From Dillenia suffruticosa (lineage: Eukaryota > Streptophyta > Magnoliopsida > Dilleniales > Dilleniaceae), in NCBI GenBank assembly GCA_033439265.1, contig JAVTVX010000012.1, forward strand, positions 15,163,501 to 15,227,500: a DNA stretch of 64,000 bases, in the 5' to 3' direction. The notes under the pieces are model-generated. The model saw nothing but the letters and a program-made list of their open reading frames with translations. It searched no databases and was not told the DNA's origin. The translations under genes and the position numbers were made by a program. Shown here piece after piece: positions 1-64,000 of the stretch. Positions within the stretch are counted from its first letter, which is position 1; each line of letters begins with the position of its first letter.

Positions 1-174
1 AAATTGGAAATTAAGTTTTGTTCCTGAAAAACTTAAGCAAGTTAAATTTTTAACATAATGTGCAATCCTATGCAGATACACTTTTTATGATGTAATTTTT
101 CTTTCACACTATTTTGATTAATACTACTACAGTTCTTAATTAACAATCTCATTACTAGTTGAATATGTACTATT
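1..174. other. AT-rich flank before Copia-A
   Basis: AT-rich sequence without a recognisable gene or repeat. It ends at the 5-bp target duplication CTTTT (175-179) that precedes the Copia-A left LTR. The matching duplication lies at 18750-18754, so this is the left-hand side of the DNA into which Copia-A inserted. Confidence 0.6.
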
Positions 175-179
175 CTTTT

Positions 180-628
180 TGTTGGAATATGGGACGAGTC
201 TGTGGGTAGACCCAACCTTTTCCAACAGATGTTTAAATTTTAAAAGGGGTGGTAATGGTTTTTGGTAACCACCTCTCAACCCCCTCAACTCCCCTCAAAG
301 AAACCAATTTTGAAGTAAAATGGACGTAAACAAAACATTAAAAAAATGGGGTAAAAAGAAAAATTGTGCAATTTGGTATATGCACAATATATAGGGGGTG
401 AAAAATGAATCTTCCAGCATTGGATTCAAAGAGAGGGCTTTAAAGAATTTCGATCATTACATCAAGAGACATTTGGATTGTGAGCAATAAATAATGATCA
501 ATTTTTGTGATATTCTCTCGACCTAGAATATTCAACTGTCGGAAAGTGATAAATGATTCTAACCCAAATTTAGATTCAAAAATTTTCACATGTGAAAATT
601 ATTCTTTTGGTTTATATGAAAACCTTCA
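180..628 (+). repeat. Copia-A 5' LTR
   Basis: A 449-bp LTR starting TGTTGG and ending TTCA. It aligns along its whole length with 18302-18749 and is related to the Copia-B LTRs. One base separates it from the primer-binding site. Confidence 0.88.
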
Positions 629-629
629 T

Positions 630-641
630 TGGTATCAGAGC
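630..641 (+). other. Primer-binding site, initiator Met tRNA (Copia-A)
   Basis: TGGTATCAGAGC is the classic plant retrotransposon primer site complementary to the 3' end of initiator-Met tRNA. It lies one base after the 5' LTR and fixes both the LTR boundary and the plus orientation. Confidence 0.92.
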
Positions 642-2660
642 CATTTAGGGTGTTTCCTACATTTTTTCTTGGGTATTAAAATGCCGAATATCATAAATAA
701 TATGTTATATTCATTAATGACAACCTGATATAGAACTCACTAAATGCTCTCAATTTTACACAGTAGGGTACTTGTTGTATGAGGATAAAATCTATAAAAT
801 TTGGCATGCATCTGATGAGAACATTATGAGATATTGCAAATCCTAACCAAAACTTAATGCACTCGAATCTATAAAAATACTGTCTTTCATGATATAAAAT
901 TTATATAATTAGATTTCTCTTAAAAAATGCTTTCCAACCATATAAAAAATATGATAAATGGTTCAAAATAGAGAGAGATATGACCATCGAAGTTTGGATC
1001 AAAAACCATAAAAATGAAGAAGATGATGAACAGTGTGCATGCCATTCCCACTTTTGGCTACTTCAAGTGAAGTTTCCTCCCTAGGTTAGAGACTTCTGAT
1101 TGAAAATCTGAGAGCACCATTAAACTCAGAGATATAAAAAATGGGGGGGCCAAAATCTCGGAGCCACCCGCCACCGGGAAGATGGCTAGTGCATGTCACG
1201 CGCCACCCTAGGAGAGTAGACGTATGTCTATTTTCGATAGCCCACTCCGGTAGCACATGCATGTATGTGAAGGCCCCATTTCAGCCGGAATTTTCACCGG
1301 AATAATTATTTTTACCCTCCGGATTTTTCTATAATTTTTAATTTATTTTTCAAAGTCGAAAAATAATTTTATTAATTTTTAAACTTAGAAATTGTTTAAA
1401 ATTATAGAAAAATTATTTACAATAAACAAAAAATTTTGAAAATTTTTATATGTGTTAAGAAAATTATTTTCTTAATTTTGGTTACCCAGGTGAAGATTTG
1501 TTTTTTACCCATCATTTGTTTTAAATTTTTGCTCATTTATTTTTATTCAAAAATTTGTTTTTCTAACATATAATTGTTTGAAATTTGACCAAATATCTTT
1601 AAAATTAAATATTCTGAGATTTATTGTAATATTATGGTTGTTTCATGTCAAAGCTAATATTGTTCCCATTTTCAGAGAAAATAGTGATAATTGGACTTTT
1701 TTTGAAAGTTTTTCAGGCCTCTAGGGGAGGGAAAGAGATTTGAGAAGTCTAGAGCGTTTGATGAAATTGGGTCAAATGTTGACTTACAGAATGGACTTAT
1801 CTCATACTTTGCCGGATCATCAGGAGATTATGGAAGTAAACGCTTGGACTTCTTCGGTTAGATCATGCTTTTTGGGGGGGATGACGTGTACATACTGAGA
1901 AACTCTCTGCCTCATTATTGGGCTAACGTAGTTGATGAGTTGCTTGCCAAGAATGAGCATGACTTTGCATGATGTGAAACCATTATCAATAGAAAAGTGG
2001 GAAGTCAAAAATATAGAAACCCAAATGAAGACAAGGCTATCCCAAAATATAAATGATTTCTCACGAGACATCAAGAGATTTGCTTCCAAGGATAGACTAT
2101 CTAAGAAAATTGTAAATATGATATCTCGAATGGATTTGTCATAAATGAGATGATTTATTTATATGTTTTCTTTTACGTATTATGACTGTTGGTTAAGAGC
2201 ATAATCATGAAATAGAGTAACTTTTTTTTAATGTAAAGTTTCTTTTTTTGTTTTTAACAATTGTTTGCTATATTTATTAAAAATATATGATCATGTGGAC
2301 AAAAGAAAACTAAAATCTCTTAAGTAAAATTTTTGGATTAGTAGAATTTGAGTAATTCTTATCCGAAATTAAAATATTATTTAAATAGTTTGAATATTTA
2401 AACGAAAATTTTGGATCGGTTGAATTGAGTAATTTTCATCCAAAATTGTAATATTATTTAAATATTTTGTGTATTTAAGTGGAAGGCTTCATGGTTGACA
2501 GAATTTGAGTAATTTTCATATAAAAGCTATTAAATTTTGTAGTTTTAAATTAAATTTATGATGGTGATACATTAAGACTATAGATGATATTAGAAATTTA
2601 GTGAACCTTCGATTCTATACTTAATATTGATCTGCCATGAATGTTAATTTTGAAATATAA
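642..2660 (+). other. Copia-A leader and unassigned 5' interior
   Basis: About 2 kb between the primer site and the first gag-like similarity. A less AT-rich patch lies near 1140-1310. A short open frame at 1932-2144 (70 residues, lysine- and arginine-rich) resembles no family I know. I cannot exclude that part of this stretch is a further insertion. Confidence 0.4.
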
Positions 2661-3480
2661 AATTATGTGTATGATATGAGAATTAGTATAAGTGTCCACT
2701 CTTTTAGAAAACCAAACCATAGTATCGAAGTCCAATATTGGGGGGCTTGAGTAGAGATGATAAATTGATTGATGACAATCATGGGATATGACGACATAAA
2801 ATTTGATATGTGCTGAAATAATATGATATCTCGGAAGGTATCAAGCATATTATAGAGGACCTTGATGTGAGCAATATTGCTCTGCAAAGGAAAGAAAAAG
2901 AGGTTCATCAAGCATGGAAAATGATGGATTCCATTTTTTGTACAACCCTGGTTAGTTTTGTGATTGATGACATGATACCCGAATGTAAGCAATATGTGAC
3001 TGCTCATGACATTTGGGTGTACCTCATGGTAAAACATAGAGGTATCAATGATTCATTTTAAACAAATTATCATAATGTTTGATACCTATGAAAAGTGATA
3101 TTGTCATAGTATTAAACAGTATTTAAGGTCATGTCTAACATAATCAGAGAGTAGTAGTCAGTTAGTCATGTCATCTCCGATAAATAGAAAGTTCAAAGTT
3201 TTAATCCGGTCCTTTCCTGCTAAGTGGGAGCATCTAAAAGTCAGTTTGACTCACAATGACAGTGTCACTTTAGTATCGTATGAAGACTTTCTCGAATGTT
3301 TCTCACGACGTTGAGCTTAAGGATGAGCGGCTTGGTGCTGGAAGATCCACAGCTTATACTTTTATTGTAGAGTTTAGTTCCAAGAGAAGTTTCAAACTCT
3401 AAGTATAGAATGAGTATAACAAAATCAAGAAAGAAAAGGAGAATGAAGATGGATCACAAAAGAAGAACTCTAGATATATG
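2661..3480 (+). pseudogene. Copia-A gag remnant
   Basis: Gag of Ty1/copia elements forms the virus-like particle in the cytoplasm. The stretch around 2840-3480 translates, in pieces, to copia-gag-like text: a helical run with alternating acidic and basic residues (about 2867-3061), then a segment reminiscent of the 'F-P-x-K-W-E-x-L' gag motif near 3210-3240. No zinc knuckle was confidently read. It is clearly a fossil with several breaks. The gag call rests mainly on position between primer site and pol and on weak similarity. Confidence 0.5.
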
Positions 3481-3589
3481 AATAGATAAAGAGACATTTT
3501 GTTAATTTTTCATTGAGTGCCTTTGGTAGGAGATTGAGTTATGTGGGAAACAATACAAGAATAGAGACTAGAGGAGTTGGCATTTGTAA

Positions 3590-4075
3590 ATTAAAGTTAC
3601 AAAGTGGCCAAACTCTCATTCTGTATGATGTTCCCTACATGCCAAAAATACAACGGAACCTTATCTGTTCTTGTTCTTTTGGAACTTGACCATGTTTTGA
3701 ACTTTCAGGAAGACATGGTAAATTTGTCCTTGACTGACATGTATTGGTTCTGGGCAGTTTGTAAATGGTTTTATAATTTTGTAATATAATAGACGAATAT
3801 TTAACTATTAAGTTGAATATTGTCATGTTTGCAAAATAATGAGAAAACCATTTAGAAAAGCCATTTGGGATGAATTTCATTACTGTTAGTCCATTCAGCA
3901 TTTGTGGTTTAATGAGTTTGAAGGTAAGAAGATATGAAATTTTTTATTTCATTACGTTCATAAATGATTTTACGTCATTTGGTCATGTCTATTTGATTTC
4001 TCGCAAGTCTAAAACACTTGAGTGTTTTAGACATTATATGAGCAGGTTAGAGAATCGAATGGATAGATGATCTGA
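3590..4075 (+). pseudogene. Copia-A protease-end and integrase remnant
   Basis: Short in-frame stretches read like copia pol. Near 3620-3670 is the end of the protease/pre-integrase junction ('L-x-D-V-x-Y-x-P'). Near 3940-4070 is integrase-core text 'YFITFINDFTSFGHVYLI' followed by 'SKTLECF', matching the copia integrase signature in which one catalytic Asp follows the first beta strand. Broken in several places. Confidence 0.72.
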
Positions 4076-4790
4076 ATATCTATCAAATTGAGTTAAGAAT
4101 TTGTGTAATGAAATACGCATAATCCGATACTTGACCATTCTGTAAACACCTTAGTGAAGTGGTGTTGTAGTGAGAAGAAATAGAATATTGTTGGATAAAA
4201 CAAAATTCATGAGAGTGCGGGTTAACTTGTCGATTTTCTTTTAAGGATATGCCTTGTTAACTGTAACTTAAATTTTGAATAAAATATCTTCAAAATCAAT
4301 ACCATTGACATTATATGAATTTTGAACTGATAGAAAACCGAGTATGAATAACCTCAGATCTTAGGGATCGGCTGACTGTATTTAAGGTTTTTCTAATAAG
4401 TTTGAAAAATTAGGTCCCTGTAGAAGTAAGAGTATCTTTATTAAATATTTCAACCAGTTTAAAAATTAAGTGTTCATTGATAAATAAGAAAATGGTATTG
4501 TAGTAAGGATTGGATCATGATGTCATATTACCTGAAGAATGAATTTCTTAACAAAGATGACGTGAAATACATAAAACCTTTATTTCAATTAGTTAATTCA
4601 AAAGATGGCTCAGTCCATAGTGGATCATTAGAATGATATTGTTTCCAGTAGGAGGGATTCAAATTCTAATGATACAACTAATTATAAACTCAGAAAAGTG
4701 TTAGGAAAGAAATGTCCAATTATTATTTTGAGAATAAATGGCATGTATTTATTATTTCTTCAGAAAATGGAGAAGAGCCTAAAACATAGA
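4076..4790 (+). pseudogene. Copia-A integrase C-terminal region and linker, degenerate
   Basis: Continues between the integrase-core remnant and the reverse transcriptase remnant and occupies the place of the integrase C-terminal part and linker. No clear motif survives that I can read. Assignment is by position only. Confidence 0.4.
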
Positions 4791-6125
4791 TTAGGCTTTA
4801 TCTAGTCCTGCCAATGATGAGTGGATAAAAGCGATGGAAGAAGAAGAATTGGATTCATTGAGTTCTAACCATGCATTGAATTGGTTGAACTTTTATTGGG
4901 GTGCAAAGTTATTGGGAACAAGTAAGTTCTCAAAACTAAGTGTAAGGTAGATGGAATTATTGAGAGGTAAAAGACTCAATTGGTAGTAAGATGTTACACT
5001 CTCTAAAAGGGTTTTGTCATTGAAAGATAGGAAAACAGAATATATAAATTGAGTAGATGAATTTATGAGATAAAATAGTCTTTTGAACAATGGTATTTAA
5101 GATTTCACAAAAGTGTAATCTTTTACGATTTCGTCATGATAGACGAAAACCATTGTACTCATGTTGAGATGTCCGATGACAAATTTGTAATTCTATCTCT
5201 ATATGTCAAGAACATACTGTTAGTTGCGAATGATAAGGAATATGCCTTTCAGATCTTGAAATGGTTGTGTTTCAATTTTGAGATGAAGGATATGAGTTAA
5301 GACAAATTGAAAATTAAAACCTATACAGATCGTTTCAAGAGATTATTAGAATTATCTCAATAGTTTTACATTGTAAAGGCTCAAGAACTTGAAGTTGAAA
5401 ACTGCAAACCCATTAATACATCTGTGACTGAAGACGATAGTTCAAGTGATGAAATGTATCCGAAAACTCCTAGAAAAGTAGTTGAAATGTCAAGAATACC
5501 ATATTTTAGCACAATTTTAAAGTTAAAGTACACTATGATATATACTCGTCCCAACATTTATTATACTATAGGATTGGTTAGCAGGTATCTGTCTAATCCA
5601 GGAAATAATGATTGGATCGATGTGAATTGGATATTGAGATAACTGAATGGAACTACAGATTATTTTCTTTGTAATTAAGGAAACAATCCAATATTGAAAT
5701 GATATACAATGGTAATTTGGAAGGTGATTTAGATGAGAAAAATCTATCTCTAGTAATGTTTGTTTTCTCAATGATAGCCTTATCTCATGGATTAGTAAGA
5801 AACAACTTGTATATCTCTTTCTACAATAAAAGTAGACTTTGTGGTTTATACTTTCACAATTCAGAAGATATTTGATTATATAAATTTTTGTAATATTTAA
5901 GAGTAGTAAGCAATTTGGTGGAAGTTATGACTTAGTGATAATAAGTCAGCTGTTGCTTACGCTAGAAACTCCAAATATGATAGCAAAACCAAATATATTG
6001 ACACAAAGATCAATCTTGTTAGAGACATGATTGAAAAGAGGGAAATGACATTAAAGGACATGTCTACGCATTTAATGGTGGCTGATCTGTTTACAAAGAC
6101 AGTATCTAAAGACATGTTTGTGTGA
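4791..6125 (+). pseudogene. Copia-A reverse transcriptase and RNase H remnant
   Basis: Reverse transcriptase and RNase H copy the element's RNA into DNA inside the particle. The start reads 'EWIKAMEEEELDSL', the usual entry to copia RT. Later pieces at about 5400-5640 match the RT end ('YTRPNIYYTIGLVSRYLSNPG'). At 5937-6125 RNase H text reads 'DNKSAVAYARN', then 'KYIDTK', then 'MVADLFTK', the standard copia order. The text runs in more than one frame with many breaks. Identification as copia is firm because all these signatures occur in the right order on one strand. Confidence 0.82.
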
Positions 6126-6410
6126 CATGTTGGGTTTCTTGAGTTGCGTAGATTGTTTTGACAGTACAGTGATTGTGATTGTAATCATTTACATAATATA
6201 GATGATGTAATACTCATATTTAATGACATTTAAATTTTGTATTTTTTGTCCAAAATTCTGATGTTTACGTTAAAAGTATATCGAACAAGTTTTGAAATTG
6301 GCTCTCTTACATAAACAATCGCCTTTAATGCCTATGTGATATGTAAAGATGAGCCTGTGTTAATTTGTGGTAGATTCGCACTCATATATGCTGCTTTAGT
6401 TAAGTACTAA
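6126..6410 (+). other. Copia-A 3' untranslated part, first segment
   Basis: Non-coding DNA after the RNase H remnant. It is interrupted at 6411 by the CACTA-1 transposon and resumes at 8204. Confidence 0.6.
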
Positions 6411-8200
6411 CACTATAAAAAAATACGCTTTTAGTCACAGATTTTCACGACGGAAAAAATGTGCAACAAATTTGGCGACAAAAATTTATTCGTCGCTAAT
6501 TTGCCACAAAATTTGTGATGAAAAAGAAGTCGTGGCTAAATTAGCGACTGACATATCGTCATAGCTAAATTCGTCCCTAATTAATGATGAAAACATTTTC
6601 GTTGTTAAATTCGTCGCTAATTGACGATAAAAAGTTTTTTCGTTGCAAATTTTGTTACTAATTAGTGACGAATAATATTTCGTGGCTAAATTTTGCCACG
6701 GATACAGTGATCGATAGTTAAATTTAGCGAAGAAAAAAGTTCGTGACAAATTTCGTCGCTAAATTTAGCAACGAAAAAATTTCATGGCAAATTCTATCGC
6801 TAATTAGTTTCAAAAATTTTCCATCGTTAAATTTATCGCTAATTAACTACGAAAAAATATTTGTCTCTAAATTTAGCAACGAACTCTAAAATTTGTGACT
6901 ACATTTGTCACTAATTAATCACAAAAAAATATTTATAACTAAATTCGTCACTAATTAGCCACAAAAAAGTGTTCGTGACTAAATTCGTCTCTAATTTATT
7001 ATCTGTATTTCAAAATTTAAGACTAATTTCATAACTAAATTTTTTTTATACTCTATTAGAAAATATTTTCAAGCGTGTCCCCCTTTTTAACCAATTTTGA
7101 ATAACGAAATTGAATTAAATATATAATAAATATTATAATTCTTACCAAATTTAGAATTTTCAATTATAAATAATTCAATTAATCTGTAACAGACAATTTT
7201 CAATAAGTCGCGATTGTGGAGTTCACCATTTATGTATTTCATCTTCTATATCCGTTCACTTCTCTCATATAGTTCAATTGTTTTTGAAAGTTCAATTGTT
7301 CATTTTCATTTGTCATTGTCATCAACATAATAGATGACACATCCATGTCCGACAATTCATCTCATTCGGCAAGTACATCAAATTGTTATATGCTTTTACA
7401 GATAATAAGTAAAAAAATTATTATATTTATTATTTTATTATTATTAGAAAAATGTGAAAAAAAGATAATAAGTAAAAAAAAAATTTGTATATCACATATT
7501 AATATTTGGATTGGTGGATATATGCTTTTATAGATTTATGCATGCACAGGAGTTCGAACCGCTGTGAAGACAAAGCGGAGGCATTTTTCAAGAATTAAGT
7601 GAGGAGGCGGGTGCTGGAGCGGGCATGTGGGGGGCGTGCTTGTAGGCGGGTGCTGGCTCGGGTGGACGGGCACGCTTGCAGATTGGTGCTGGCTCGGTTG
7701 GGTGGGCGGGGGCCCGTCCAGGTGTGCTCCCTTGGGCATTTTGAATTTAGTGACGAATTTGGAATCCGTCGCTAATTTAGTGACGGATTTGTTTTCGTCG
7801 TTAAATTAGTGACAGATAATTTTTCAACTCTAATTTAGCGATAAACTTTTTTTCGTTACTAAATTAGAGACGGATTTTAGTAACGAAATTTATCTGTCAT
7901 TAAATTTAACGATGAATTTTAGATTTTCGTCGCTAAATTTAGCAACGAATTTTTTTCCGTTTTTAATTTAACGACGGATAATTTTTCGTCGCTAAATTTT
8001 GCGATGAATTTTAATGATAAAAAATTATTTGTCACTAAATTTTACAATGAATTTTAGTGACGGTTTTGAATTTCTGTCACTAAATATTTGTGACGCGTTA
8101 TTAGTGACGAAAAATTTTTCGTCGCTAATGTTTTTAATGACGAATTTTTTTAAAATTTCTATCGCTAAATTTATAGCTAAAAGCGTGTTTTTTTGTAGTG
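6411..8200. mobile_element. CACTA-1: non-autonomous CACTA (En/Spm-like) transposon
   Basis: A 1790-bp element that begins CACTATAAAAAAATACGC and ends with the inverted counterpart GCGTGTTTTTTTGTAGTG. The terminal inverted repeats match over 24 bp with two C/T-type differences. It is flanked by the 3-bp duplication TAA (6408-6410 and 8201-8203), as expected for CACTA elements. Both arms are packed with short subterminal motifs of the type TTCGTCGCTAA and its complement, the usual binding-site array of En/Spm transposases. The centre (about 7550-7740) is GC-rich and carries no transposase, so the copy depends on a transposase supplied elsewhere. Related to CACTA-2 at 30887-33110. Confidence 0.9.
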
Positions 8201-8203
8201 TAA

Positions 8204-8553
8204 AATGAGATTACCGACTGAGTATACACATGTGGTAAGCAAAATGGATTCCCCACAATTCATTGGACTTGTCAAATAACCAAGTGTGAGTTTTTCCTTG
8301 ATATTGTGAGATTTTTTGAAAACATATAAGAAGAAAAACTCAAATCAAGTGTTGTGTACATTTGGACTAAAACCTATACGATACTTTTTTTTTAGAAAAT
8401 CAGATATACGCTTCTAAATGGGAAAATAGCGCACTGTACCACATGTTTCATAATATGTGTGCTTATGTGACCATATGGGTAATGAGATTGTGCATCCCTC
8501 TTCATTTTATTGTGTGAGATTCGGAGGTTCATATTTAATCTCAATTTTATACC
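8204..8553 (+). other. Copia-A 3' untranslated part, second segment
   Basis: Continuation of Copia-A after CACTA-1. The last ~80 bases align with the Copia-B remnant starting near 25193 (shared GGGTAATGAG and TTATTGTGTGA). That shows where this segment joined 17798 before the gypsy element inserted. Confidence 0.7.
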
Positions 8554-8558
8554 CTTAG

Positions 8559-11032
8559 TGTGACGCCTGTTATCCAGGCGTCGTACCCTCAGCATAAAGG
8601 GAAAAACATGCACTTGCAGAAGCGACTAATCACGATTAAAATATGACATTTGGACTCACACAGTCGCACTCTTTGTGTGTGATAACATATAAGGAGATTT
8701 AGATTAAAAGAAAACCAATTACTTGTCATTTTCAAAAGAAAAATTAGTAGTCTCCCCTATTTAGTGAATATTTAACCACTTGGGGTTAATATAAAACCTG
8801 AAAAAATAATTAACACTTCTATTATCAAACCAACTAACATCAATGACCCTCTTGGCAACCTAACACAACACATCATAGTATATGGTCATTATATTCCCAA
8901 AACCATACGTAAGGTATCCATATGACATAACCATACATCTATACGTACAACATAACTCAAACATCTCAAAATATATATTTACATGTCTTAGACAAAATTT
9001 TAGGGGGTCGTAGATGAGTAGGGATCTAGATCCCAAGACTCAAGTGCCTTTACCCTATGGTTCCCTCTCATTTTCCTGATTACCAGAAAAAAAGGATATC
9101 GAGATCAGTATAAGCTGAACAAGTATATGGGGGACCAATAGCAAGTAGAGTAAACAAGCAGGTACAAGAATATTACACCATATAAGAATCAGAAACATAG
9201 CAAAGTGTACCAAGGATACACATGAACTCAAGAAGACAATCACAATTCCACATTTAGAATCATTATTCTTTTTCCATCTTCGTTGTTCCAATTTAATTCA
9301 ACATTTAAAGAAAAGAATGGAGTGTCGAACCAACCTAGTGTATGAGAGTCTGGAGAGCAATCTAAATTTGGGGATTCCTAAATGAATCTAAGTTAATCTT
9401 TAGGGTTAGACTCTCAATCACTTCTAATTCCATCCTCAAAGGAAGAAGAGATCCATCTATATTCCTCAAGTTTCGCCTGCAGGTTTCGCACAAGCTTGTG
9501 AAACTTTATATGCAACCCGTACTACTCAAGTTTCGCCATTAGGCTTTGTACAAATTTTTGGAGGAATTCATGTGTAATCACTTCCAACACAAGCAGTTTT
9601 TGGGAAAAATGACATAATTCGAACTACAGTGCTCAGATTAAGGTGATTCCAACTGCTACTTAAATTTAAGACATAAAGCTATAACTTTCATGTTCATAGC
9701 TGGGTTCAATTCCAATCACACATGGAAACACATATCAATCAAAGTTACAATTCAAAATCAACAACATAGTTTGAGCAGTCATAGAAAAATGAACATAAGT
9801 TCTCCTGCACAAATCGGATTGAAGTGATTCTAGTGGCTATTTAAAGATAAGACATAGAGCTACAATTTCTATGTTCAGAGCTTTGTCTAATTCAGTCTAA
9901 AGGGTAGCTACAAATCACAGCAAAATTCCACACAGAAACAGGGCAAAAACAGGATTTTCTACAGAGAATGTGCCAAAATTGACCAAAAATTTATTTCTCA
10001 ATGAAAATCTTCGAATCTATGTCATTTTAAAGCTATGTGAGTCTAGTTTAATCAGAATAAAAACGTGTTCCATTTGAAGTTATGTAGAAAACGTTACAGG
10101 CCAAAAACTGAGGTATTGTCAATTTGTCCAGCATGCAGAATTCATGTCATTTCATACCTCTAGGTTAAAAAACGTGACTTCTTTCTTTCCCACATCATTT
10201 CATCCTTATTCTAATACCACAAACAGTTTGAAAAAAATATTAACATGGCTATTAGGCATCAAAGAAACAAACACGCATGGTACTTGTCTCAAATTTATCA
10301 AAATTTTCTTTTGGGTTTCCTTACTTCCCTTTCCAACCTTGTTTTGAATTTCTATGTTGTTCTTTGTGTTTGCTACAGCCCCTTGTACTTTCAAAATAGT
10401 AGGGTTATCATATATATGGGTGAAGGAGATTTATTTCAAGCTCTAGTGGGGGTTTTAATGGAGTTTAGGGTGGATTTTTGGGAGAGGAAGGTTGGTGAGG
10501 GGATTAGGTCTAAGGAAGAGAAAGGTTTGGCTCTCTCTCTCTATCTCTCTCTCTCATTACTTAAGTGAAATGTGGATTTCCCCTAATCCAAGTGGTGTAT
10601 CAAGGGATGGACCATGTGTCCTTGTCGGTTCCATACCAAAACTTATCCCCCTAATGCTAATGGTGTGTCAAGGAATGTATCAAGTGTCTTGTGTCATGCC
10701 TTATAGTAATGTACAAGTGCTCTTTATGGATTCCACACCAAGCCTTTTGTAGGTCTCATATTAAAGCCTAATTTGGTTCTATTGTGAACTCATTCCGACT
10801 ATACTCATTCGCCAATATGTCCCACTAGTTTTTATTAATTCCAGTATATTCGACCTATGCTCAAAACCGCAGACATAAAAACCAAAGCATGCATTACATA
10901 TATGAAAAGAATTCAATGAATTTTAGTCCAAAATAATATGACAAATTTAAATGTTCTCAATAAAATAAAACAAGAAAAGGTAAATGCAAATGTAACTGCA
11001 TGATTTAATGTTTCTCAAAATGAGACCTTACA
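8559..11032 (-). repeat. Gypsy-1 3' LTR
   Basis: A 2474-bp LTR, written TGTGACG to CTTACA on the plus strand. It aligns with 15189-17792 apart from an extra ~130-bp block in the other LTR. A CT-rich microsatellite lies at about 10535-10557. Confidence 0.88.
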
Positions 11033-11049
11033 TCCTTCCCCCTTTAAAG
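11033..11049 (-). other. Polypurine tract of Gypsy-1
   Basis: On the minus strand this reads AAAGGGGGAAGGA immediately before the LTR start TGTAAGG. That is the expected plus-strand primer for a minus-oriented gypsy element. Confidence 0.8.
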
Positions 11050-11064
11050 ATCCGGTCCTCCGGA

Positions 11065-12548
11065 TCACCGTTCATGCTCAAAGATTTTGGGATACCACTT
11101 CCTCATCTCTGATTCTAACTCCCAAGATGTCTCCTCAGAGGTATGATATCTCCACAGAACTTTTACCAATCTAATCGTTTTTGTTCCTTAAGTTCTGTTC
11201 TCGAAAATCCAAAATCTGAATCGGTTGCTCAACATATGTTAAGTCCTTTACAACTTGGAGGGGTTCATAGGTGATCACATGTGAAGGGTCGTAAACATAC
11301 TTCCTTAACATAAAAACATGGAATGTAGGGTGAACTCCATCAAATGTTGGGGGTAGAGCCTGCTCATAAGCAGCAGATCCGACTTTGGATAGAATCGTAG
11401 AAGGACCAACAAATCTAGGACTGAGCTTCCCCTTTTTCTTCCCAAATCTCATCACACTTTTGATTGGAGAAATTTTAAGAAAAACTTTGTTTCCTAACTC
11501 AAACTCCAAATCTCTATATCTCTGATCAGCATAACTCTTTTGACGGGATTGAGTTGTCCTAAGCTTTTCTCGAATGATCCGAACTTTTTCCGTGGTTTCT
11601 TGTAGAGAAGCAGCCCTGCCCTGTTTCTGATTCAATCATTGGTTTCTCTCCTACTTCATCCCAACCAAAAGGAGTTTTACATTTTCTACCATATAATGCT
11701 TCAAATGGTGCCATGCCAATGCTGGAATGGTAACTATTGTTATAAACAAATTCTTCTAACATCAAATATTCAACCCAACTACCATGAAGCTCTAGAACAT
11801 AAGCTCTCAACATATATTCTAGAGTCTGTATAGTCCTTTCTGATTGCTTCCCCCTTTTTAGAACATCTTCCCTAAGCTTTATTGTCATCTCATCAGTTTT
11901 TTGAGCTTCTATAATGTGATTAGATAGGTTTGGTTGGACCATAAATCGAGCCAAAAGAGATCCTTGCCTAGAAACCTTGGTATTAATCTTCAGCTGCTCG
12001 GATTTGGTTAAGATCTTAAACTCCTTCACTCGCAAAGAGGCTACGGATATTGTAGATTTGTGGCTGAGTGCATCTGCAACAACATTTATTTTGTCGTGCT
12101 GATATTGAATGGTAACATCATAGTCCTGCAATAGCTCAAGCCATCTATGTTGTCTCAAATTCAAGTCATTTTGAGTAAATAAATACTTGAGACTTTGATA
12201 ATCAGTGAATATTTCATAGTGCTCACCAGAAAGGTAATGTCTCCAAATCTTCAAGGCAAAGATAATAGCTGTAAGCTCTAGATTATGTGTAGGATAATTT
12301 TGTTCATGAGGTTTTAGCTATCTAGAAGTATAAACTATCACATTTTGCCCTTGCATAAATACACAACCCAAATTGGTCCTAGATGCATCGCTAAAGATCA
12401 CATATCCTTGTCCATTGACCGGTAATGTTAACACTGGAGCCGATACAAGTTTATCCTTTAGAGTTTGAACACTAGTCTCACATTGTTCATCCTACCTGAA
12501 GGGCACATTCTTATGAGTCAATCTCATAAGTGGAGCAGCTATCGAAGT
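11065..12548 (-). pseudogene. Gypsy-1 RNase H, integrase and chromodomain remnant
   Basis: RNase H removes the RNA template, integrase inserts the DNA copy, and the chromodomain steers it to marked chromatin. RNase H text ('IAAPLMRLT', '[13 protein letters not shown]', '[10 protein letters not shown]') runs leftward from 12548. Integrase C-terminal text follows ('[19 protein letters not shown]', then 'LEFELGNKVFLKISPIKS'). A chromodomain-like end at about 11065-11170 reads 'LVKVLWRYHTSEETSWELES'. The domain order is that of Ty3/gypsy chromoviruses. Broken, with several breaks. Confidence 0.88.
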
Positions 12549-13425
12549 GTCATTGAAGACAAGAAGGAGCAATCTCAATTGTGTGACATACTAATAGTTC
12601 GGGATTTTCTGAATGTATTTCTAGATAATTTGCCAGGGTTACTACCAGTTAGAGAGATAGAGTTTACTATTGATGTGATGCCAGATACCTTACCCATTTG
12701 TATGGCTCCATATAGAATGACACCAGCTGAATTAAAAGAGCTAAAAACTCAGTTATAAGAACTAGTAGACAAGAGATTTATTCGTCCAAGTGTTTCTCCT
12801 TGGGGAGCATTAGTTTTGTTTGTAAAGAAAAAGGATGGCTCTTTGAGGTTGTGATTGGCTATCGCAGGTTGAATTAAGTTACCACCAAGAGTAAATACCC
12901 CATGTCGAGAATTGATAATTTGTTTGATCAGTTGAGAGGTGTGATGGTTTTTTCTAAACTTGATCTTAGATCGGGCTATCATCAGATTAAGGTCAGAGAG
13001 GAAGATATACCCAAGACGGCTTTTAGTACATGCTATGGTCATTATGAGTTCTTGGTGATGCCATTTAAGTTAACCAATGCCCCAGCCATTTTCATGAATT
13101 TAATGAATTTGTTTTCAGACCTATCTGGATGATTTCATTATGATATTCATTGATGATCTCTTGGTATATTCTAAAGATAAAGTTCGGCATGAGCAGCATC
13201 TTCGTATCACCCTATAGACTTTGATAATCGAGAAATTGTATGCCAAACTAAGTAAATGTGAGTTCTGGCTCAGTGACATAACCTTCTTGGGTCACATTGT
13301 CTTGGGTAAAGGACTTTTTATTGATTTGAAGAAGGTTGAAGCCGTTGTTAACTGGTCCACGCCTACTACAGTTACGGAGGTGCGTAGCTTTCTAGGTTTG
13401 GTAGGTTATTATCGTAGAATCTATG
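12549..13425 (+). pseudogene. Gypsy-1 reverse transcriptase segment, opposite strand to the rest
   Basis: Plus-strand similarity to gypsy reverse transcriptase runs from the start of RT ('VIEDKKEQSQLCD', then '[15 protein letters not shown]', 'PYRMTPAELKELK') through the palm ('[15 protein letters not shown]') and the catalytic neighbourhood near 13140 ('FIDDLLVYSKD') to 'SFLGLVGYYRR'. The neighbouring protease and RNase H are on the minus strand. This block is the very part missing there, so it looks like an in-place inversion. It is closely related to Gypsy-D at 20227 onward. Broken in several places. Confidence 0.87.
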
Positions 13426-13843
13426 GTTGTCCTGGTGGTGAAAAGCAAACAATCTTCCAGTAACAATCAACCGATGCATAATTAGCTGATAACCAATTCA
13501 TGCCTAGAATTACATCCAAATCTAACAACTCCAAGGGCAGTAAATCAATGCTAAAATCATACTCCTGGAAGCTCACAATACAATCCCTATAAATCTCAGT
13601 AATAAGAACCTCATCTCCAAGAGGAGTAGCAACCCACAACCATTGCTTTAGAGATTCAAACTCACGAGGCAAGTGCATAATAAATGTAGATGGAATGAAT
13701 GAATGTGTCGCACTCGGATAAATCAAGACATGAACATCACAAGAAAATAACTTCATCCTACCTGTAATCACATCAGGTGAAGCACGAGCCTCCTGAGCTA
13801 TGATTGCATGAACTCTAGCCTGACCTCTTGGGTTTGGTGGCAT
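13426..13843 (-). pseudogene. Gypsy-1 aspartic protease remnant
   Basis: Retroviral-type aspartic protease, which cuts the Gag-Pol polyprotein. The translation contains 'VLIYPSATHSFIPSTF', where the usual active-site triad D-S/T-G appears degenerate, and the C-terminal signature 'LPLELLDLDVILGMNWL' typical of plant gypsy proteases. It lies between gag and the reverse transcriptase block, as expected. Confidence 0.85.
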
Positions 13844-15060
13844 ACCCTGAGGTCATCTTTGCTGTGGCTGTGATGGTAAGGTTGGTCTAGATGGTCCCGA
13901 CCTCAATGGAACTTGAGGGGCTACTGCATGCTGAGCTGGTAAAGATCTGGGTGGTAGAACATGCTGTAAAGGAGTAGACTGTGTGATTGCCCGGGCCTAA
14001 GAGGACAACGTGAGGCATAATGGCCTGGCTGAAAACATATAAAATAAAGTCTCGTTCTTCCCTCACAAGGCCCTATATGAAGATTTTCACAAATGGGATA
14101 TGATGGCCTCTTACGGAAACTTTCACCATGCTCACTGCCTCTTCTTCTCCTTTTTCTTCTTTATGCTTGAAGTTTGGACTTCTGCTGGCCTCTTTCCCTG
14201 CAACCTTTCCTGTTTATCCTTAGTAACCAACTCCAAAGCTTTAGTATTGTTCACTAAATCCCGGTAAGTCAAAAAAGGCTGACCTACTAGGTATCTCTGG
14301 AAAAGGGATCACAATCCTTTTCTGAACCTCTTGGATCTCTTTTCATCCGTATCAACTAATTCTGGAGTATATACTGATAATTTAGCAAAGTGGCCTTCAT
14401 ACTGACTAACAGTCTGACTGCCCTGTCTTAAATTCAAAAACTTTGACATCATCTGATCTCTAATAAAAGAAGACATATCTCTCATGAAAAATTTGAGTGA
14501 AATCACCCCAAATGACATACTGAAGGTCACTCCTATATCGGAATCTTAACTTCGATCTCTACCAATCATAGGTGGCTTCTTTCAAGTAATGAGTGGCAAG
14601 TCTGACTTTGTATTCCTAAATGACCATAAACTCAGAGAAAAGCCTTTGCATCTCAACAACCCATGTCTCTACAACTTGAGGGTCATTACTTTCTAAAAAA
14701 ATCATTGCCTCCATTTTTCTGAACTCAGTCACTAATTTCTAGAATCGACGATCCTCTAGTGGCATGCATACATTCCCTCTATGGTATGAAGAGGTAGGTA
14801 TGGTATGAGTAGTTGGAGAGACATCTGCACTCTCACTCCCTATCACTGGTTAAGACAATCTCTCAGTTAATCTATGAATGTCCCCTGACATAGTGCCTAC
14901 CATAGCCATCAGGGCGGCAAAAGCCTGTTGCTAGCATGGCCCTTCTGGCCTCTAATCGCCTAGCGCCTGAAATTGCGGCTCTTGCGTCTGCTCATCATCC
15001 CTATGCTCTCTCTTAGGAGATATTTCATTCTGTCTCCTAGTCTTAACCATTTGTATCCTA
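13844..15060 (-). pseudogene. Gypsy-1 gag remnant
   Basis: Minus-strand text at 14309-14530 matches the retrotransposon gag domain ('FLNLRQGSQTVSQYEGHF', then 'YTPELVDTDEKR'). Further left, near 14000-14100, a decayed pair of CCHC zinc knuckles is readable ('CFQPGHYASRCP'-type text), which binds the element's RNA in related families. Broken, with several breaks. Confidence 0.82.
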
Positions 15061-15172
15061 GTGACCTATTGCATACAAATGACAAACAACGTCACTCATG
15101 ATATAAGCCACCCTCTACCTAATAATCTAAACCTACAGGCTCAAATCTTTGGTGCAAATTACCCAAAACCTT

Positions 15173-15188
15173 GGACTTTAATACTAAT
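15173..15188 (-). other. Degenerate primer-binding site of Gypsy-1
   Basis: The bases just left of the 5' LTR match the inverted Met-tRNA primer site GCTCTGATACCA with about three transition-type differences. The position, abutting TGTGACA of the LTR, supports the call. Confidence 0.6.
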
Positions 15189-17792
15189 TGTGACAACCCG
15201 CTATCTAGGCATTGCACCCTCTTGCATAAAGGGACAAACATGCAAATGCGAAAGTGACCAATCACGATTGAAATGCAATGTCTGGATTCATGACAATTGC
15301 ACTCCCTATGTGTGATAATACAAAAAGAGATTTAGATTAAAAGAAAACCAATTACATGTCCTTTTCAAAAGAAAAATTGGTAGAATCTCCCCTATTTAGT
15401 GACCATTTTACCACCTGGGGTTAATATAAAATCTGATCAAATAATATAACACTTCTATTATCAAACCAACTAACATCAATGGCTCTCCTAGCAGCCTAAC
15501 ATAACACACCATAGTATATGGTCATTATATTCTCAAAACAATACGTAAGGTATCCATATGACATAACCATACATCTATATGTGCAACATAACTCAAACAT
15601 CTCAAAAACATATATATATATATATATTTACATGCCTTAGACAAAATATTAGGTGGTCGTAGATGAGTAGGGATCTAGATCCCAAGAGTCAAGTGCTTCT
15701 ACCCAATGGTTCCCCTCGTCTCCATGATTACCTGAAAATAAGGATATTGGGGTCAGCATAAACAGAGCAAGTGCACGGGTGACCAATAGCAAGCAAAGTA
15801 AACAAACAAGTACAAGAATATTACACCATATAAGAATCGGAAACATAGCAAAGCGTACCAAAGATGCACATGAACTCAAGAAGACAATCACAACTGCCAC
15901 ATTTAGAATCATTATCCTTTTTCCATCTTTTTTGTTCCGATTTAATTCAACATTTAAAGAAAGGAATAGAGTGTTGAACTAACCTAGTGTATGAGAGTCT
16001 GGAGAGTAAACTAAATTTAGGGATTCTTAAATGAATCTAGGTTATTTTTAAGGTGAGACCCTCAAACACTTCACTTGTTTCTAATTCCATCCTCAAAAGA
16101 AGAAGAGATCCATCTATGTTCCTTAAGCTTGGCCCACAGGCTTCGCACAAGCTTTTAGAGGAATTCATGTTTAATCACTTTCTCTTTATATCTTTTTGTG
16201 ATTCTCACGATGTAATCACCACAACCCCTTACTAGTTTTACACATAAGTTATAATCCAACATCACAATTACACATGCCATGCAATCCTTTGAGTACTCCA
16301 GAACTTGCTCAACAAATTTCCAACACAAGCAGTTTTGGGAAAAATGACATTACTTGAACTACAGTGCTCGGATTAAGGTGATTCCAGCTACTACTTAAAT
16401 TTAAGACATAAAGCTAGAACTTTCATGTTCATAGCTGGGTTCAATTCCAATCACACATGGAAACACAAATCAATCAAAGTTATAGTTCAAAATCAACAAC
16501 ATAGCTTGCGCAGTCATAGAAAAATAAACATAAGTCCTGCACAAAATGGATTGAGGTGATTCTAATGGCCAATTAAAGATAAGACACAGAGCTACAATTT
16601 CTATGTTCAGACTTTAGTCTAATTCAGTCTAGAGGGTAGCTAAAAATCGCAGCAAAGTTTCACGCAGAAACAGGGTAGAAATAGGATTTTGTGCAAAGAA
16701 TGTGTCACTTTGAAAATTGACTAAAAATTCATTTCTCAATGAAAATCTTCGAATTCTATGTAATTTTAAAGTTATGGGAGTCTAGTTTAATTATAATAAA
16801 ACCGTGTTCCATTTGCAGTTATGTAGAAAACGTTATAGGCCAAAAACAGAGGCATTGTCAATCTGTCCAACATGCAAAATTCATGTCTATTCATACCTCT
16901 ATGTTCAAAAACATGACTTCTTTCTTTCCCACATCATTATATCCTTATTCCAATACCACAAACAGTCTGAAAATATATCAACATGGCTATTAGGTATCAA
17001 AGAAACAAACACATATGGTACTTACCTCAAATTTGCCAAATTCTTCTTTTGGGTTTCCTTGCTTCCATTTCCAAACTTTCTTTGAATTTTATGTTGTTCT
17101 TTGTGTTTACTACAGCCTCTTGTGCTTCCAAAAGACCAGGGTTATCATATATATGGGTGAAGAAGATTTATTTCAAGCTCTAGTGGGTTTTAATGGAGTT
17201 TAGGGTGGATTTTTGGGAGAGGAAGGTGGGTAACGGTAGAGGAAGGTGGGTAACGGTATTAGGGGTAAGGAAGAGAAAGGTTTGGCTCTCTTTCTCTCTT
17301 TCTATCTCTCTCTCTCATTACTTAAGTGAAATGTGGATTTTCCCTAATTCAAGTGGTGTATCAAGGGATGGACCATGTGTCATTGTGGGTCCCATACCAA
17401 ACCTTTTCCCACTAACCCAAATGTTGTGTCAAGGAATGGATCAAGTGTCTTATGTCGTGCCTTATAGTGATGTACATGCTCTTTGTGGATCCCACACCAA
17501 GCCTTTTGTGGGTCCCATACTAAAGCCTAATTTGGTGCTATTGTGAACTTATTCCGACCATACTCATTCACCAATATGTCTCACTAGTTTATATTAATTA
17601 TAGTATATTCGACCTATGTTCAAAACCGCGAACATAAAAACCAAAGCAAGCATTACATATATGAAAAGAATTCAACAAATTTTAGTCCAAAATAATACGA
17701 CGAATTTAATTGTTCTCAATAAAATAAAATAAGAAAAGGTAAATGCAAATGTAACTGCATGATTTAATGGTTTCTCAAAATGGGATCTTACA
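15189..17792 (-). repeat. Gypsy-1 5' LTR
   Basis: A 2604-bp LTR, TGTGACA to CTTACA on the plus strand. Contains a short tandem doubling at about 17219-17258 (unit GAGGAAGGTGGGTAACGGTA), a CT-rich microsatellite at about 17290-17318, and an (AT)n run at 15614-15627. Followed directly by the target duplication CTTAG. Confidence 0.88.
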
Positions 17793-17797
17793 CTTAG

Positions 17798-18301
17798 GAC
17801 TTTTGTCTGTCTTTTGAGAATTTATCTTAGTATTGTTACTTTAGTATGTCATCAATTAACTATGGTTGATTCGGTTTTGTGGTACATGGTTATGAAAACA
17901 GTTAAGATAAAGTTAAAAGTTAATAGTATGAAAAAAAAACTATTTTTGACTGACATATTGCTATGTATTCACAGACCGGTCAATTATGTCTATGAATTAG
18001 TGTTTAGAGATATAATTGTGAATGCATGATTAGAATCGAGTCAAGTATGCTCTTACATTATTTTTTAGGGATGAGAGATACGTTGACTGTGTTAAATAAA
18101 AGAGGTTTGGGGTATAGCGAGATAGGATGTCTTTATCACCATATTGACGATGAGCTACTAGATATCCTTAACCGGTGTAAAGCTCTAGAGCTCTTGGTAT
18201 TCTTGCAGGTTACATGATCCATTTGTCTGTATGAAATTGGTAATATTCGATAGGGATGATCACATTGTGTGCGAGCTTAACTTTTATGTGCGAGTGGAAA
18301 A
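17798..18301 (+). other. Copia-A 3' untranslated part, last segment
   Basis: About 500 bp that align along their length with the Copia-B remnant at about 25250-25762. The purine-rich GTGCGAGTGGAAAATAT just before the LTR is the likely polypurine tract. No coding sequence is evident. Confidence 0.78.
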
Positions 18302-18749
18302 TATTGAAATATGGGGCGGGTCCGCCCATGTGGGTAGACCCAACCCTTTCCAACTTGTGTTTAAATTTGAGAAGGGGTGGGGGCGGTTTTTTGTAACCAC
18401 CTGTCAACCCCCTCAACTCCCCTCAAAGAAACCAATTTTGAAAGAAAATAGACGTGAACAAAACATTAAAAAATAGGGTAAAAAGAAAAAGTATGCAATT
18501 TGGTATATGCACAAGCTATAGGGGTGAAAAATGATTCTTCCCACGTTAGATTCAAAGAGAAGGTTTTAAAGAATTTTGATCATTATCATCAAGAGTTATT
18601 TGGATTATGTAGAGGATGATTCATTTTTGTGATATTTTCTCGACCTAAAATACCTAACTGTCAGAAAAAATAAATAATTATAACACAAATTTAAATCTAA
18701 AAATTTCCATATGCAAAAATTATTTTGTTGGTTTGTATGAAAACCTTCA
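18302..18749 (+). repeat. Copia-A 3' LTR
   Basis: A 448-bp partner of 180-628. It ends CCTTCA and is followed by the target duplication CTTTT at 18750-18754. Confidence 0.88.
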
Positions 18750-18770
18750 CTTTTAATATTAGAAGAAGAA

Positions 18771-18871
18771 TGTTGGAAATTGGAGGGTCGGATCGCCCAT
18801 GTGGGTTTGACCCGACCCAAATCCTTTTAATATAAACTTCAAATGATGTGGAAACAACAACAAGGGGAGTA
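18771..18871 (+). repeat. Copia-B 5' LTR fragment
   Basis: The first ~100 bp match the first ~100 bp of the LTR at 25763, up to a shared GGGGAGTA. The next base begins a different element. Confidence 0.8.
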
Positions 18872-19545
18872 TGATGTGAACCCGTTGGGTGTAGAAACCC
18901 TAGAACCCACGAACAATTAATTTAGCCCCAAAAAAATCGTTTCAATGAATTATTTAAATCGATAGAATTAAAAACCTCAACCCTTATCCTAAAGAAAGAA
19001 AAACCTAAGGTATATGATTTTAAACTCATTTATCACTAGATCAAGAATTTTGGTATAAAGATAGAATGAATGACACCACAACCTAGATGGTTCAAAATCT
19101 AGATTGATAAGTCAAAGAATTAAACAACACTCTTATCTTGAATAAGTTCAAAGTTCTCAAAAAAACAAGACCCGTGTGAAGAACCCTCACAATTTTATTA
19201 ATTCTCTCCAAAAGTGTTGTTTTTTTACATAATGTGTAATGACCTATTTATAGTCTAAAGGTAAAAACTTAATTGACAGCTAAAAATTTAATAACTCCTT
19301 AAACAATAAAAAATTAGAAAACTAAAATATAAATTACAAAAAATAAAAATAAAAATTAGGAAATTAAATAAACCAAACTATTTTGACCAAGTCTTGCTGC
19401 TATTTTTCTTTATTTTCGTTCTCCCTTGGTTTTGGGTAGTTTTGGGTTTTTTATTTTTCTAACTAGACTTGTATGAGCATAATTAAGGCCTCTTTTGGTT
19501 TTTTATTTATTTGGGATTCAATTTCTTATTGTAAAACCCCCTGAA
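18872..19545 (-). repeat. Probable 3' LTR of Gypsy-C
   Basis: Non-coding stretch between the TG terminus at 18872 and a G-rich tract near 19540 (minus strand TTCAGGGGG), which may be the polypurine tract. The right boundary is approximate because no second LTR is present for comparison. Confidence 0.5.
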
Positions 19546-19570
19546 TTAAGTTATTCAGTATTTTTTTAAC

Positions 19571-20226
19571 TCAGACCCTTGTCACCGGCCCAACTAAAAC
19601 TTGAGTTGGATATTGTAAATTCTTTACAATCTTGATGACCTCATCATTCCCCTCCTCTTGAGAAGGATTTGTTCTCAAATCGTCACCTACATAAAAAAGA
19701 CTCAAGTCAGTAATATTGAAAGTAGCACTAACATTATACTCACCTGGTAAATCAAGTCTGTAAGCATTGTCGTTGATCCGTTCTAGCACTTGAAAAGGAC
19801 CATCTCCTCGGAGCAACAACTTGGAACGTCTCTGTGCCGAAAATCTTTCATTCCGCATGTGTAACCAAACCCAATCAATGGGTTCAAAAATCAATTTGTG
19901 ACGTCTCTTGTTAGCTTGCTTGATGTATTGTTTGGTCCTCCTCTCTATATTGAACCATACTTTCTCGTGAAGTTGCTTCACAAATTTTGCCTTTTTCTTA
20001 CCATCTAAATTCACTTGCTCAGAAATAGGTAAAGTAAGAAATCCAAAGGAGTTAAAGGATTAAAACAATAAACAATTTCAAACGATAAGAATTTAGTAGT
20101 AGAGTGAACAGTACGATCATATGCAAGCTCAACATGTAGCAAACATTCTTCCCAAATTTTAATATTTTTACTAATGATATCCCTCAACAAAGTGGATAAA
20201 GTCCTGCTGACTACTTTTGTTTTTTG
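19571..20226 (-). pseudogene. Gypsy-C integrase C-terminal remnant
   Basis: Minus-strand text reads integrase-core end ('[18 protein letters not shown]', '[12 protein letters not shown]'), then a 147-residue open stretch at 19571-20014 with 'KQANKRRHKLIFEP', 'RGDGPFQVLERINDNAYRL' and 'YNVSATFNITDL'. These are the hallmarks of the integrase C-terminal domain in a plant chromovirus group distinct from Tekay. The frame ends close to 'GPVTRV', a common terminus in that group. Fossil with a few breaks. Confidence 0.85.
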
Positions 20227-21869
20227 TCAAAAATATTTAGCTTATGTTATTGAAGACAAAAAAGAGCAATCTTAATTGTGTGACATACCAGTGGTTCGGA
20301 ATTTTTCGGATGTATTTCCAGATGATTTGCTAGGGCTACCACCAGTCAAAGAGATAGAGTTTACTATTGATGTGATGTCAGATACCCTACCCATTTCTAT
20401 GGCTCCATATAGAGTGGCACTAGCTGAATTAAAAGAGTTGAAAACTCAGTTACAAGAACTAGTAGACAAGAGATTTATTCGTCCGAGAGTTTCTCCTTGG
20501 GGAGCACCAGTTTTGTTTGTGAAGAAAGATGATGTTCTTTGAGGTTGTGTATTGACTATCGCAAGTTGAATCAAGTTACCATCAAGAATAAATACCCCCT
20601 GTCGAGAATTGATGATTTGTTTGATCAATTGTGAGATGTAACAGTTTTTTCTAAACTTGATCTCAGATCGGGCTATCATCAGATTAGGGTTAGAGAGAAA
20701 TTTATACCTAAGACGGATTTTCGTACCCACATGGTCCTTATGAGTTCTTGGTGATGTCATTTGGGTTAACCAATGCCCCAGCCATTTTCATGGATGTGAT
20801 AAATCGTGTTTTCAAACCCTATCTAGATGATTTCATTGTGATATTCATTGATGATATCTTGATCTATTCTAAAGATAAAGCTCAGCATGAGCAGCATCGT
20901 CGTATCACCCTGTAGACTTTGAGAATCGAGAAATTGTATGCCAAACTAAGTAAATATGACTTCTGGCTCAGTGACATAACCTTCTTGGGTCACATTGTCT
21001 CAGGTAAAGGACTTTCTATAGATCCGAAAAAGATTAAAACTTTTGTTAACTGGTCCTCACCTACTACAGTTACGAAGGTTCGTAGTTTTTTGGATTTGAT
21101 AGGTTATTGTTGTAGATTTGTTAAGGATTTCTCTTTGATAGCTGCTCCACTTATGAATTTGACTCGTAAGAATACATTCTTCAAGTGGGTTGAACAATCT
21201 AGGACCAGTTTTCAGACTCTAAAAGATAGACTTGTATTGACTCCAATACTAACATTACCGGTTAGTGGACAGGGGTATGTGATTTTTAGAGATGTATCCA
21301 GGACCGGTTTGAATTGTGTACTGATGCAGAGACAAAATGTGATAGCCTTTGCTTCTAGACAGTTGAAATCTCATGAAGTGAATTATCCCACCCATGATCT
21401 AGAGCTTGCAGCTATTGTATTTGTTTTGAAAATTTGGAGACATTACCTCTACGGTGAGCATTGCAAGATATTCACAGATCATCAAAGTCTTAAATACTTA
21501 TTTACCCCGAAAGAGTTGAATCTAAGACAACGCAGATGGCTCGAACTGTTGAAGGATTATATGTTACTATTCAATATCAACACGGCAAAGCAAATGTTGT
21601 AGCAGATGCTCTCAGTCGAAAATCTACTACTCTAGTAATAGCTCTACGAGTAAGAGAACATTAGATGATAGCTGAGTTTGAGCAATTGAGAATTGATGCT
21701 GAGATAACCAGCTAGGGGTCTCTTTTGGCTCGGTTTATTGTCCAACCAGATCTATCTGATTGTATAAGGGTGGCTTAACAAGCTAATAAAGCAACAATTA
21801 AACTCGAGGAAGACATTCTTAAAGGGGGAAGTAAATTTAATATATACAATGAAACAATCAGATTTCAGG
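20227..21869 (+). pseudogene. Gypsy-D reverse transcriptase and RNase H remnant
   Basis: Copies RNA into DNA in the intact relative. Visible in order: 'YLAYVIEDKKEQS'; '[15 protein letters not shown]'; '[20 protein letters not shown]'; palm text near 20650-20690; '[11 protein letters not shown]' near 20845, which keeps the F-x-D-D catalytic motif; '[15 protein letters not shown]'; and RNase H '[20 protein letters not shown]' with '[11 protein letters not shown]' and 'VADALSRKS'. The longest open stretch is 20919-21602. Broken in several places. Confidence 0.88.
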
Positions 21870-21874
21870 AAAGG

Positions 21875-24375
21875 TGTCACGCCCCGACCCGGGATCGTGA
21901 GCAGCCGCCCGTTACCCTGGATGCCGGCTGTATTTTTACAGAAAATCGGGCAAAACCTCCCCATATATCGGAGGTCTCCCATATTAAAATAAACCTGTTA
22001 CCTGTCCAAAAGAGGCCATCCCGGCCTCAAAATGCATATATTATCCTCAACAACAAATCAGATCATCCTACTGCATAATCCAGGGCAACGCAAGGCTAAC
22101 AAACAATTCTCCACAGTCCTAACCACAGACCTCTACTGCCATGCCCCCGTGAAAGGTATGGACAGCCGCCAGTCGCCCCTCCTGTGATTTAGAGGAGGCA
22201 CCGAGCGATCCTAGAGGACAATTCTAAGACATGACACATTCCCAAATACAGACGCAACGAAAAAGAAATGCCTCAATGCAATGTCATGCAGTGACATGAG
22301 AGTTCCACAATTTAAATGTCCATATTTATACAGTCATCCCAGAATTATAAAAATGGTCATCTATAGACCTCAGAATACAAATACATCACCAATACAAATT
22401 TTTTGCTGCGGAAATACACAATGACTCCTCAAGTCCAGGCCTGATCTCCCAAAGATACTGAGCGTCCTAAAAGCGACACTCCTTGTCAAATACTATCTCT
22501 GAAACAAAAGGGAAATGAGGGGTGAGTACTCGGGAGAGAATACTCAGTGAGTGAGTGGGTCAATGCAGTCATCAAATATGGAGTGTGAAACTGGAGTGTC
22601 AAAACATAAGTATATAAATCATATTTCAAATCATCATGCTCTTCATTTCAACAATATATCATTTCATGCATTTTCAAGTCAAATATGCATCCAAAGCACT
22701 GTCATTAAAATCATAGAGCTGCCAGCCGAAAATGTCCTGGCAGAGGTCTACCGCGACCTATGACAGGCGCACCGGGGGTGTTATATGCAAATTTCTTTAA
22801 AGTGCTCTCTACCCCGGCGTTGGCGACGAACCTCGTCCAGGTGCTAGACTTGGAGAGGATATCCAATCCAAATCCAAATCCTCCCCCTTTCGGGTTCAAC
22901 CTGGCTAGTACCGTGTAGATAATCAAATCACGACAACTCGTGGGATACCCCAGACCTAGGCATATCCGGACGCCACCAAAGCGCCTCTCACGGTGTCCTT
23001 CGTAGCTACGGAACAATACATATCAAAGCTCTCAAAGCCAAAATCAATATCACATCAAAATGTGCCGAAGTCAGGTTCATAAACCAATGCAACATAGAGC
23101 ATAAAATGGCACATTATACATTTCAACCACATGGATGCATAATTTCATAATTCAATACAGTTTTTGGACACTCCAACGGTTCACAAAAGTCAATTTTAAA
23201 ACCAGTCAAAACATTTCCAACATACGACAAATCATGCTCATTATCAAAATGTTGTAAAACAGGATTTACATATTAAACAAAAGTATTGAAATAAATCCCA
23301 CTCACAGTTTTGGGGAAGGTAGCGCACTCTCCAATAACACCAAAATACGCAAAACAAAGCGCCCCTCAATCGAGTCACCAAGAAAGCCAACCTAATCAAG
23401 TCATCACGATTTTCATCAATTTCCGACTATTTCAGGGTTTATCGTTTTTCTTAATTTCGTACGAACCCTAAATTCCTCAATTTATAAACAAATCAACTAA
23501 TGCTACCTAATTTGACAAGGTTTATTCAAGGGTTGAAGAGATTTCATTTCTCTCACCTAGGATTCTTCGGATCTCGAATTTAGCTTTCGTTCGCCCGTTG
23601 GTTTGGTCTAAAACCTGAATGTTTCCAAATTTGAAACAATTGCGAACAATTTAAGTCCAATACTAAAGAATTTCGAAACCCAAGTGCGAAAATCGAAACT
23701 TAGAGTCATTTACCTTCGCAGAGGCTCACGGACTGTCACGGGCCGCGGGCCGCGGGCTGGCGGGCTTGATGGGCCTGGTGGGACGCGGGCCGGACTGGGC
23801 CGCGTGCTGGACTGGGCCGCAGTGGCTAGGGTCACGCTCGCGAGCTGGATCGAGCACTCGCGCAGTGGGTCACACGCTGGAGCGCTTGCGCTCGTGCTGG
23901 AGGTGCGCAGGGGCTCGGGCAGAGGCGCGCAAGGGCGCGCTGGGGTCGCGCGGGGGTCGCGCGCTGCTCGTGCGCTGATCGAGCGCTGTTCGCAGCGCTG
24001 CTCGCGCGCTGCTCGCGGGCTGCTCGTGCTGGGCTGGCGCTGGGCTCGCGCGCTGGGCTCGCGCGCTGTTGTGCGAAGGAGAGGAGCTGCAGCGGCGCTC
24101 GTGCAGAGAGGAGCTGCAGCGGCTCGCTCGCGGGAGGGGGGAAGCTGCAGCGGCTGTGGGTGGCGCTGGTGGTGACCGGCGGTGCTGGCGGCGGCGGCGG
24201 CAGCGGGAGGGGAAGAGACACGGCGGCGGGGAGAAGGGAAAAGAGAGAAGAAAGAGGGAGAGAAGAAGAGGGAGAGAGAAGAGAGAAGAGAGGGGAAAAG
24301 AGAGAGAGAAAATTGGGCTTTAAGCCCTAATTTTGTTTTTTTTTTTATTTTATTTTATTTTTTTGGGGTATTACA
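21875..24375 (-). mobile_element. Solo LTR of the Tekay-like family seen at 56731
   Basis: A 2501-bp isolated LTR reading TGTCACGCCCCGACCCGGG to GGGGTATTACA on the plus strand, with a perfect 5-bp duplication AAAGG on both sides (21870-21874 and 24376-24380). It is related to the LTR pair at 56731-59621 and 62772 onward but lacks their 38-bp tandem array. Solo LTRs arise when the two LTRs of one element recombine and lose the interior. Around 23720-24200 it is extremely GC-rich with many CpG, and 24225-24312 is a purine tract. Both produce long meaningless open frames. Confidence 0.93.
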
Positions 24376-24385
24376 AAAGGTTAGT

Positions 24386-25192
24386 AGTTCTGGAAGCCCA
24401 GGGATTGTAGAGATTGATTTTGGATGAAGCACATAGGTCAGCCTTTTCTGTTCACCCAGGATCCACCAAGATGTATAGGTATTTGAGTCAATCCTTTTGG
24501 TGGCCAGATATAAAGAGAGACATTATAGAGTTTGTTCGTAAATGTTTGATTTGTCAACAAGTAAAGGCTAAACACCAAAGACCTGGTGGACTACTTGAAC
24601 CACTCCCTATCTATGAGTGAAAATGAGAGCATATCACCATGGATTTTGTCTCAAGGTTGCCTAAAACTCTGAGAGGACTTTATGCTACATTGACAAAATT
24701 GTGATGTTGCATGGCATACCAGTATCAATTGTTTTCGATAGAAATCCAAGATTTGTTTCTCGATTTTGGTAGAGCTTTCAATCTAGGTTGGGAACTAAAC
24801 TTAATTTCTTCAAAACATATCATCCTCAGATAAACGGTCAATCAGAGAGGACTATACGACTTTAGAGGATATGTTGAGAGCTTGTATTTTAGAACTACGT
24901 GATAGTTGAGCCGAACATTTAATATTAGTGGAGTTTGCTTATAACAACAGCTATCACTCGAGCATTGGTATGACACCGTTTGAAGCATTATATGGGAGGA
25001 AATGTAGGACTCCTCTTTGTTGAGATGAAGTGGGAGAGAAGCAGCTATTTTAATCCGAAACAGGACCTGCTTATCTACAAAGAAACCATGGAGAAAGTCC
25101 AAACCATTTGAGAAAAGCTTAGAATAGCTCAATTTCGCCAGAAGAATTCTGTAGATCAGAGACGTAGAGATTTGGAATTTGAGGTAAGGGAT
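24386..25192 (+). pseudogene. Gypsy-D integrase remnant
   Basis: Follows the solo LTR. The zinc-binding N-terminal domain is visible at 24414-24620 ('EAHRSAFSVHPGSTKMYRYL', then 'CLICQQVKAKHQRPGG'), matching the HHCC finger of gypsy integrases. Core pieces follow ('HITMDFVSRLP', 'YNNSYHSS'-type text near 24940-24960) and the start of the C-terminal region near 25150-25190. Fragmented. Confidence 0.86.
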
Positions 25193-25762
25193 AGGGTAAT
25201 GAGTTAATGATTCCCTCTACCTTATTGTGTGAAACCCAAATGTTTGTACTTAACCTCATCGATACTCTTAGAACTTTCGTTTGTTTCTTGAAACTTTATT
25301 TTAGTATTGCTACTTTAACATGTAACTAAAAGACCATGATTGATTTGATTTTGTGGTGCGTGTCTAAGAAAGTAGCTAAAATGGAAAGGATAGATAGTAG
25401 TATGAAAGGAAGATTATCTTATAGCTGATACGTTGTTTTGTATTTACAGGCCGACCAGTTATGTTTTAATTTGGTATTTTGATACATAATTGTAAATACA
25501 TAATTTGTGTTGAGTCAATGTATTGCTTGAAGGACGAGGGATACGTTGACTATTATGATAGAAAGAAAGAAGTCTGGAGTATAGCGAGACTTAATATTCT
25601 CATTGTATTAAATGGTGAGCTGTTATATATTTTTAACCGGTGTGTAGTTCTGAACTCTTGATGTACTCACTGATTAGACAATCCATAAACCTATATGAAA
25701 TTATTGATATATGAAAATGACTGAGTTAAGTACGGGTCTAATTCTCATGTGCGAGTGGGAGA
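25193..25762 (+). other. Copia-B 3' untranslated remnant
   Basis: Aligns with 8480-8553 joined to 17798-18301 of Copia-A, so it is the uninterrupted version of the site where Gypsy-1 inserted. GTGCGAGTGGGAGATAT before the LTR is the likely polypurine tract. Confidence 0.82.
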
Positions 25763-26214
25763 TATTAAAAATTGGAGGGTCGGGTCGCCCATATGGGCTT
25801 GACCAGACCCAAACCCTTTTAATATAAAATTCAAATGATGTGGAAACAACAAAGGGGGAGTAGTTTTTCTCCCAACTTCTTTTATTAGTTTGAATTTTGA
25901 AAATGATAGAAGTTACTCTTTTAACTTTGTAAAAAGAACAAAAGCGTGGTTACATAAAACAACTTTCAAGCAACTCCTCCTTCTTCAATTTTTTGCTAAA
26001 CCTAAGAAAACTCCATTGTTGAGGGATTGAATGTGACTATTCATATATTATATTTAAGAGTATTTGGATTGTGAAAAATAAAAACAAATCATACGTGATT
26101 GTTTTTTTCAATCGTGTATCAAAAGGGTTAGTAATTCAATTCTGGATCATGGATTTTCGATTTGATTTTAAAAGTATGAAAATTTATACGTTGATTGTAT
26201 GAAAAGTTTTTTCA
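25763..26214 (+). repeat. Copia-B 3' LTR
   Basis: A 452-bp LTR starting TATTAAAAATTGGAGGG and ending TTTTTTCA. It resembles the Copia-A LTRs mainly at the two ends. Followed by the target duplication AAGAA. Confidence 0.82.
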
Positions 26215-26219
26215 AAGAA

Positions 26220-26508
26220 GTAGTGTCTGTAACTATGTATAGTTGACCATGCACCGTTCGTTTTAAACGTATACTAGTTGGATATGATGTAATGTCTTGA
26301 AACTGTTGATTGTTGCATACAAATATCCACTATAGAACTGGGCATTGTCTGCCTCTCACCCCACGGCACCCACCTTCCTCTTATCTTCCATCTCTTCCAC
26401 AGTCGCCATCGGAGCTTTGCTGAAGGTTCTAGAGTTTCCTTCAACCAATAGAGATAAGAACCGAGATGCCAAAAGATTTTGAACTTTTAATCCTCTTTTC
26501 TTAGAATT
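26220..26508. other. Unassigned intergenic DNA
   Basis: Probably original flanking DNA to the right of Copia-B. A pyrimidine-rich patch (26340-26400) could be a fragment of a transcript leader, but nothing confirms it. Confidence 0.35.
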
Positions 26509-26820
26509 TCAAAACCTTATTCTAATTTTACCCCCAAACTTTAAAAAGGGAGACCTAAGCCCTGCATTTTCTAAAAAGTAATTCAATTTTGATCCCACTG
26601 TTGTCTTCATACATCCGAGGTGTATCCTCACCATATCCTTCAATTTAAAAAGAATAAAGTAATAAGATACTCCATGTGGTGTATCCATAAAGTATTTAGT
26701 GCATGCCCTCACGCAACCATGTCTAATTCCCGTTAAATAATGGTAACCAACATGATCTGGAGAATCTATGATTCCTAAGGCAGCAACTCTCGCAAATAGT
26801 TGGCATGCAAACCACTTCAT
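26509..26820 (-). other. Unrecognised open frame, 103 residues
   Basis: Minus-strand open frame starting MKWFACQLFARVAALG. Composition in its first two thirds is protein-like, with balanced Cys, His and aromatic residues ('DHVGYHYLTGIRHGCVR'), unlike the AT-driven frames around it. The last ~30 residues look like read-through into non-coding DNA. I recognise no family. It could be an exon or exon relic of a host gene, or chance. No splice partners or promoter were identified. Confidence 0.2.
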
Positions 26821-27155
26821 ACCTCATGTTTTGGATAAACTTCCAATACATCCAAGTAAGTTTTTAACATTTCTTAATACAAATTTGTGTCATTAAGAGC
26901 CTATGCACTTTTTTGATGGGTAGCTGTGTCCTACAAACCGTAAGATCACTAGAACTTCAATTAGATCGAGCAGGATGATATGCCCTCATTTGAAATAGCA
27001 TACAGACGCCAAGAAACTCCATAAAAGAGTAAACTAGCGTAAAAAATGTTTTTTAAAAAGAAGAATAATAATACAATAATGTTGTGATTTAGTCAAATGT
27101 CATGACCCAGATGCTGAACTCTGGTTGATTACCCAAGCAATCACAAGATTCCTTG
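26821..27155. other. Unassigned intergenic DNA
   Basis: AT-rich, with no gene, terminal repeat or motif that I recognise. Confidence 0.35.
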
Positions 27156-27156
27156 T

Positions 27157-27429
27157 ATAAAACTACTATTAAGGATACCACACCCAACATCTGCAAAACC
27201 AAACACATCCTGCCTCTAAGGATGGTTGGCGGCTTGCACTAAACAGGATAAGGGTGGGTGGTCTCAAAGATAAGCATCAGAGTTGAATGGATACATAGCA
27301 TAAAATTACGACTGGGGATACCATGCCCAACATCTGCAAAACCAAACACATCCTGCCTCCAAGATGAGTAGCGACTTGCACTTAAGAGGATGAGGGTGAT
27401 CTCAAAGATGAGCATCAGAGCTCCATGGG
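27157..27429. repeat. Two-copy tandem repeat, period 143 bp
   Basis: Two adjacent copies share long stretches, for example CCCAACATCTGCAAAACC at both 27183 and 27326, offset by 143 bp. They have diverged by some substitutions and small gaps. No function is evident. Confidence 0.8.
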
Positions 27430-28639
27430 TTCTTTTGACTTCACAACTAAAAATTATTAAACTTGGATCATATTCCATGGTCATTTTTGGAGCTTACAGG
27501 ATTAAACAAAGCCTATCATGTTGTGTAAACCCACCCCCTCCCCCTCCCCCCCAAAAAAAAATAGAACTTTACAAGATTTTGAATCATAAAATTGTTGAAT
27601 TGAATGATCAAAAGATTTAAAAAGGGTCTCTATCTCTCAACCACAACTAAGTTTTCCTGTACAACCCTCCAATTCTATACACAAACAACACGAGCACATT
27701 CAGAGTCATCTATTATTTTCAGCTCGTATCTTGTTCTTACTTTTCTTTCTTGACTCACCTTTTAAGATCAAAACCCATGAATTGTTTCTTTGTTTCAAAG
27801 TCATTCCGTCGTTCTCTTATCCTGACTTGCTTTTCTTATTTTTCTCGAGGATTTAGTGTAAATTTTCCAAGTCAAACATTATTCGCCTTCTTGGTTTTCA
27901 ACTACTTTGATGAGATGTGTGGTAAAAAGACAAGGACTACATTAGATCCCATATTCTGTAGTCAAGGCATCAAGCACCTTTTGCACTTTCCATGACAAAT
28001 CATAGGAGCTATCTTATTTGTGAATGATTGTATTCATGAATGACTGTATTCTTTCCCAACAAAGCAATTGTGTCAAGTAGCTATTTTACATGACAATGAC
28101 ACCAAAGAGTACACGCCATGTCTTGCTAGGGAAAAGAAATTTAGAGCTTTGAAAAAGGTGAAATAATTGGAGAAAACTCTGAATTCACTTGTAGTATGCA
28201 TGTTTTGCATAGAAGTCAGAAGCTTGGTTTAAGACCTTCCATTTACCTACCCTTCAAAAGCCAAACACCATTCCTTAAAAAAATTAAAAAAATAAACAAA
28301 AAAAGAAGATCCCCGAATAGAAAAATAAATAAATTAAATAAGCTCTTAGGCAAAACCCATCGATTATAATTTTTCATTTCTAGGATGACACAGGACAAAA
28401 GACAAGGAGGAGTGCAAGAATTTTTGTTCTAATGATCTTACTAATGAATACAGATGAAAGAAAATATAGATTACTAACTATGAAAGGAGAGAGTTATACA
28501 TTTAATGCATCCGGAAATTTGTTTAAGCTAGTGCTACATATAGTACTTATGGGCCGAAAAGAAGACACCTCTGCAATGATTAGCATCCTAGCATTGGACA
28601 AGCAAAATAGAAGATTGCAAAAGTTAAGGGTAATATTTT
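27430..28639. other. Unassigned intergenic DNA
   Basis: AT-rich, with a C-rich run at 27530-27552. Short open frames (27750-27995, 28432-28671) have the composition of chance frames. No conserved motif seen. Confidence 0.35.
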
Positions 28640-28817
28640 TTAGAGAGAGAGGGAAGAGTGCAAGGACTTGATCCATAAAATGAAGTAAAACATCTAGGAA
28701 AGTGGGTCAGAAAAGAAAGAATTGCCCACATAGAGAAGAGAGGGAGAGAGAGGAGTTCAAGGATTTGAACCGTAAAATGAAGTAAAAACATTAAGGAGAG
28801 TAGCTCCAGAAAAAGAA
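28640..28817. repeat. Two-copy imperfect direct repeat, period ~97 bp
   Basis: GAGAGAGAGGGAAGAG with a following CCATAAAATGAAGTAAAA block recurs about 97 bp later as GAGGGAGAGAGAGGAG with CCGTAAAATGAAGTAAAA. A local purine-rich duplication without further meaning that I can see. Confidence 0.65.
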
Positions 28818-29459
28818 CACATAGGAGAGAAACAAAAGACAATGATGATAGAACATAATCCAGGAATAAAATCCACGATCATTTGAACATTACACAAGGA
28901 GTTATAGTGCATTTTATAATCCATAATGGCTCGTTTGTTCCTGAGTTCTTCCAAAACTTACCTCCCAAAGCCATCTAGTTGCCCCCGAGAAGATAAGCCA
29001 ATTTATTAGAGCTTAACATCATTTTATTGTCGAAATCATCGGACACCAGAAAAGCAACTTTAGGAAAGAGTCAAGCCAGAGTTGACGTCTTTTTGTCCAA
29101 AAATAACCATTTAAAAGGTCTATGAAGCAAATGATTTAAAGGCTTTGGATTCAAATTGGAAATCCAATAATGAGCTTAAATGGACCTTGACATGACAAGT
29201 GTAGCCACCTTCTGCATAGTCAATACAATTTGCATATCCCAGGGAGGAACCAAGCAAGCCACATCTGCCTACTATCTCGGCGTCTTAGTAAAATTGTATA
29301 TTACCATATGAGATCAACGAAACAAACAGCAAAGTCTTGACAAGATACTTAATTATCAAGATTTCCTATTTGTTCAATAATTAGGAAGCAAACTATTAAG
29401 AAATTTAACGCAATCACATTTTATGAATAAGTAACATATGTTTTAAACCATAATCAAGA
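28818..29459. other. Unassigned intergenic DNA
   Basis: No gene or repeat recognised. Composition is slightly less AT-rich than the neighbours in 29000-29290. Confidence 0.35.
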
Positions 29460-29518
29460 TTAAAAAAGAAAAAGAAAAAAAGAAAAAGAAAAAAAGAAAA
29501 AGAAAAAGAAAAAAAAAA
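29460..29518. repeat. A/G-rich microsatellite
   Basis: A run of AAAAAG and AAAAAAG units immediately before the duplicated segment that starts at 29519. Confidence 0.85.
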
Positions 29519-30300
29519 CAAGATTTATTTACTTACGACGATTATAAATATGACAGTCTTTTATAATTTTGAAAATATGATATATATATTTTCTATATAA
29601 ATACTAGATTGGGTTTTCTTTTTCCCTCAATGAAATTTTTATTTATTAAGTATACGTTTAAGTAGTGTTGTCTTCGTTAATTTACATAATTGACTATTGT
29701 TAGGTAATTATATCATAAGATGGATGAAATTAAACATACAAGTGTTTAGTCTAAAGTGATGATGTTTGACATTGTATGTTAGTATGAAATAAGTGCCTTA
29801 ATAATCATATTTATAATGAGATTCAACATTTTAATGGAATTGATTAAGCCCTATCTCCCCCCTCTCCTCCCCCCACCCCCCCCCCCCAAACGAAAGGCAT
29901 CCTATGCTTTTCTTGTTTCATAATTATGGGACAATAACATTGGAGTACTTACTTTTATAGGATATTCCATAAGTGCTTGGACTTTGAGTTTTTCAATCAA
30001 ATATATTAATTTTTATTTTCATGAAATTAAAGGTTTATGTTTTATTTTTTGCAATCATTTTTTTTTTAATTTTGAATTTAGTGCATTGAAATCGATGACG
30101 TGGAATTAATGACCGATAAGTGTGTACATGTGACATCTATGTGGAAAAAACTATCATTAACATAGCTAATATTTATTGTTTTTGTTGCTGTTATTACTTT
30201 TTGCTATTTAGTATTTTCAACCAAACAAATTACTATTAGGATACTTCTAACTGAGATATTTAATACAAATAATAAAATTGATATTATCAACACTACATTA
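29519..30300. repeat. Direct duplication, copy 1 (empty site)
   Basis: About 780 bp that align with 30623-30883 plus 33114-33648. Shared landmarks include AGATTTATTTAC at the start, the C-rich run (29848-29887 and 33197-33222), TATAATCATATTTAT-type text, and AATTAATGACCGATAAGTGT. At 29768 it lacks the CACTA-2 insertion, so it shows the site before insertion. Confidence 0.88.
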
Positions 30301-30622
30301 TGGACAATTTACAAAAATGCAATGCAAAAAATTACAGTATTGCCCATCCCCATAAAAGAATAATAGTTGAAAAACATCACTTATTGATAATTATGTGTTC
30401 TATAAGAATAATACATGAACATTTCAGAAGACCATTTATGTATACAGGATATTTGTTGTTTACAACTGTATATTTTGAATGATTTGAATTTTGATGAATT
30501 AGTTATATTCTTCAATATGGTTACATATAAATGTCATGCAAGGTGGTGCTTGTTAGTGTTGAAGCGTAACCCTTATGTTTATATAGAAAAGATGCATATT
30601 AGATTTATGTTAGTATTCAAAT
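30301..30622. other. Spacer between the two duplication copies
   Basis: 322 bp of AT-rich DNA not shared by either copy. No gene recognised. The small open frames here are not convincing. Confidence 0.5.
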
Positions 30623-31619
30623 AGATTTATTTACATACGATGATTACAAATAAGATAATTTTTTAGAATTTTGAAAATATGATATACATATATATTTCTT
30701 TCTAGATAAATGCTAGATTGGGTTTTCCTTTTCCCTCCACAAATTTTTATTTATGAAGTATATATTTAAGTAGTGTCGTGTTTGTTAATTCACATGATTG
30801 ACTATTGCTAGGTAGTTATATCATAAGATGGATGCAATGTGTCTAAATTAAATATACAAGTGTTTAGTCTACAAGTGATAAGGTTTCGTTATTAGAAAAT
30901 GAACTTTCAGCGACAGAAAATTACCGATAGATTTTTTTCTGTTGGTAATAACGATGGAATTATGACGGATTACCAACAAAAATTTTACCGATGGATTTTT
31001 TATAATTTGTTTTTTTTTATAATTTTTTAGTTTTAAGTTTTCTTAATTTTTTTATTAAACTATCAATAACAGATTATCGATAGATTATCAACTGAAATTT
31101 TAGCGACGGATTACCTACGAAAATTTTACCAACGGATTAGCAACATATTTTTTTTTTAATTTTTAAATTTTTAAAATTTTTTGTAAACCTATTACCGAAA
31201 AATTAGCGATAGATTACCAACGGATAAATTTGCGACGGATTATCAATGGATTTTTTTAATTTTTTTAATTTTTTAATTTTTTAAATTTTTAAATTTTTAA
31301 ATTTTTTAAATTTTTTTAATTTTATTTAATGTATTTATTTTTATTTTATTTTGTAGAAGGATAATATTATTTTACTTTTTTATTTTAAGCTAAAATAAAT
31401 TATTTTATTATTTTATAATAAATTATAATTTTATATTATTTTATTATTATTAAAAAATATGAGATAAAGATAATAAGTAAAAAATAAAATAAAATGATTA
31501 GATACGAAGTATGGATTGGTGGTTATGTTGCTCATGGAATTTCTTTTGTTCCTTGTTCGAAAGTGGTTGGAGGCATTTTTCCACAAATTAAAAAAAGTGG
31601 GTAGGCTGAGGTAGGGCTG

Positions 31620-32824
31620 TTATGATACCTGGGTAGTGTCACGGGTACCCGTGACACTACCCGGTTAAGGCTCGAGTTCGAGCTCGAACCCATATTCTCT
31701 CAGACTCGAAACTCGTCGAGCTATCCGGTGTTCTCTTTCATTTACCCTATCCCTTAGCCCTTACTCATTCAACCGCAGAAGCACGAAGCCCTTACCCATT
31801 CTCCATTCTCCTTCCCTCATTCAGCCGCAGAAGCCTGAAGCCCTTACCCCCCTCATTCAGCTACAAAAGCCCTTACCCATTCTCTGTAGAGATCTCCTTC
31901 TCCTCTCAGTTTCACTAAGCGATCGATCGAATGTCTCCTTCTCATTCAGTCGCAGAGGTCTCCTTCTCCTTTTATTCTCACCACAACGATCGATCGAAGG
32001 AGAGATCGATCGAAGTCTCCTTCTCGTTTCTACGTTCAACCACAGAGGTCTCCTTCTTTTGACACGACGGTGATCAATCGAAGATCTCCTTCTCCTCTCA
32101 CCACAGCGAACGAAGATTTTCTCATCTCACTACGGCGATCGAAAGTCTCCTTCAATCTTTGTGTGCGACGATTGATCTCAACGAGACCTAGCTCTCGCAT
32201 CTCGCCTTTCATCTCCTCGAAGGTAAACTCTTGCTCTCTCTCTCTCTCTCTCTCTCTCTCTAGGGTTCTCTAGATTTGCTCTCGTTTGATCTCTTCTCAG
32301 CTTCGGTTTGGGGCTCGGGCTCGGTGCAACACCGACATCTCGATGTAACACCGACATCTCAGTGTACTCACCATTGTGCTTCTTGTCCTTTTATATATGA
32401 TATTAATAATGTTTCTATATAGAAAATCCTCAAGGAAGAAGGAATGAGTTTAGTGTGTTAGACTAGAGAGAGAGAAAAATTATTGACTTTTGAGGAGATA
32501 AATCAATGGAATGCGTTTTGAAAGATGATATTTTAATAGTTTTTGTGTTATCTCGGGATACGTGTCGCATTATGGGCAGTATATGAGGGAATGGATGACT
32601 GTTCACAGTTTCGGATCGAGAATCGGGCCGTGACACTCGAGTTCGGGCTCGGACTCAATCTTGCGCCGCGCGAGGTCTGTGACCCTCGAACTTGAGCTGC
32701 TCGATGAAATTTCGAGTCGAACTCGAGCTCTAAGATGATAGGCTCAATGAGCTCAAGCTCACCTACCTTAGACTCAAGCCGAGGTTGGGTATTGTGATAC
32801 CCGAGCTCAACTCGGGTGTCATAA
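31620..32824. mobile_element. Foldback, hAT-like insert within CACTA-2
   Basis: A 1205-bp insert with short inverted ends TTATGATACC and GGTGTCATAA and an 8-bp near-perfect duplication (TAGGGCTG at 31612, TAGGGCTA at 32825). The size of the duplication suggests hAT, but no transposase is present and the termini are short, so the superfamily is uncertain. Each end carries a hairpin: a perfect 32-bp palindrome at the left and a ten-base stem with one mismatch at the right. Inside are CT-rich, UTR-like text (31860-32290, including a (CT)n run at 32236-32263) and repeated GAGCTCGAGT-type motifs. Confidence 0.6.
31631..31662. other. Perfect 32-bp palindrome
   Basis: GGGTAGTGTCACGGGT is followed at once by its exact reverse complement, giving a spacer-free hairpin or cruciform 11 bases inside the left end of the insert. 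A related ten-base stem, GATACCCGAG with CTCGGGTGTC, lies at 32796-32820 near the right end. Confidence 0.95.
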
Positions 32825-33648
32825 TAGGGCTAGGCTGGGGCGTTTTTTCACAAATTAAAGGAAGTGAGTAGGCGGGTTGCCTGGAGCACATTTTTTTTTT
32901 TTGAGAAGTCTATAATCAGCGACAGACCTAGTTTGTTGCTGATTTTTTTTTTTTAGTGACGGATTTTTTTCCGTCGTTAATATTTAGCGGGACCAATATC
33001 AGTGACGGATTTAGTGATGGAAAAAATCCGTTGTTAATACCTTTCAATGACGAAAATTTGATTTTTAGCGATGAATTTTTCTGTCGTTGAAAGTTAATTT
33101 TCTAGTAGTGTTTGCCATTGTATGTTAATACAAAGTAAGTGCCTTTATAATCATATTTATATTGAGATTTAATATTTTAATGGATTTTATTATATCCCAT
33201 CTCCTCCCCCCTCCTCACCCCCCAAAAAGAAACAGGCCTTCTATACTTTTCTTGTTTCATTATAATGGGATAATGGTATTGGAGTACTTGAACTTTTACA
33301 GGATATTCCATAATTGCTTGGACTTTGAGTTCTTCAATCAAATATATTAATTTTTATTTTCATGAAATTAAGGTTTATGTTGTACTTTTTTGCAATCATT
33401 TTTTTTAATTTGGATTTAGTGCAATGAAATTGTCAACGTGGAATTAATGACCGATAAGTGTGTACACGTGGCATCATTGTTGAAAAAATATCATTAACAG
33501 AACTAATATTTATTGTTTTTGTTGTTCTTATTACTTTTGGTATTTAGTATTTTCAACCAAAAAATTACTATTAATATACTTTGTTACTGACATATGTCGA
33601 ATAAATAGTAAAGTCGATATTATCAATAGTACACTAGGGACACTAGGG

Positions 33649-34629
33649 ACACTAGAGATAATCCGTTGGTGTTCTGAAAGGAAATAAGACATTTAGTCAC
33701 TCCCTTGGCTCGACTCTCTGTCCCTCCCTCTCTCTGTCTCTCTCTTCGTTGAGGCTTCTGTTCTTGGAGGGTTATGCTTGTTCACGGCTATCGTGAAAGG
33801 GGAAATCAATGAAGGCCATTGCCAATAGGAGGAAGGACATATGTATTCAATAGATTAGGGTTTCTCTCTCTCTCTTGAGGTTCGTCTCTATCTCTCTTCC
33901 TGACTCTTCTCTCTTTCTCACATTAAGCCAACTAATTAAGCCATTGGTGTAACCCTAAATTTTAGACATTATAGATTTTTTAGATCATTGGAGTTCATTT
34001 ATTTAGGTTCGCATCACAAAATTTTAAACATAACCCTAAATTTTAAGGTTGGGAATGGCGATCTTCTGAAACCTTTATGGTCTTGTGAATGATATTTCAA
34101 AGAATAATTGATACGTTTTCACATGACATGGTCTTCAATAATGGGTTAGCTAGTTTTTTTTGCAAAGGGAAATGGTGAAGCTTTAAAATAAAAAAAGAGA
34201 AAAATGGGTAATACTTTTGTATCGTATCCCTACTATGTTGGTCTACTGTGCTAAATTTTGTTTTCTCAAGGCTTTTGTTGCTCAGTGCTATGTAGTAGTC
34301 AGACACTTCTTTCCCTCCTATGTAATGCTGTAACTTCCTAGCAGGCAATGGTAAAGGAAAAAGGGCTTAAACCCTAGTATAGATGCCTCTGTTTCTCCCT
34401 TGCTTTCTTTGTGCCCAAATTTTAGAGTCCAATTAGGGTTTTGAGAAATGTTTCAACTCGATCAACCCATTTTCCATTTGTTCTACGGAAAACCCATATT
34501 TTTGGAATATCAGCGAAAGGAAGACGAAGAAACTCAGGTAATTGACACAAAGATTTATCGATTTCATTGATCTATTTTGTGAATTGGTGGAATTTGTTGA
34601 TTTGCATTGAATCTTGGGAAGCCAACTTT
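33649..34629. other. Unassigned DNA with transcript-leader-like CT tracts
   Basis: Pyrimidine-rich tracts (33713-33750, 33863-33915), AGGGTTT motifs, and at 34537 a donor-like CAG/GTAATT after a purine-rich stretch give it the look of a plant gene's 5' leader and first-intron start. No downstream coding exon was found before the copia fragment at 34630, and I do not call a gene. Confidence 0.3.
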
Positions 34630-35161
34630 AACAAATGTGTAATCAAAATTTTCCATTGAATCATCCTCAGAAATATTGCACATTGCTCGAAACCAAATAT
34701 GAAAATTTCATTAGATGCACTAAGTTACCCATAAGGAAGTTGCATATATACTTCTTCTTCCAAATCTTCTTGAGGGAATATATTTGCTACATCTATGTGG
34801 AACATATTTCAATTATAGTTTGCTACAAGGGATAATAGCACTCAAACGGTATTCATCTTTGCAACTGGTGCAATTGTCTCCTTGTAATCCACCCCATAAG
34901 TTTGAGTATATCCCTTGTCACTAGCCTTGATTTGAATATTTCAATGGAATCATCACTCTTATACTTGATTTTGAACTCCCGTTTGCAGCCTATGGCCTTC
35001 TTTCCTTTTGGTAGTGATGTGATCTCCCAAATGCCATTCTTAGTTAGAGCTTCTAGTTTCTTATCCATTGCTTCCTTCCATCTTGTATCCTTGATGGCTT
35101 CTTCAAACGTCTTTGGTTCTAATTCCTTATCTATGCCACTCAAGAATGTTTGGTGACCCAA
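34630..35161 (-). pseudogene. Copia-E reverse transcriptase remnant (N-terminal part)
   Basis: Minus-strand text begins with the copia RT entry 'EPKTFEEAIKDTRWKEAMDK', 'LEALTKNGIWEITSLPKGKK', then 'IGCKREFKIKYKSDDSIE'. Continuing leftward, 'DLEEEVYMQLPYG' is readable near 34735. It ends before the catalytic Y-x-D-D region. Broken. Confidence 0.85.
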
Positions 35162-35204
35162 AGAGATATGTGAGATAGTATAATAATTGGAAATAGGAAT
35201 GAAA

Positions 35205-35552
35205 TTACCTTAGAGTTGTAATAAACTCTTCGGTTAACCCATTTTGATAGAGGAAACCTAAATCTGGTTGATCTTCTAAGTTGATGAGGGGGCTTATCTT
35301 ACTCTTCTGAACTTGGTGCGGAATTCTTTGATCTCCCCCTAAATCAAGTGGTGAGCCTTCATCCATATGGCTTGATCCTTCTTCCTCATTTTGAGAACTT
35401 CCTTCGGCTACTTGAGGATAGATTGAATTCTCAGCCTCTTGAGCAACATAAGGAGTCACTAAAAAATCCCAAGTGGTTGGTAGACTATCATCCTTTGGAG
35501 TTTCTTGTTGCTCTTTTTCTATAGAAAAGAGTTCTTCCTCTATAAATATCAC
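35205..35552 (-). pseudogene. Copia-E integrase-RT linker remnant
   Basis: An acidic, Ser/Glu-rich open stretch of 115 residues ('QNEEEGSSHMDEGSPLDLGG'). It occupies the position of the low-complexity linker that joins integrase and reverse transcriptase in copia polyproteins. Confidence 0.7.
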
Positions 35553-36800
35553 ATCTTTAGATATGTATGTTTTGTTAGAAATTGTATCATAATTTCTATA
35601 TACTTTTTCAAATTAGGCATATCCATGGAATAAACACCTTTGCCCTTTATGTTCTAATTTATTGCTAAAGTGTGTTGGAATATGAATATAACATACATGC
35701 CCAAAGATTCTAAGGTGAGAGATATTTGGTTTTCTTTCTAATGAGATCTCTAAAGGTGATTGCCCTTTTAGAACTTTAGAGGGCATAAGGTTGATAAGAT
35801 GTACTGCGGTTTTGACTGCATCACACCAAAATTTCTTTGGCATAATTGTATAAAATATCATGGCTCTAGTGGTCTTAATATGTGCCTATTTTTCCTTTCA
35901 ACTACCCTATTTTGTTGAGTTATGTAAACATATGACATTTGATGAATAATTCCATTGTCTCTTTAAAAGTTTTCAAAGATGTGACTTGTATATTCACCCC
36001 CATGATTTATTCTTAGGACTTTGATACTTGCATTGTATAGTTTGGTTATATATTTCATGTAACTCTCGAAAGTATCAAGGGCTTGATCTTTGGCATATAA
36101 AAGGTAATCCAATTATACCTAATTTTGTGATCAATGAATGTAACGAAATATTTGTAATCTAAGTGTTAAATAATGGGAGAAGTCCAAACATCTGAATAAA
36201 TCAAATCAAAAACATTTTTATAGATAGTTTTAGAAATGAGATACATTGTTTGGGTTTCTTTTATCAAAAATACAATTTTTACAATATCTACTATCATGAT
36301 TTGAAGTTAGGAATAAATGTTTTAAAGCTCGATTACTAAGATGGCCCAAACACCCATGTCAAAGAGATGAATCTTCCTTGATATGACTACAAGTGCATGT
36401 TATTCTTGATCCAAAAAATAGAGACCTCCTTTTTTAGAACCATTGCTAATCAATTGATTCAACTTGAGATTCTGAAAAGAGACTGAGTTTAGGTAAAAAC
36501 CAACTCTACACTCTTGATTCTTAGTGATTTTGCTTATGGACAATAGATTTGAAATAAGTTTGGGATATATAAAGTATTTGTAGTTTTTTCAAACATATCA
36601 ATTTCCCCGACTTGGTTTACTTTCAAATTTACCCATTAACAACTCAAACTATCTTAATTTTTGTTTTATCTCTTACCATATGATAGTCGGTACCCAAATC
36701 AATGAGAAAATTTTTAGAATGTAAATTAGTGAAGAGCTTTCAAATTGTACCTTCAAGTGGAGAGATTTATTGGAGCCTCTTTGTAACATTCTCAAGAGTT
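35553..36800 (-). pseudogene. Copia-E protease and integrase remnant
   Basis: The clearest part is 35613-35861, where the translation gives 'FWCDAVKTAVHLINLMPSKV', 'GQSPLEISLERKPNISHLRI' and 'FGHVCYIHIP', the conserved C-terminal part of the copia integrase core. The region further right holds weaker, broken core text ('KFLIDLGTDYHMV'-like protease entry near 36690). Confidence 0.78.
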
Positions 36801-36837
36801 GCTTTGAGGGCTGCAAAGTAGGGTTGTGAGTTGTTGC

Positions 36838-37065
36838 TTATTGGGCAATAGCTTGAGCTCCAAAGTTCGAGACTCCTTGTTGGTCCTTTAGCTTGAATCC
36901 CTTTGGTTTTAGATGAGGATGCAAGAACCAACACTTATCCTTTGTATGCCCTTTTCTTGCAATGAGAGCATACATCTTTCTTGATTTGAATCTTGGCAGC
37001 CGTGTGGTCTTCTTAGGAGGCCATGAATCCATGAGTTTCCAATTTGAATTTGGAGCTTTTCTCAA
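36838..37065 (-). pseudogene. Copia-E gag C-terminus with zinc knuckle
   Basis: 'KGHTKDKCWFLHPHLKPKG' is the second half of a CCHC knuckle followed by the W-x-L-H-P tail typical of this group of plant copia gag proteins. It binds element RNA in intact relatives. Confidence 0.8.
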
Positions 37066-37129
37066 TCCTCATGTTCACTTCAGCTCTTTGCACCATATTT
37101 TGTATTTCTCCGAATGTAAGAAACTCTAT

Positions 37130-37618
37130 TCAAAGGATCTCTTGTCGGAAATGGGCAAAGGAATCATCCAGCCCCATTAGAAGTGCAAATGTTTTGTTCT
37201 CCTCTCTCCTTTTTTGAATGATTCTAAAATCGATAAAATCTGATCGAAGAATCATTAGCTTATTCCATAAATCAGTGAGCTCTCCAAAGTATCGTGGGAT
37301 AAACTTTTCTTCCTTCTTGAAGTTTGCAATTTGCTTCTTCAATTTGAAAATTCTCCCTAGATTGGACTCTTGGCTATATAAGGAGAACATTGTGTCCAAC
37401 ACCATTTTGGCATTAAGAGAACAAGTTACCATGGTTTTGTGAGTTACATTTAAGGAGTTCAGCAAGATGATAAAGACGTGATCATCTCTCTTCTTCCATT
37501 CCCTATATGATGTATTGCTTTTAGCAAGAGGATCATCAAGAATGTGTCCCTTCAAGTTTTGAAAATTGAGTGCTCTCTTCATAATGGTCACCCATTGGTA
37601 GTAGTTTTCTCCTTTCAA
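37130..37618 (-). pseudogene. Copia-E gag N-terminal region
   Basis: A 162-residue open stretch with the gag signature of Ty1/copia: 'GENYYQWVTIMKRAL' at the start, 'VLDTMFSLYSQESNLGRIFK' and 'LKKQIANFKKEEKFIPRYFG' in the middle, and 'LLMGLDDSFAHFRQEIL' at the end. It lies just downstream of the primer site on the minus strand. Confidence 0.86.
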
Positions 37619-37703
37619 TTGATAGAGGATATATTTTGAATTTGGGTAAGGTTTGTAGAAGGAAGAGAGTCATCCAACCTTGAAGAGGATGGAATCGTTT
37701 GCT

Positions 37704-37715
37704 GATCTGATATCA
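37704..37715 (-). other. Degenerate primer-binding site of Copia-E
   Basis: The minus strand reads TGATATCAGATC, differing from the Met-tRNA site TGGTATCAGAGC at two positions. It abuts the LTR. Confidence 0.78.
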
Positions 37716-38182
37716 TGTTGAAACTATGATACGAGTAGAAAGCAAAGTAACATAAAACTAATGAGACTTTTATTGAATTTCAAAGAAAGAATAGATTGAA
37801 TTTTTTAGCAATTTGTTCATGCCTTTGGAGGACACCAAGAGCCTCTATTTATAGAGCAACCAAGACTTAATGGGGAGTGGGAGAGATCCCTCTCCAATGG
37901 CAAAAAATTTGACCGTTGGAGAGGATTGCCAATGGCTAGATTAACTAGCCATTGGCATCCCAAATGGCTAGTTCTAAGCTAGCCATTTGGGGTCCTCTTT
38001 GGACCCTTCTTCTTGGGCCAATTAGGGCCAAGGAGGGGCTGTTTTAGGGTAGCCCACTAGGATAAGAAAGGTTTAAATAGGTTTGAAAAATGGGCCTAAA
38101 AATTCATACCATTTTGGGAGTCCCTAAGAGAAGAAGAGAGAAGAAGGCCTAGGTTAATGATAAGAAGTGCTTATTTTCAACA
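37716..38182 (-). repeat. Copia-E 5' LTR
   Basis: 467 bp with exact inverted termini TGTTGAAA and TTTCAACA. Contains a TATTTATAG box-like motif near 37854. AAACT at 38183-38187 would be one half of the target duplication; the other half is lost. Confidence 0.85.
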
Positions 38183-39180
38183 AAACTCTGTGGAATATAA
38201 AGTTTTTCCTAAAACTCCACACACAAAATTAATCATCCATCAATCTCACAACCTTATGTAGATTTTATTGTATTGGACTAACCTATTACAATTACATTCA
38301 TCATTTATACATTCAATTTCAAATCATCAAAACATAGGGTTCAAACGTTTTGAAATATTAAGATCAATAATAAAATTTTATCAAACAGTAATCATGCTAA
38401 TAAGTCTTAAAGATAAGAAATAATCTCAAACTATATTATTAATCAAAAAATTGAATCCATCGAGTCCTATAGACAAAAAAAAATAACAAAATATACTAAA
38501 AAATCAAGAAAATAAAACCTTAAAATTTGGATGGAGAGAATGTGGTTGGGGATGCCTCCTAACTTAAAACCTAGATCAACAAGAATTCGTGAGTTTCTAA
38601 GAAATTTGGTATTGTTGTTTGATTTGGAGAATTGTTTTTGTTGTGATAAGTATTAATTTTTTTTCCTTCAAGATTTGAAAATTTCTTCCTCATTCTTGAA
38701 TCTAAAAACTTCTAAAGTTTAAGTAACTTTTGCCCTTAAATCTCGTATTAGATAAACTGAAGTAGTTGCCTTCTTTAATAAAGACTTGTCTTTCTTGAAT
38801 TTCAGCATTGCAATAATTTTTTCCAATTTTCGAATATGTTCTAGCCTGAATCAATTTTTGGACTCTTCACAAGATTTGTAGGTCTTAAAATCTAGTTTTC
38901 AACCAAAAAAGAATCATCTCAATCAGATATTGGAGCTGAATGTTATGTCCTAAATACTTACAACTGTCTATCTAGTCCATTTTTTTTTAAATAATCCCAG
39001 AATCGCCTAAATCAAAACTCACAAATCTAATAAGTACAATATCACGAAATAAAATTTAAAATAGTCCTAAAAATTAAAAATAAAGGTTAAAATAAAATAA
39101 TTTAAGTGTATAAAAATTATTGTAATTAAATATCGATTACATGCGATTATTTGTTTGTCCTCAAACAAGAACAATAACAA
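38183..39180 (-). repeat. Possible Ty3/gypsy (Athila/Tat-type) LTR-derived stretch
   Basis: GGATGCCTCCTAA near 38550 and TTTGTCCTCAAACAAG near 39150 (minus strand CTTGTTTGAGGACAAA) resemble text common at the 3' ends and LTRs of Athila/Tat elements. No LTR partner or gene is present, so this is only a suggestion. Confidence 0.3.
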
Positions 39181-41024
39181 AAACAATTTTCTACCATAAC
39201 CAATTCAGTTTTTCTAATTTCCTAGCCATGTGTATGACAAGTTCAAAGCAGAATTACAATTAAGATAAACAATATTTCGTAATATTTAGTGCTAGAAAAA
39301 CTATTGTATCTCCTATAGTCTTCTCAAAATCAAGAACAACGTAACATTCAAATACCCTCATATTTGGTTCACTCAATGCAAAGAGAGATATGATAAAAGA
39401 AATTTGACTATTCTATTTACTCAATCTTATGTAAGGGTATATGTATCATTTAAATCAATACAATGATATGGTATTACCGTAGGCTTACTAATATATCCAA
39501 TTTCCACCACTTAAATATATGAAATCCATATACCAATAAAAAAATCTTTTATTTAGTTGTTACAGGGTTAGTATTAAGAGTATATAAATAAACTCAAATG
39601 TTAGGTTAAAAATTCACTAAAAATACTCTAATATCAAGATATGATATTATTTATATCAAAACAAAGAAAATAGCACTCTAATCCCAAAACATGTAATAGC
39701 ACCCAACTCCTAATATGTAATGAAATTCCACTATAAGAGTGAACAATATCTAAGATTAAAAAATGCCTTTTTTCTTTTTCAATTTTTTTATGTTTTTGAA
39801 CCAGCACTATTTTTTTTGAATTTGGATGTTTTTTTTCACTTTTTTTTTGTAACTCAACATGTAATTGCTAAAAATATATATAAAACTCCAATATATAAAA
39901 AAAATAAAACCCAAAAACATAATATCATGCTATCAATTATAAGTATATTAGTGAATTTAAGTTCAAAATATGAAGTTGGAAAAAATAGGTCTTGGGTAAA
40001 TTATGTGGATAATTTAAAAAAAAAATGTCTAAACTCAAATAGGTTAACTAAGGGATATAAAATATTAGGCATGATATTTTTCAAAAGCCAAAAGTGTATA
40101 AACCTAAACATCTTAATCATTTTGGTGTATGAAATAAAAAAAAAATATTGTCTCAAAATGCAAAACAGAATAAATTCTAGAATGAACAAACTATGTGTAA
40201 TATACACTCAACAAGAAAAATGAAACACAAAAAATTACTCTTTAATACTCAAATCCTTGGATAAATTTTTATATCGAATATTGTATATTTATCTTTCAAA
40301 CCAACTATAAAAAAATAAATAACTAATCATATACCAAATAATTACTAATACAAATTATTTTTCTTTCAAACTAATTCAAATCAAATAACACATACGAACT
40401 AGAAAATTTGAGAAATTTTTTTTGGTACAGAAAAAATTTCAGCAAAAAGCTAAATTTCTTTTCAAAATTTTTGAGTTGTTTTTTTTAATCAAAATGTGCA
40501 AAATTAAAATCTAAATCTAAATCTAAATTCAGCAAAGAAAAAAATCAGTCTATGTTCCACCCACACTTAAAAAAAAACATTATTCATAATGTGCAAAATG
40601 CAATACTATAAGAGGAGAACAAAATACTCCCCCAAATAAAATCGATAAATCTGTGGCTTCCTCTTCAGTAGCAACTTCTCTTCCTTTTGTCCTCATAGAT
40701 CTTCACACTATGTATGTTCATTGCATCATACCATACTTTTGTCCCTTTCTTATCAATGTGTATTTTCATATGCCTCATTTTGCCCCTTTAACTGCAACTT
40801 CCTTTCCTTTCTTGCGTCAATGCTCTTTTTTTGTTGAAATTCACCTAAATTCACAAACAAAATAGCATATGCGTCAACTTATTTATTGTCTAGGAATTCA
40901 TGATTCATATGCAATGAATTAATAATATAATTTTCAAGCGAATCACAAGAATAAAAGACATTAAGCTCATGATCATGTTAAGTAATTTTCTCAATGCAAT
41001 CCACTCTTGATTTGAGCTCGCAGC
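39181..41024. other. Unassigned AT-rich DNA
   Basis: Very AT-rich. A 167-residue open frame at 39720-40223 is rich in Lys, Asn, Phe and Ile and reads as AT-driven chance. A slightly less AT-rich patch at 40650-40860 shows no recognisable product. Confidence 0.4.
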
Positions 41025-42602
41025 AGTGATGTTTGCACTAAAAATATGGAGACACTATTTGTATGATGAGATTTGTAGGATCTATATGGACCACAAAAGG
41101 CTAAAGTATCTGCTACGCAGAAGGAATTGAATCTATGGTAGAGGAGATGGTTAGAGTTGATAAAAAATTATGACTTGGTTATTGACTACCATCTTGGGAA
41201 GGCCAATGTAGTGGCGGATACCGTAAGTTGGAAGTCCTCTTTGGGACCAATATCCTATGGAGTGGCACATCTATCATGTTTAGTTTGGATCCAAGCTCTT
41301 GGGATTAGCTTGGCAAATGATAACCAGGGTGCTTTATTGGCTAAATTTGAAGCAAGGCCAATGTTGGGGGACCACATTTGGGAGCTTCAAGCAAATGATG
41401 ATGAGTTGAAGGCGATTGTGGAGAAGGTCCAAAAAAGGGAAGGAGGTGAGTTTCAAATCCGAGAAGATGGAATGTTTGTGCTCGGCAACCAGATATGTGT
41501 TTTGAAAGATGATGACCTTTGAAAGGCTATCCTTGAGCAAGCTCACTCTTTGGTATATACTATGCATTCAGGAAGTACGAAAATGTACCAAACTATCAAA
41601 AAAGTATATTAGTGGTTGGTATAAAAAGAGAAATTGCTGAGATTTTTGCTAGATGCTTGATATGTCAACAAGTAAAAACAGAATATCAAAGGCCTGCTGG
41701 TGACTTCAACCTCTACCCATACCAGAGTGGAAATGGGAACACATTATCATGAATTTTGTAGTTAGTTTACCACGTGCTCTAGCTAGAGATGATGCAATTA
41801 GGGTAATGTGGATCGTCTCATTTCTTATCCATTTCGAACTCCTATCCTTTAGAAGGGCCAACAAAGCATTATATCCATGAGGTAGTCAAACTCCATGGCA
41901 TTCTAGTGTCAATTATTAAAAATCATGATCTTCGGTTCACCTCGTGGTTTTGGCCATAACTACATGTGGCAATGGGTATTAAACTGAGATTTAGCAAGGT
42001 CTTCCATCCAAAAATAGATGGTCAGTCCAAACAGACCATCCAGACTTTGGAGGACATGATTAGAGCATGTGTATTGGATTTCCATGGTAGTTGGGACGAA
42101 CATCCATTAATCAAATTCACCTACAACAATAGTTACCAAATTAGCATAGGGATTCCTCCAATGAAGCTTTGTATGGATGAACATGTAGAACCCCCATGTG
42201 TTCAGATGCAGTAGGTGAAAGGAAGATTGGAAGTATAAATTTAATAGAAATCACAGTTGAAAAGGTCAAATTAATACAAGCAAGAGTGAATACAACTCAA
42301 GATAGACAAAAAAGGTATGTCAATAAAAGGAGGAGACCACTCGAGTTTGAAGTAAATGAATTGGTGTTCTTGAAAGTCTCACTTTGGAAGGGCATGATCC
42401 TTTTCCGAAAGAGGGGAAAATTGAATCCCTGCTACATAGGACCATTTAGAAGTATGCACCCAATAAATCTCATGTCCTAGAGACACTCCTAGTGAGTTGA
42501 ATGAAATTTGAACTTTAAAGTCCAACCCATTGCCATTCCAGATAGGCAAGTAAAAGGGTTGAGTAACAAACAAATTTCGATAGTTAAGAACAACAAATAA
42601 GT
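41025..42602 (+). mobile_element. Gypsy-F: Ty3/gypsy RNase H to integrase fragment
   Basis: A plus-strand fragment without LTRs. RNase H end: 'LIKNYDLVIDYHLGKANVVA' at about 41157. Integrase N-terminal finger near 41540-41670 ('HSGSTKMYQTIKKVY', 'DA-YVNK'). Core pieces at 41960-42200 ('KVFHPKIDGQSKQTIQTLED', 'YNNSYQISIG'). C-terminal region at 42196-42470 ('LEFEVNELVFLKVSLWKGM'). 'DRQVKGLSNKQI' near 42540 marks the chromodomain lead-in. Truncated on both sides and broken throughout. Family related to, but distinct from, Gypsy-1 and Gypsy-D. Confidence 0.85.
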
Positions 42603-43380
42603 CGATGTGTTTGTGTAAATGTCATGAATTGGTCGACACAATACTTGCAATTGGTGGACCTGCTATGCAGGCCGATATATTTACTAACCAGGTGGACATG
42701 AACTGCAGAGTTTTGAATTTTCTAACTATTATTTTTATTTACTTGAACTATTTTTCTTACAACCAATTATCATCAAAACTGTACTATGTCAACAATCAGA
42801 ATAATACAAACTTGATTAATGATTCAAATTATACTGTTAAAGTGTTTGTCCATAAATACTTACCCTTCAACCTTACTCAGGTTGATTTTTTCTTTCTCTA
42901 AACTCAAGACCATGAGTTTTTCTCCGGTTTTCAAAAATTTTGAATAGAGAAAGGTGAATGGTACAGATAATGAAGCTTTAATTCTTAGATGTGATTATCT
43001 ACAAACTCACGATAGATTTACACTTAGGGAGGTATATTGAAATGAAAATATAGTATGATTCTTTGAAAAAAAAAAACGAGTATTGATAATGTAGTAAATT
43101 CTCATCTTTCAACATTAATGAATGAACAGAAGAGTGTCATTATGGGATAGGTTGAAGCCGAACATTGGTAATTAATGTAGTTTATCGGCTCTATTAAATG
43201 TTGTCAACTGTTTCTCAAATTCTGCAAATAACATCCTCTTTTCTGTATCTTCATTCCTTGGCCAATGAAGTGATTTGCTTTTGCTTTTATAACACATCAA
43301 CATTAGTCCTCACAAACAACTTATTAATTACACAAAGATACATTACCATTGTGTATGAAAATTTTAAGTTTCTGTATTTG
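42603..43380. other. Unassigned DNA
   Basis: AT-rich with no recognisable gene. Lies between Gypsy-F and the GTCGAC-motif array and may belong to either element. Confidence 0.35.
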
Positions 43381-44440
43381 AATTTTGTTTCTCACAAGTT
43401 GACATGGTGTTAGTTAATAGTCGACTTTGTTTTGAATTTTATCAGTTGTATGCATGAAATGTCAACTTGTGAAGTAATGGTGTCGACTTATTTTTAAGGA
43501 AGATCTACCTATTTCAAAGCTCATGCAGACTTATTTAACTTTCAGGTCGACTTGACAACTGTTTATCTTTTAGCAATGATAGCTAGGGTTGACAAATATA
43601 TTTTCTAAGTTGACATTCAATTTATTCAGAAGGTTTGCATTGAATCTCATCTTTTGTTACATCGACCTATGTATCTGTTGAGTCGACATCGTGATCCCAA
43701 GTCAACCTTACTTGTTGGTCGACCAATTTTAGTGGCTTAGTCGAGCAATTTAGGGATTCATTCGACTTATACATATAAATAGGTCAAAATTCCTTGGTTG
43801 TTTATTTGTGAAGGTCTGCTCATTCAAGGTAAAGTCGACTTAATCATGGTTTTGGGATGACATACTAAATTATTGGGTCGACAGCTTCTTATTCTTCTAC
43901 TTAAATTGGTGTATGTAAGTCGACAAATCACAACTGCAAGTCAACTTGTGTGATTTACAGAATGGTTTTTAAGTGTTTAAGCATCCCTATAAGTCTACAT
44001 ATGGGGAAAACAAGTTGACCATTCTTCTTTTGGCTTAAGAATCAAGTCAACTAAGTAGAACATGAGTCGATCAGGAGTCTAAATAAGTTGACATCTCTAC
44101 TTTAATAGGTCGACTTTTTCTTCAGTTATTGTGTAGGTTGACTTTTTATGTGTATAGGTCGAAATGATCTTCTTCAGGTCATAGACTAAAGGCATATAGG
44201 TCAACATGAGCTTTAATCAATCGACAAGTTACCTCAATTGGTCGACTTGTATTCTCTAATAGGTTTTCATGTATAGTTTTAAAGTTTAAGTTCATTATGC
44301 TCAAATCGACACACTTTTAGGCTAGGTCAACTTGTCTTTTGACTTAGAATGCTTATATGTTTGAAGATTCTACAGACTATATTTATTTGAGCTCAACTTT
44401 GTTGATCATCATCAAACCCAAATTTTGTCAATGTAAATAC
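43381..44440 (-). repeat. GTCGAC-motif array, possible copia (SIRE/Angela-type) LTR
   Basis: Some fifteen copies of GTCGAC or one-base variants, mostly inside AGTCGACTT or GGTCGACTTG, are spread at irregular 20-120-bp spacing, interleaved with AAGTTGAC and AAGTCAACTT variants. The right end holds GATCATCATCAAACCCAAAT, whose complement resembles the start of some SIRE/Angela LTRs. Neither LTR termini nor a partner were found, so element identity is inference. The motif array itself is directly visible. Confidence 0.55.
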
Positions 44441-45236
44441 ATTGTTTATAGTCATTCAATAATTATCAAACAATCAATATCTCTTTACTTCGTCGAAAAT
44501 TAAGAGAATCTCATTAATTATTTTCCTAATCGAAAGAAGAGAATCTCGTAAGATTTAGTATTTTGGTAGAATTAAGATACAGAGAGAACAAATTTTAATC
44601 AATAAATATACAAACAAATTTATTAAAATTAGATTACCATGACATATATTAGATTGCTTGTGAGACGTGAAATTATGTCATGCAACAATACATTAAAACA
44701 AACAAACAAGATTTGTTGTTTTAGTTGATTGTAGATTATTTTGGGATAATTAAATATCAACCAACTAGACAATAAACCCTAAAAAAAACATAAACGCTAC
44801 AGTATATGATTTAAATAAAAACCTATGAATTGTTATTCAATATACTCAATTAGATCTCACAATCATTACGAATCAAGATTTTAATAACCCTTTAACAAGG
44901 AAAAAAAATTAGAAACAAGACATGGAAGAAATAGAAAACATGAATGAATATCAAAATATTCTCAAAATTAGAAACAAAATATACCTGTGATGTGAAACAT
45001 AACAATATTCTCAGCATATTTGAATCGTTTAACTAATCTCTTTGTTTGTGTATTTAACATTTGCTAACTCAATACAAAATTTCAATCAAAAGCATGGGTC
45101 ATGCCTGCCTATCTAGAATCTACATCCCTTATTGGTGGTACATTACGTTCAGTAAAACGTTCCATTGAGAGAGAGACAGAGAACTCAAATGAGAGGGAGG
45201 ATCGTACCTATCCTTTTGGTAGTTACATCCCCTATT
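44441..45236. other. Unassigned AT-rich DNA
   Basis: No gene or repeat recognised. A GAGAGAGAGACAGAGA run lies at about 45166-45181. Confidence 0.4.
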
Positions 45237-45841
45237 TGTTAAAATTTGGAATGCGGAAGTATAAGTGATTGAGATAAGGTTTTGTGTTGAGCAATGGATT
45301 GAAAGCTTTGTGTTGAGTGTGTTTGAAGGCTGAAGAACAACAAAGAAAATGAGAGTTTGAATTTATGAAAATGAATTCAATTATATTGTTTTGATGAAAT
45401 ATAAAATGTAAGACACTTTTGTGGAGACAATACTCAATAATATATAAAGACATTTTGAGAGAGATTATACTATATACTAGACTATGGGAGACAATGCTCC
45501 AATGTATTTTTTGAATACAAGAGACCTCCTATTTATAGAGGAAAAGTTGAGGAGAGTCCAATATGACTGTTGGAAGGGCCATCATTGCATTTCAACAGCT
45601 AGAAAAACTAGCTATTGAAATGTGCTCTGTCCATTCTGCCCTTGGCAGATTGGACAGACTGTTGGTCCACTCTTTGGGCCATGAAGGACCTTAAATGAGG
45701 CCATTTTTGAACCTTAAATGGAGCATAAAACTTAGACTTATGGACTCCAAAACTTGCACAAAATTTGGGAAAACTTGCACAAAATTTGGTCTAACTTGAG
45801 CCTTAATGTTAGGGTAATTTTCTTGGGCAGATTTCTGAACA
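45237..45841 (-). repeat. Probable 3' LTR of Copia-G
   Basis: About 605 bp with inverted termini: plus strand TGTTAAAATTTGG at the left and TTTCTGAACA at the right, so the minus strand reads TGTTCAG to TTAACA. It has a TATTTATAG motif near 45532, like the Copia-E LTR. No second LTR is present to confirm the borders. Confidence 0.55.
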
Positions 45842-46231
45842 TTTTCTGTCCAAAAATCTAACTAACTCTTTTGCCCATTTTTGGATAGCCTTCTTGAGTC
45901 TTGACAGCTTTATTTTGGGCCCTTCCTTCCCTTTCTTTCCTTGGACTTTTGATATGCATTTGCTATCAAGGTTCTGGCGAATTAGGGCAATGTACTCGGG
46001 AGGCATCCATTCGCATGCTTTCTTGTATACTTCATCGTCACTTTCAACACTCCTCAAATCTAACGAGTGGAATTCCGTGGAGTCGTGACTTTCGAAGGTA
46101 GAGTCGGATGGTTGAGCTTCCTTAGTCTTCCTTTTCTTGTTATTTTTCTTCTTTTTGGTTTTGGCTTTCGGCTTGCCCCCAATAACTTGACTGGTACTGC
46201 TACATGCACATAGCATTTTTGTTCTCCCCAT
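45842..46231 (-). other. Lysine-rich open frame beside Copia-G, not recognised
   Basis: A minus-strand frame, counted to 45809, gives 140 residues: a Lys-rich run ('KPKAKTKKKKNNKKRKTKEA'), an acidic Ser-rich part, then 'EWMPPEYIALIRQNLDSKC' and a basic amphipathic stretch ('KIKLSRLKKAIQKWAKELV'). It follows copia integrase text. It could be a diverged linker, a captured host fragment or part of another element. I do not recognise it as a family. Its protein-like composition sets it apart from the AT-driven frames nearby. Confidence 0.35.
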
Positions 46232-46870
46232 TGCTCCTTAGTTGGAGCATCCGTAGACAGACTCAGAGGTGCTTTATTACCTAATTCTGCAAAATAATAC
46301 TTGTTTTCGATAAATTTCATATCTTGCGACATATATGCCGTGTTAATTTTAGGTTTATAGCAAATATATTCATCTTTTCTAGGGCCATATCCTAAAAATA
46401 TGCATAATTCTTCTTTTATGTAGCAAACACACTCGAATATTCTAAGATGCATAAGGTTTGGTTTGCTACTTTTAATTGTCTCTAATAGCGACTTATCATT
46501 TAGTGCATATTAAGGAATGCAGTTGTATAAGTGTGTGATGGTGTTAATTGCATCACACCAATATTCATGAGTCATATGTTCATTTTCTGATAGAAAACAT
46601 GGTAATATATTTTTGTCTTCCTCGTTTATAATGAGATTTTTATAACTCATGATTTCTAATCTTATACCCTTTTGATTTAAAAAACTTTCAAAGTTAGGTC
46701 ATATAATTTATTTATCATTCATTCTAAGAGTTTAAATAGATATACTATACACTTTAATAACTAGATGATAGTATTTTCTAAATATATTATGTGCTTGTGC
46801 CATTTTTTAAACATATACACCCATATATATCTAGAGAGATGATCAATAAATGAAATAATGTACTTGTATC
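46060..46870 (-). pseudogene. Copia-G integrase remnant
   Basis: Integrase-core pieces appear leftward from 46870 ('YIISFIDHLSRYIWVYMFKK', then 'EYWCDAINTITHLYNCIP', 'SKPNLMHLRIFECVCYIKEE'), with a C-terminal stretch 'LCIFLGYGPRKDEYICY' and 'AYMSQDMKFIENKYYF'. The order and motifs are those of Ty1/copia integrase. Broken in several places. Confidence 0.82.
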
Positions 46871-46900
46871 ATTCTCTAGACATGCAAGAGGTTTCTGTAA

Positions 46901-48293
46901 TATTTGTTATCATTTATTAAAAATAACTTGTTACCACTTGTTATCATGCAATATAATACAAATTTTATACAATTATTATCTTACCATTTGTATAAATATA
47001 ATAATAATATATAGTAAATATTACTCTAATATATAATAACATAAAAGTAACTATTACATATTACATATATATATATATATATATATATTATCTACATCAA
47101 TATAATATATAAATATAATATAATACTAATATATAGTAATATATTAGTATTGTGTAGTAATATATAGAAATATATTATTGCCCTCGCGGTTGAGCCTCAC
47201 GGGCACCCGCGGATGCACCGCGCAGGCACATGATCATGTAATATATATATAATAATTTATTACAATATTATAATATAATATTATTATACATTATTATTAA
47301 TTTTATATAATTAGTATCATATTTTTACTTAATTCATTTCTAATGTCATGTATATATATAACTTACAACTATTCATCGGCTACCATATAAGTTCCACGTA
47401 TAAATTATATGAGTTCCAAGTTCTATGTATAAATTATATAGACACACAAATATATTTCGTAAATTTAGAAAAATAAAAAATTAATAGAGATAATAAAAGT
47501 ATATGATGAAAATTGAAAAAATACCAATATTACCATTACCAACCTTATCATATTCTATACTATATTCTACATATCCTACATTTACCATATCTTACCATAT
47601 TCTATAACATAGTAATATTATATTATACTAATACAATGGTAATAATTACATTATTTAAATTAATATTAATAATCATAATTAATATAAATTTATATTATGA
47701 AATTACTTATAATTTGTTATAATTTATAGTTATATTATATAGTAATATTAAAATATATTATTATGGCCAAAATTTTTATATAAGTTTTGTATTTCAAGTC
47801 AAGTGAGATATCATACGCACAAAATAAAACAAATCTATCCACGCCATTTGTTGGAAATAAATCTATCCGCATGATTTTTTTTTCTGAATTTATTGGAATG
47901 CGTTATTAATTTTTACTGACATTTTTCACCGCCGTTTTTTCAATCATGAGGACTTTAGTAATTGTTTTAGTTATAGTGAATACCCTCTTTCTTCTTTTAT
48001 TATATGTTTCTAATATTTCCATATGTGTTATTTTTCTATTATCTTAGTAATATGATTCTTAACACTTGTTAATAATGTGATTTTTAAGACTTATTACGTT
48101 GGTTCATACAAACAGATAAATTTATAACATTATTTTCCATATTTTTCAATGTTTTGTTAGGTTTTATACAATTGTTGCCTTACAACTTATTGAAGAAGTT
48201 GAACCAATCGTCAAATGAACTTGTTAGCTTGTTAACATTTGTTATTTTTTATCCATCACTTGTTAACATGTCCTATATGATAGAGAATAAAAG
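46901..48293 (+). repeat. AT-rich long repeat F1
   Basis: First of two adjacent direct copies, offset 1393 bp from F2. Landmarks: TATTTGTTATCATTTATTAA at the start, an (AT)n run at 47065-47088, a GC-rich island at 47178-47233, ATTACCATTACCAACC near 47530, and GTTTTAGTTATAGTGAATAC near 47960. Its last ~700 bp recur inverted in R1 and R2. No coding capacity is evident. Confidence 0.85.
47178..47233. repeat. GC-rich island in F1
   Basis: CTCGCGGTTGAGCCTCACGG and a following CGCGCAGGCACATGATCATG stand out in >80 percent AT surroundings. The same island recurs in F2 at 48557-48615. Confidence 0.85.
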
Positions 48294-49640
48294 TATTTGT
48301 TACCATTTATTAAAAATAACTTGTTATAACTTATTATCATTCGATATGATACAAATTTTATATAATTATTAGCTTACTATTTAAATAAATATAATAGTAA
48401 TATATAATAAATATTACTCTAACATATAATATCATAATAGTAACTATTACATATTATATATATTATCTACAAAAATATAATATATAAATATAATATAATA
48501 TAGTAGTAATATATAGTAATATAGTAGTAATGTATAATAATATAAAGAAATATATTATTGTCCTCGTGGTTGGACCGCACGGACACTAGCAGCTGTGCCG
48601 CGCAAGCACATGATCATGCAATATATATAATAATTTATTACATTATTATAATATAATATTATATATATATATAATATAATATAATATTATTATACATCAT
48701 TATTAATTTTATATAATTAGTATCATATTTTTACTTAATTCATTTCTAATGTCATATGTATATAACTTATAACTATTTCTTGCCTACCATATAAGTTCCC
48801 CATATAAATTATATAGACACACAAATATATTTCATAAATTTAGAAAAACAAAAAATTATATAAAATAAAAAATTAAGAGAGATAATAAAAGTATATGATG
48901 AAAAGGAAAAAAATACCAACATTACCATTACCAACAAATGCTTACCATTACTAGCCTTACCTTACCATATTCTATACCATATCTTACATATTCTACATTT
49001 ACCATACCTTATCATATTCTATAATATAGTAATATTATATTATACTAACACAATGGTAATAATTAAATTATTTAAATTAATATTAATAATTATAATTAAT
49101 ATAAATTTATAAATTTATATTATAAAATTACTTATAATTTGTTATAATTTATGGTTATATTATATTGTAACGTTAGAATATATTGTTATGGCAAAAAATT
49201 TTATAAATTTTTACATAAGTTTTGTGGTTTAAGTCAAGTGAGATATCATATGCACAAAACAAAACAAATTTATCCGCACGATTTTTTTCTCGCGTGTTTT
49301 TCATTTACAAATTTATTGGAATGTATTATTATTTTTTACCATCATTTTTCACCGCCTTTTTTTAATCGTGTGGAGTTTAGTAATTGTTTTAGTTATAGTA
49401 AATACACTATTTCTTCTTTTATCATATATTTCCGGTGTTTTCATATGTGTTATTTTCCCATTAGCTTAGTAATGTGATTTTTAACATTTGTTAGTAATGT
49501 GATTTTTAAAACCGGTTACGTTGGTTCATATAAACAGATAAATATGTAACATTATTTTCCATGTTTTTCAATATTGGGTTAGGTTTTATACGAATTTTAT
49601 ACAAGTTTTATATAAATTTTATAGGATTATTGCATTACCA
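48294..49640 (+). repeat. AT-rich long repeat F2
   Basis: Second direct copy: TATTTGTTACCATTTATTAA at the start, island at 48557-48615, ATTACCATTACCAACA near 48922, and GTTTTAGTTATAGTAAATAC near 49388. The right boundary is approximate. An open frame at 49151-49477 inside it is not preserved in F1 and is not considered coding. Confidence 0.83.
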
Positions 49641-49979
49641 GTTGTCATGAAATACATTTATTACTGGCATTTGTTATTTGTTATACATCTCGTGTAGAAC
49701 ACCTTAAACCTTACTTGTTACGATTTGTTAAAGTCACTTATTACAATTTCTTACCATCCTATATTATACAAATTTTATACAATTATTATATTAACAATCC
49801 TCAAATGCCCTTGTGGCTTGTTATGTAATAGATTATTTCTAATCACTTATTACTATATCCTATAGTACTTAAAAAATCACTTGTTATCATACCATATTAT
49901 ATAAATTTTATACAATTATTGTTTACCATTTGTTAAAAATCCTTTGTTACACGCCATATTATACAAATTTTATACAAGA
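49641..49979. repeat. Short-unit cluster around TTATACAAATTTTATACAA
   Basis: Three near-identical TATACAAATTTTATACAA or TATATAAATTTTATACAA tracts (about 49774, 49898, 49959), each preceded by CACTTGTTA-type text. The same unit opens F1 (46960) and F2 (48348). This cluster is the hinge between the forward and inverted repeats. Confidence 0.7.
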
Positions 49980-52500
49980 AAGAAGAAAGATGGGGTATTC
50001 ACTATATCATATGACTAAAACAATTATTAAAGTCCGAACAATCAAAAAAGATGGTCCATCCCATAAAAATTTATAATGAAAAAACACGCTGAATGGTTTA
50101 AATTTTCTAATGAAAAATGACGCAGAAAAATTTATTTTCAAGCGGTCACTTGAAACATAAAAGAAGAAAGAGAGGATATTCACTATATCATGTGACTAAA
50201 ACAATTATTAAAGTCCGAATGACTAAGATTAAAAAAGAAGGTGGTAAAAAATAATAACGCATCCCACAAAAAATTGTAAAGAAAAACACACGAAATGGTT
50301 TAAATTTTCTAATGAAAAATGACAAGGAAAATTTTATTTTCAAGTGGTCACTTGAAACATAAAAGAAGAAAGAGGGGATATTCACGATATCATGTGACTA
50401 AAATAATTATTAAATTCTGAACGATTAAGATTAAAAAAGAATGTGGTCAAAAATAATAACGCATCCCACAAAAAATTGTAATAAAAAACATATGAAATGG
50501 CTTAAATTTTCTAATGAAAAATAGCGCGGAAAAATTTATTTTCAACATTTGTTTTGCGGTCATTTGAAACATAAACTATGAATCCTAGGTCGACTATTGA
50601 AGTCATGAAAGTCGAAAAAATTTATAAAAATTTTGGCCATAATAATATAATTTAACATTACTATATAATACAACTACAAATTATAATAAATTATAAATAG
50701 TTTCATAATATAAATTTATAAATTTATTATAATTATGATTATCAATATTAATTTAAATAATATAATTATTGCCAACGTAATTAGTAATATTATTATATTA
50801 GTATAATATAATATTACTATATTATACAACTTAATTATCATATTCCTTAATTATAAAATTTAAAATATAAATTATTAGTTAATTATAAAATCTAAAATAT
50901 AAATTATCATATGAATTAAGTATGTAATTAATATAATTAATTAAAATAATGTAATGCATCATCTACATCAACGCATATCTCCATCACATTCCTTATTTAT
51001 AAAAAAATTTAAAATATAAATTAAATATGATAATTTAATTAATATTATTATTTTAAATAATATAATCATATGAAATTTTTATGTAAATATAAAATTACGT
51101 AACAATATAGTAATAATAAGATAAAATATATATTACAATGTAATAATATAGTAATAATATTTACTAATGGTAGTGATAGTTATATAGTACAATATAGTAA
51201 TATTTACTAGTAATAATATAGTAATATAGCAGTAATAAGATAAGATTATGTATATGCGGTGGAGCTGTCCTGGCCAGATTAAATATTTAGTACAATATAG
51301 TAATATAATAGTAATATTTATTAATAGTAGTGGTAGTTATATAGTACAATATAATAATATTTATTAGTAGTAATATAGTAATATAATAGTAATAAAATAA
51401 AATAATGCATGCACAGTTGAGCGAACCTGACCAGATTAAATATATAGTACAATGTAATAATATAATAGTAATATTTACTAGTAGTGGTGGTAGTTACTAG
51501 CAGTAGTAGTAGTTATATAGTACAATATAGTAATATTTACTAATAGCAATATAGTAGTAATAAATTAAGAGTCTGTATGCGCGGTTGAGCCGTCTTGGCC
51601 ACGCAAGGCATGCCCCTGCTTGTGCTTAATTTAAAATTTTAATATTATTATTTTTAATTAATATAATTTAAATTATTAATATTATTAATTTAAATAATGC
51701 AATAAAATTAAGTTAGTAATTTATATAATATAGTGTTATAATTTATTTTTTATTATTAGACAATATACATGATAGTAATACTTTAATTATTAATTATGAA
51801 TATTATATAATTTAATATAAATTCCCAAAAATACAGTTAAGAACATTAACATTAATATTAAATTATTTTAATTCATATTTAATTTAACATTTACGATCTA
51901 CAATTTTAACATTTCAATGACAACTCCATAATAAAATCTTTAATTTTTGCGCCAAAAATAATTTTTCTATCTACATCCAATTTAGTCAAATTTCATACCA
52001 AAAACCAATTTTCAGGTCAAATCCAATTTAATCAATTTTTTGTGCCAATTTTTCAATTTATTCCGATTTAATCAAATTTCTTCCTCCAAAATGCTAAAAT
52101 GATTTCTCTTTTGTTTTGCTCCGTATTTCAATGTAACTTTTCTAAGTTATGATAACTGACGACAAAATAATAATATTTTTTAATACTTGTATAACTGATG
52201 ATACAATAACTTATACTAACAGATGTGACAAACGATAATTAAAAGTAGTAAATTTACTAACACATATGGCATCCGATAATAAAAGGTAATAACATTTACT
52301 AACATAATAACATTTACTATGGTAACCCACAATGAAAGATAATAATATTTTTAACAGATATGATAATTGATGATAAAAGATAATAGTATTTACTAACATA
52401 TATAATTACTGACAATAAATGACATAACATTTCCAAACATATATAGCAACCGACGATAAAAAATAGTAACTTTTACTAACATTCTTCTAACCGTTAATAT
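49980..52500 (-). repeat. AT-rich long repeat R1
   Basis: Starts with three tandem ~180-210-bp units (49980, 50161, 50363; AAGAAGAAAG start) whose complement is the GTTTTAGT end of F1/F2. It continues inverted to F through CATAATAATATA, then has its own section with three GC islands (51245-51280, 51405-51437, 51566-51625) and a tail of GATGATAAAAGATAATA-like units. Aligns with R2. Confidence 0.8.
51566..51625. repeat. GC-rich islands in R1
   Basis: GTATGCGCGGTTGAGCCGTC followed by TTGGCCACGCAAGGCATGCC. Shorter versions of the same text lie at 51245-51280 and 51405-51437, each ending in CCAGATTAAAT. Confidence 0.83.
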
Positions 52501-52933
52501 ACATCTCTTACACTTATCATAACTTACATATCATACACTTACCATATCTTACATATCCTACACTCTCTCTTTTTTTCATTCGATTATCTCACTACTCCTT
52601 TCTTCGTTTTTCCTTATCTCGCCCGCACTCTATTTTTTTCCTTGTTTTTTTTTTCCTTTTCTTTTTTTCTCTATTCTAAGTTAAACTTTTTCTTAACAAA
52701 CTTTTTTTCTTAACAAACGTTACAAATTACAAATTACAACTCGGCTACCATATAAATTATATACACACACAAATATATTTCATAAATTTAGAAAAGTAAA
52801 ACCTTATATAAAATAAAAAGTTAAGAGAGATAATTAAAGTATATAATGAAAATGGAAAAAATACCAAATTTACCATTACGAACCAACCTTACTATTATCA
52901 ACCTTACCATGCCATATTTTACAAATTTTATAT
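52501..52933. repeat. Junction between R1 and R2 with a forward F-type fragment
   Basis: Begins with ACTTACCATATCTTACATAT-like short units and a T/C-rich tract (52560-52690). At 52738-52925 follows a fragment in the same direction as F1/F2 (CGGCTACCATATAAATTATA onward, ending ACCATGCCATATTTTACAAA). Confidence 0.7.
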
Positions 52934-55118
52934 TAGAATAGGGTATTCATTATATCACGTGACTAAAACAATTATTAAATTCCGAACGATTCAACAAAAA
53001 TTTGTAATGAAAAAGCTTGCAGAATGATTTAAATTTACTAATGAAAAATGGCGCGAAAAATTTATTTTCAACGTTTGTTTTGCGCGGTCACTTAAAATAT
53101 AAAAGAAAAAAGAAGGGATATTCACTATATCATGTAACTAAAACAATTATTAAAATCTGAACGATTAAGATTAAAAAAGAAGATGGTTAAAAAATAATAA
53201 CGCATCTCACAAAAATTTATAATGAAAACTATGCAAAATGGTTTAAATTTTCTAATAAAAAATGATACGAAAAAATTTATTTTCAATATTTGTTTCGCGG
53301 TTATTTGAAATATAAACTGTGAACCTTATGTCAACTATTGGAGTAATGAAAGTCGAAAAAATTTATAAAAATTTTGCCCATAATAATATAATATAACATT
53401 ACTATATAATACAACTATAAATTATAACAAATTATAAGTAGTTTCATAATATAAATTTATAAATTCATTATAATTATGATTATCAATATTAATTTAAATA
53501 ATATAATTATTAACAATGTAATTAATAATATTATTATAATAGTATAATATAATATTATTATGTTATACAACTTAATTATCATATTCCTTAATTATAAAAT
53601 CTAAAATATAAATTATCATATAAATTAAGTGTGTAATTAATATTATTAATTTAAATAATATAATGCATCATCTCATCAACGCACATCTCCACCAGATTCC
53701 TTATTTATAAAAACGTTAAAATATAAATTAAGTATGATAATTTAATTAATATTATTATTTTAAATAATATAATCATGTAAAAGTTTTATGTAAATATAAA
53801 ATTATATAACAATGTAGTAATAATAAAATAAAATATATAGTACTATATAATAATATAATACTAATATTTACTACTAGTAGTGATAATTATTAGTAGTAGT
53901 GGTAGTTATATAATATAATATAGTAATATTTACTAGTTGTAATATAGTAATATAGTAGTAATGAGATAAAATTATGCATGCGTGTTTAAGCCGTTTTGGC
54001 CAAATTAAATATATAGTACAATATAATAATATAATAGTAATATTTACTAATAGTAGTGGTAGTTATATAATACAATATAATAATATTTACTAGTAGTAAT
54101 ATAGTAATATATGCGCGGTTGAACCATCCTGACCAAATTAAATATTTAATATATTGTAGTAATATAATAGTAATATTTACTAGTAATAGTGGTAATTACT
54201 AGTAGTAGTGATAGTTATATAATACAATATAACAATATTTAATAGTAGTAATACAATAATATAGTAGTAATAAGATAAAATTATGCTTGCGCGGATGAGC
54301 CGTCTTGGCCACATAAGGCATGCCCCCGCCTGTGCTTAATTTAAAATTTTAATATTATTATTTTTAATTTATATAATTTAAATTATTAATATTATTAATT
54401 TAAATAATGCAATGATATTAAATTAGTAATTATATAATATAGCGTTTTAATTTATTTTTTATTATTATATAATATACATGATAATAATACATTAATTATT
54501 AATTATCAATATTATATAATTTTATATAAATTCCAAAAAAAAGTTAAAAACATTAACATTAATATTAATTTATTTTAATTCACATTAAATTTAATATTTA
54601 CGATTTACGATTTTAACATTTCAATGACAATTTCAAAATAAAATCTCTAATTTTCGTTCTAAAAACAAATTTTCTATCCACATCCAATTTAATCAAATTT
54701 CGTATCAAAATCAATTTTTCAGGTTAAATCCAATTTAATCAAAATTTTCTTTTTCATGCCAATTTTTCAGTTTATTCCAATTTAATCAGATTTCTTCACG
54801 CCAAAATGCTAAAAACAATTTCTCTTTTGTTTTGCTCCTTATTTTAATGTAACTTTACTAACTGACGGTAACCGACAACAAAATAATAATATTTCCAAAT
54901 ACTTGTGTAACTGATGATACAAACAGTAACTTATACTAACAGATGTGACAACGATGATAAAAGATAGTAAATTTACTGTGGTATCCGATAATAAAAGGTA
55001 ATAATATTTACTAACATATGTAATAACTGACAGTAAATGACATAACATTTTATAACATAAATAGTAATCGACGATAAAAGATAGTAACTTTTACCAACTC
55101 TCTTCTAACCGTACCATA
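52934..55118 (-). repeat. AT-rich long repeat R2
   Basis: Second copy of R1, offset about 2.6-2.7 kb. It has two instead of three tandem units at the start (52934, 53104), the same inverted F section, three GC islands (53973-54005, 54112-54142, 54286-54340) and the same GATGATAAAAGATAGTAA tail. No gene seen. Confidence 0.8.
54286..54340. repeat. GC-rich islands in R2
   Basis: CTTGCGCGGATGAGCCGTCT with TTGGCCACATAAGGCATGCC. Shorter relatives lie at 53973-54005 and 54112-54142. Order and spacing match the islands in R1. Confidence 0.83.
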
Positions 55119-55310
55119 TCTTACTACACTTACTATACCTTACCATATCTTATCAAAACTTACCATAGCCTACAAATCCTATACTTACCATATCTTGCTA
55201 CACTTATCATACCTTACATATCCTACACTTACCATATTTATCATATCTTACTACACTTACCATAACTTACCGTAGCTTACCATGTCAATATCTTATCACC
55301 TTTATAACCT
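55119..55310. repeat. Short tandem units of ACTTACCATATCTTAC type
   Basis: Roughly a dozen imperfect units of CTTACCATATCTTACTACA and shortened forms. A similar but smaller cluster lies at 52500-52560, so it belongs to the tail of the R repeats. Confidence 0.75.
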
Positions 55311-55572
55311 TCCACATTTGTATCTTATTACTTCTTTACCCCCTCCCACTCACAAAAACAACACTTATACTAATTAATTAACACACTCAATATAACTCTA
55401 TAAATAACTCTATAAATAACTCTATATAAACGGTGGATGATAACTGTCAATATAACTCTAAATCAGTACTTACTAAGTCACCAAATTATTAAAGAAAACT
55501 ACCTATATTTACCTATCACAAGTTATAGCTGTAAACATACAGCATTGCCTATACAAACACCTTTCAAATCGT
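55311..55572. other. Unassigned AT-rich DNA
   Basis: Includes three CTCTATAAATAA-like units at 55393-55430. A stretch at about 55494-55560 resembles the first part of the adjacent candidate MITE. No gene seen. Confidence 0.4.
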
Positions 55573-55859
55573 CACTACAAAACCTATATTTAGCAATCAC
55601 AAATTATATCCGTAAAGATAAAACTTATGTAAATACAGACATGTTTATATCCGTAAGTATAGAATATTATTTATACAAATGCTATGCACCTTTAGCCATG
55701 GTTGAAAATCTTTTTTCGACGACAATTTTAAAACCATAAGAAAATATATAGTATTTTTTATGGTTTCAGCCATAATAGTCTATATAACTTCAAAAAAGCG
55801 TAAGTAAAACTTACTGACAATCAATGTTACCGTCGAGATAATTCTTTAATTTTGTAGTG
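55573..55859. mobile_element. Candidate CACTA-type MITE
   Basis: 287 bp with a perfect 10-bp terminal inverted repeat, CACTACAAAA at the left and TTTTGTAGTG at the right, the standard CACTA end. The flanking triplets (CGT and AGA) do not match, so a target duplication is not visible. Non-coding. Confidence 0.5.
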
Positions 55860-55917
55860 AGAGAAAAAGATAGTAGAAGGACTAATTGAGTCGAAAAATC
55901 AATTTGTTTTCACAAAA

Positions 55918-56590
55918 GGCGCCAATCTGTTGGGGTTAGATTTGGTTCCACATATAATAAATCTGCTAACTCAAACAGGACGGTATGACTGTCTGGTGAT
56001 CTTGAATGATGAGACCTGCAAAAATCGCTAGAGGGTGGTCCGACGGGAGAGGTTCTGACGCTCAAGTTATAGAGCGATTTTTGAAAAAAAGGAAATAGAC
56101 TCATGGCCAAAGAAAGCGAGGAAACTCTTTATACTCGTGTGCTCTGCGTGGGTCAATAGGACTTATCTGGACAGTAGACATATTAGAGCTTATATAGCTT
56201 TTAGGTGTAAGAGCCATGTGCAAGTGGAGTGATAAAATCCTAGTTTTCTTACAAGGGTGTCCCGAGATTTTCGAAAAATCATGTCGTAGGACTCTCAAAG
56301 AATGCATAGCTTATTGGTCTTGGAAAGTCCAAATTGTCACTAAAATTCTTTCTCAACGGCTATAGCTGTAGATTTCCTTCCCTAGGATTTTTTTCGTCTT
56401 TTTAGAGAGAGCGAATATCACGGTATTTGACCGAACAACTCATACCGAGCACTAAGGGGGTCTAAGAATCTACCAACTGAAGTACCGAGCAAGCGAACGT
56501 TGAGAGATGTGCTCGGTGTGTACCAACGAGGGTCTGTTGAAGGGCTGCGGGCGTGACTAACCTCTAGGCCCCCGTACAATTTGGGCCATG
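55918..56590 (-). repeat. Candidate Tat-type Ty3/gypsy LTR with primer-site region
   Basis: GGCGCCAATC at 55918-55927 is the complement of GATTGGCGCC, the text around the primer site that follows the 5' LTR in many Tat/Ogre elements. Directly right of it TGTTGGGG could be the LTR terminus. Text such as TGCTCGGTGTGTACC near 56510 also resembles Tat LTRs. The right border is a guess and no partner LTR is present. Confidence 0.35.
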
Positions 56591-56730
56591 TACCATCTAC
56601 TCTCGTATGATTCCATCTTAAATTATGTAAAACAACTATTAAGTAGAAAAGTTCAAATTTATTGAGGAAGTTGTTATTATTTACTTTTCAGTTTATAAAG
56701 GTCAATATTTTTTCCCATCTTTTCAAATTT
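56591..56730. other. AT-rich flank of Gypsy-T
   Basis: Short stretch up to the Gypsy-T LTR. AATTT at 56726-56730 would be the left half of that element's target duplication; the right half is beyond the window. Confidence 0.4.
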
Positions 56731-57857
56731 TGTCACGCCCCGAACCGGGATCGTGAACAGCCGCCCGTTGTCCCTGGATGCCGGCTGTATTTTTACAGAA
56801 AATCGGGCAGAATCTCCCCATAAATCGGAGGTTTCCCATGTACAATTTCACCTGTATATGACATTCATCCTGTAAAAATAAATAATTGGTCATCCCGGCC
56901 TCTCCAAAATCAACAGATATCCCAGCCAACATCCAGAACAACGCAAGGCTATAAAGTTCATAGCAGTCCTAGCAACAGACCTCTACTGTCACGCCCAACT
57001 AGAGCATGAGCAGCCGCCACACCGAGCGGACTTAAATTCTACGCATATATAAAATAAATTCCCAAGTTATTTTTAAATATTTACAAATGCCTCAATGTAA
57101 TGAAATAATCAACACGAAAGTTTCGCGAATAAAAGTACATAATTTATACAGTCATCCCAAAAATTTAGATAAATAGAATGGTCAAACTAAAATCTCCAAT
57201 ATATATAATAATATCACCAATCATCGTAGCGGAAAAAGATGAAAAATATCCATACCCAAACCCAGTGATATCTCCTCGGTCCAACACTAATCCTGTGGGA
57301 AAGAAAGTGAGGGGTGAGTATCTATGGGAGGATACTCAGTAAGTGAGGGGATTGACATCATACTATCAATATCGAGGTGAATTTGGAGTGTCAAAGTATA
57401 AGATAAGAAAATATCCACAGTGTGCAAACTGATCATGTTATTTCCAAAATCATATGTCACACGCACACATCAAAAAGCAAGATATGCATCCAATATTCAC
57501 ATCAATGTCATGAAGAGCCGACAAATGAAATATTCCCGGCAATGGTCTACCTCGACCAAGGACGGCGCATTGGGGGTTTTTCCAAATGCAAGTATTAAAG
57601 AATGGCTCTCTACCCCAATGTTGGCCACAGACTACTCCAACTAGCCTGTAAATAATAATAATGTACATATAACTAGTCAGCCGTGTATGGTGCCCCCGCC
57701 TGGTGCTAGACGGAGCTGTACTCAACGTCCTCTCCGATGAAGGTCAACCTGGGACACCCATACACACGACAATCTGGCGGATACCTCCGGCCGAAGCGTA
57801 TCCGGACACAAGGGGTGGACCAAATGTCCTTCGTAGCTACGGATCACAATATCATAT

Positions 57858-58047
57858 CAGCCGGGCACGTAGCCCCATGCATCCCATCACCAGATCAGCC
57901 GGGCATATAGCCCCATGCATAATATCATAACGTCAGCCGGACATACAGCCCAATGCATAATATCATAAAGTCGGCCGGGCATACAGCCCAAAACATAATA
58001 TCATAAAGTCGGCCGGGCATATAGCCCAAATGTGTAAATAAATCCAT
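57858..58047. repeat. Five-unit 38-bp tandem array in the Gypsy-T 3' LTR
   Basis: Units begin at 57858, 57896, 57934, 57972 and 58010, exactly 38 bp apart, each starting CRGCCGGGCAYRYAGCCC or a one-base variant. The other LTR shows the same units at 63903, 63941 and 63979 before the window ends. Confidence 0.93.
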
Positions 58048-59460
58048 TTAAAACCATGTGCCAATGCAGTGGAAGCATTAAAACATATCAATATGTCGAA
58101 AATATGGCACAATATATGTTTATCAAAACTCATGGATGCATATCAATAAAGTCAGCATTTAAGACACTCCAAAGGTCACAAAACATTCATCAAATATTCG
58201 AAAATTCTAACAATCAGACATTTGCAGAAATATGTCATTTAAAAGTATTTTTGAAACATGGTTTTCAATCAATAGCGAATGTCAAAGTCCCACTCACAGT
58301 TCTACGGGAGGGAAGTCACTCCCTACTGACAAGCCAAATCGGATTTGACCGCTCGAGTCTCCAAAAGATCAACCTAAATCAGATCATCAAATTTCTGTAA
58401 CATTCTATATTTAACCTTCAATTCATATATAATCATTTCATAATTTGTATTCTATTCGCATTCCACTTACACTCTAAACATATACAAAACCTTTCATCTT
58501 AAATTCAATCCTAGATTCGTCCAATTTATCAATTAGAGTCGAAATCTCCTCACCTAGGGTTTTCTCGAAGCGTCGAGTCTCGTCCGAAAGTCGTTTCGAT
58601 CACTCCAAAGTCTGTAGTGTTTCCTATCAAAACAAGATTTTTATTTTGTTAGATCTAAACACTTAGATCCGAATCAAAAACCCTAAGTCATTTACCTGCG
58701 TGGAGGTTCGTGGGCTGTCACGGGCTCATGGGCTCACGGGCCGTCGTGGGCTCGTGGGCTACAGCTAGCGGGCTCGCTGGTTTGTGTGCTACGGGGTAGC
58801 GGGCCGATGGGCTGAACTGGGCCGCGGGCCGTACTGGACCTGCGGGCTTGGACGGGCTGTCGGGCCTGGTGGGCCTGTGGCCTTGTTGCTAATGGGCCTG
58901 CAGGCTGGCGGGCCTGCGGGCCGACAGTGGCTCGCGGGCTGGTGCTCGCCCGTGTGCTGCGCTGGCTCGTGCGCGCTCGCGTGCTGCTGTGCGCCTCTGC
59001 GCGCTCTGCTCGCGCGCTGCTGCGCGCCCCTGCGCGCTCTGCTCGCGCTCGTGCGCTGGGCCGCGCGCCCGTGAGCTGGGCCGCGCGCTGCTGCGTGCTG
59101 AGTCCGCGCACGCTCGTGCGCTTGCTCGCGCTCGCGGCCTGGGCTGGGGGATTGCGCTACTCGCGGAGGCTCGCGGCGGAGGAATCGCGCTATGGAGCGC
59201 TCAAACTCGTGCGATGGTGGCAGGAGAGGGTTGCTGCTGGTGGCGGTTGTTCGCAGACGGAAACGAGATCGCGCGCGGTGGCGGCGCTTGGCGGAGCTTG
59301 CGAAGGAGGTGAGCTCGCGAACGATCGCGACTGCAGGAAGGAGAGTGAGCCGCGGGAAGAAAGAAGAAGAAGAAGGAGAAGGAGAAGGAGAGGGCGGCGG
59401 AGCTCACGGCGAAGGAGCGGCACCGCGGTGCCGCGGTGGGGGAGAGACGAAGGGTCGGGG

Positions 59461-59510
<50 letters not shown>

Positions 59511-59511
59511 A
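59461..59511. repeat. (GA)n microsatellite
   Basis: About 51 bases of GA repeats with one interruption, inside the Gypsy-T LTR. The solo LTR has a comparable but degenerate purine tract at 24225-24312. Confidence 0.95.
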
Positions 59512-59639
59512 AATAGGGGAATTAGGGCTTTTGCCCTAATTCAATTTGGGGGGGCCGAAACGCTGCGTTTTGGCTCTCCCCTCTTTTTTTTTTTTTTTTT
59601 TTTTTTAAGTTTGGTGTTACATTTTCTAACCCACTAAAA

Positions 59640-59840
59640 ACAAGTTTCGTTCTCGAAACTAAAAGAAAGTAATACGCTGAACAAGTGGGGGTACTGTCTC
59701 TTAAGTCTCTTAATTGTCTCTTCGGGCTCTCAGGTCTCATCCTCGACCTGATCACTCCTCCCCAAAACTCTGACCAATGAAAGTTCTTTGCTCCGCAGCT
59801 TTCTGATCTATCCATCTAGAATAGCTACGTGCTGAGTTGA
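59640..59840 (-). pseudogene. Gypsy-T chromodomain end of pol
   Basis: Minus-strand text 'VAILDG', 'LRSKELSLVRVLGRSDQVED' and 'RQYPHLF' matches the tail of Tekay-type integrase: the chromodomain that reads chromatin marks, ending just before the LTR. Broken. Confidence 0.78.
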
Positions 59841-60800
59841 AACACTAAGATCCTCTCTGTCTGGCCGTCTCTCGTCAGACGTTTGAGCTCTTGGAAGCTC
59901 GTCTCACAACGATCGTCCTACAAGAATTTGACTCCCTTCGTATCAATCTGGTTTGTATAGCGGCGACTCGGGAAAATCCTTCTATGAATCGCCGATAACA
60001 CCCCGCAAGGCCAAGGAAACTTCACACCTTGGTCACTGTCTATAGTTCACACACAATTTTAGAATCCCGTCTTTCTACTTTACTTCACGAATAATCACCG
60101 GAGCACCCTAAGGCGAAGTGCTCAAATGGATAAAACCGTTGTCCAGTAATTCCCGCAACTAGACCTAGAGCTCTCTAAACTCAGCTGGTGTCATTCTATA
60201 TGGCGAATTAAAAATGGGAATGATCCCTGGAACTATGTCAATCTCGAAAGCACATTCCCGAACTGGGGGTAATCCGGGTAGCTCCTCGGGAATGTATTTG
60301 GGAAAACCTGCACCACTGGGACCTTTTTAAGTCTCGGGTCCTCAACAGTGGTGTCGATAACATGAGTTAGGTATGCCGTGCTACCTCGCGACAGGGCTTA
60401 CCCAACCCGTAACCGAGTATAACGCGAACGAAGATTTATCTTCGAAAAGACCTTATCACTGAGAGGCTGATCAAACAAATCATCGAGGTGAGAAAATAAA
60501 TATCAATCCTTGGTAGTGACCTTAGTCAACTGCCAATAATCCATAACAAGTTTAAGTGTTTTATATTTCTTCTTTACAAATAATACCGAAGCACCCTAAG
60601 GTGTGGTGCTTGGATGGATGAATTATTTATCTAACAATTTCTGTAGTTAAATCTTGAGCTCTCTCAGCTCAAATGGTACCATTCTATATAGCAAAATAGA
60701 ATATAAGAGAAATCCCTAGAGCCAGATTAATCTCAAAATTGAATTTCCGAATCAATGATAATTAGGGTGGCTCCTCGGGAAATACTTGAAGAAACTTTTG
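59841..60800 (-). pseudogene. Gypsy-T reverse transcriptase and RNase H pieces
   Basis: Two separate patches resemble the N-terminal part of gypsy RT: about 60530-60800, more decayed, and about 60060-60310 ('YIPEELPGLPPVRECAFEID', 'SPYRMTPAEFREL'). A further patch at 59885-60000 resembles the start of RNase H ('LAGCYRRFIEGFSRVAA'). The catalytic core is not seen. Strongly reduced and broken. Confidence 0.75.
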
Positions 60801-61024
60801 TACCACCAGAATCTCCTCAAGTCTCGGATTCTGTATGGTGGTATCGATCATATGTGTCAGATCTGTCATACCTCCTCGACGTATTATACGTCTGGCTTTC
60901 CTCACTAATACAATACCACGGGGTAACACTCGTCTCTCACTCGCAACGTCAGTGGTGGCCCTTCAGGCCTCCAAAAATCATCTTTCTTGATAAAACAGTT
61001 TAAGGAAGCTCTATAAGTATATAA

Positions 61025-61260
61025 TTAATCTATCTCTAAGATGGCATCGAAATCTGTCATATCCAGTGGGATCAGGTTTGCTCTCAGCACTGTCCCACCT
61101 GCCATGACATCATACTCTCTATATACGAATTCTCTAACCAACTGCTCACCAAGAGGAGCAACAACTAATCGCTCCTCATCAATTAACGATAACAGCCCAT
61201 CCGACTGTTGAGCGAAAGAAACTCTCACGTAGAAATAGTTCGACCTTGTGCCAATAAGAA
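61025..61260 (-). pseudogene. Gypsy-T aspartic protease remnant
   Basis: An open stretch of 67 residues ending 'ANLIPLDMTDFDAILEID', the conserved C-terminal signature of plant gypsy proteases. The active-site half lies further right and is decayed. Confidence 0.82.
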
Positions 61261-62480
61261 CACAAACGTCGACACCGGTATATCAAAATAGTTAAGCCTC
61301 TAGTACTGTAACAATCATGTCCGTACATATCATCACAAAATACACGATTTCAAAGAAACAGTGCATAAGGACCTCTAAATGGAAGGATCCGCAGGAGGAT
61401 TACCCATGATCATATCTGGGTTCGCCAGAGCGTCCTCCTGAGTCATCGCATACACAAGGGCCTGCACCCTCAACTATTCTCGTGAAAACCTAATACTATA
61501 TTGTTCCCGGCTGCAGTCCGTGGAGCAGTGTCACTAGGATGCGTAGGTGTTCCCTGCTGTCCTACATGTGGTGTATTCTGATGACTCGAAGCCAACTAAC
61601 CTCCAAGTTACAAATCAGGGCATAAACTCCTAATATGCCTCGGCTTCTCATAGTGGAAACATGTAATAAGTGCTCTACATATTTATTCGAGCGTGGTGCT
61701 TGCCACATATGCGGCAAAGAAAAGGTCGCTAAGCAGTAGCCTAGCTCATGGCACTAGGACTGGTGATATAACCACCGGAGATATGGTCCCGCTAAAACTC
61801 CGTGAAATATCGTCGAATTCCATTAGGAAATCGCTTTGTCGCAATGGCTTATAGCCTCATCGCAAATAGCCTCCCCTCAAATGAGGGCTTCCCTATCGAA
61901 TAGTCTCTCAATAACTCGTAGACTATACTCCTCGCGCAAGCCTAGATCTATGAAGATCCGTCGGGTTCAGTTGACTCAGTATTGTGCTACCGTAGCATCA
62001 CCAAGTCCAAAAATCTGTGCATCCCAACTGTCGAGCTACCGTGACTAGTTGGGTCAACTCGGGGATGCACCTAAGTATGGCGCAATTATTATAACTCAGA
62101 TTCGAAAGTGTAAGAAGAACGGCCACCGATGGACGATTTGGTGCCGCTTGAGTAAGAACTACTGTAGAAGAAATAAGCGCAGCCGTAGATATCGGCCTTG
62201 CTATCAAAGGTGATGGGGTGACATCTGGACCCCATGTGCCGTGTATCACTCGTACTCTTACCCGAAAATATCAAGAGTAAATGGTGGAGACGTTGGTATA
62301 ATAGCCGGCTGAGAAGGTGCTGGAGAAAACACACACAGAGGATGTATTCTTCGGCACCGAAAGGGGCGCCAGTAATGAGGAAGTATCCTCGCTCTCCTTA
62401 AGTAAATCAGGGAGCACATATCTAGTGCTCCATGTACTCGTCATAGTTCCGCAATATAAGAATTTTCATTAGGCATTGTT
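61261..62480 (-). pseudogene. Gypsy-T gag remnant
   Basis: Near 61640-61740 the minus strand reads a decayed pair of zinc knuckles ('CGKHHAR', then 'CFHYEKPRHIRSLCP'-type text), as in Tekay gag proteins. Near 61800-61900 is matrix/capsid-like text. Its position directly downstream of the primer site supports gag. Broken in several places. Confidence 0.65.
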
Positions 62481-62752
62481 CAAGGATTAGGGTTAATACA
62501 ACTAACCCCCTAAAATGAATGAAATCATCAATTTAAGAACCATATCCATTGGTTCCTTCTTTGAAAATGAAGAAATGCTAGGTTAGATAAGAATTAGTAT
62601 CTAACCCCCTAAAATAGATAAACTCATATGTCGAAGACCATATGCAGGGACATAAATGACTGTATGAAACTCTTATGCATTGAGGACTTTTAAAATCAAG
62701 TTACTTGGGAATGTTTTCAAATCATTTTATAAAACATAGCTCTAAACCAAGA
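62481..62752 (-). other. Gypsy-T 5' leader
   Basis: Non-coding stretch between gag and primer site. It holds a short internal duplication: TAACCCCCTAAAAT occurs at 62502 and again at about 62609. Confidence 0.6.
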
Positions 62753-62764
62753 GCTCTGATACCA
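62753..62764 (-). other. Primer-binding site, initiator Met tRNA (Gypsy-T)
   Basis: GCTCTGATACCA on the plus strand is the exact complement of TGGTATCAGAGC. It lies seven bases from the 5' LTR and fixes the minus orientation. Confidence 0.95.
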
Positions 62765-62771
62765 ACAGAAC

Positions 62772-64000
62772 TGTCACGCCCCGAACCGGGATCGTGAACA
62801 GCCGCCCGTTGTCCCTGGATGCCGGCTGTATTTTTACAGAAAATCGGGCAGAACCTCCCCATAAATCGGAGGTTTCCCATGTACAATTTCACCTGTATAT
62901 GACATTCATCCTGTAAAAATAAATAATTGGTCATCCCGGCCTCTCCAAAATCAACAGATATCCCAGCCAACATCCAGAACAACGCAAGGCTATAAAGTTC
63001 ATAGCAGTCCTAGCAACAGACCTCTACTGTCACGTCCAACTAGAGCATGAGCAGCCGCCACACCGAACGGACTTAAATTCTACGCATATATAAAATAAAT
63101 TCCCAAGTTATTTTTAAATATTTACAAATGCCTCAATGCAATGAAATAATCAACACGAAGGTTTCGTGAATAAAAGTCCATAATTTATACAGTCATCCCA
63201 AAAATTTAGATAAATAGAATGGTCAAACTAAAATCTCCAATATATATAATAATATCACCAATCATCGTAGCGGAAAAAGATGAAAAACATCCATACCCAA
63301 ACCCAGTGATATCTCCTCGGTCCAACACTAATTCTGTGGGAAAGAAAGTGAGGGGTGAGTATCTATGGGAGAATACTCAGTAAGTGAGGGGATTGATATC
63401 ATACTATCAATATCGAGGTGAATTTGGAGTGTCAAAGCATAAGATAAGAAAATATCCACAGTGTGCAAACTGATCATGTTATTTCCAAAATCATATGTCA
63501 CACGCACACATCAAAAAGCAAGATATGTATCCAATATTCACATCAATGTCATGAAGAGCCGGCAAATGAAATATTCCCGGCAATGGTCTACCTCGACCAA
63601 GAACGGCGCAATGGGGGTTTTTCCAAATGCAAGTATTAAAGAATGGCTCTCTGCCCCAATGTTGGCCACAGACTACCCCAACTAGCCTGTAAATAATAAT
63701 AATGTACATATAACTAGTCAGCCGTGTATGGTGCCCCCGCCTGGTGCTAGACGGAGCCGTACTCAACGTCCTCTCCGATGAGGGTCAACCTGGGACACCC
63801 ATACACACGACAATCTGGCGGATACCTCCGACTGAAGCGTATCCGAACACAAGGGGTGCCTCTACCAGATGTCCTTCGTAGCTACGGATCACAATATCAT
63901 ATCAGCCGGGCACGTAGCCCCATGCATCCCATCACCAGATCAGTCGGGCATATAGCCCCATGCATAATATCATAACGTCAGCCGGGCATACAGCCCAATG
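62772..64000 (-). repeat. Gypsy-T 5' LTR, cut by the window end
   Basis: The first 1229 bp match 56731 onward at about 98 percent by eye, with one small length difference near 63856. The remaining ~1.66 kb should lie beyond the window. Confidence 0.93.

Follow-up and report, generated by a model that had tools for sequence, protein, structure and literature searches.

Is the AT-rich complex of long direct and inverted repeats at positions 46901-55310 of the Dillenia suffruticosa DNA analysed here (contig JAVTVX010000012.1; the whole 64,000-nucleotide stretch is referred to as the window) an unusual kind of element or a familiar one? A sequence-only reading of the window had suggested a satellite-like family, a foldback transposon with very long arms, or a matrix-attachment/origin-like region. 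The comparisons presented below indicate that positions 46901-55859 are almost certainly the interior and right end of a non-autonomous CACTA (En/Spm superfamily) DNA transposon, the features of which are listed in Table 1.

Table 1. Features of the window copy and its flanks
Feature	Positions	Strand	Evidence
Left flank: Copia-type LTR retrotransposon remnant, broken at 46903	45239..46903	-	Pfam, listed matches, relative L061 aligned
Left junction: Copia homology to 46903, transposon homology from 46901; 3-bp overlap	46901..46903	.	
F1, internal non-coding transposon module	46901..48293	+	repeat comparisons, genome matches
F2, second tandem F copy	48294..49740	+	repeat comparisons, relatives
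Hinge separating F2 from R1, with TATACAAATTTTATACAA units	49741..49968	+	sequence; repeat family D11
R1: starts with 202-bp units (partly inverted vs. F), followed by 157-bp units and lastly by subterminal-type motifs	49969..52520	+	
Segment co-oriented with F (48800-48974), ahead of R2	52740..52921	+	87% identity
R2, second R copy	52908..55283	+	repeat comparisons
Subterminal array, CTTACCAT-type motifs	55112..55283	+	
Short subterminal array, ATAACTCTATAA units	55375..55426	+	
Right terminal region common to dispersed copies; internal CACTACAAAA at 55573	55480..55859	+	genome matches
Right terminal inverted repeat CTTTAATTTTGTAGTG, inward reading CACTACAAAATTAAAG; transposon right end	55844..55859	+	
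AGA, presumed right-hand copy of the target duplication (3 bp), the left counterpart of which is lost	55860..55862	+	empty-site paralogues

Architecture of the repeats

As proposed earlier, the interval holds two direct F copies (from 46901 and 48294) offset by about 1393 bp, which agree at 84% of 1343 aligned bases (78% in the gapped BLAST alignment), and two R copies offset by about 2.7 kb, with 88% identity over 2063 aligned bases (83% gapped). The AT-richness was likewise confirmed, the GC content being 18-25% across the eight 1-kb bins of 47001-55000 and the repeat region being devoid of open frames of at least 150 aa; Rfam (gathering threshold) and tRNA scans across the window were empty. 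The top direct match in the region reached 2293 bits and the top inverted match 214 bits vs. 45.5 and 63.5 bits, respectively, for the best of 100 dinucleotide shuffles, and 57.2 and 75.2 bits for the best of 50 shuffles preserving local composition.

Concerning the inverted component, the tail of F and the head of R had been thought to form a single long inverted repeat, which did not hold: the inverted relation consists of modules that are about 195 bp (85%) or about 138-145 bp (71-73%) long. Taken together, the inverted stretches of the window are short (about 60-195 bp; 71-92%) and lie inside the element. Ahead of R2 there is also an F segment in direct orientation (52748-52921 vs. 48800-48974, 87% identity), and the TATACAAATTTTATACAA unit of the hinge is found again at the head of F1 and of F2.

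Right end of the window copy

Contrary to the earlier statement that no transposon end could be recognised, the right end (...CTTTAATTTTGTAGTG) lies at 55859, 549 bp past the interval first considered. A genome search with window positions 55480-55862 listed 63 matches: at least 39 others were long (at least 328 bases), all ending at query positions 375-383, and 23 others were short pieces. Among the 39 listed long matches, 37 stop at query positions 379-383 (55858-55862), i.e. at the TTTTGTAGTG end. The right flank of the window copy is another dispersed repeat; among the matches listed, 18 of 40 others start at 55859-55861 and none earlier. Paralogous empty sites continue uninterrupted across the right insertion point in all three cases fetched.

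Family members across the genome

With F1 as query, at least 238 matching pieces, including the window's own, were found in the 596-Mb genome (40 of 1248 first-look candidates scored). The left-end pattern gave 143 matches (66 + 77; at most three mismatches, related families included) vs. none for the reversed control. Paired relatives, with a CACTACAAAAGAAATG-type left end and a TTTTGTAGTG-type right end on the same contig and strand, measure 8.4-29 kb; among the longest is C9:17148056-17177204 (29 kb), which carries a GAT duplication. Their terminal inverted repeats begin with CACTA (left CACTACAAAAGAAATG, right CACTACAAAATTAAA, some with single changes) and are short and imperfect, with the first 10 bp identical between ends. 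Complete members run from the CACTACAAAAGAAATG end through a subterminal motif array and an arm partly inverted vs. R to one or two F modules, followed by R or related modules, a second subterminal motif array and the right end ...TTTTGTAGTG.

A 3-bp target duplication is a hallmark of CACTA elements. Inspection of the flanks of other copies, as suggested in the sequence-only reading, revealed identical 3-bp target duplications in 10 of the 14 tested pairs, namely eight pairs of a set of ten, together with C18a (AAC) and C30a (TAT); the four failing pairs are the remaining two of that set and, in addition, C11 and C24a. Imperfect duplications were GGA/AGA and AAC/AAA (two pairs of the ten) and GTT/GTC (C11). 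Two more candidates, at C17:17.39-17.41 Mb and at C18:6.36-6.39 Mb, stand outside this tally, which concerns relatives only because the window copy lacks the left end. C24a (8.4 kb), which has no perfect target duplication, is also the copy with the clearest layout: the left arm comes first, then F, then R and lastly the right end.

The two ends of family members are related in inverse orientation. The left subterminal region of C24a is an inverted match of about 70% (253 bp) to its right subterminal region, and the left end of C30a matches window positions 52245-52494 in inverted orientation (256 bp at 73%). The right ends of C18a and C30a are 87% alike over 397 bp and resemble that of the window copy at only about 68% over the last ~140 bp; since they are of another type, the family is not uniform. 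Subterminal motifs are enriched, with 24 CTTACCAT/ATGGTAAG motifs observed vs. 0.45 expected in six right ends and 21 AATGTTAC/GTAACATT motifs vs. 0.2 in five left ends, scanning 1 kb per end on both strands against base-shuffled controls; owing to the homology between the ends, these counts are not independent. The tree of 15 F copies is near-star, with no well-supported fork, and is therefore silent on the age of the F1/F2 duplication relative to the spread of the family; a tree of R pieces, which contained overlapping rows, was set aside.

Transposase and mode of transposition

No Tnp2 was found in the complete copies C11, C18a, C30a and C24a when queried with four Tnp2 proteins of the same genome, and these copies are thus non-autonomous. 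None was seen by eye inside other pairs among the best 150 of 2257 candidates. A single Tnp2 gene is located about 5 kb to the right of F in locus C12b, of which the 20 kb fetched contained neither end of the family. In two loci, the left arm contains open-frame fragments that looked like a CACTA DNA-binding protein, but Pfam searches up to E 10 gave no supporting match and two weak unrelated ones under the cut-offs.

By analogy with CACTA biology, family members probably moved by cut-and-paste, by means of a transposase that an autonomous relative would provide and that would act on the terminal repeats, together with a DNA-binding partner protein occupying the subterminal motifs; what this locus and its relatives display directly is how the elements are built, the target duplications next to them and the existence of empty sites. 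The F and R modules and the partly inverted left arm might also be functional cargo, e.g. putative binding sites, the duplication of which aided a burst of spread, but we regard this as improbable. Such sites could, for example, be bound by a family-specific protein helping transposition or countering silencing.

The broken left side

The left limit is not a natural boundary; positions 46901-46903 turned out to be a break. The window contains two copies each of F and R, the left arm and left terminus are absent, and F1 is joined directly to the Copia remnant, in which the frame 46063-46509 codes for a Pol SH3-like domain (Pfam PF25597, E 3.6e-11). Among the other listed matches to window positions 46300-46915, 37 of 39 stop at 46902-46904. 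Queries taken from the left side of eight family loci did not reveal the missing arm elsewhere in the window; the left end is known for five of these loci, whereas the other three were represented by the leftmost portion of the sequence fetched. The sole matches of these queries outside the element, from locus C12d, fell in a different CACTA-like stretch at 6.7-8.0 kb.

Nesting of the transposon inside the Copia remnant was considered and rejected, as comparison of the right flank with 2 kb of a Copia relative gave chance-level matches only. With its 3 bp of shared sequence, the break would fit end joining after a deletion or rearrangement. Because its left end is missing, the window copy should be immobile; for the same reason, a search for paired inverted ends with target duplications around the interval first considered had returned AT-rich chance pairs only.

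Alternative explanations

The suggestion of a foldback transposon was right as to a transposon and wrong as to very long arms. FB-type foldback transposons have inverted repeats built of repeated modules, a likeness shared by the present family, in which inverted modules are common to F and R and the arm of complete copies is partly inverted vs. R. However, these modules are internal and mirrored between two arms, long terminal inverted repeats are absent, and the ends are short, imperfect inverted repeats of the CACTA type, bordered by 3-bp duplications in the proportion given above; a foldback element is accordingly very improbable.

A satellite-like or tandem-array family growing through unequal exchange is given the same very low probability. 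It would account for the doubling of F and R and for the 157- and 202-bp tandem units within R, and satellite arrays near the 3' end can occur in published CACTA elements (PMC8978399). Against it, the listed copies are scattered on many contigs, singly or in pairs, F occurs once or twice in each of the ten loci read, and dispersed copies share the same right-hand limit; no long F/R arrays were seen among the matches listed, which are lower bounds.

Least probable of all is a Helitron or an element of the Mutator/VANDAL type carrying long non-coding repeats: the dense short-motif arrays resemble non-coding VANDAL parts (PMC5735166) and prompted a VANDAL/VANC idea, dropped once the CACTA ends with their 3-bp duplications were found, and positions 46501-56000 yielded neither a perfect GC-rich hairpin followed by CTRRT on either strand nor any pair of ends in which a good inverted repeat goes together with a duplication of 9-11 bp. 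Finally, a matrix-attachment or origin role, for which AT-richness is the one feature observed, is not needed for anything seen.

Comparison with known elements and significance

The CACTA family shares with soybean Tgmt* (PMC2613891) imperfect CACTA terminal inverted repeats (13 bp in Tgmt*), a 3-bp target duplication, asymmetric subterminal motif arrays and a large size (20.5 kb vs. 8.4-29 kb here). Unlike Tgmt*, the four complete copies read here are without Tnp2 transposase and the interior is made up of duplicated, mirrored modules that are AT-rich and non-coding; furthermore, the window copy has no left end. The Chenopodium CACTA elements (Jozin; PMC8978399), set beside the present family at the level of description, were partly discovered via their transposases. 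A literature search for CACTA elements combining tandem and inverted repeats with AT-richness found nothing.

The family is new, of a known CACTA (En/Spm) kind and of low surprise, and the window element is an old copy that has lost its left end, i.e. ordinary genome debris and not a novel sort of element. A missing transposon end can thus reflect an interval too short on one side and a broken element on the other. What appeared as an odd-looking repeat complex becomes an ordinary, classifiable CACTA family, with target duplications and empty sites documented and the ends clear, the definition of which helps the repeat annotation of this genome.

Repeat structure of the 46901-55310 region

The forward pair (F1, F2) and the pair of partly inverted relatives (R1, R2) claimed for 46901-55310 by the sequence-only reading are indeed present: F1 and F2 share 84% identity over 1343 aligned bases (K2P 0.178), R1 and R2 88% over 2063 (K2P 0.134). 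The top direct match scored 2293 bits vs. shuffle maxima of 45.5 (100 dinucleotide shuffles) and 57.2 (50 locally shuffled versions), and the top inverted match 214 bits vs. 63.5 and 75.2, respectively. The inverted relation between F and R, described earlier as one long inverted repeat, is real and made of modules of ~195 bp (85%) and ~138-145 bp (71-73%). As stated in that reading, the F/R region is non-coding, with zero open frames of 150 aa.

Coordinates of features in the window and at related loci
Feature	Location	Strand	Relation
Inverted module, ~195 bp, 85%	49020-49212		pairs with 50616-50810 and with 53357-53551
F piece preceding R2	52748-52921		same orientation as 48800-48974
C30a left end			inverted match of window 52245-52494, 73% over 256 bp
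Left-arm block, C24a	2237-3074 (element)		inverted relative to R
Left-arm block, C18a	2209-3105 (element)		inverted relative to R
Left-arm block, C30a	552-1167 (element)		inverted relative to R
Open-frame fragment	L015:2749-3519	minus	RGPTRC...NELNQ
Open-frame fragment	L027:3584-3969	minus	RGPTRC...NELNQ
Second CACTA-type right end	8200 (in 6489-8200)		TTTTTTTGTAGTG
First direct pair, ~2.5 kb	8559-11032; 15189-17792		85-88% identity
Second direct pair, ~6 kb apart	56731-57955; 62772-64000		97.5% identical

Transposon ends and target duplications

No recognisable transposon end had been seen, a view that does not hold: homology with relatives runs past 55310 to a CACTA terminus. When the window was compared with ten family loci elsewhere in the genome, the 55501-55858 piece, whose terminal bases are TTTTGTAGTG, followed R in correct order and orientation in C24a, C17a and C12d, and was present in part in C29a. 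A genome search with 55480-55862 returned 63 rows: one is the window, 39 are further long matches and 23 are short pieces. Each of the 39 long matches listed ends at query 375-383, and 37 of them at 379-383, query base 380 being window 55859.

Concerning the opposite end, CACTACAAAAGAAATG(T/G)CTTATA sits upstream of F in C24a, C18a and C29a. Its 29-base pattern (up to 3 mismatches) gave 143 matches, the listed ones taking in related families, vs. 0 for the reversed control, and the C18a left end (572 bases) gave 98. The termini, CACTACAAAAGAAA on the left and CACTACAAAATTAA on the right read inward, are identical over their first 10 bp, and arrays of short motifs stand inward of both; in C24a, the left subterminal stretch matches its right counterpart in inverted orientation (71% over 253 bp).

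Left and right ends pair on one contig and one strand, 8.4-29 kb apart. Identical 3-bp duplications flank eight of ten retrieved pairs (ACA, TCT, ATT, AAA, GAA, AAT, AGT, GAT), the other two being imperfect (GGA/AGA, AAC/AAA); they also match in C18a (AAC) and C30a (TAT), and mismatch in C11 (GTT/GTC) and C24a. The suggested check of other copies' flanks thus yields identical 3 bp in 10 of 14 end pairs, a count that leaves out the candidate pairs C17:17.39-17.41 Mb and C18:6.36-6.39 Mb. Terminal inverted repeats, 3-bp target duplications and subterminal motif arrays, given as CACTA-defining in PMC2613891 and PMC8978399, are all seen in this family.

Right ends of the window type (81-86%) occur in C11, C12d, C17a and C24a. 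A second type is found in C18a and C30a: these two are 87% alike over 397 bp, but their final 140 bp show only ~68% similarity to the window's right end. On these alignments, the family comprises at least two subgroups, because C18a and C30a differ at the right end yet share their left end with C24a and C11 (81-85%). C18a (L013+L014) and C30a (L011+L012) each carry two tandem TTTTGTAGTG right ends, ~270 bp apart.

Insertion site and left break

The window copy's right flank is a dispersed repeat: among 40 other listed matches to 55840-56640, 18 start at 55859-55861 and none before 55859. Three retrieved paralogues, mutually 78-80% alike over ~1 kb spanning the site, run uninterrupted (...ATGATG-GAGAGAAAAAG...) where the window reads ...TTTTGTAGTG-AGAGAAAAAG..., the C13 paralogue having one A fewer. 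The transposon thus inserted at this right boundary, AGA being the presumed 3-bp target; no upstream half of the target repeat was found in the window.

Complete relatives carry, left of F, an arm bearing the left terminus and motif array, which in C24a, C18a and C30a also holds a block inverted relative to R (see table); C11 has small inverted matching pieces only. This arm is missing from the window. Transposon homology begins at 46901; among the other copies listed for the adjoining Copia piece (an LTR retrotransposon remnant), 37 of 39 end at 46902-46904, and the two homologies share 3 bp (TAT). We infer a deletion or rearrangement, then sealed by end joining; the same junction may instead be an assembly error.

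Genome-wide copies and neighbouring repeats

The window occupies C12:15163501-15227500 in a genome of 596 Mb and 37 contigs, probably a plant's given its Copia remnants and abundant Tnp2 transposases. At least 238 F1-matching pieces lie on many contigs, the window's own counted (40 of 1248 first-look candidates scored); 20 kb were retrieved around each of ten such places. The tree of 15 F copies is near-star, with end branches of ~0.03-0.10 and no supported fork (0 of 12 inner branches reach the support limits), a shape that fits a single ancient burst of spread. F1-F2 divergence in the window is about that between copies at different loci. Two F units also occur in C30a and C29a, and in C26a, ~10 kb apart.

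As for other repeats, the second right end at 8200 has GTGACGAAT/CGTCGCTAAATTTAG-type motif arrays, and its left partner CACTACAA was not found within the window. The first direct pair may represent the LTRs of an ancient retrotransposon around 11.2-14 kb. The second pair, holding a 38-bp tandem array (TCAGCCGGGCATATAGCCC...), may be a recent insertion that the window edge truncates; its relatives are nested in C18a and C30a, whose nested stretches are related to the window's 56.7-59.5 kb and 21.9-23.3 kb repeats. On C4 of the genome (G000), at ~8.3-10.8 and 16.2-18.4 Mb, many identical related CACTA left ends (CACTACAAAATAAATGACTTATTCAGACG) among the matches listed suggest a younger related family clustered there.

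Coding capacity and classification

With four CACTA-type transposases (Tnp2) of this genome as queries, the complete copies C11, C18a, C30a and C24a gave no internal match. Tnp2 matches lie beyond the right ends of C24a and C12d, and another ~5 kb right of F in C12b; the 20 kb retrieved at C12b show neither end of the family, so this last match may or may not belong to it. Since Tnp2 is abundant (2257 candidates, 150 scored and listed), a helper could exist; none of the 150 scored was tied to the family. Left arms of two members hold related open-frame fragments, which we take to resemble a plant En/Spm DNA-binding protein; a Pfam search of such fragments in C29a and C12e gave no supporting match.

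As a whole, the window element is a left-truncated, non-autonomous CACTA transposon, of a new family within an already known kind, and its mirrored AT-rich modules may serve the element, e.g. as putative protein-binding arrays.
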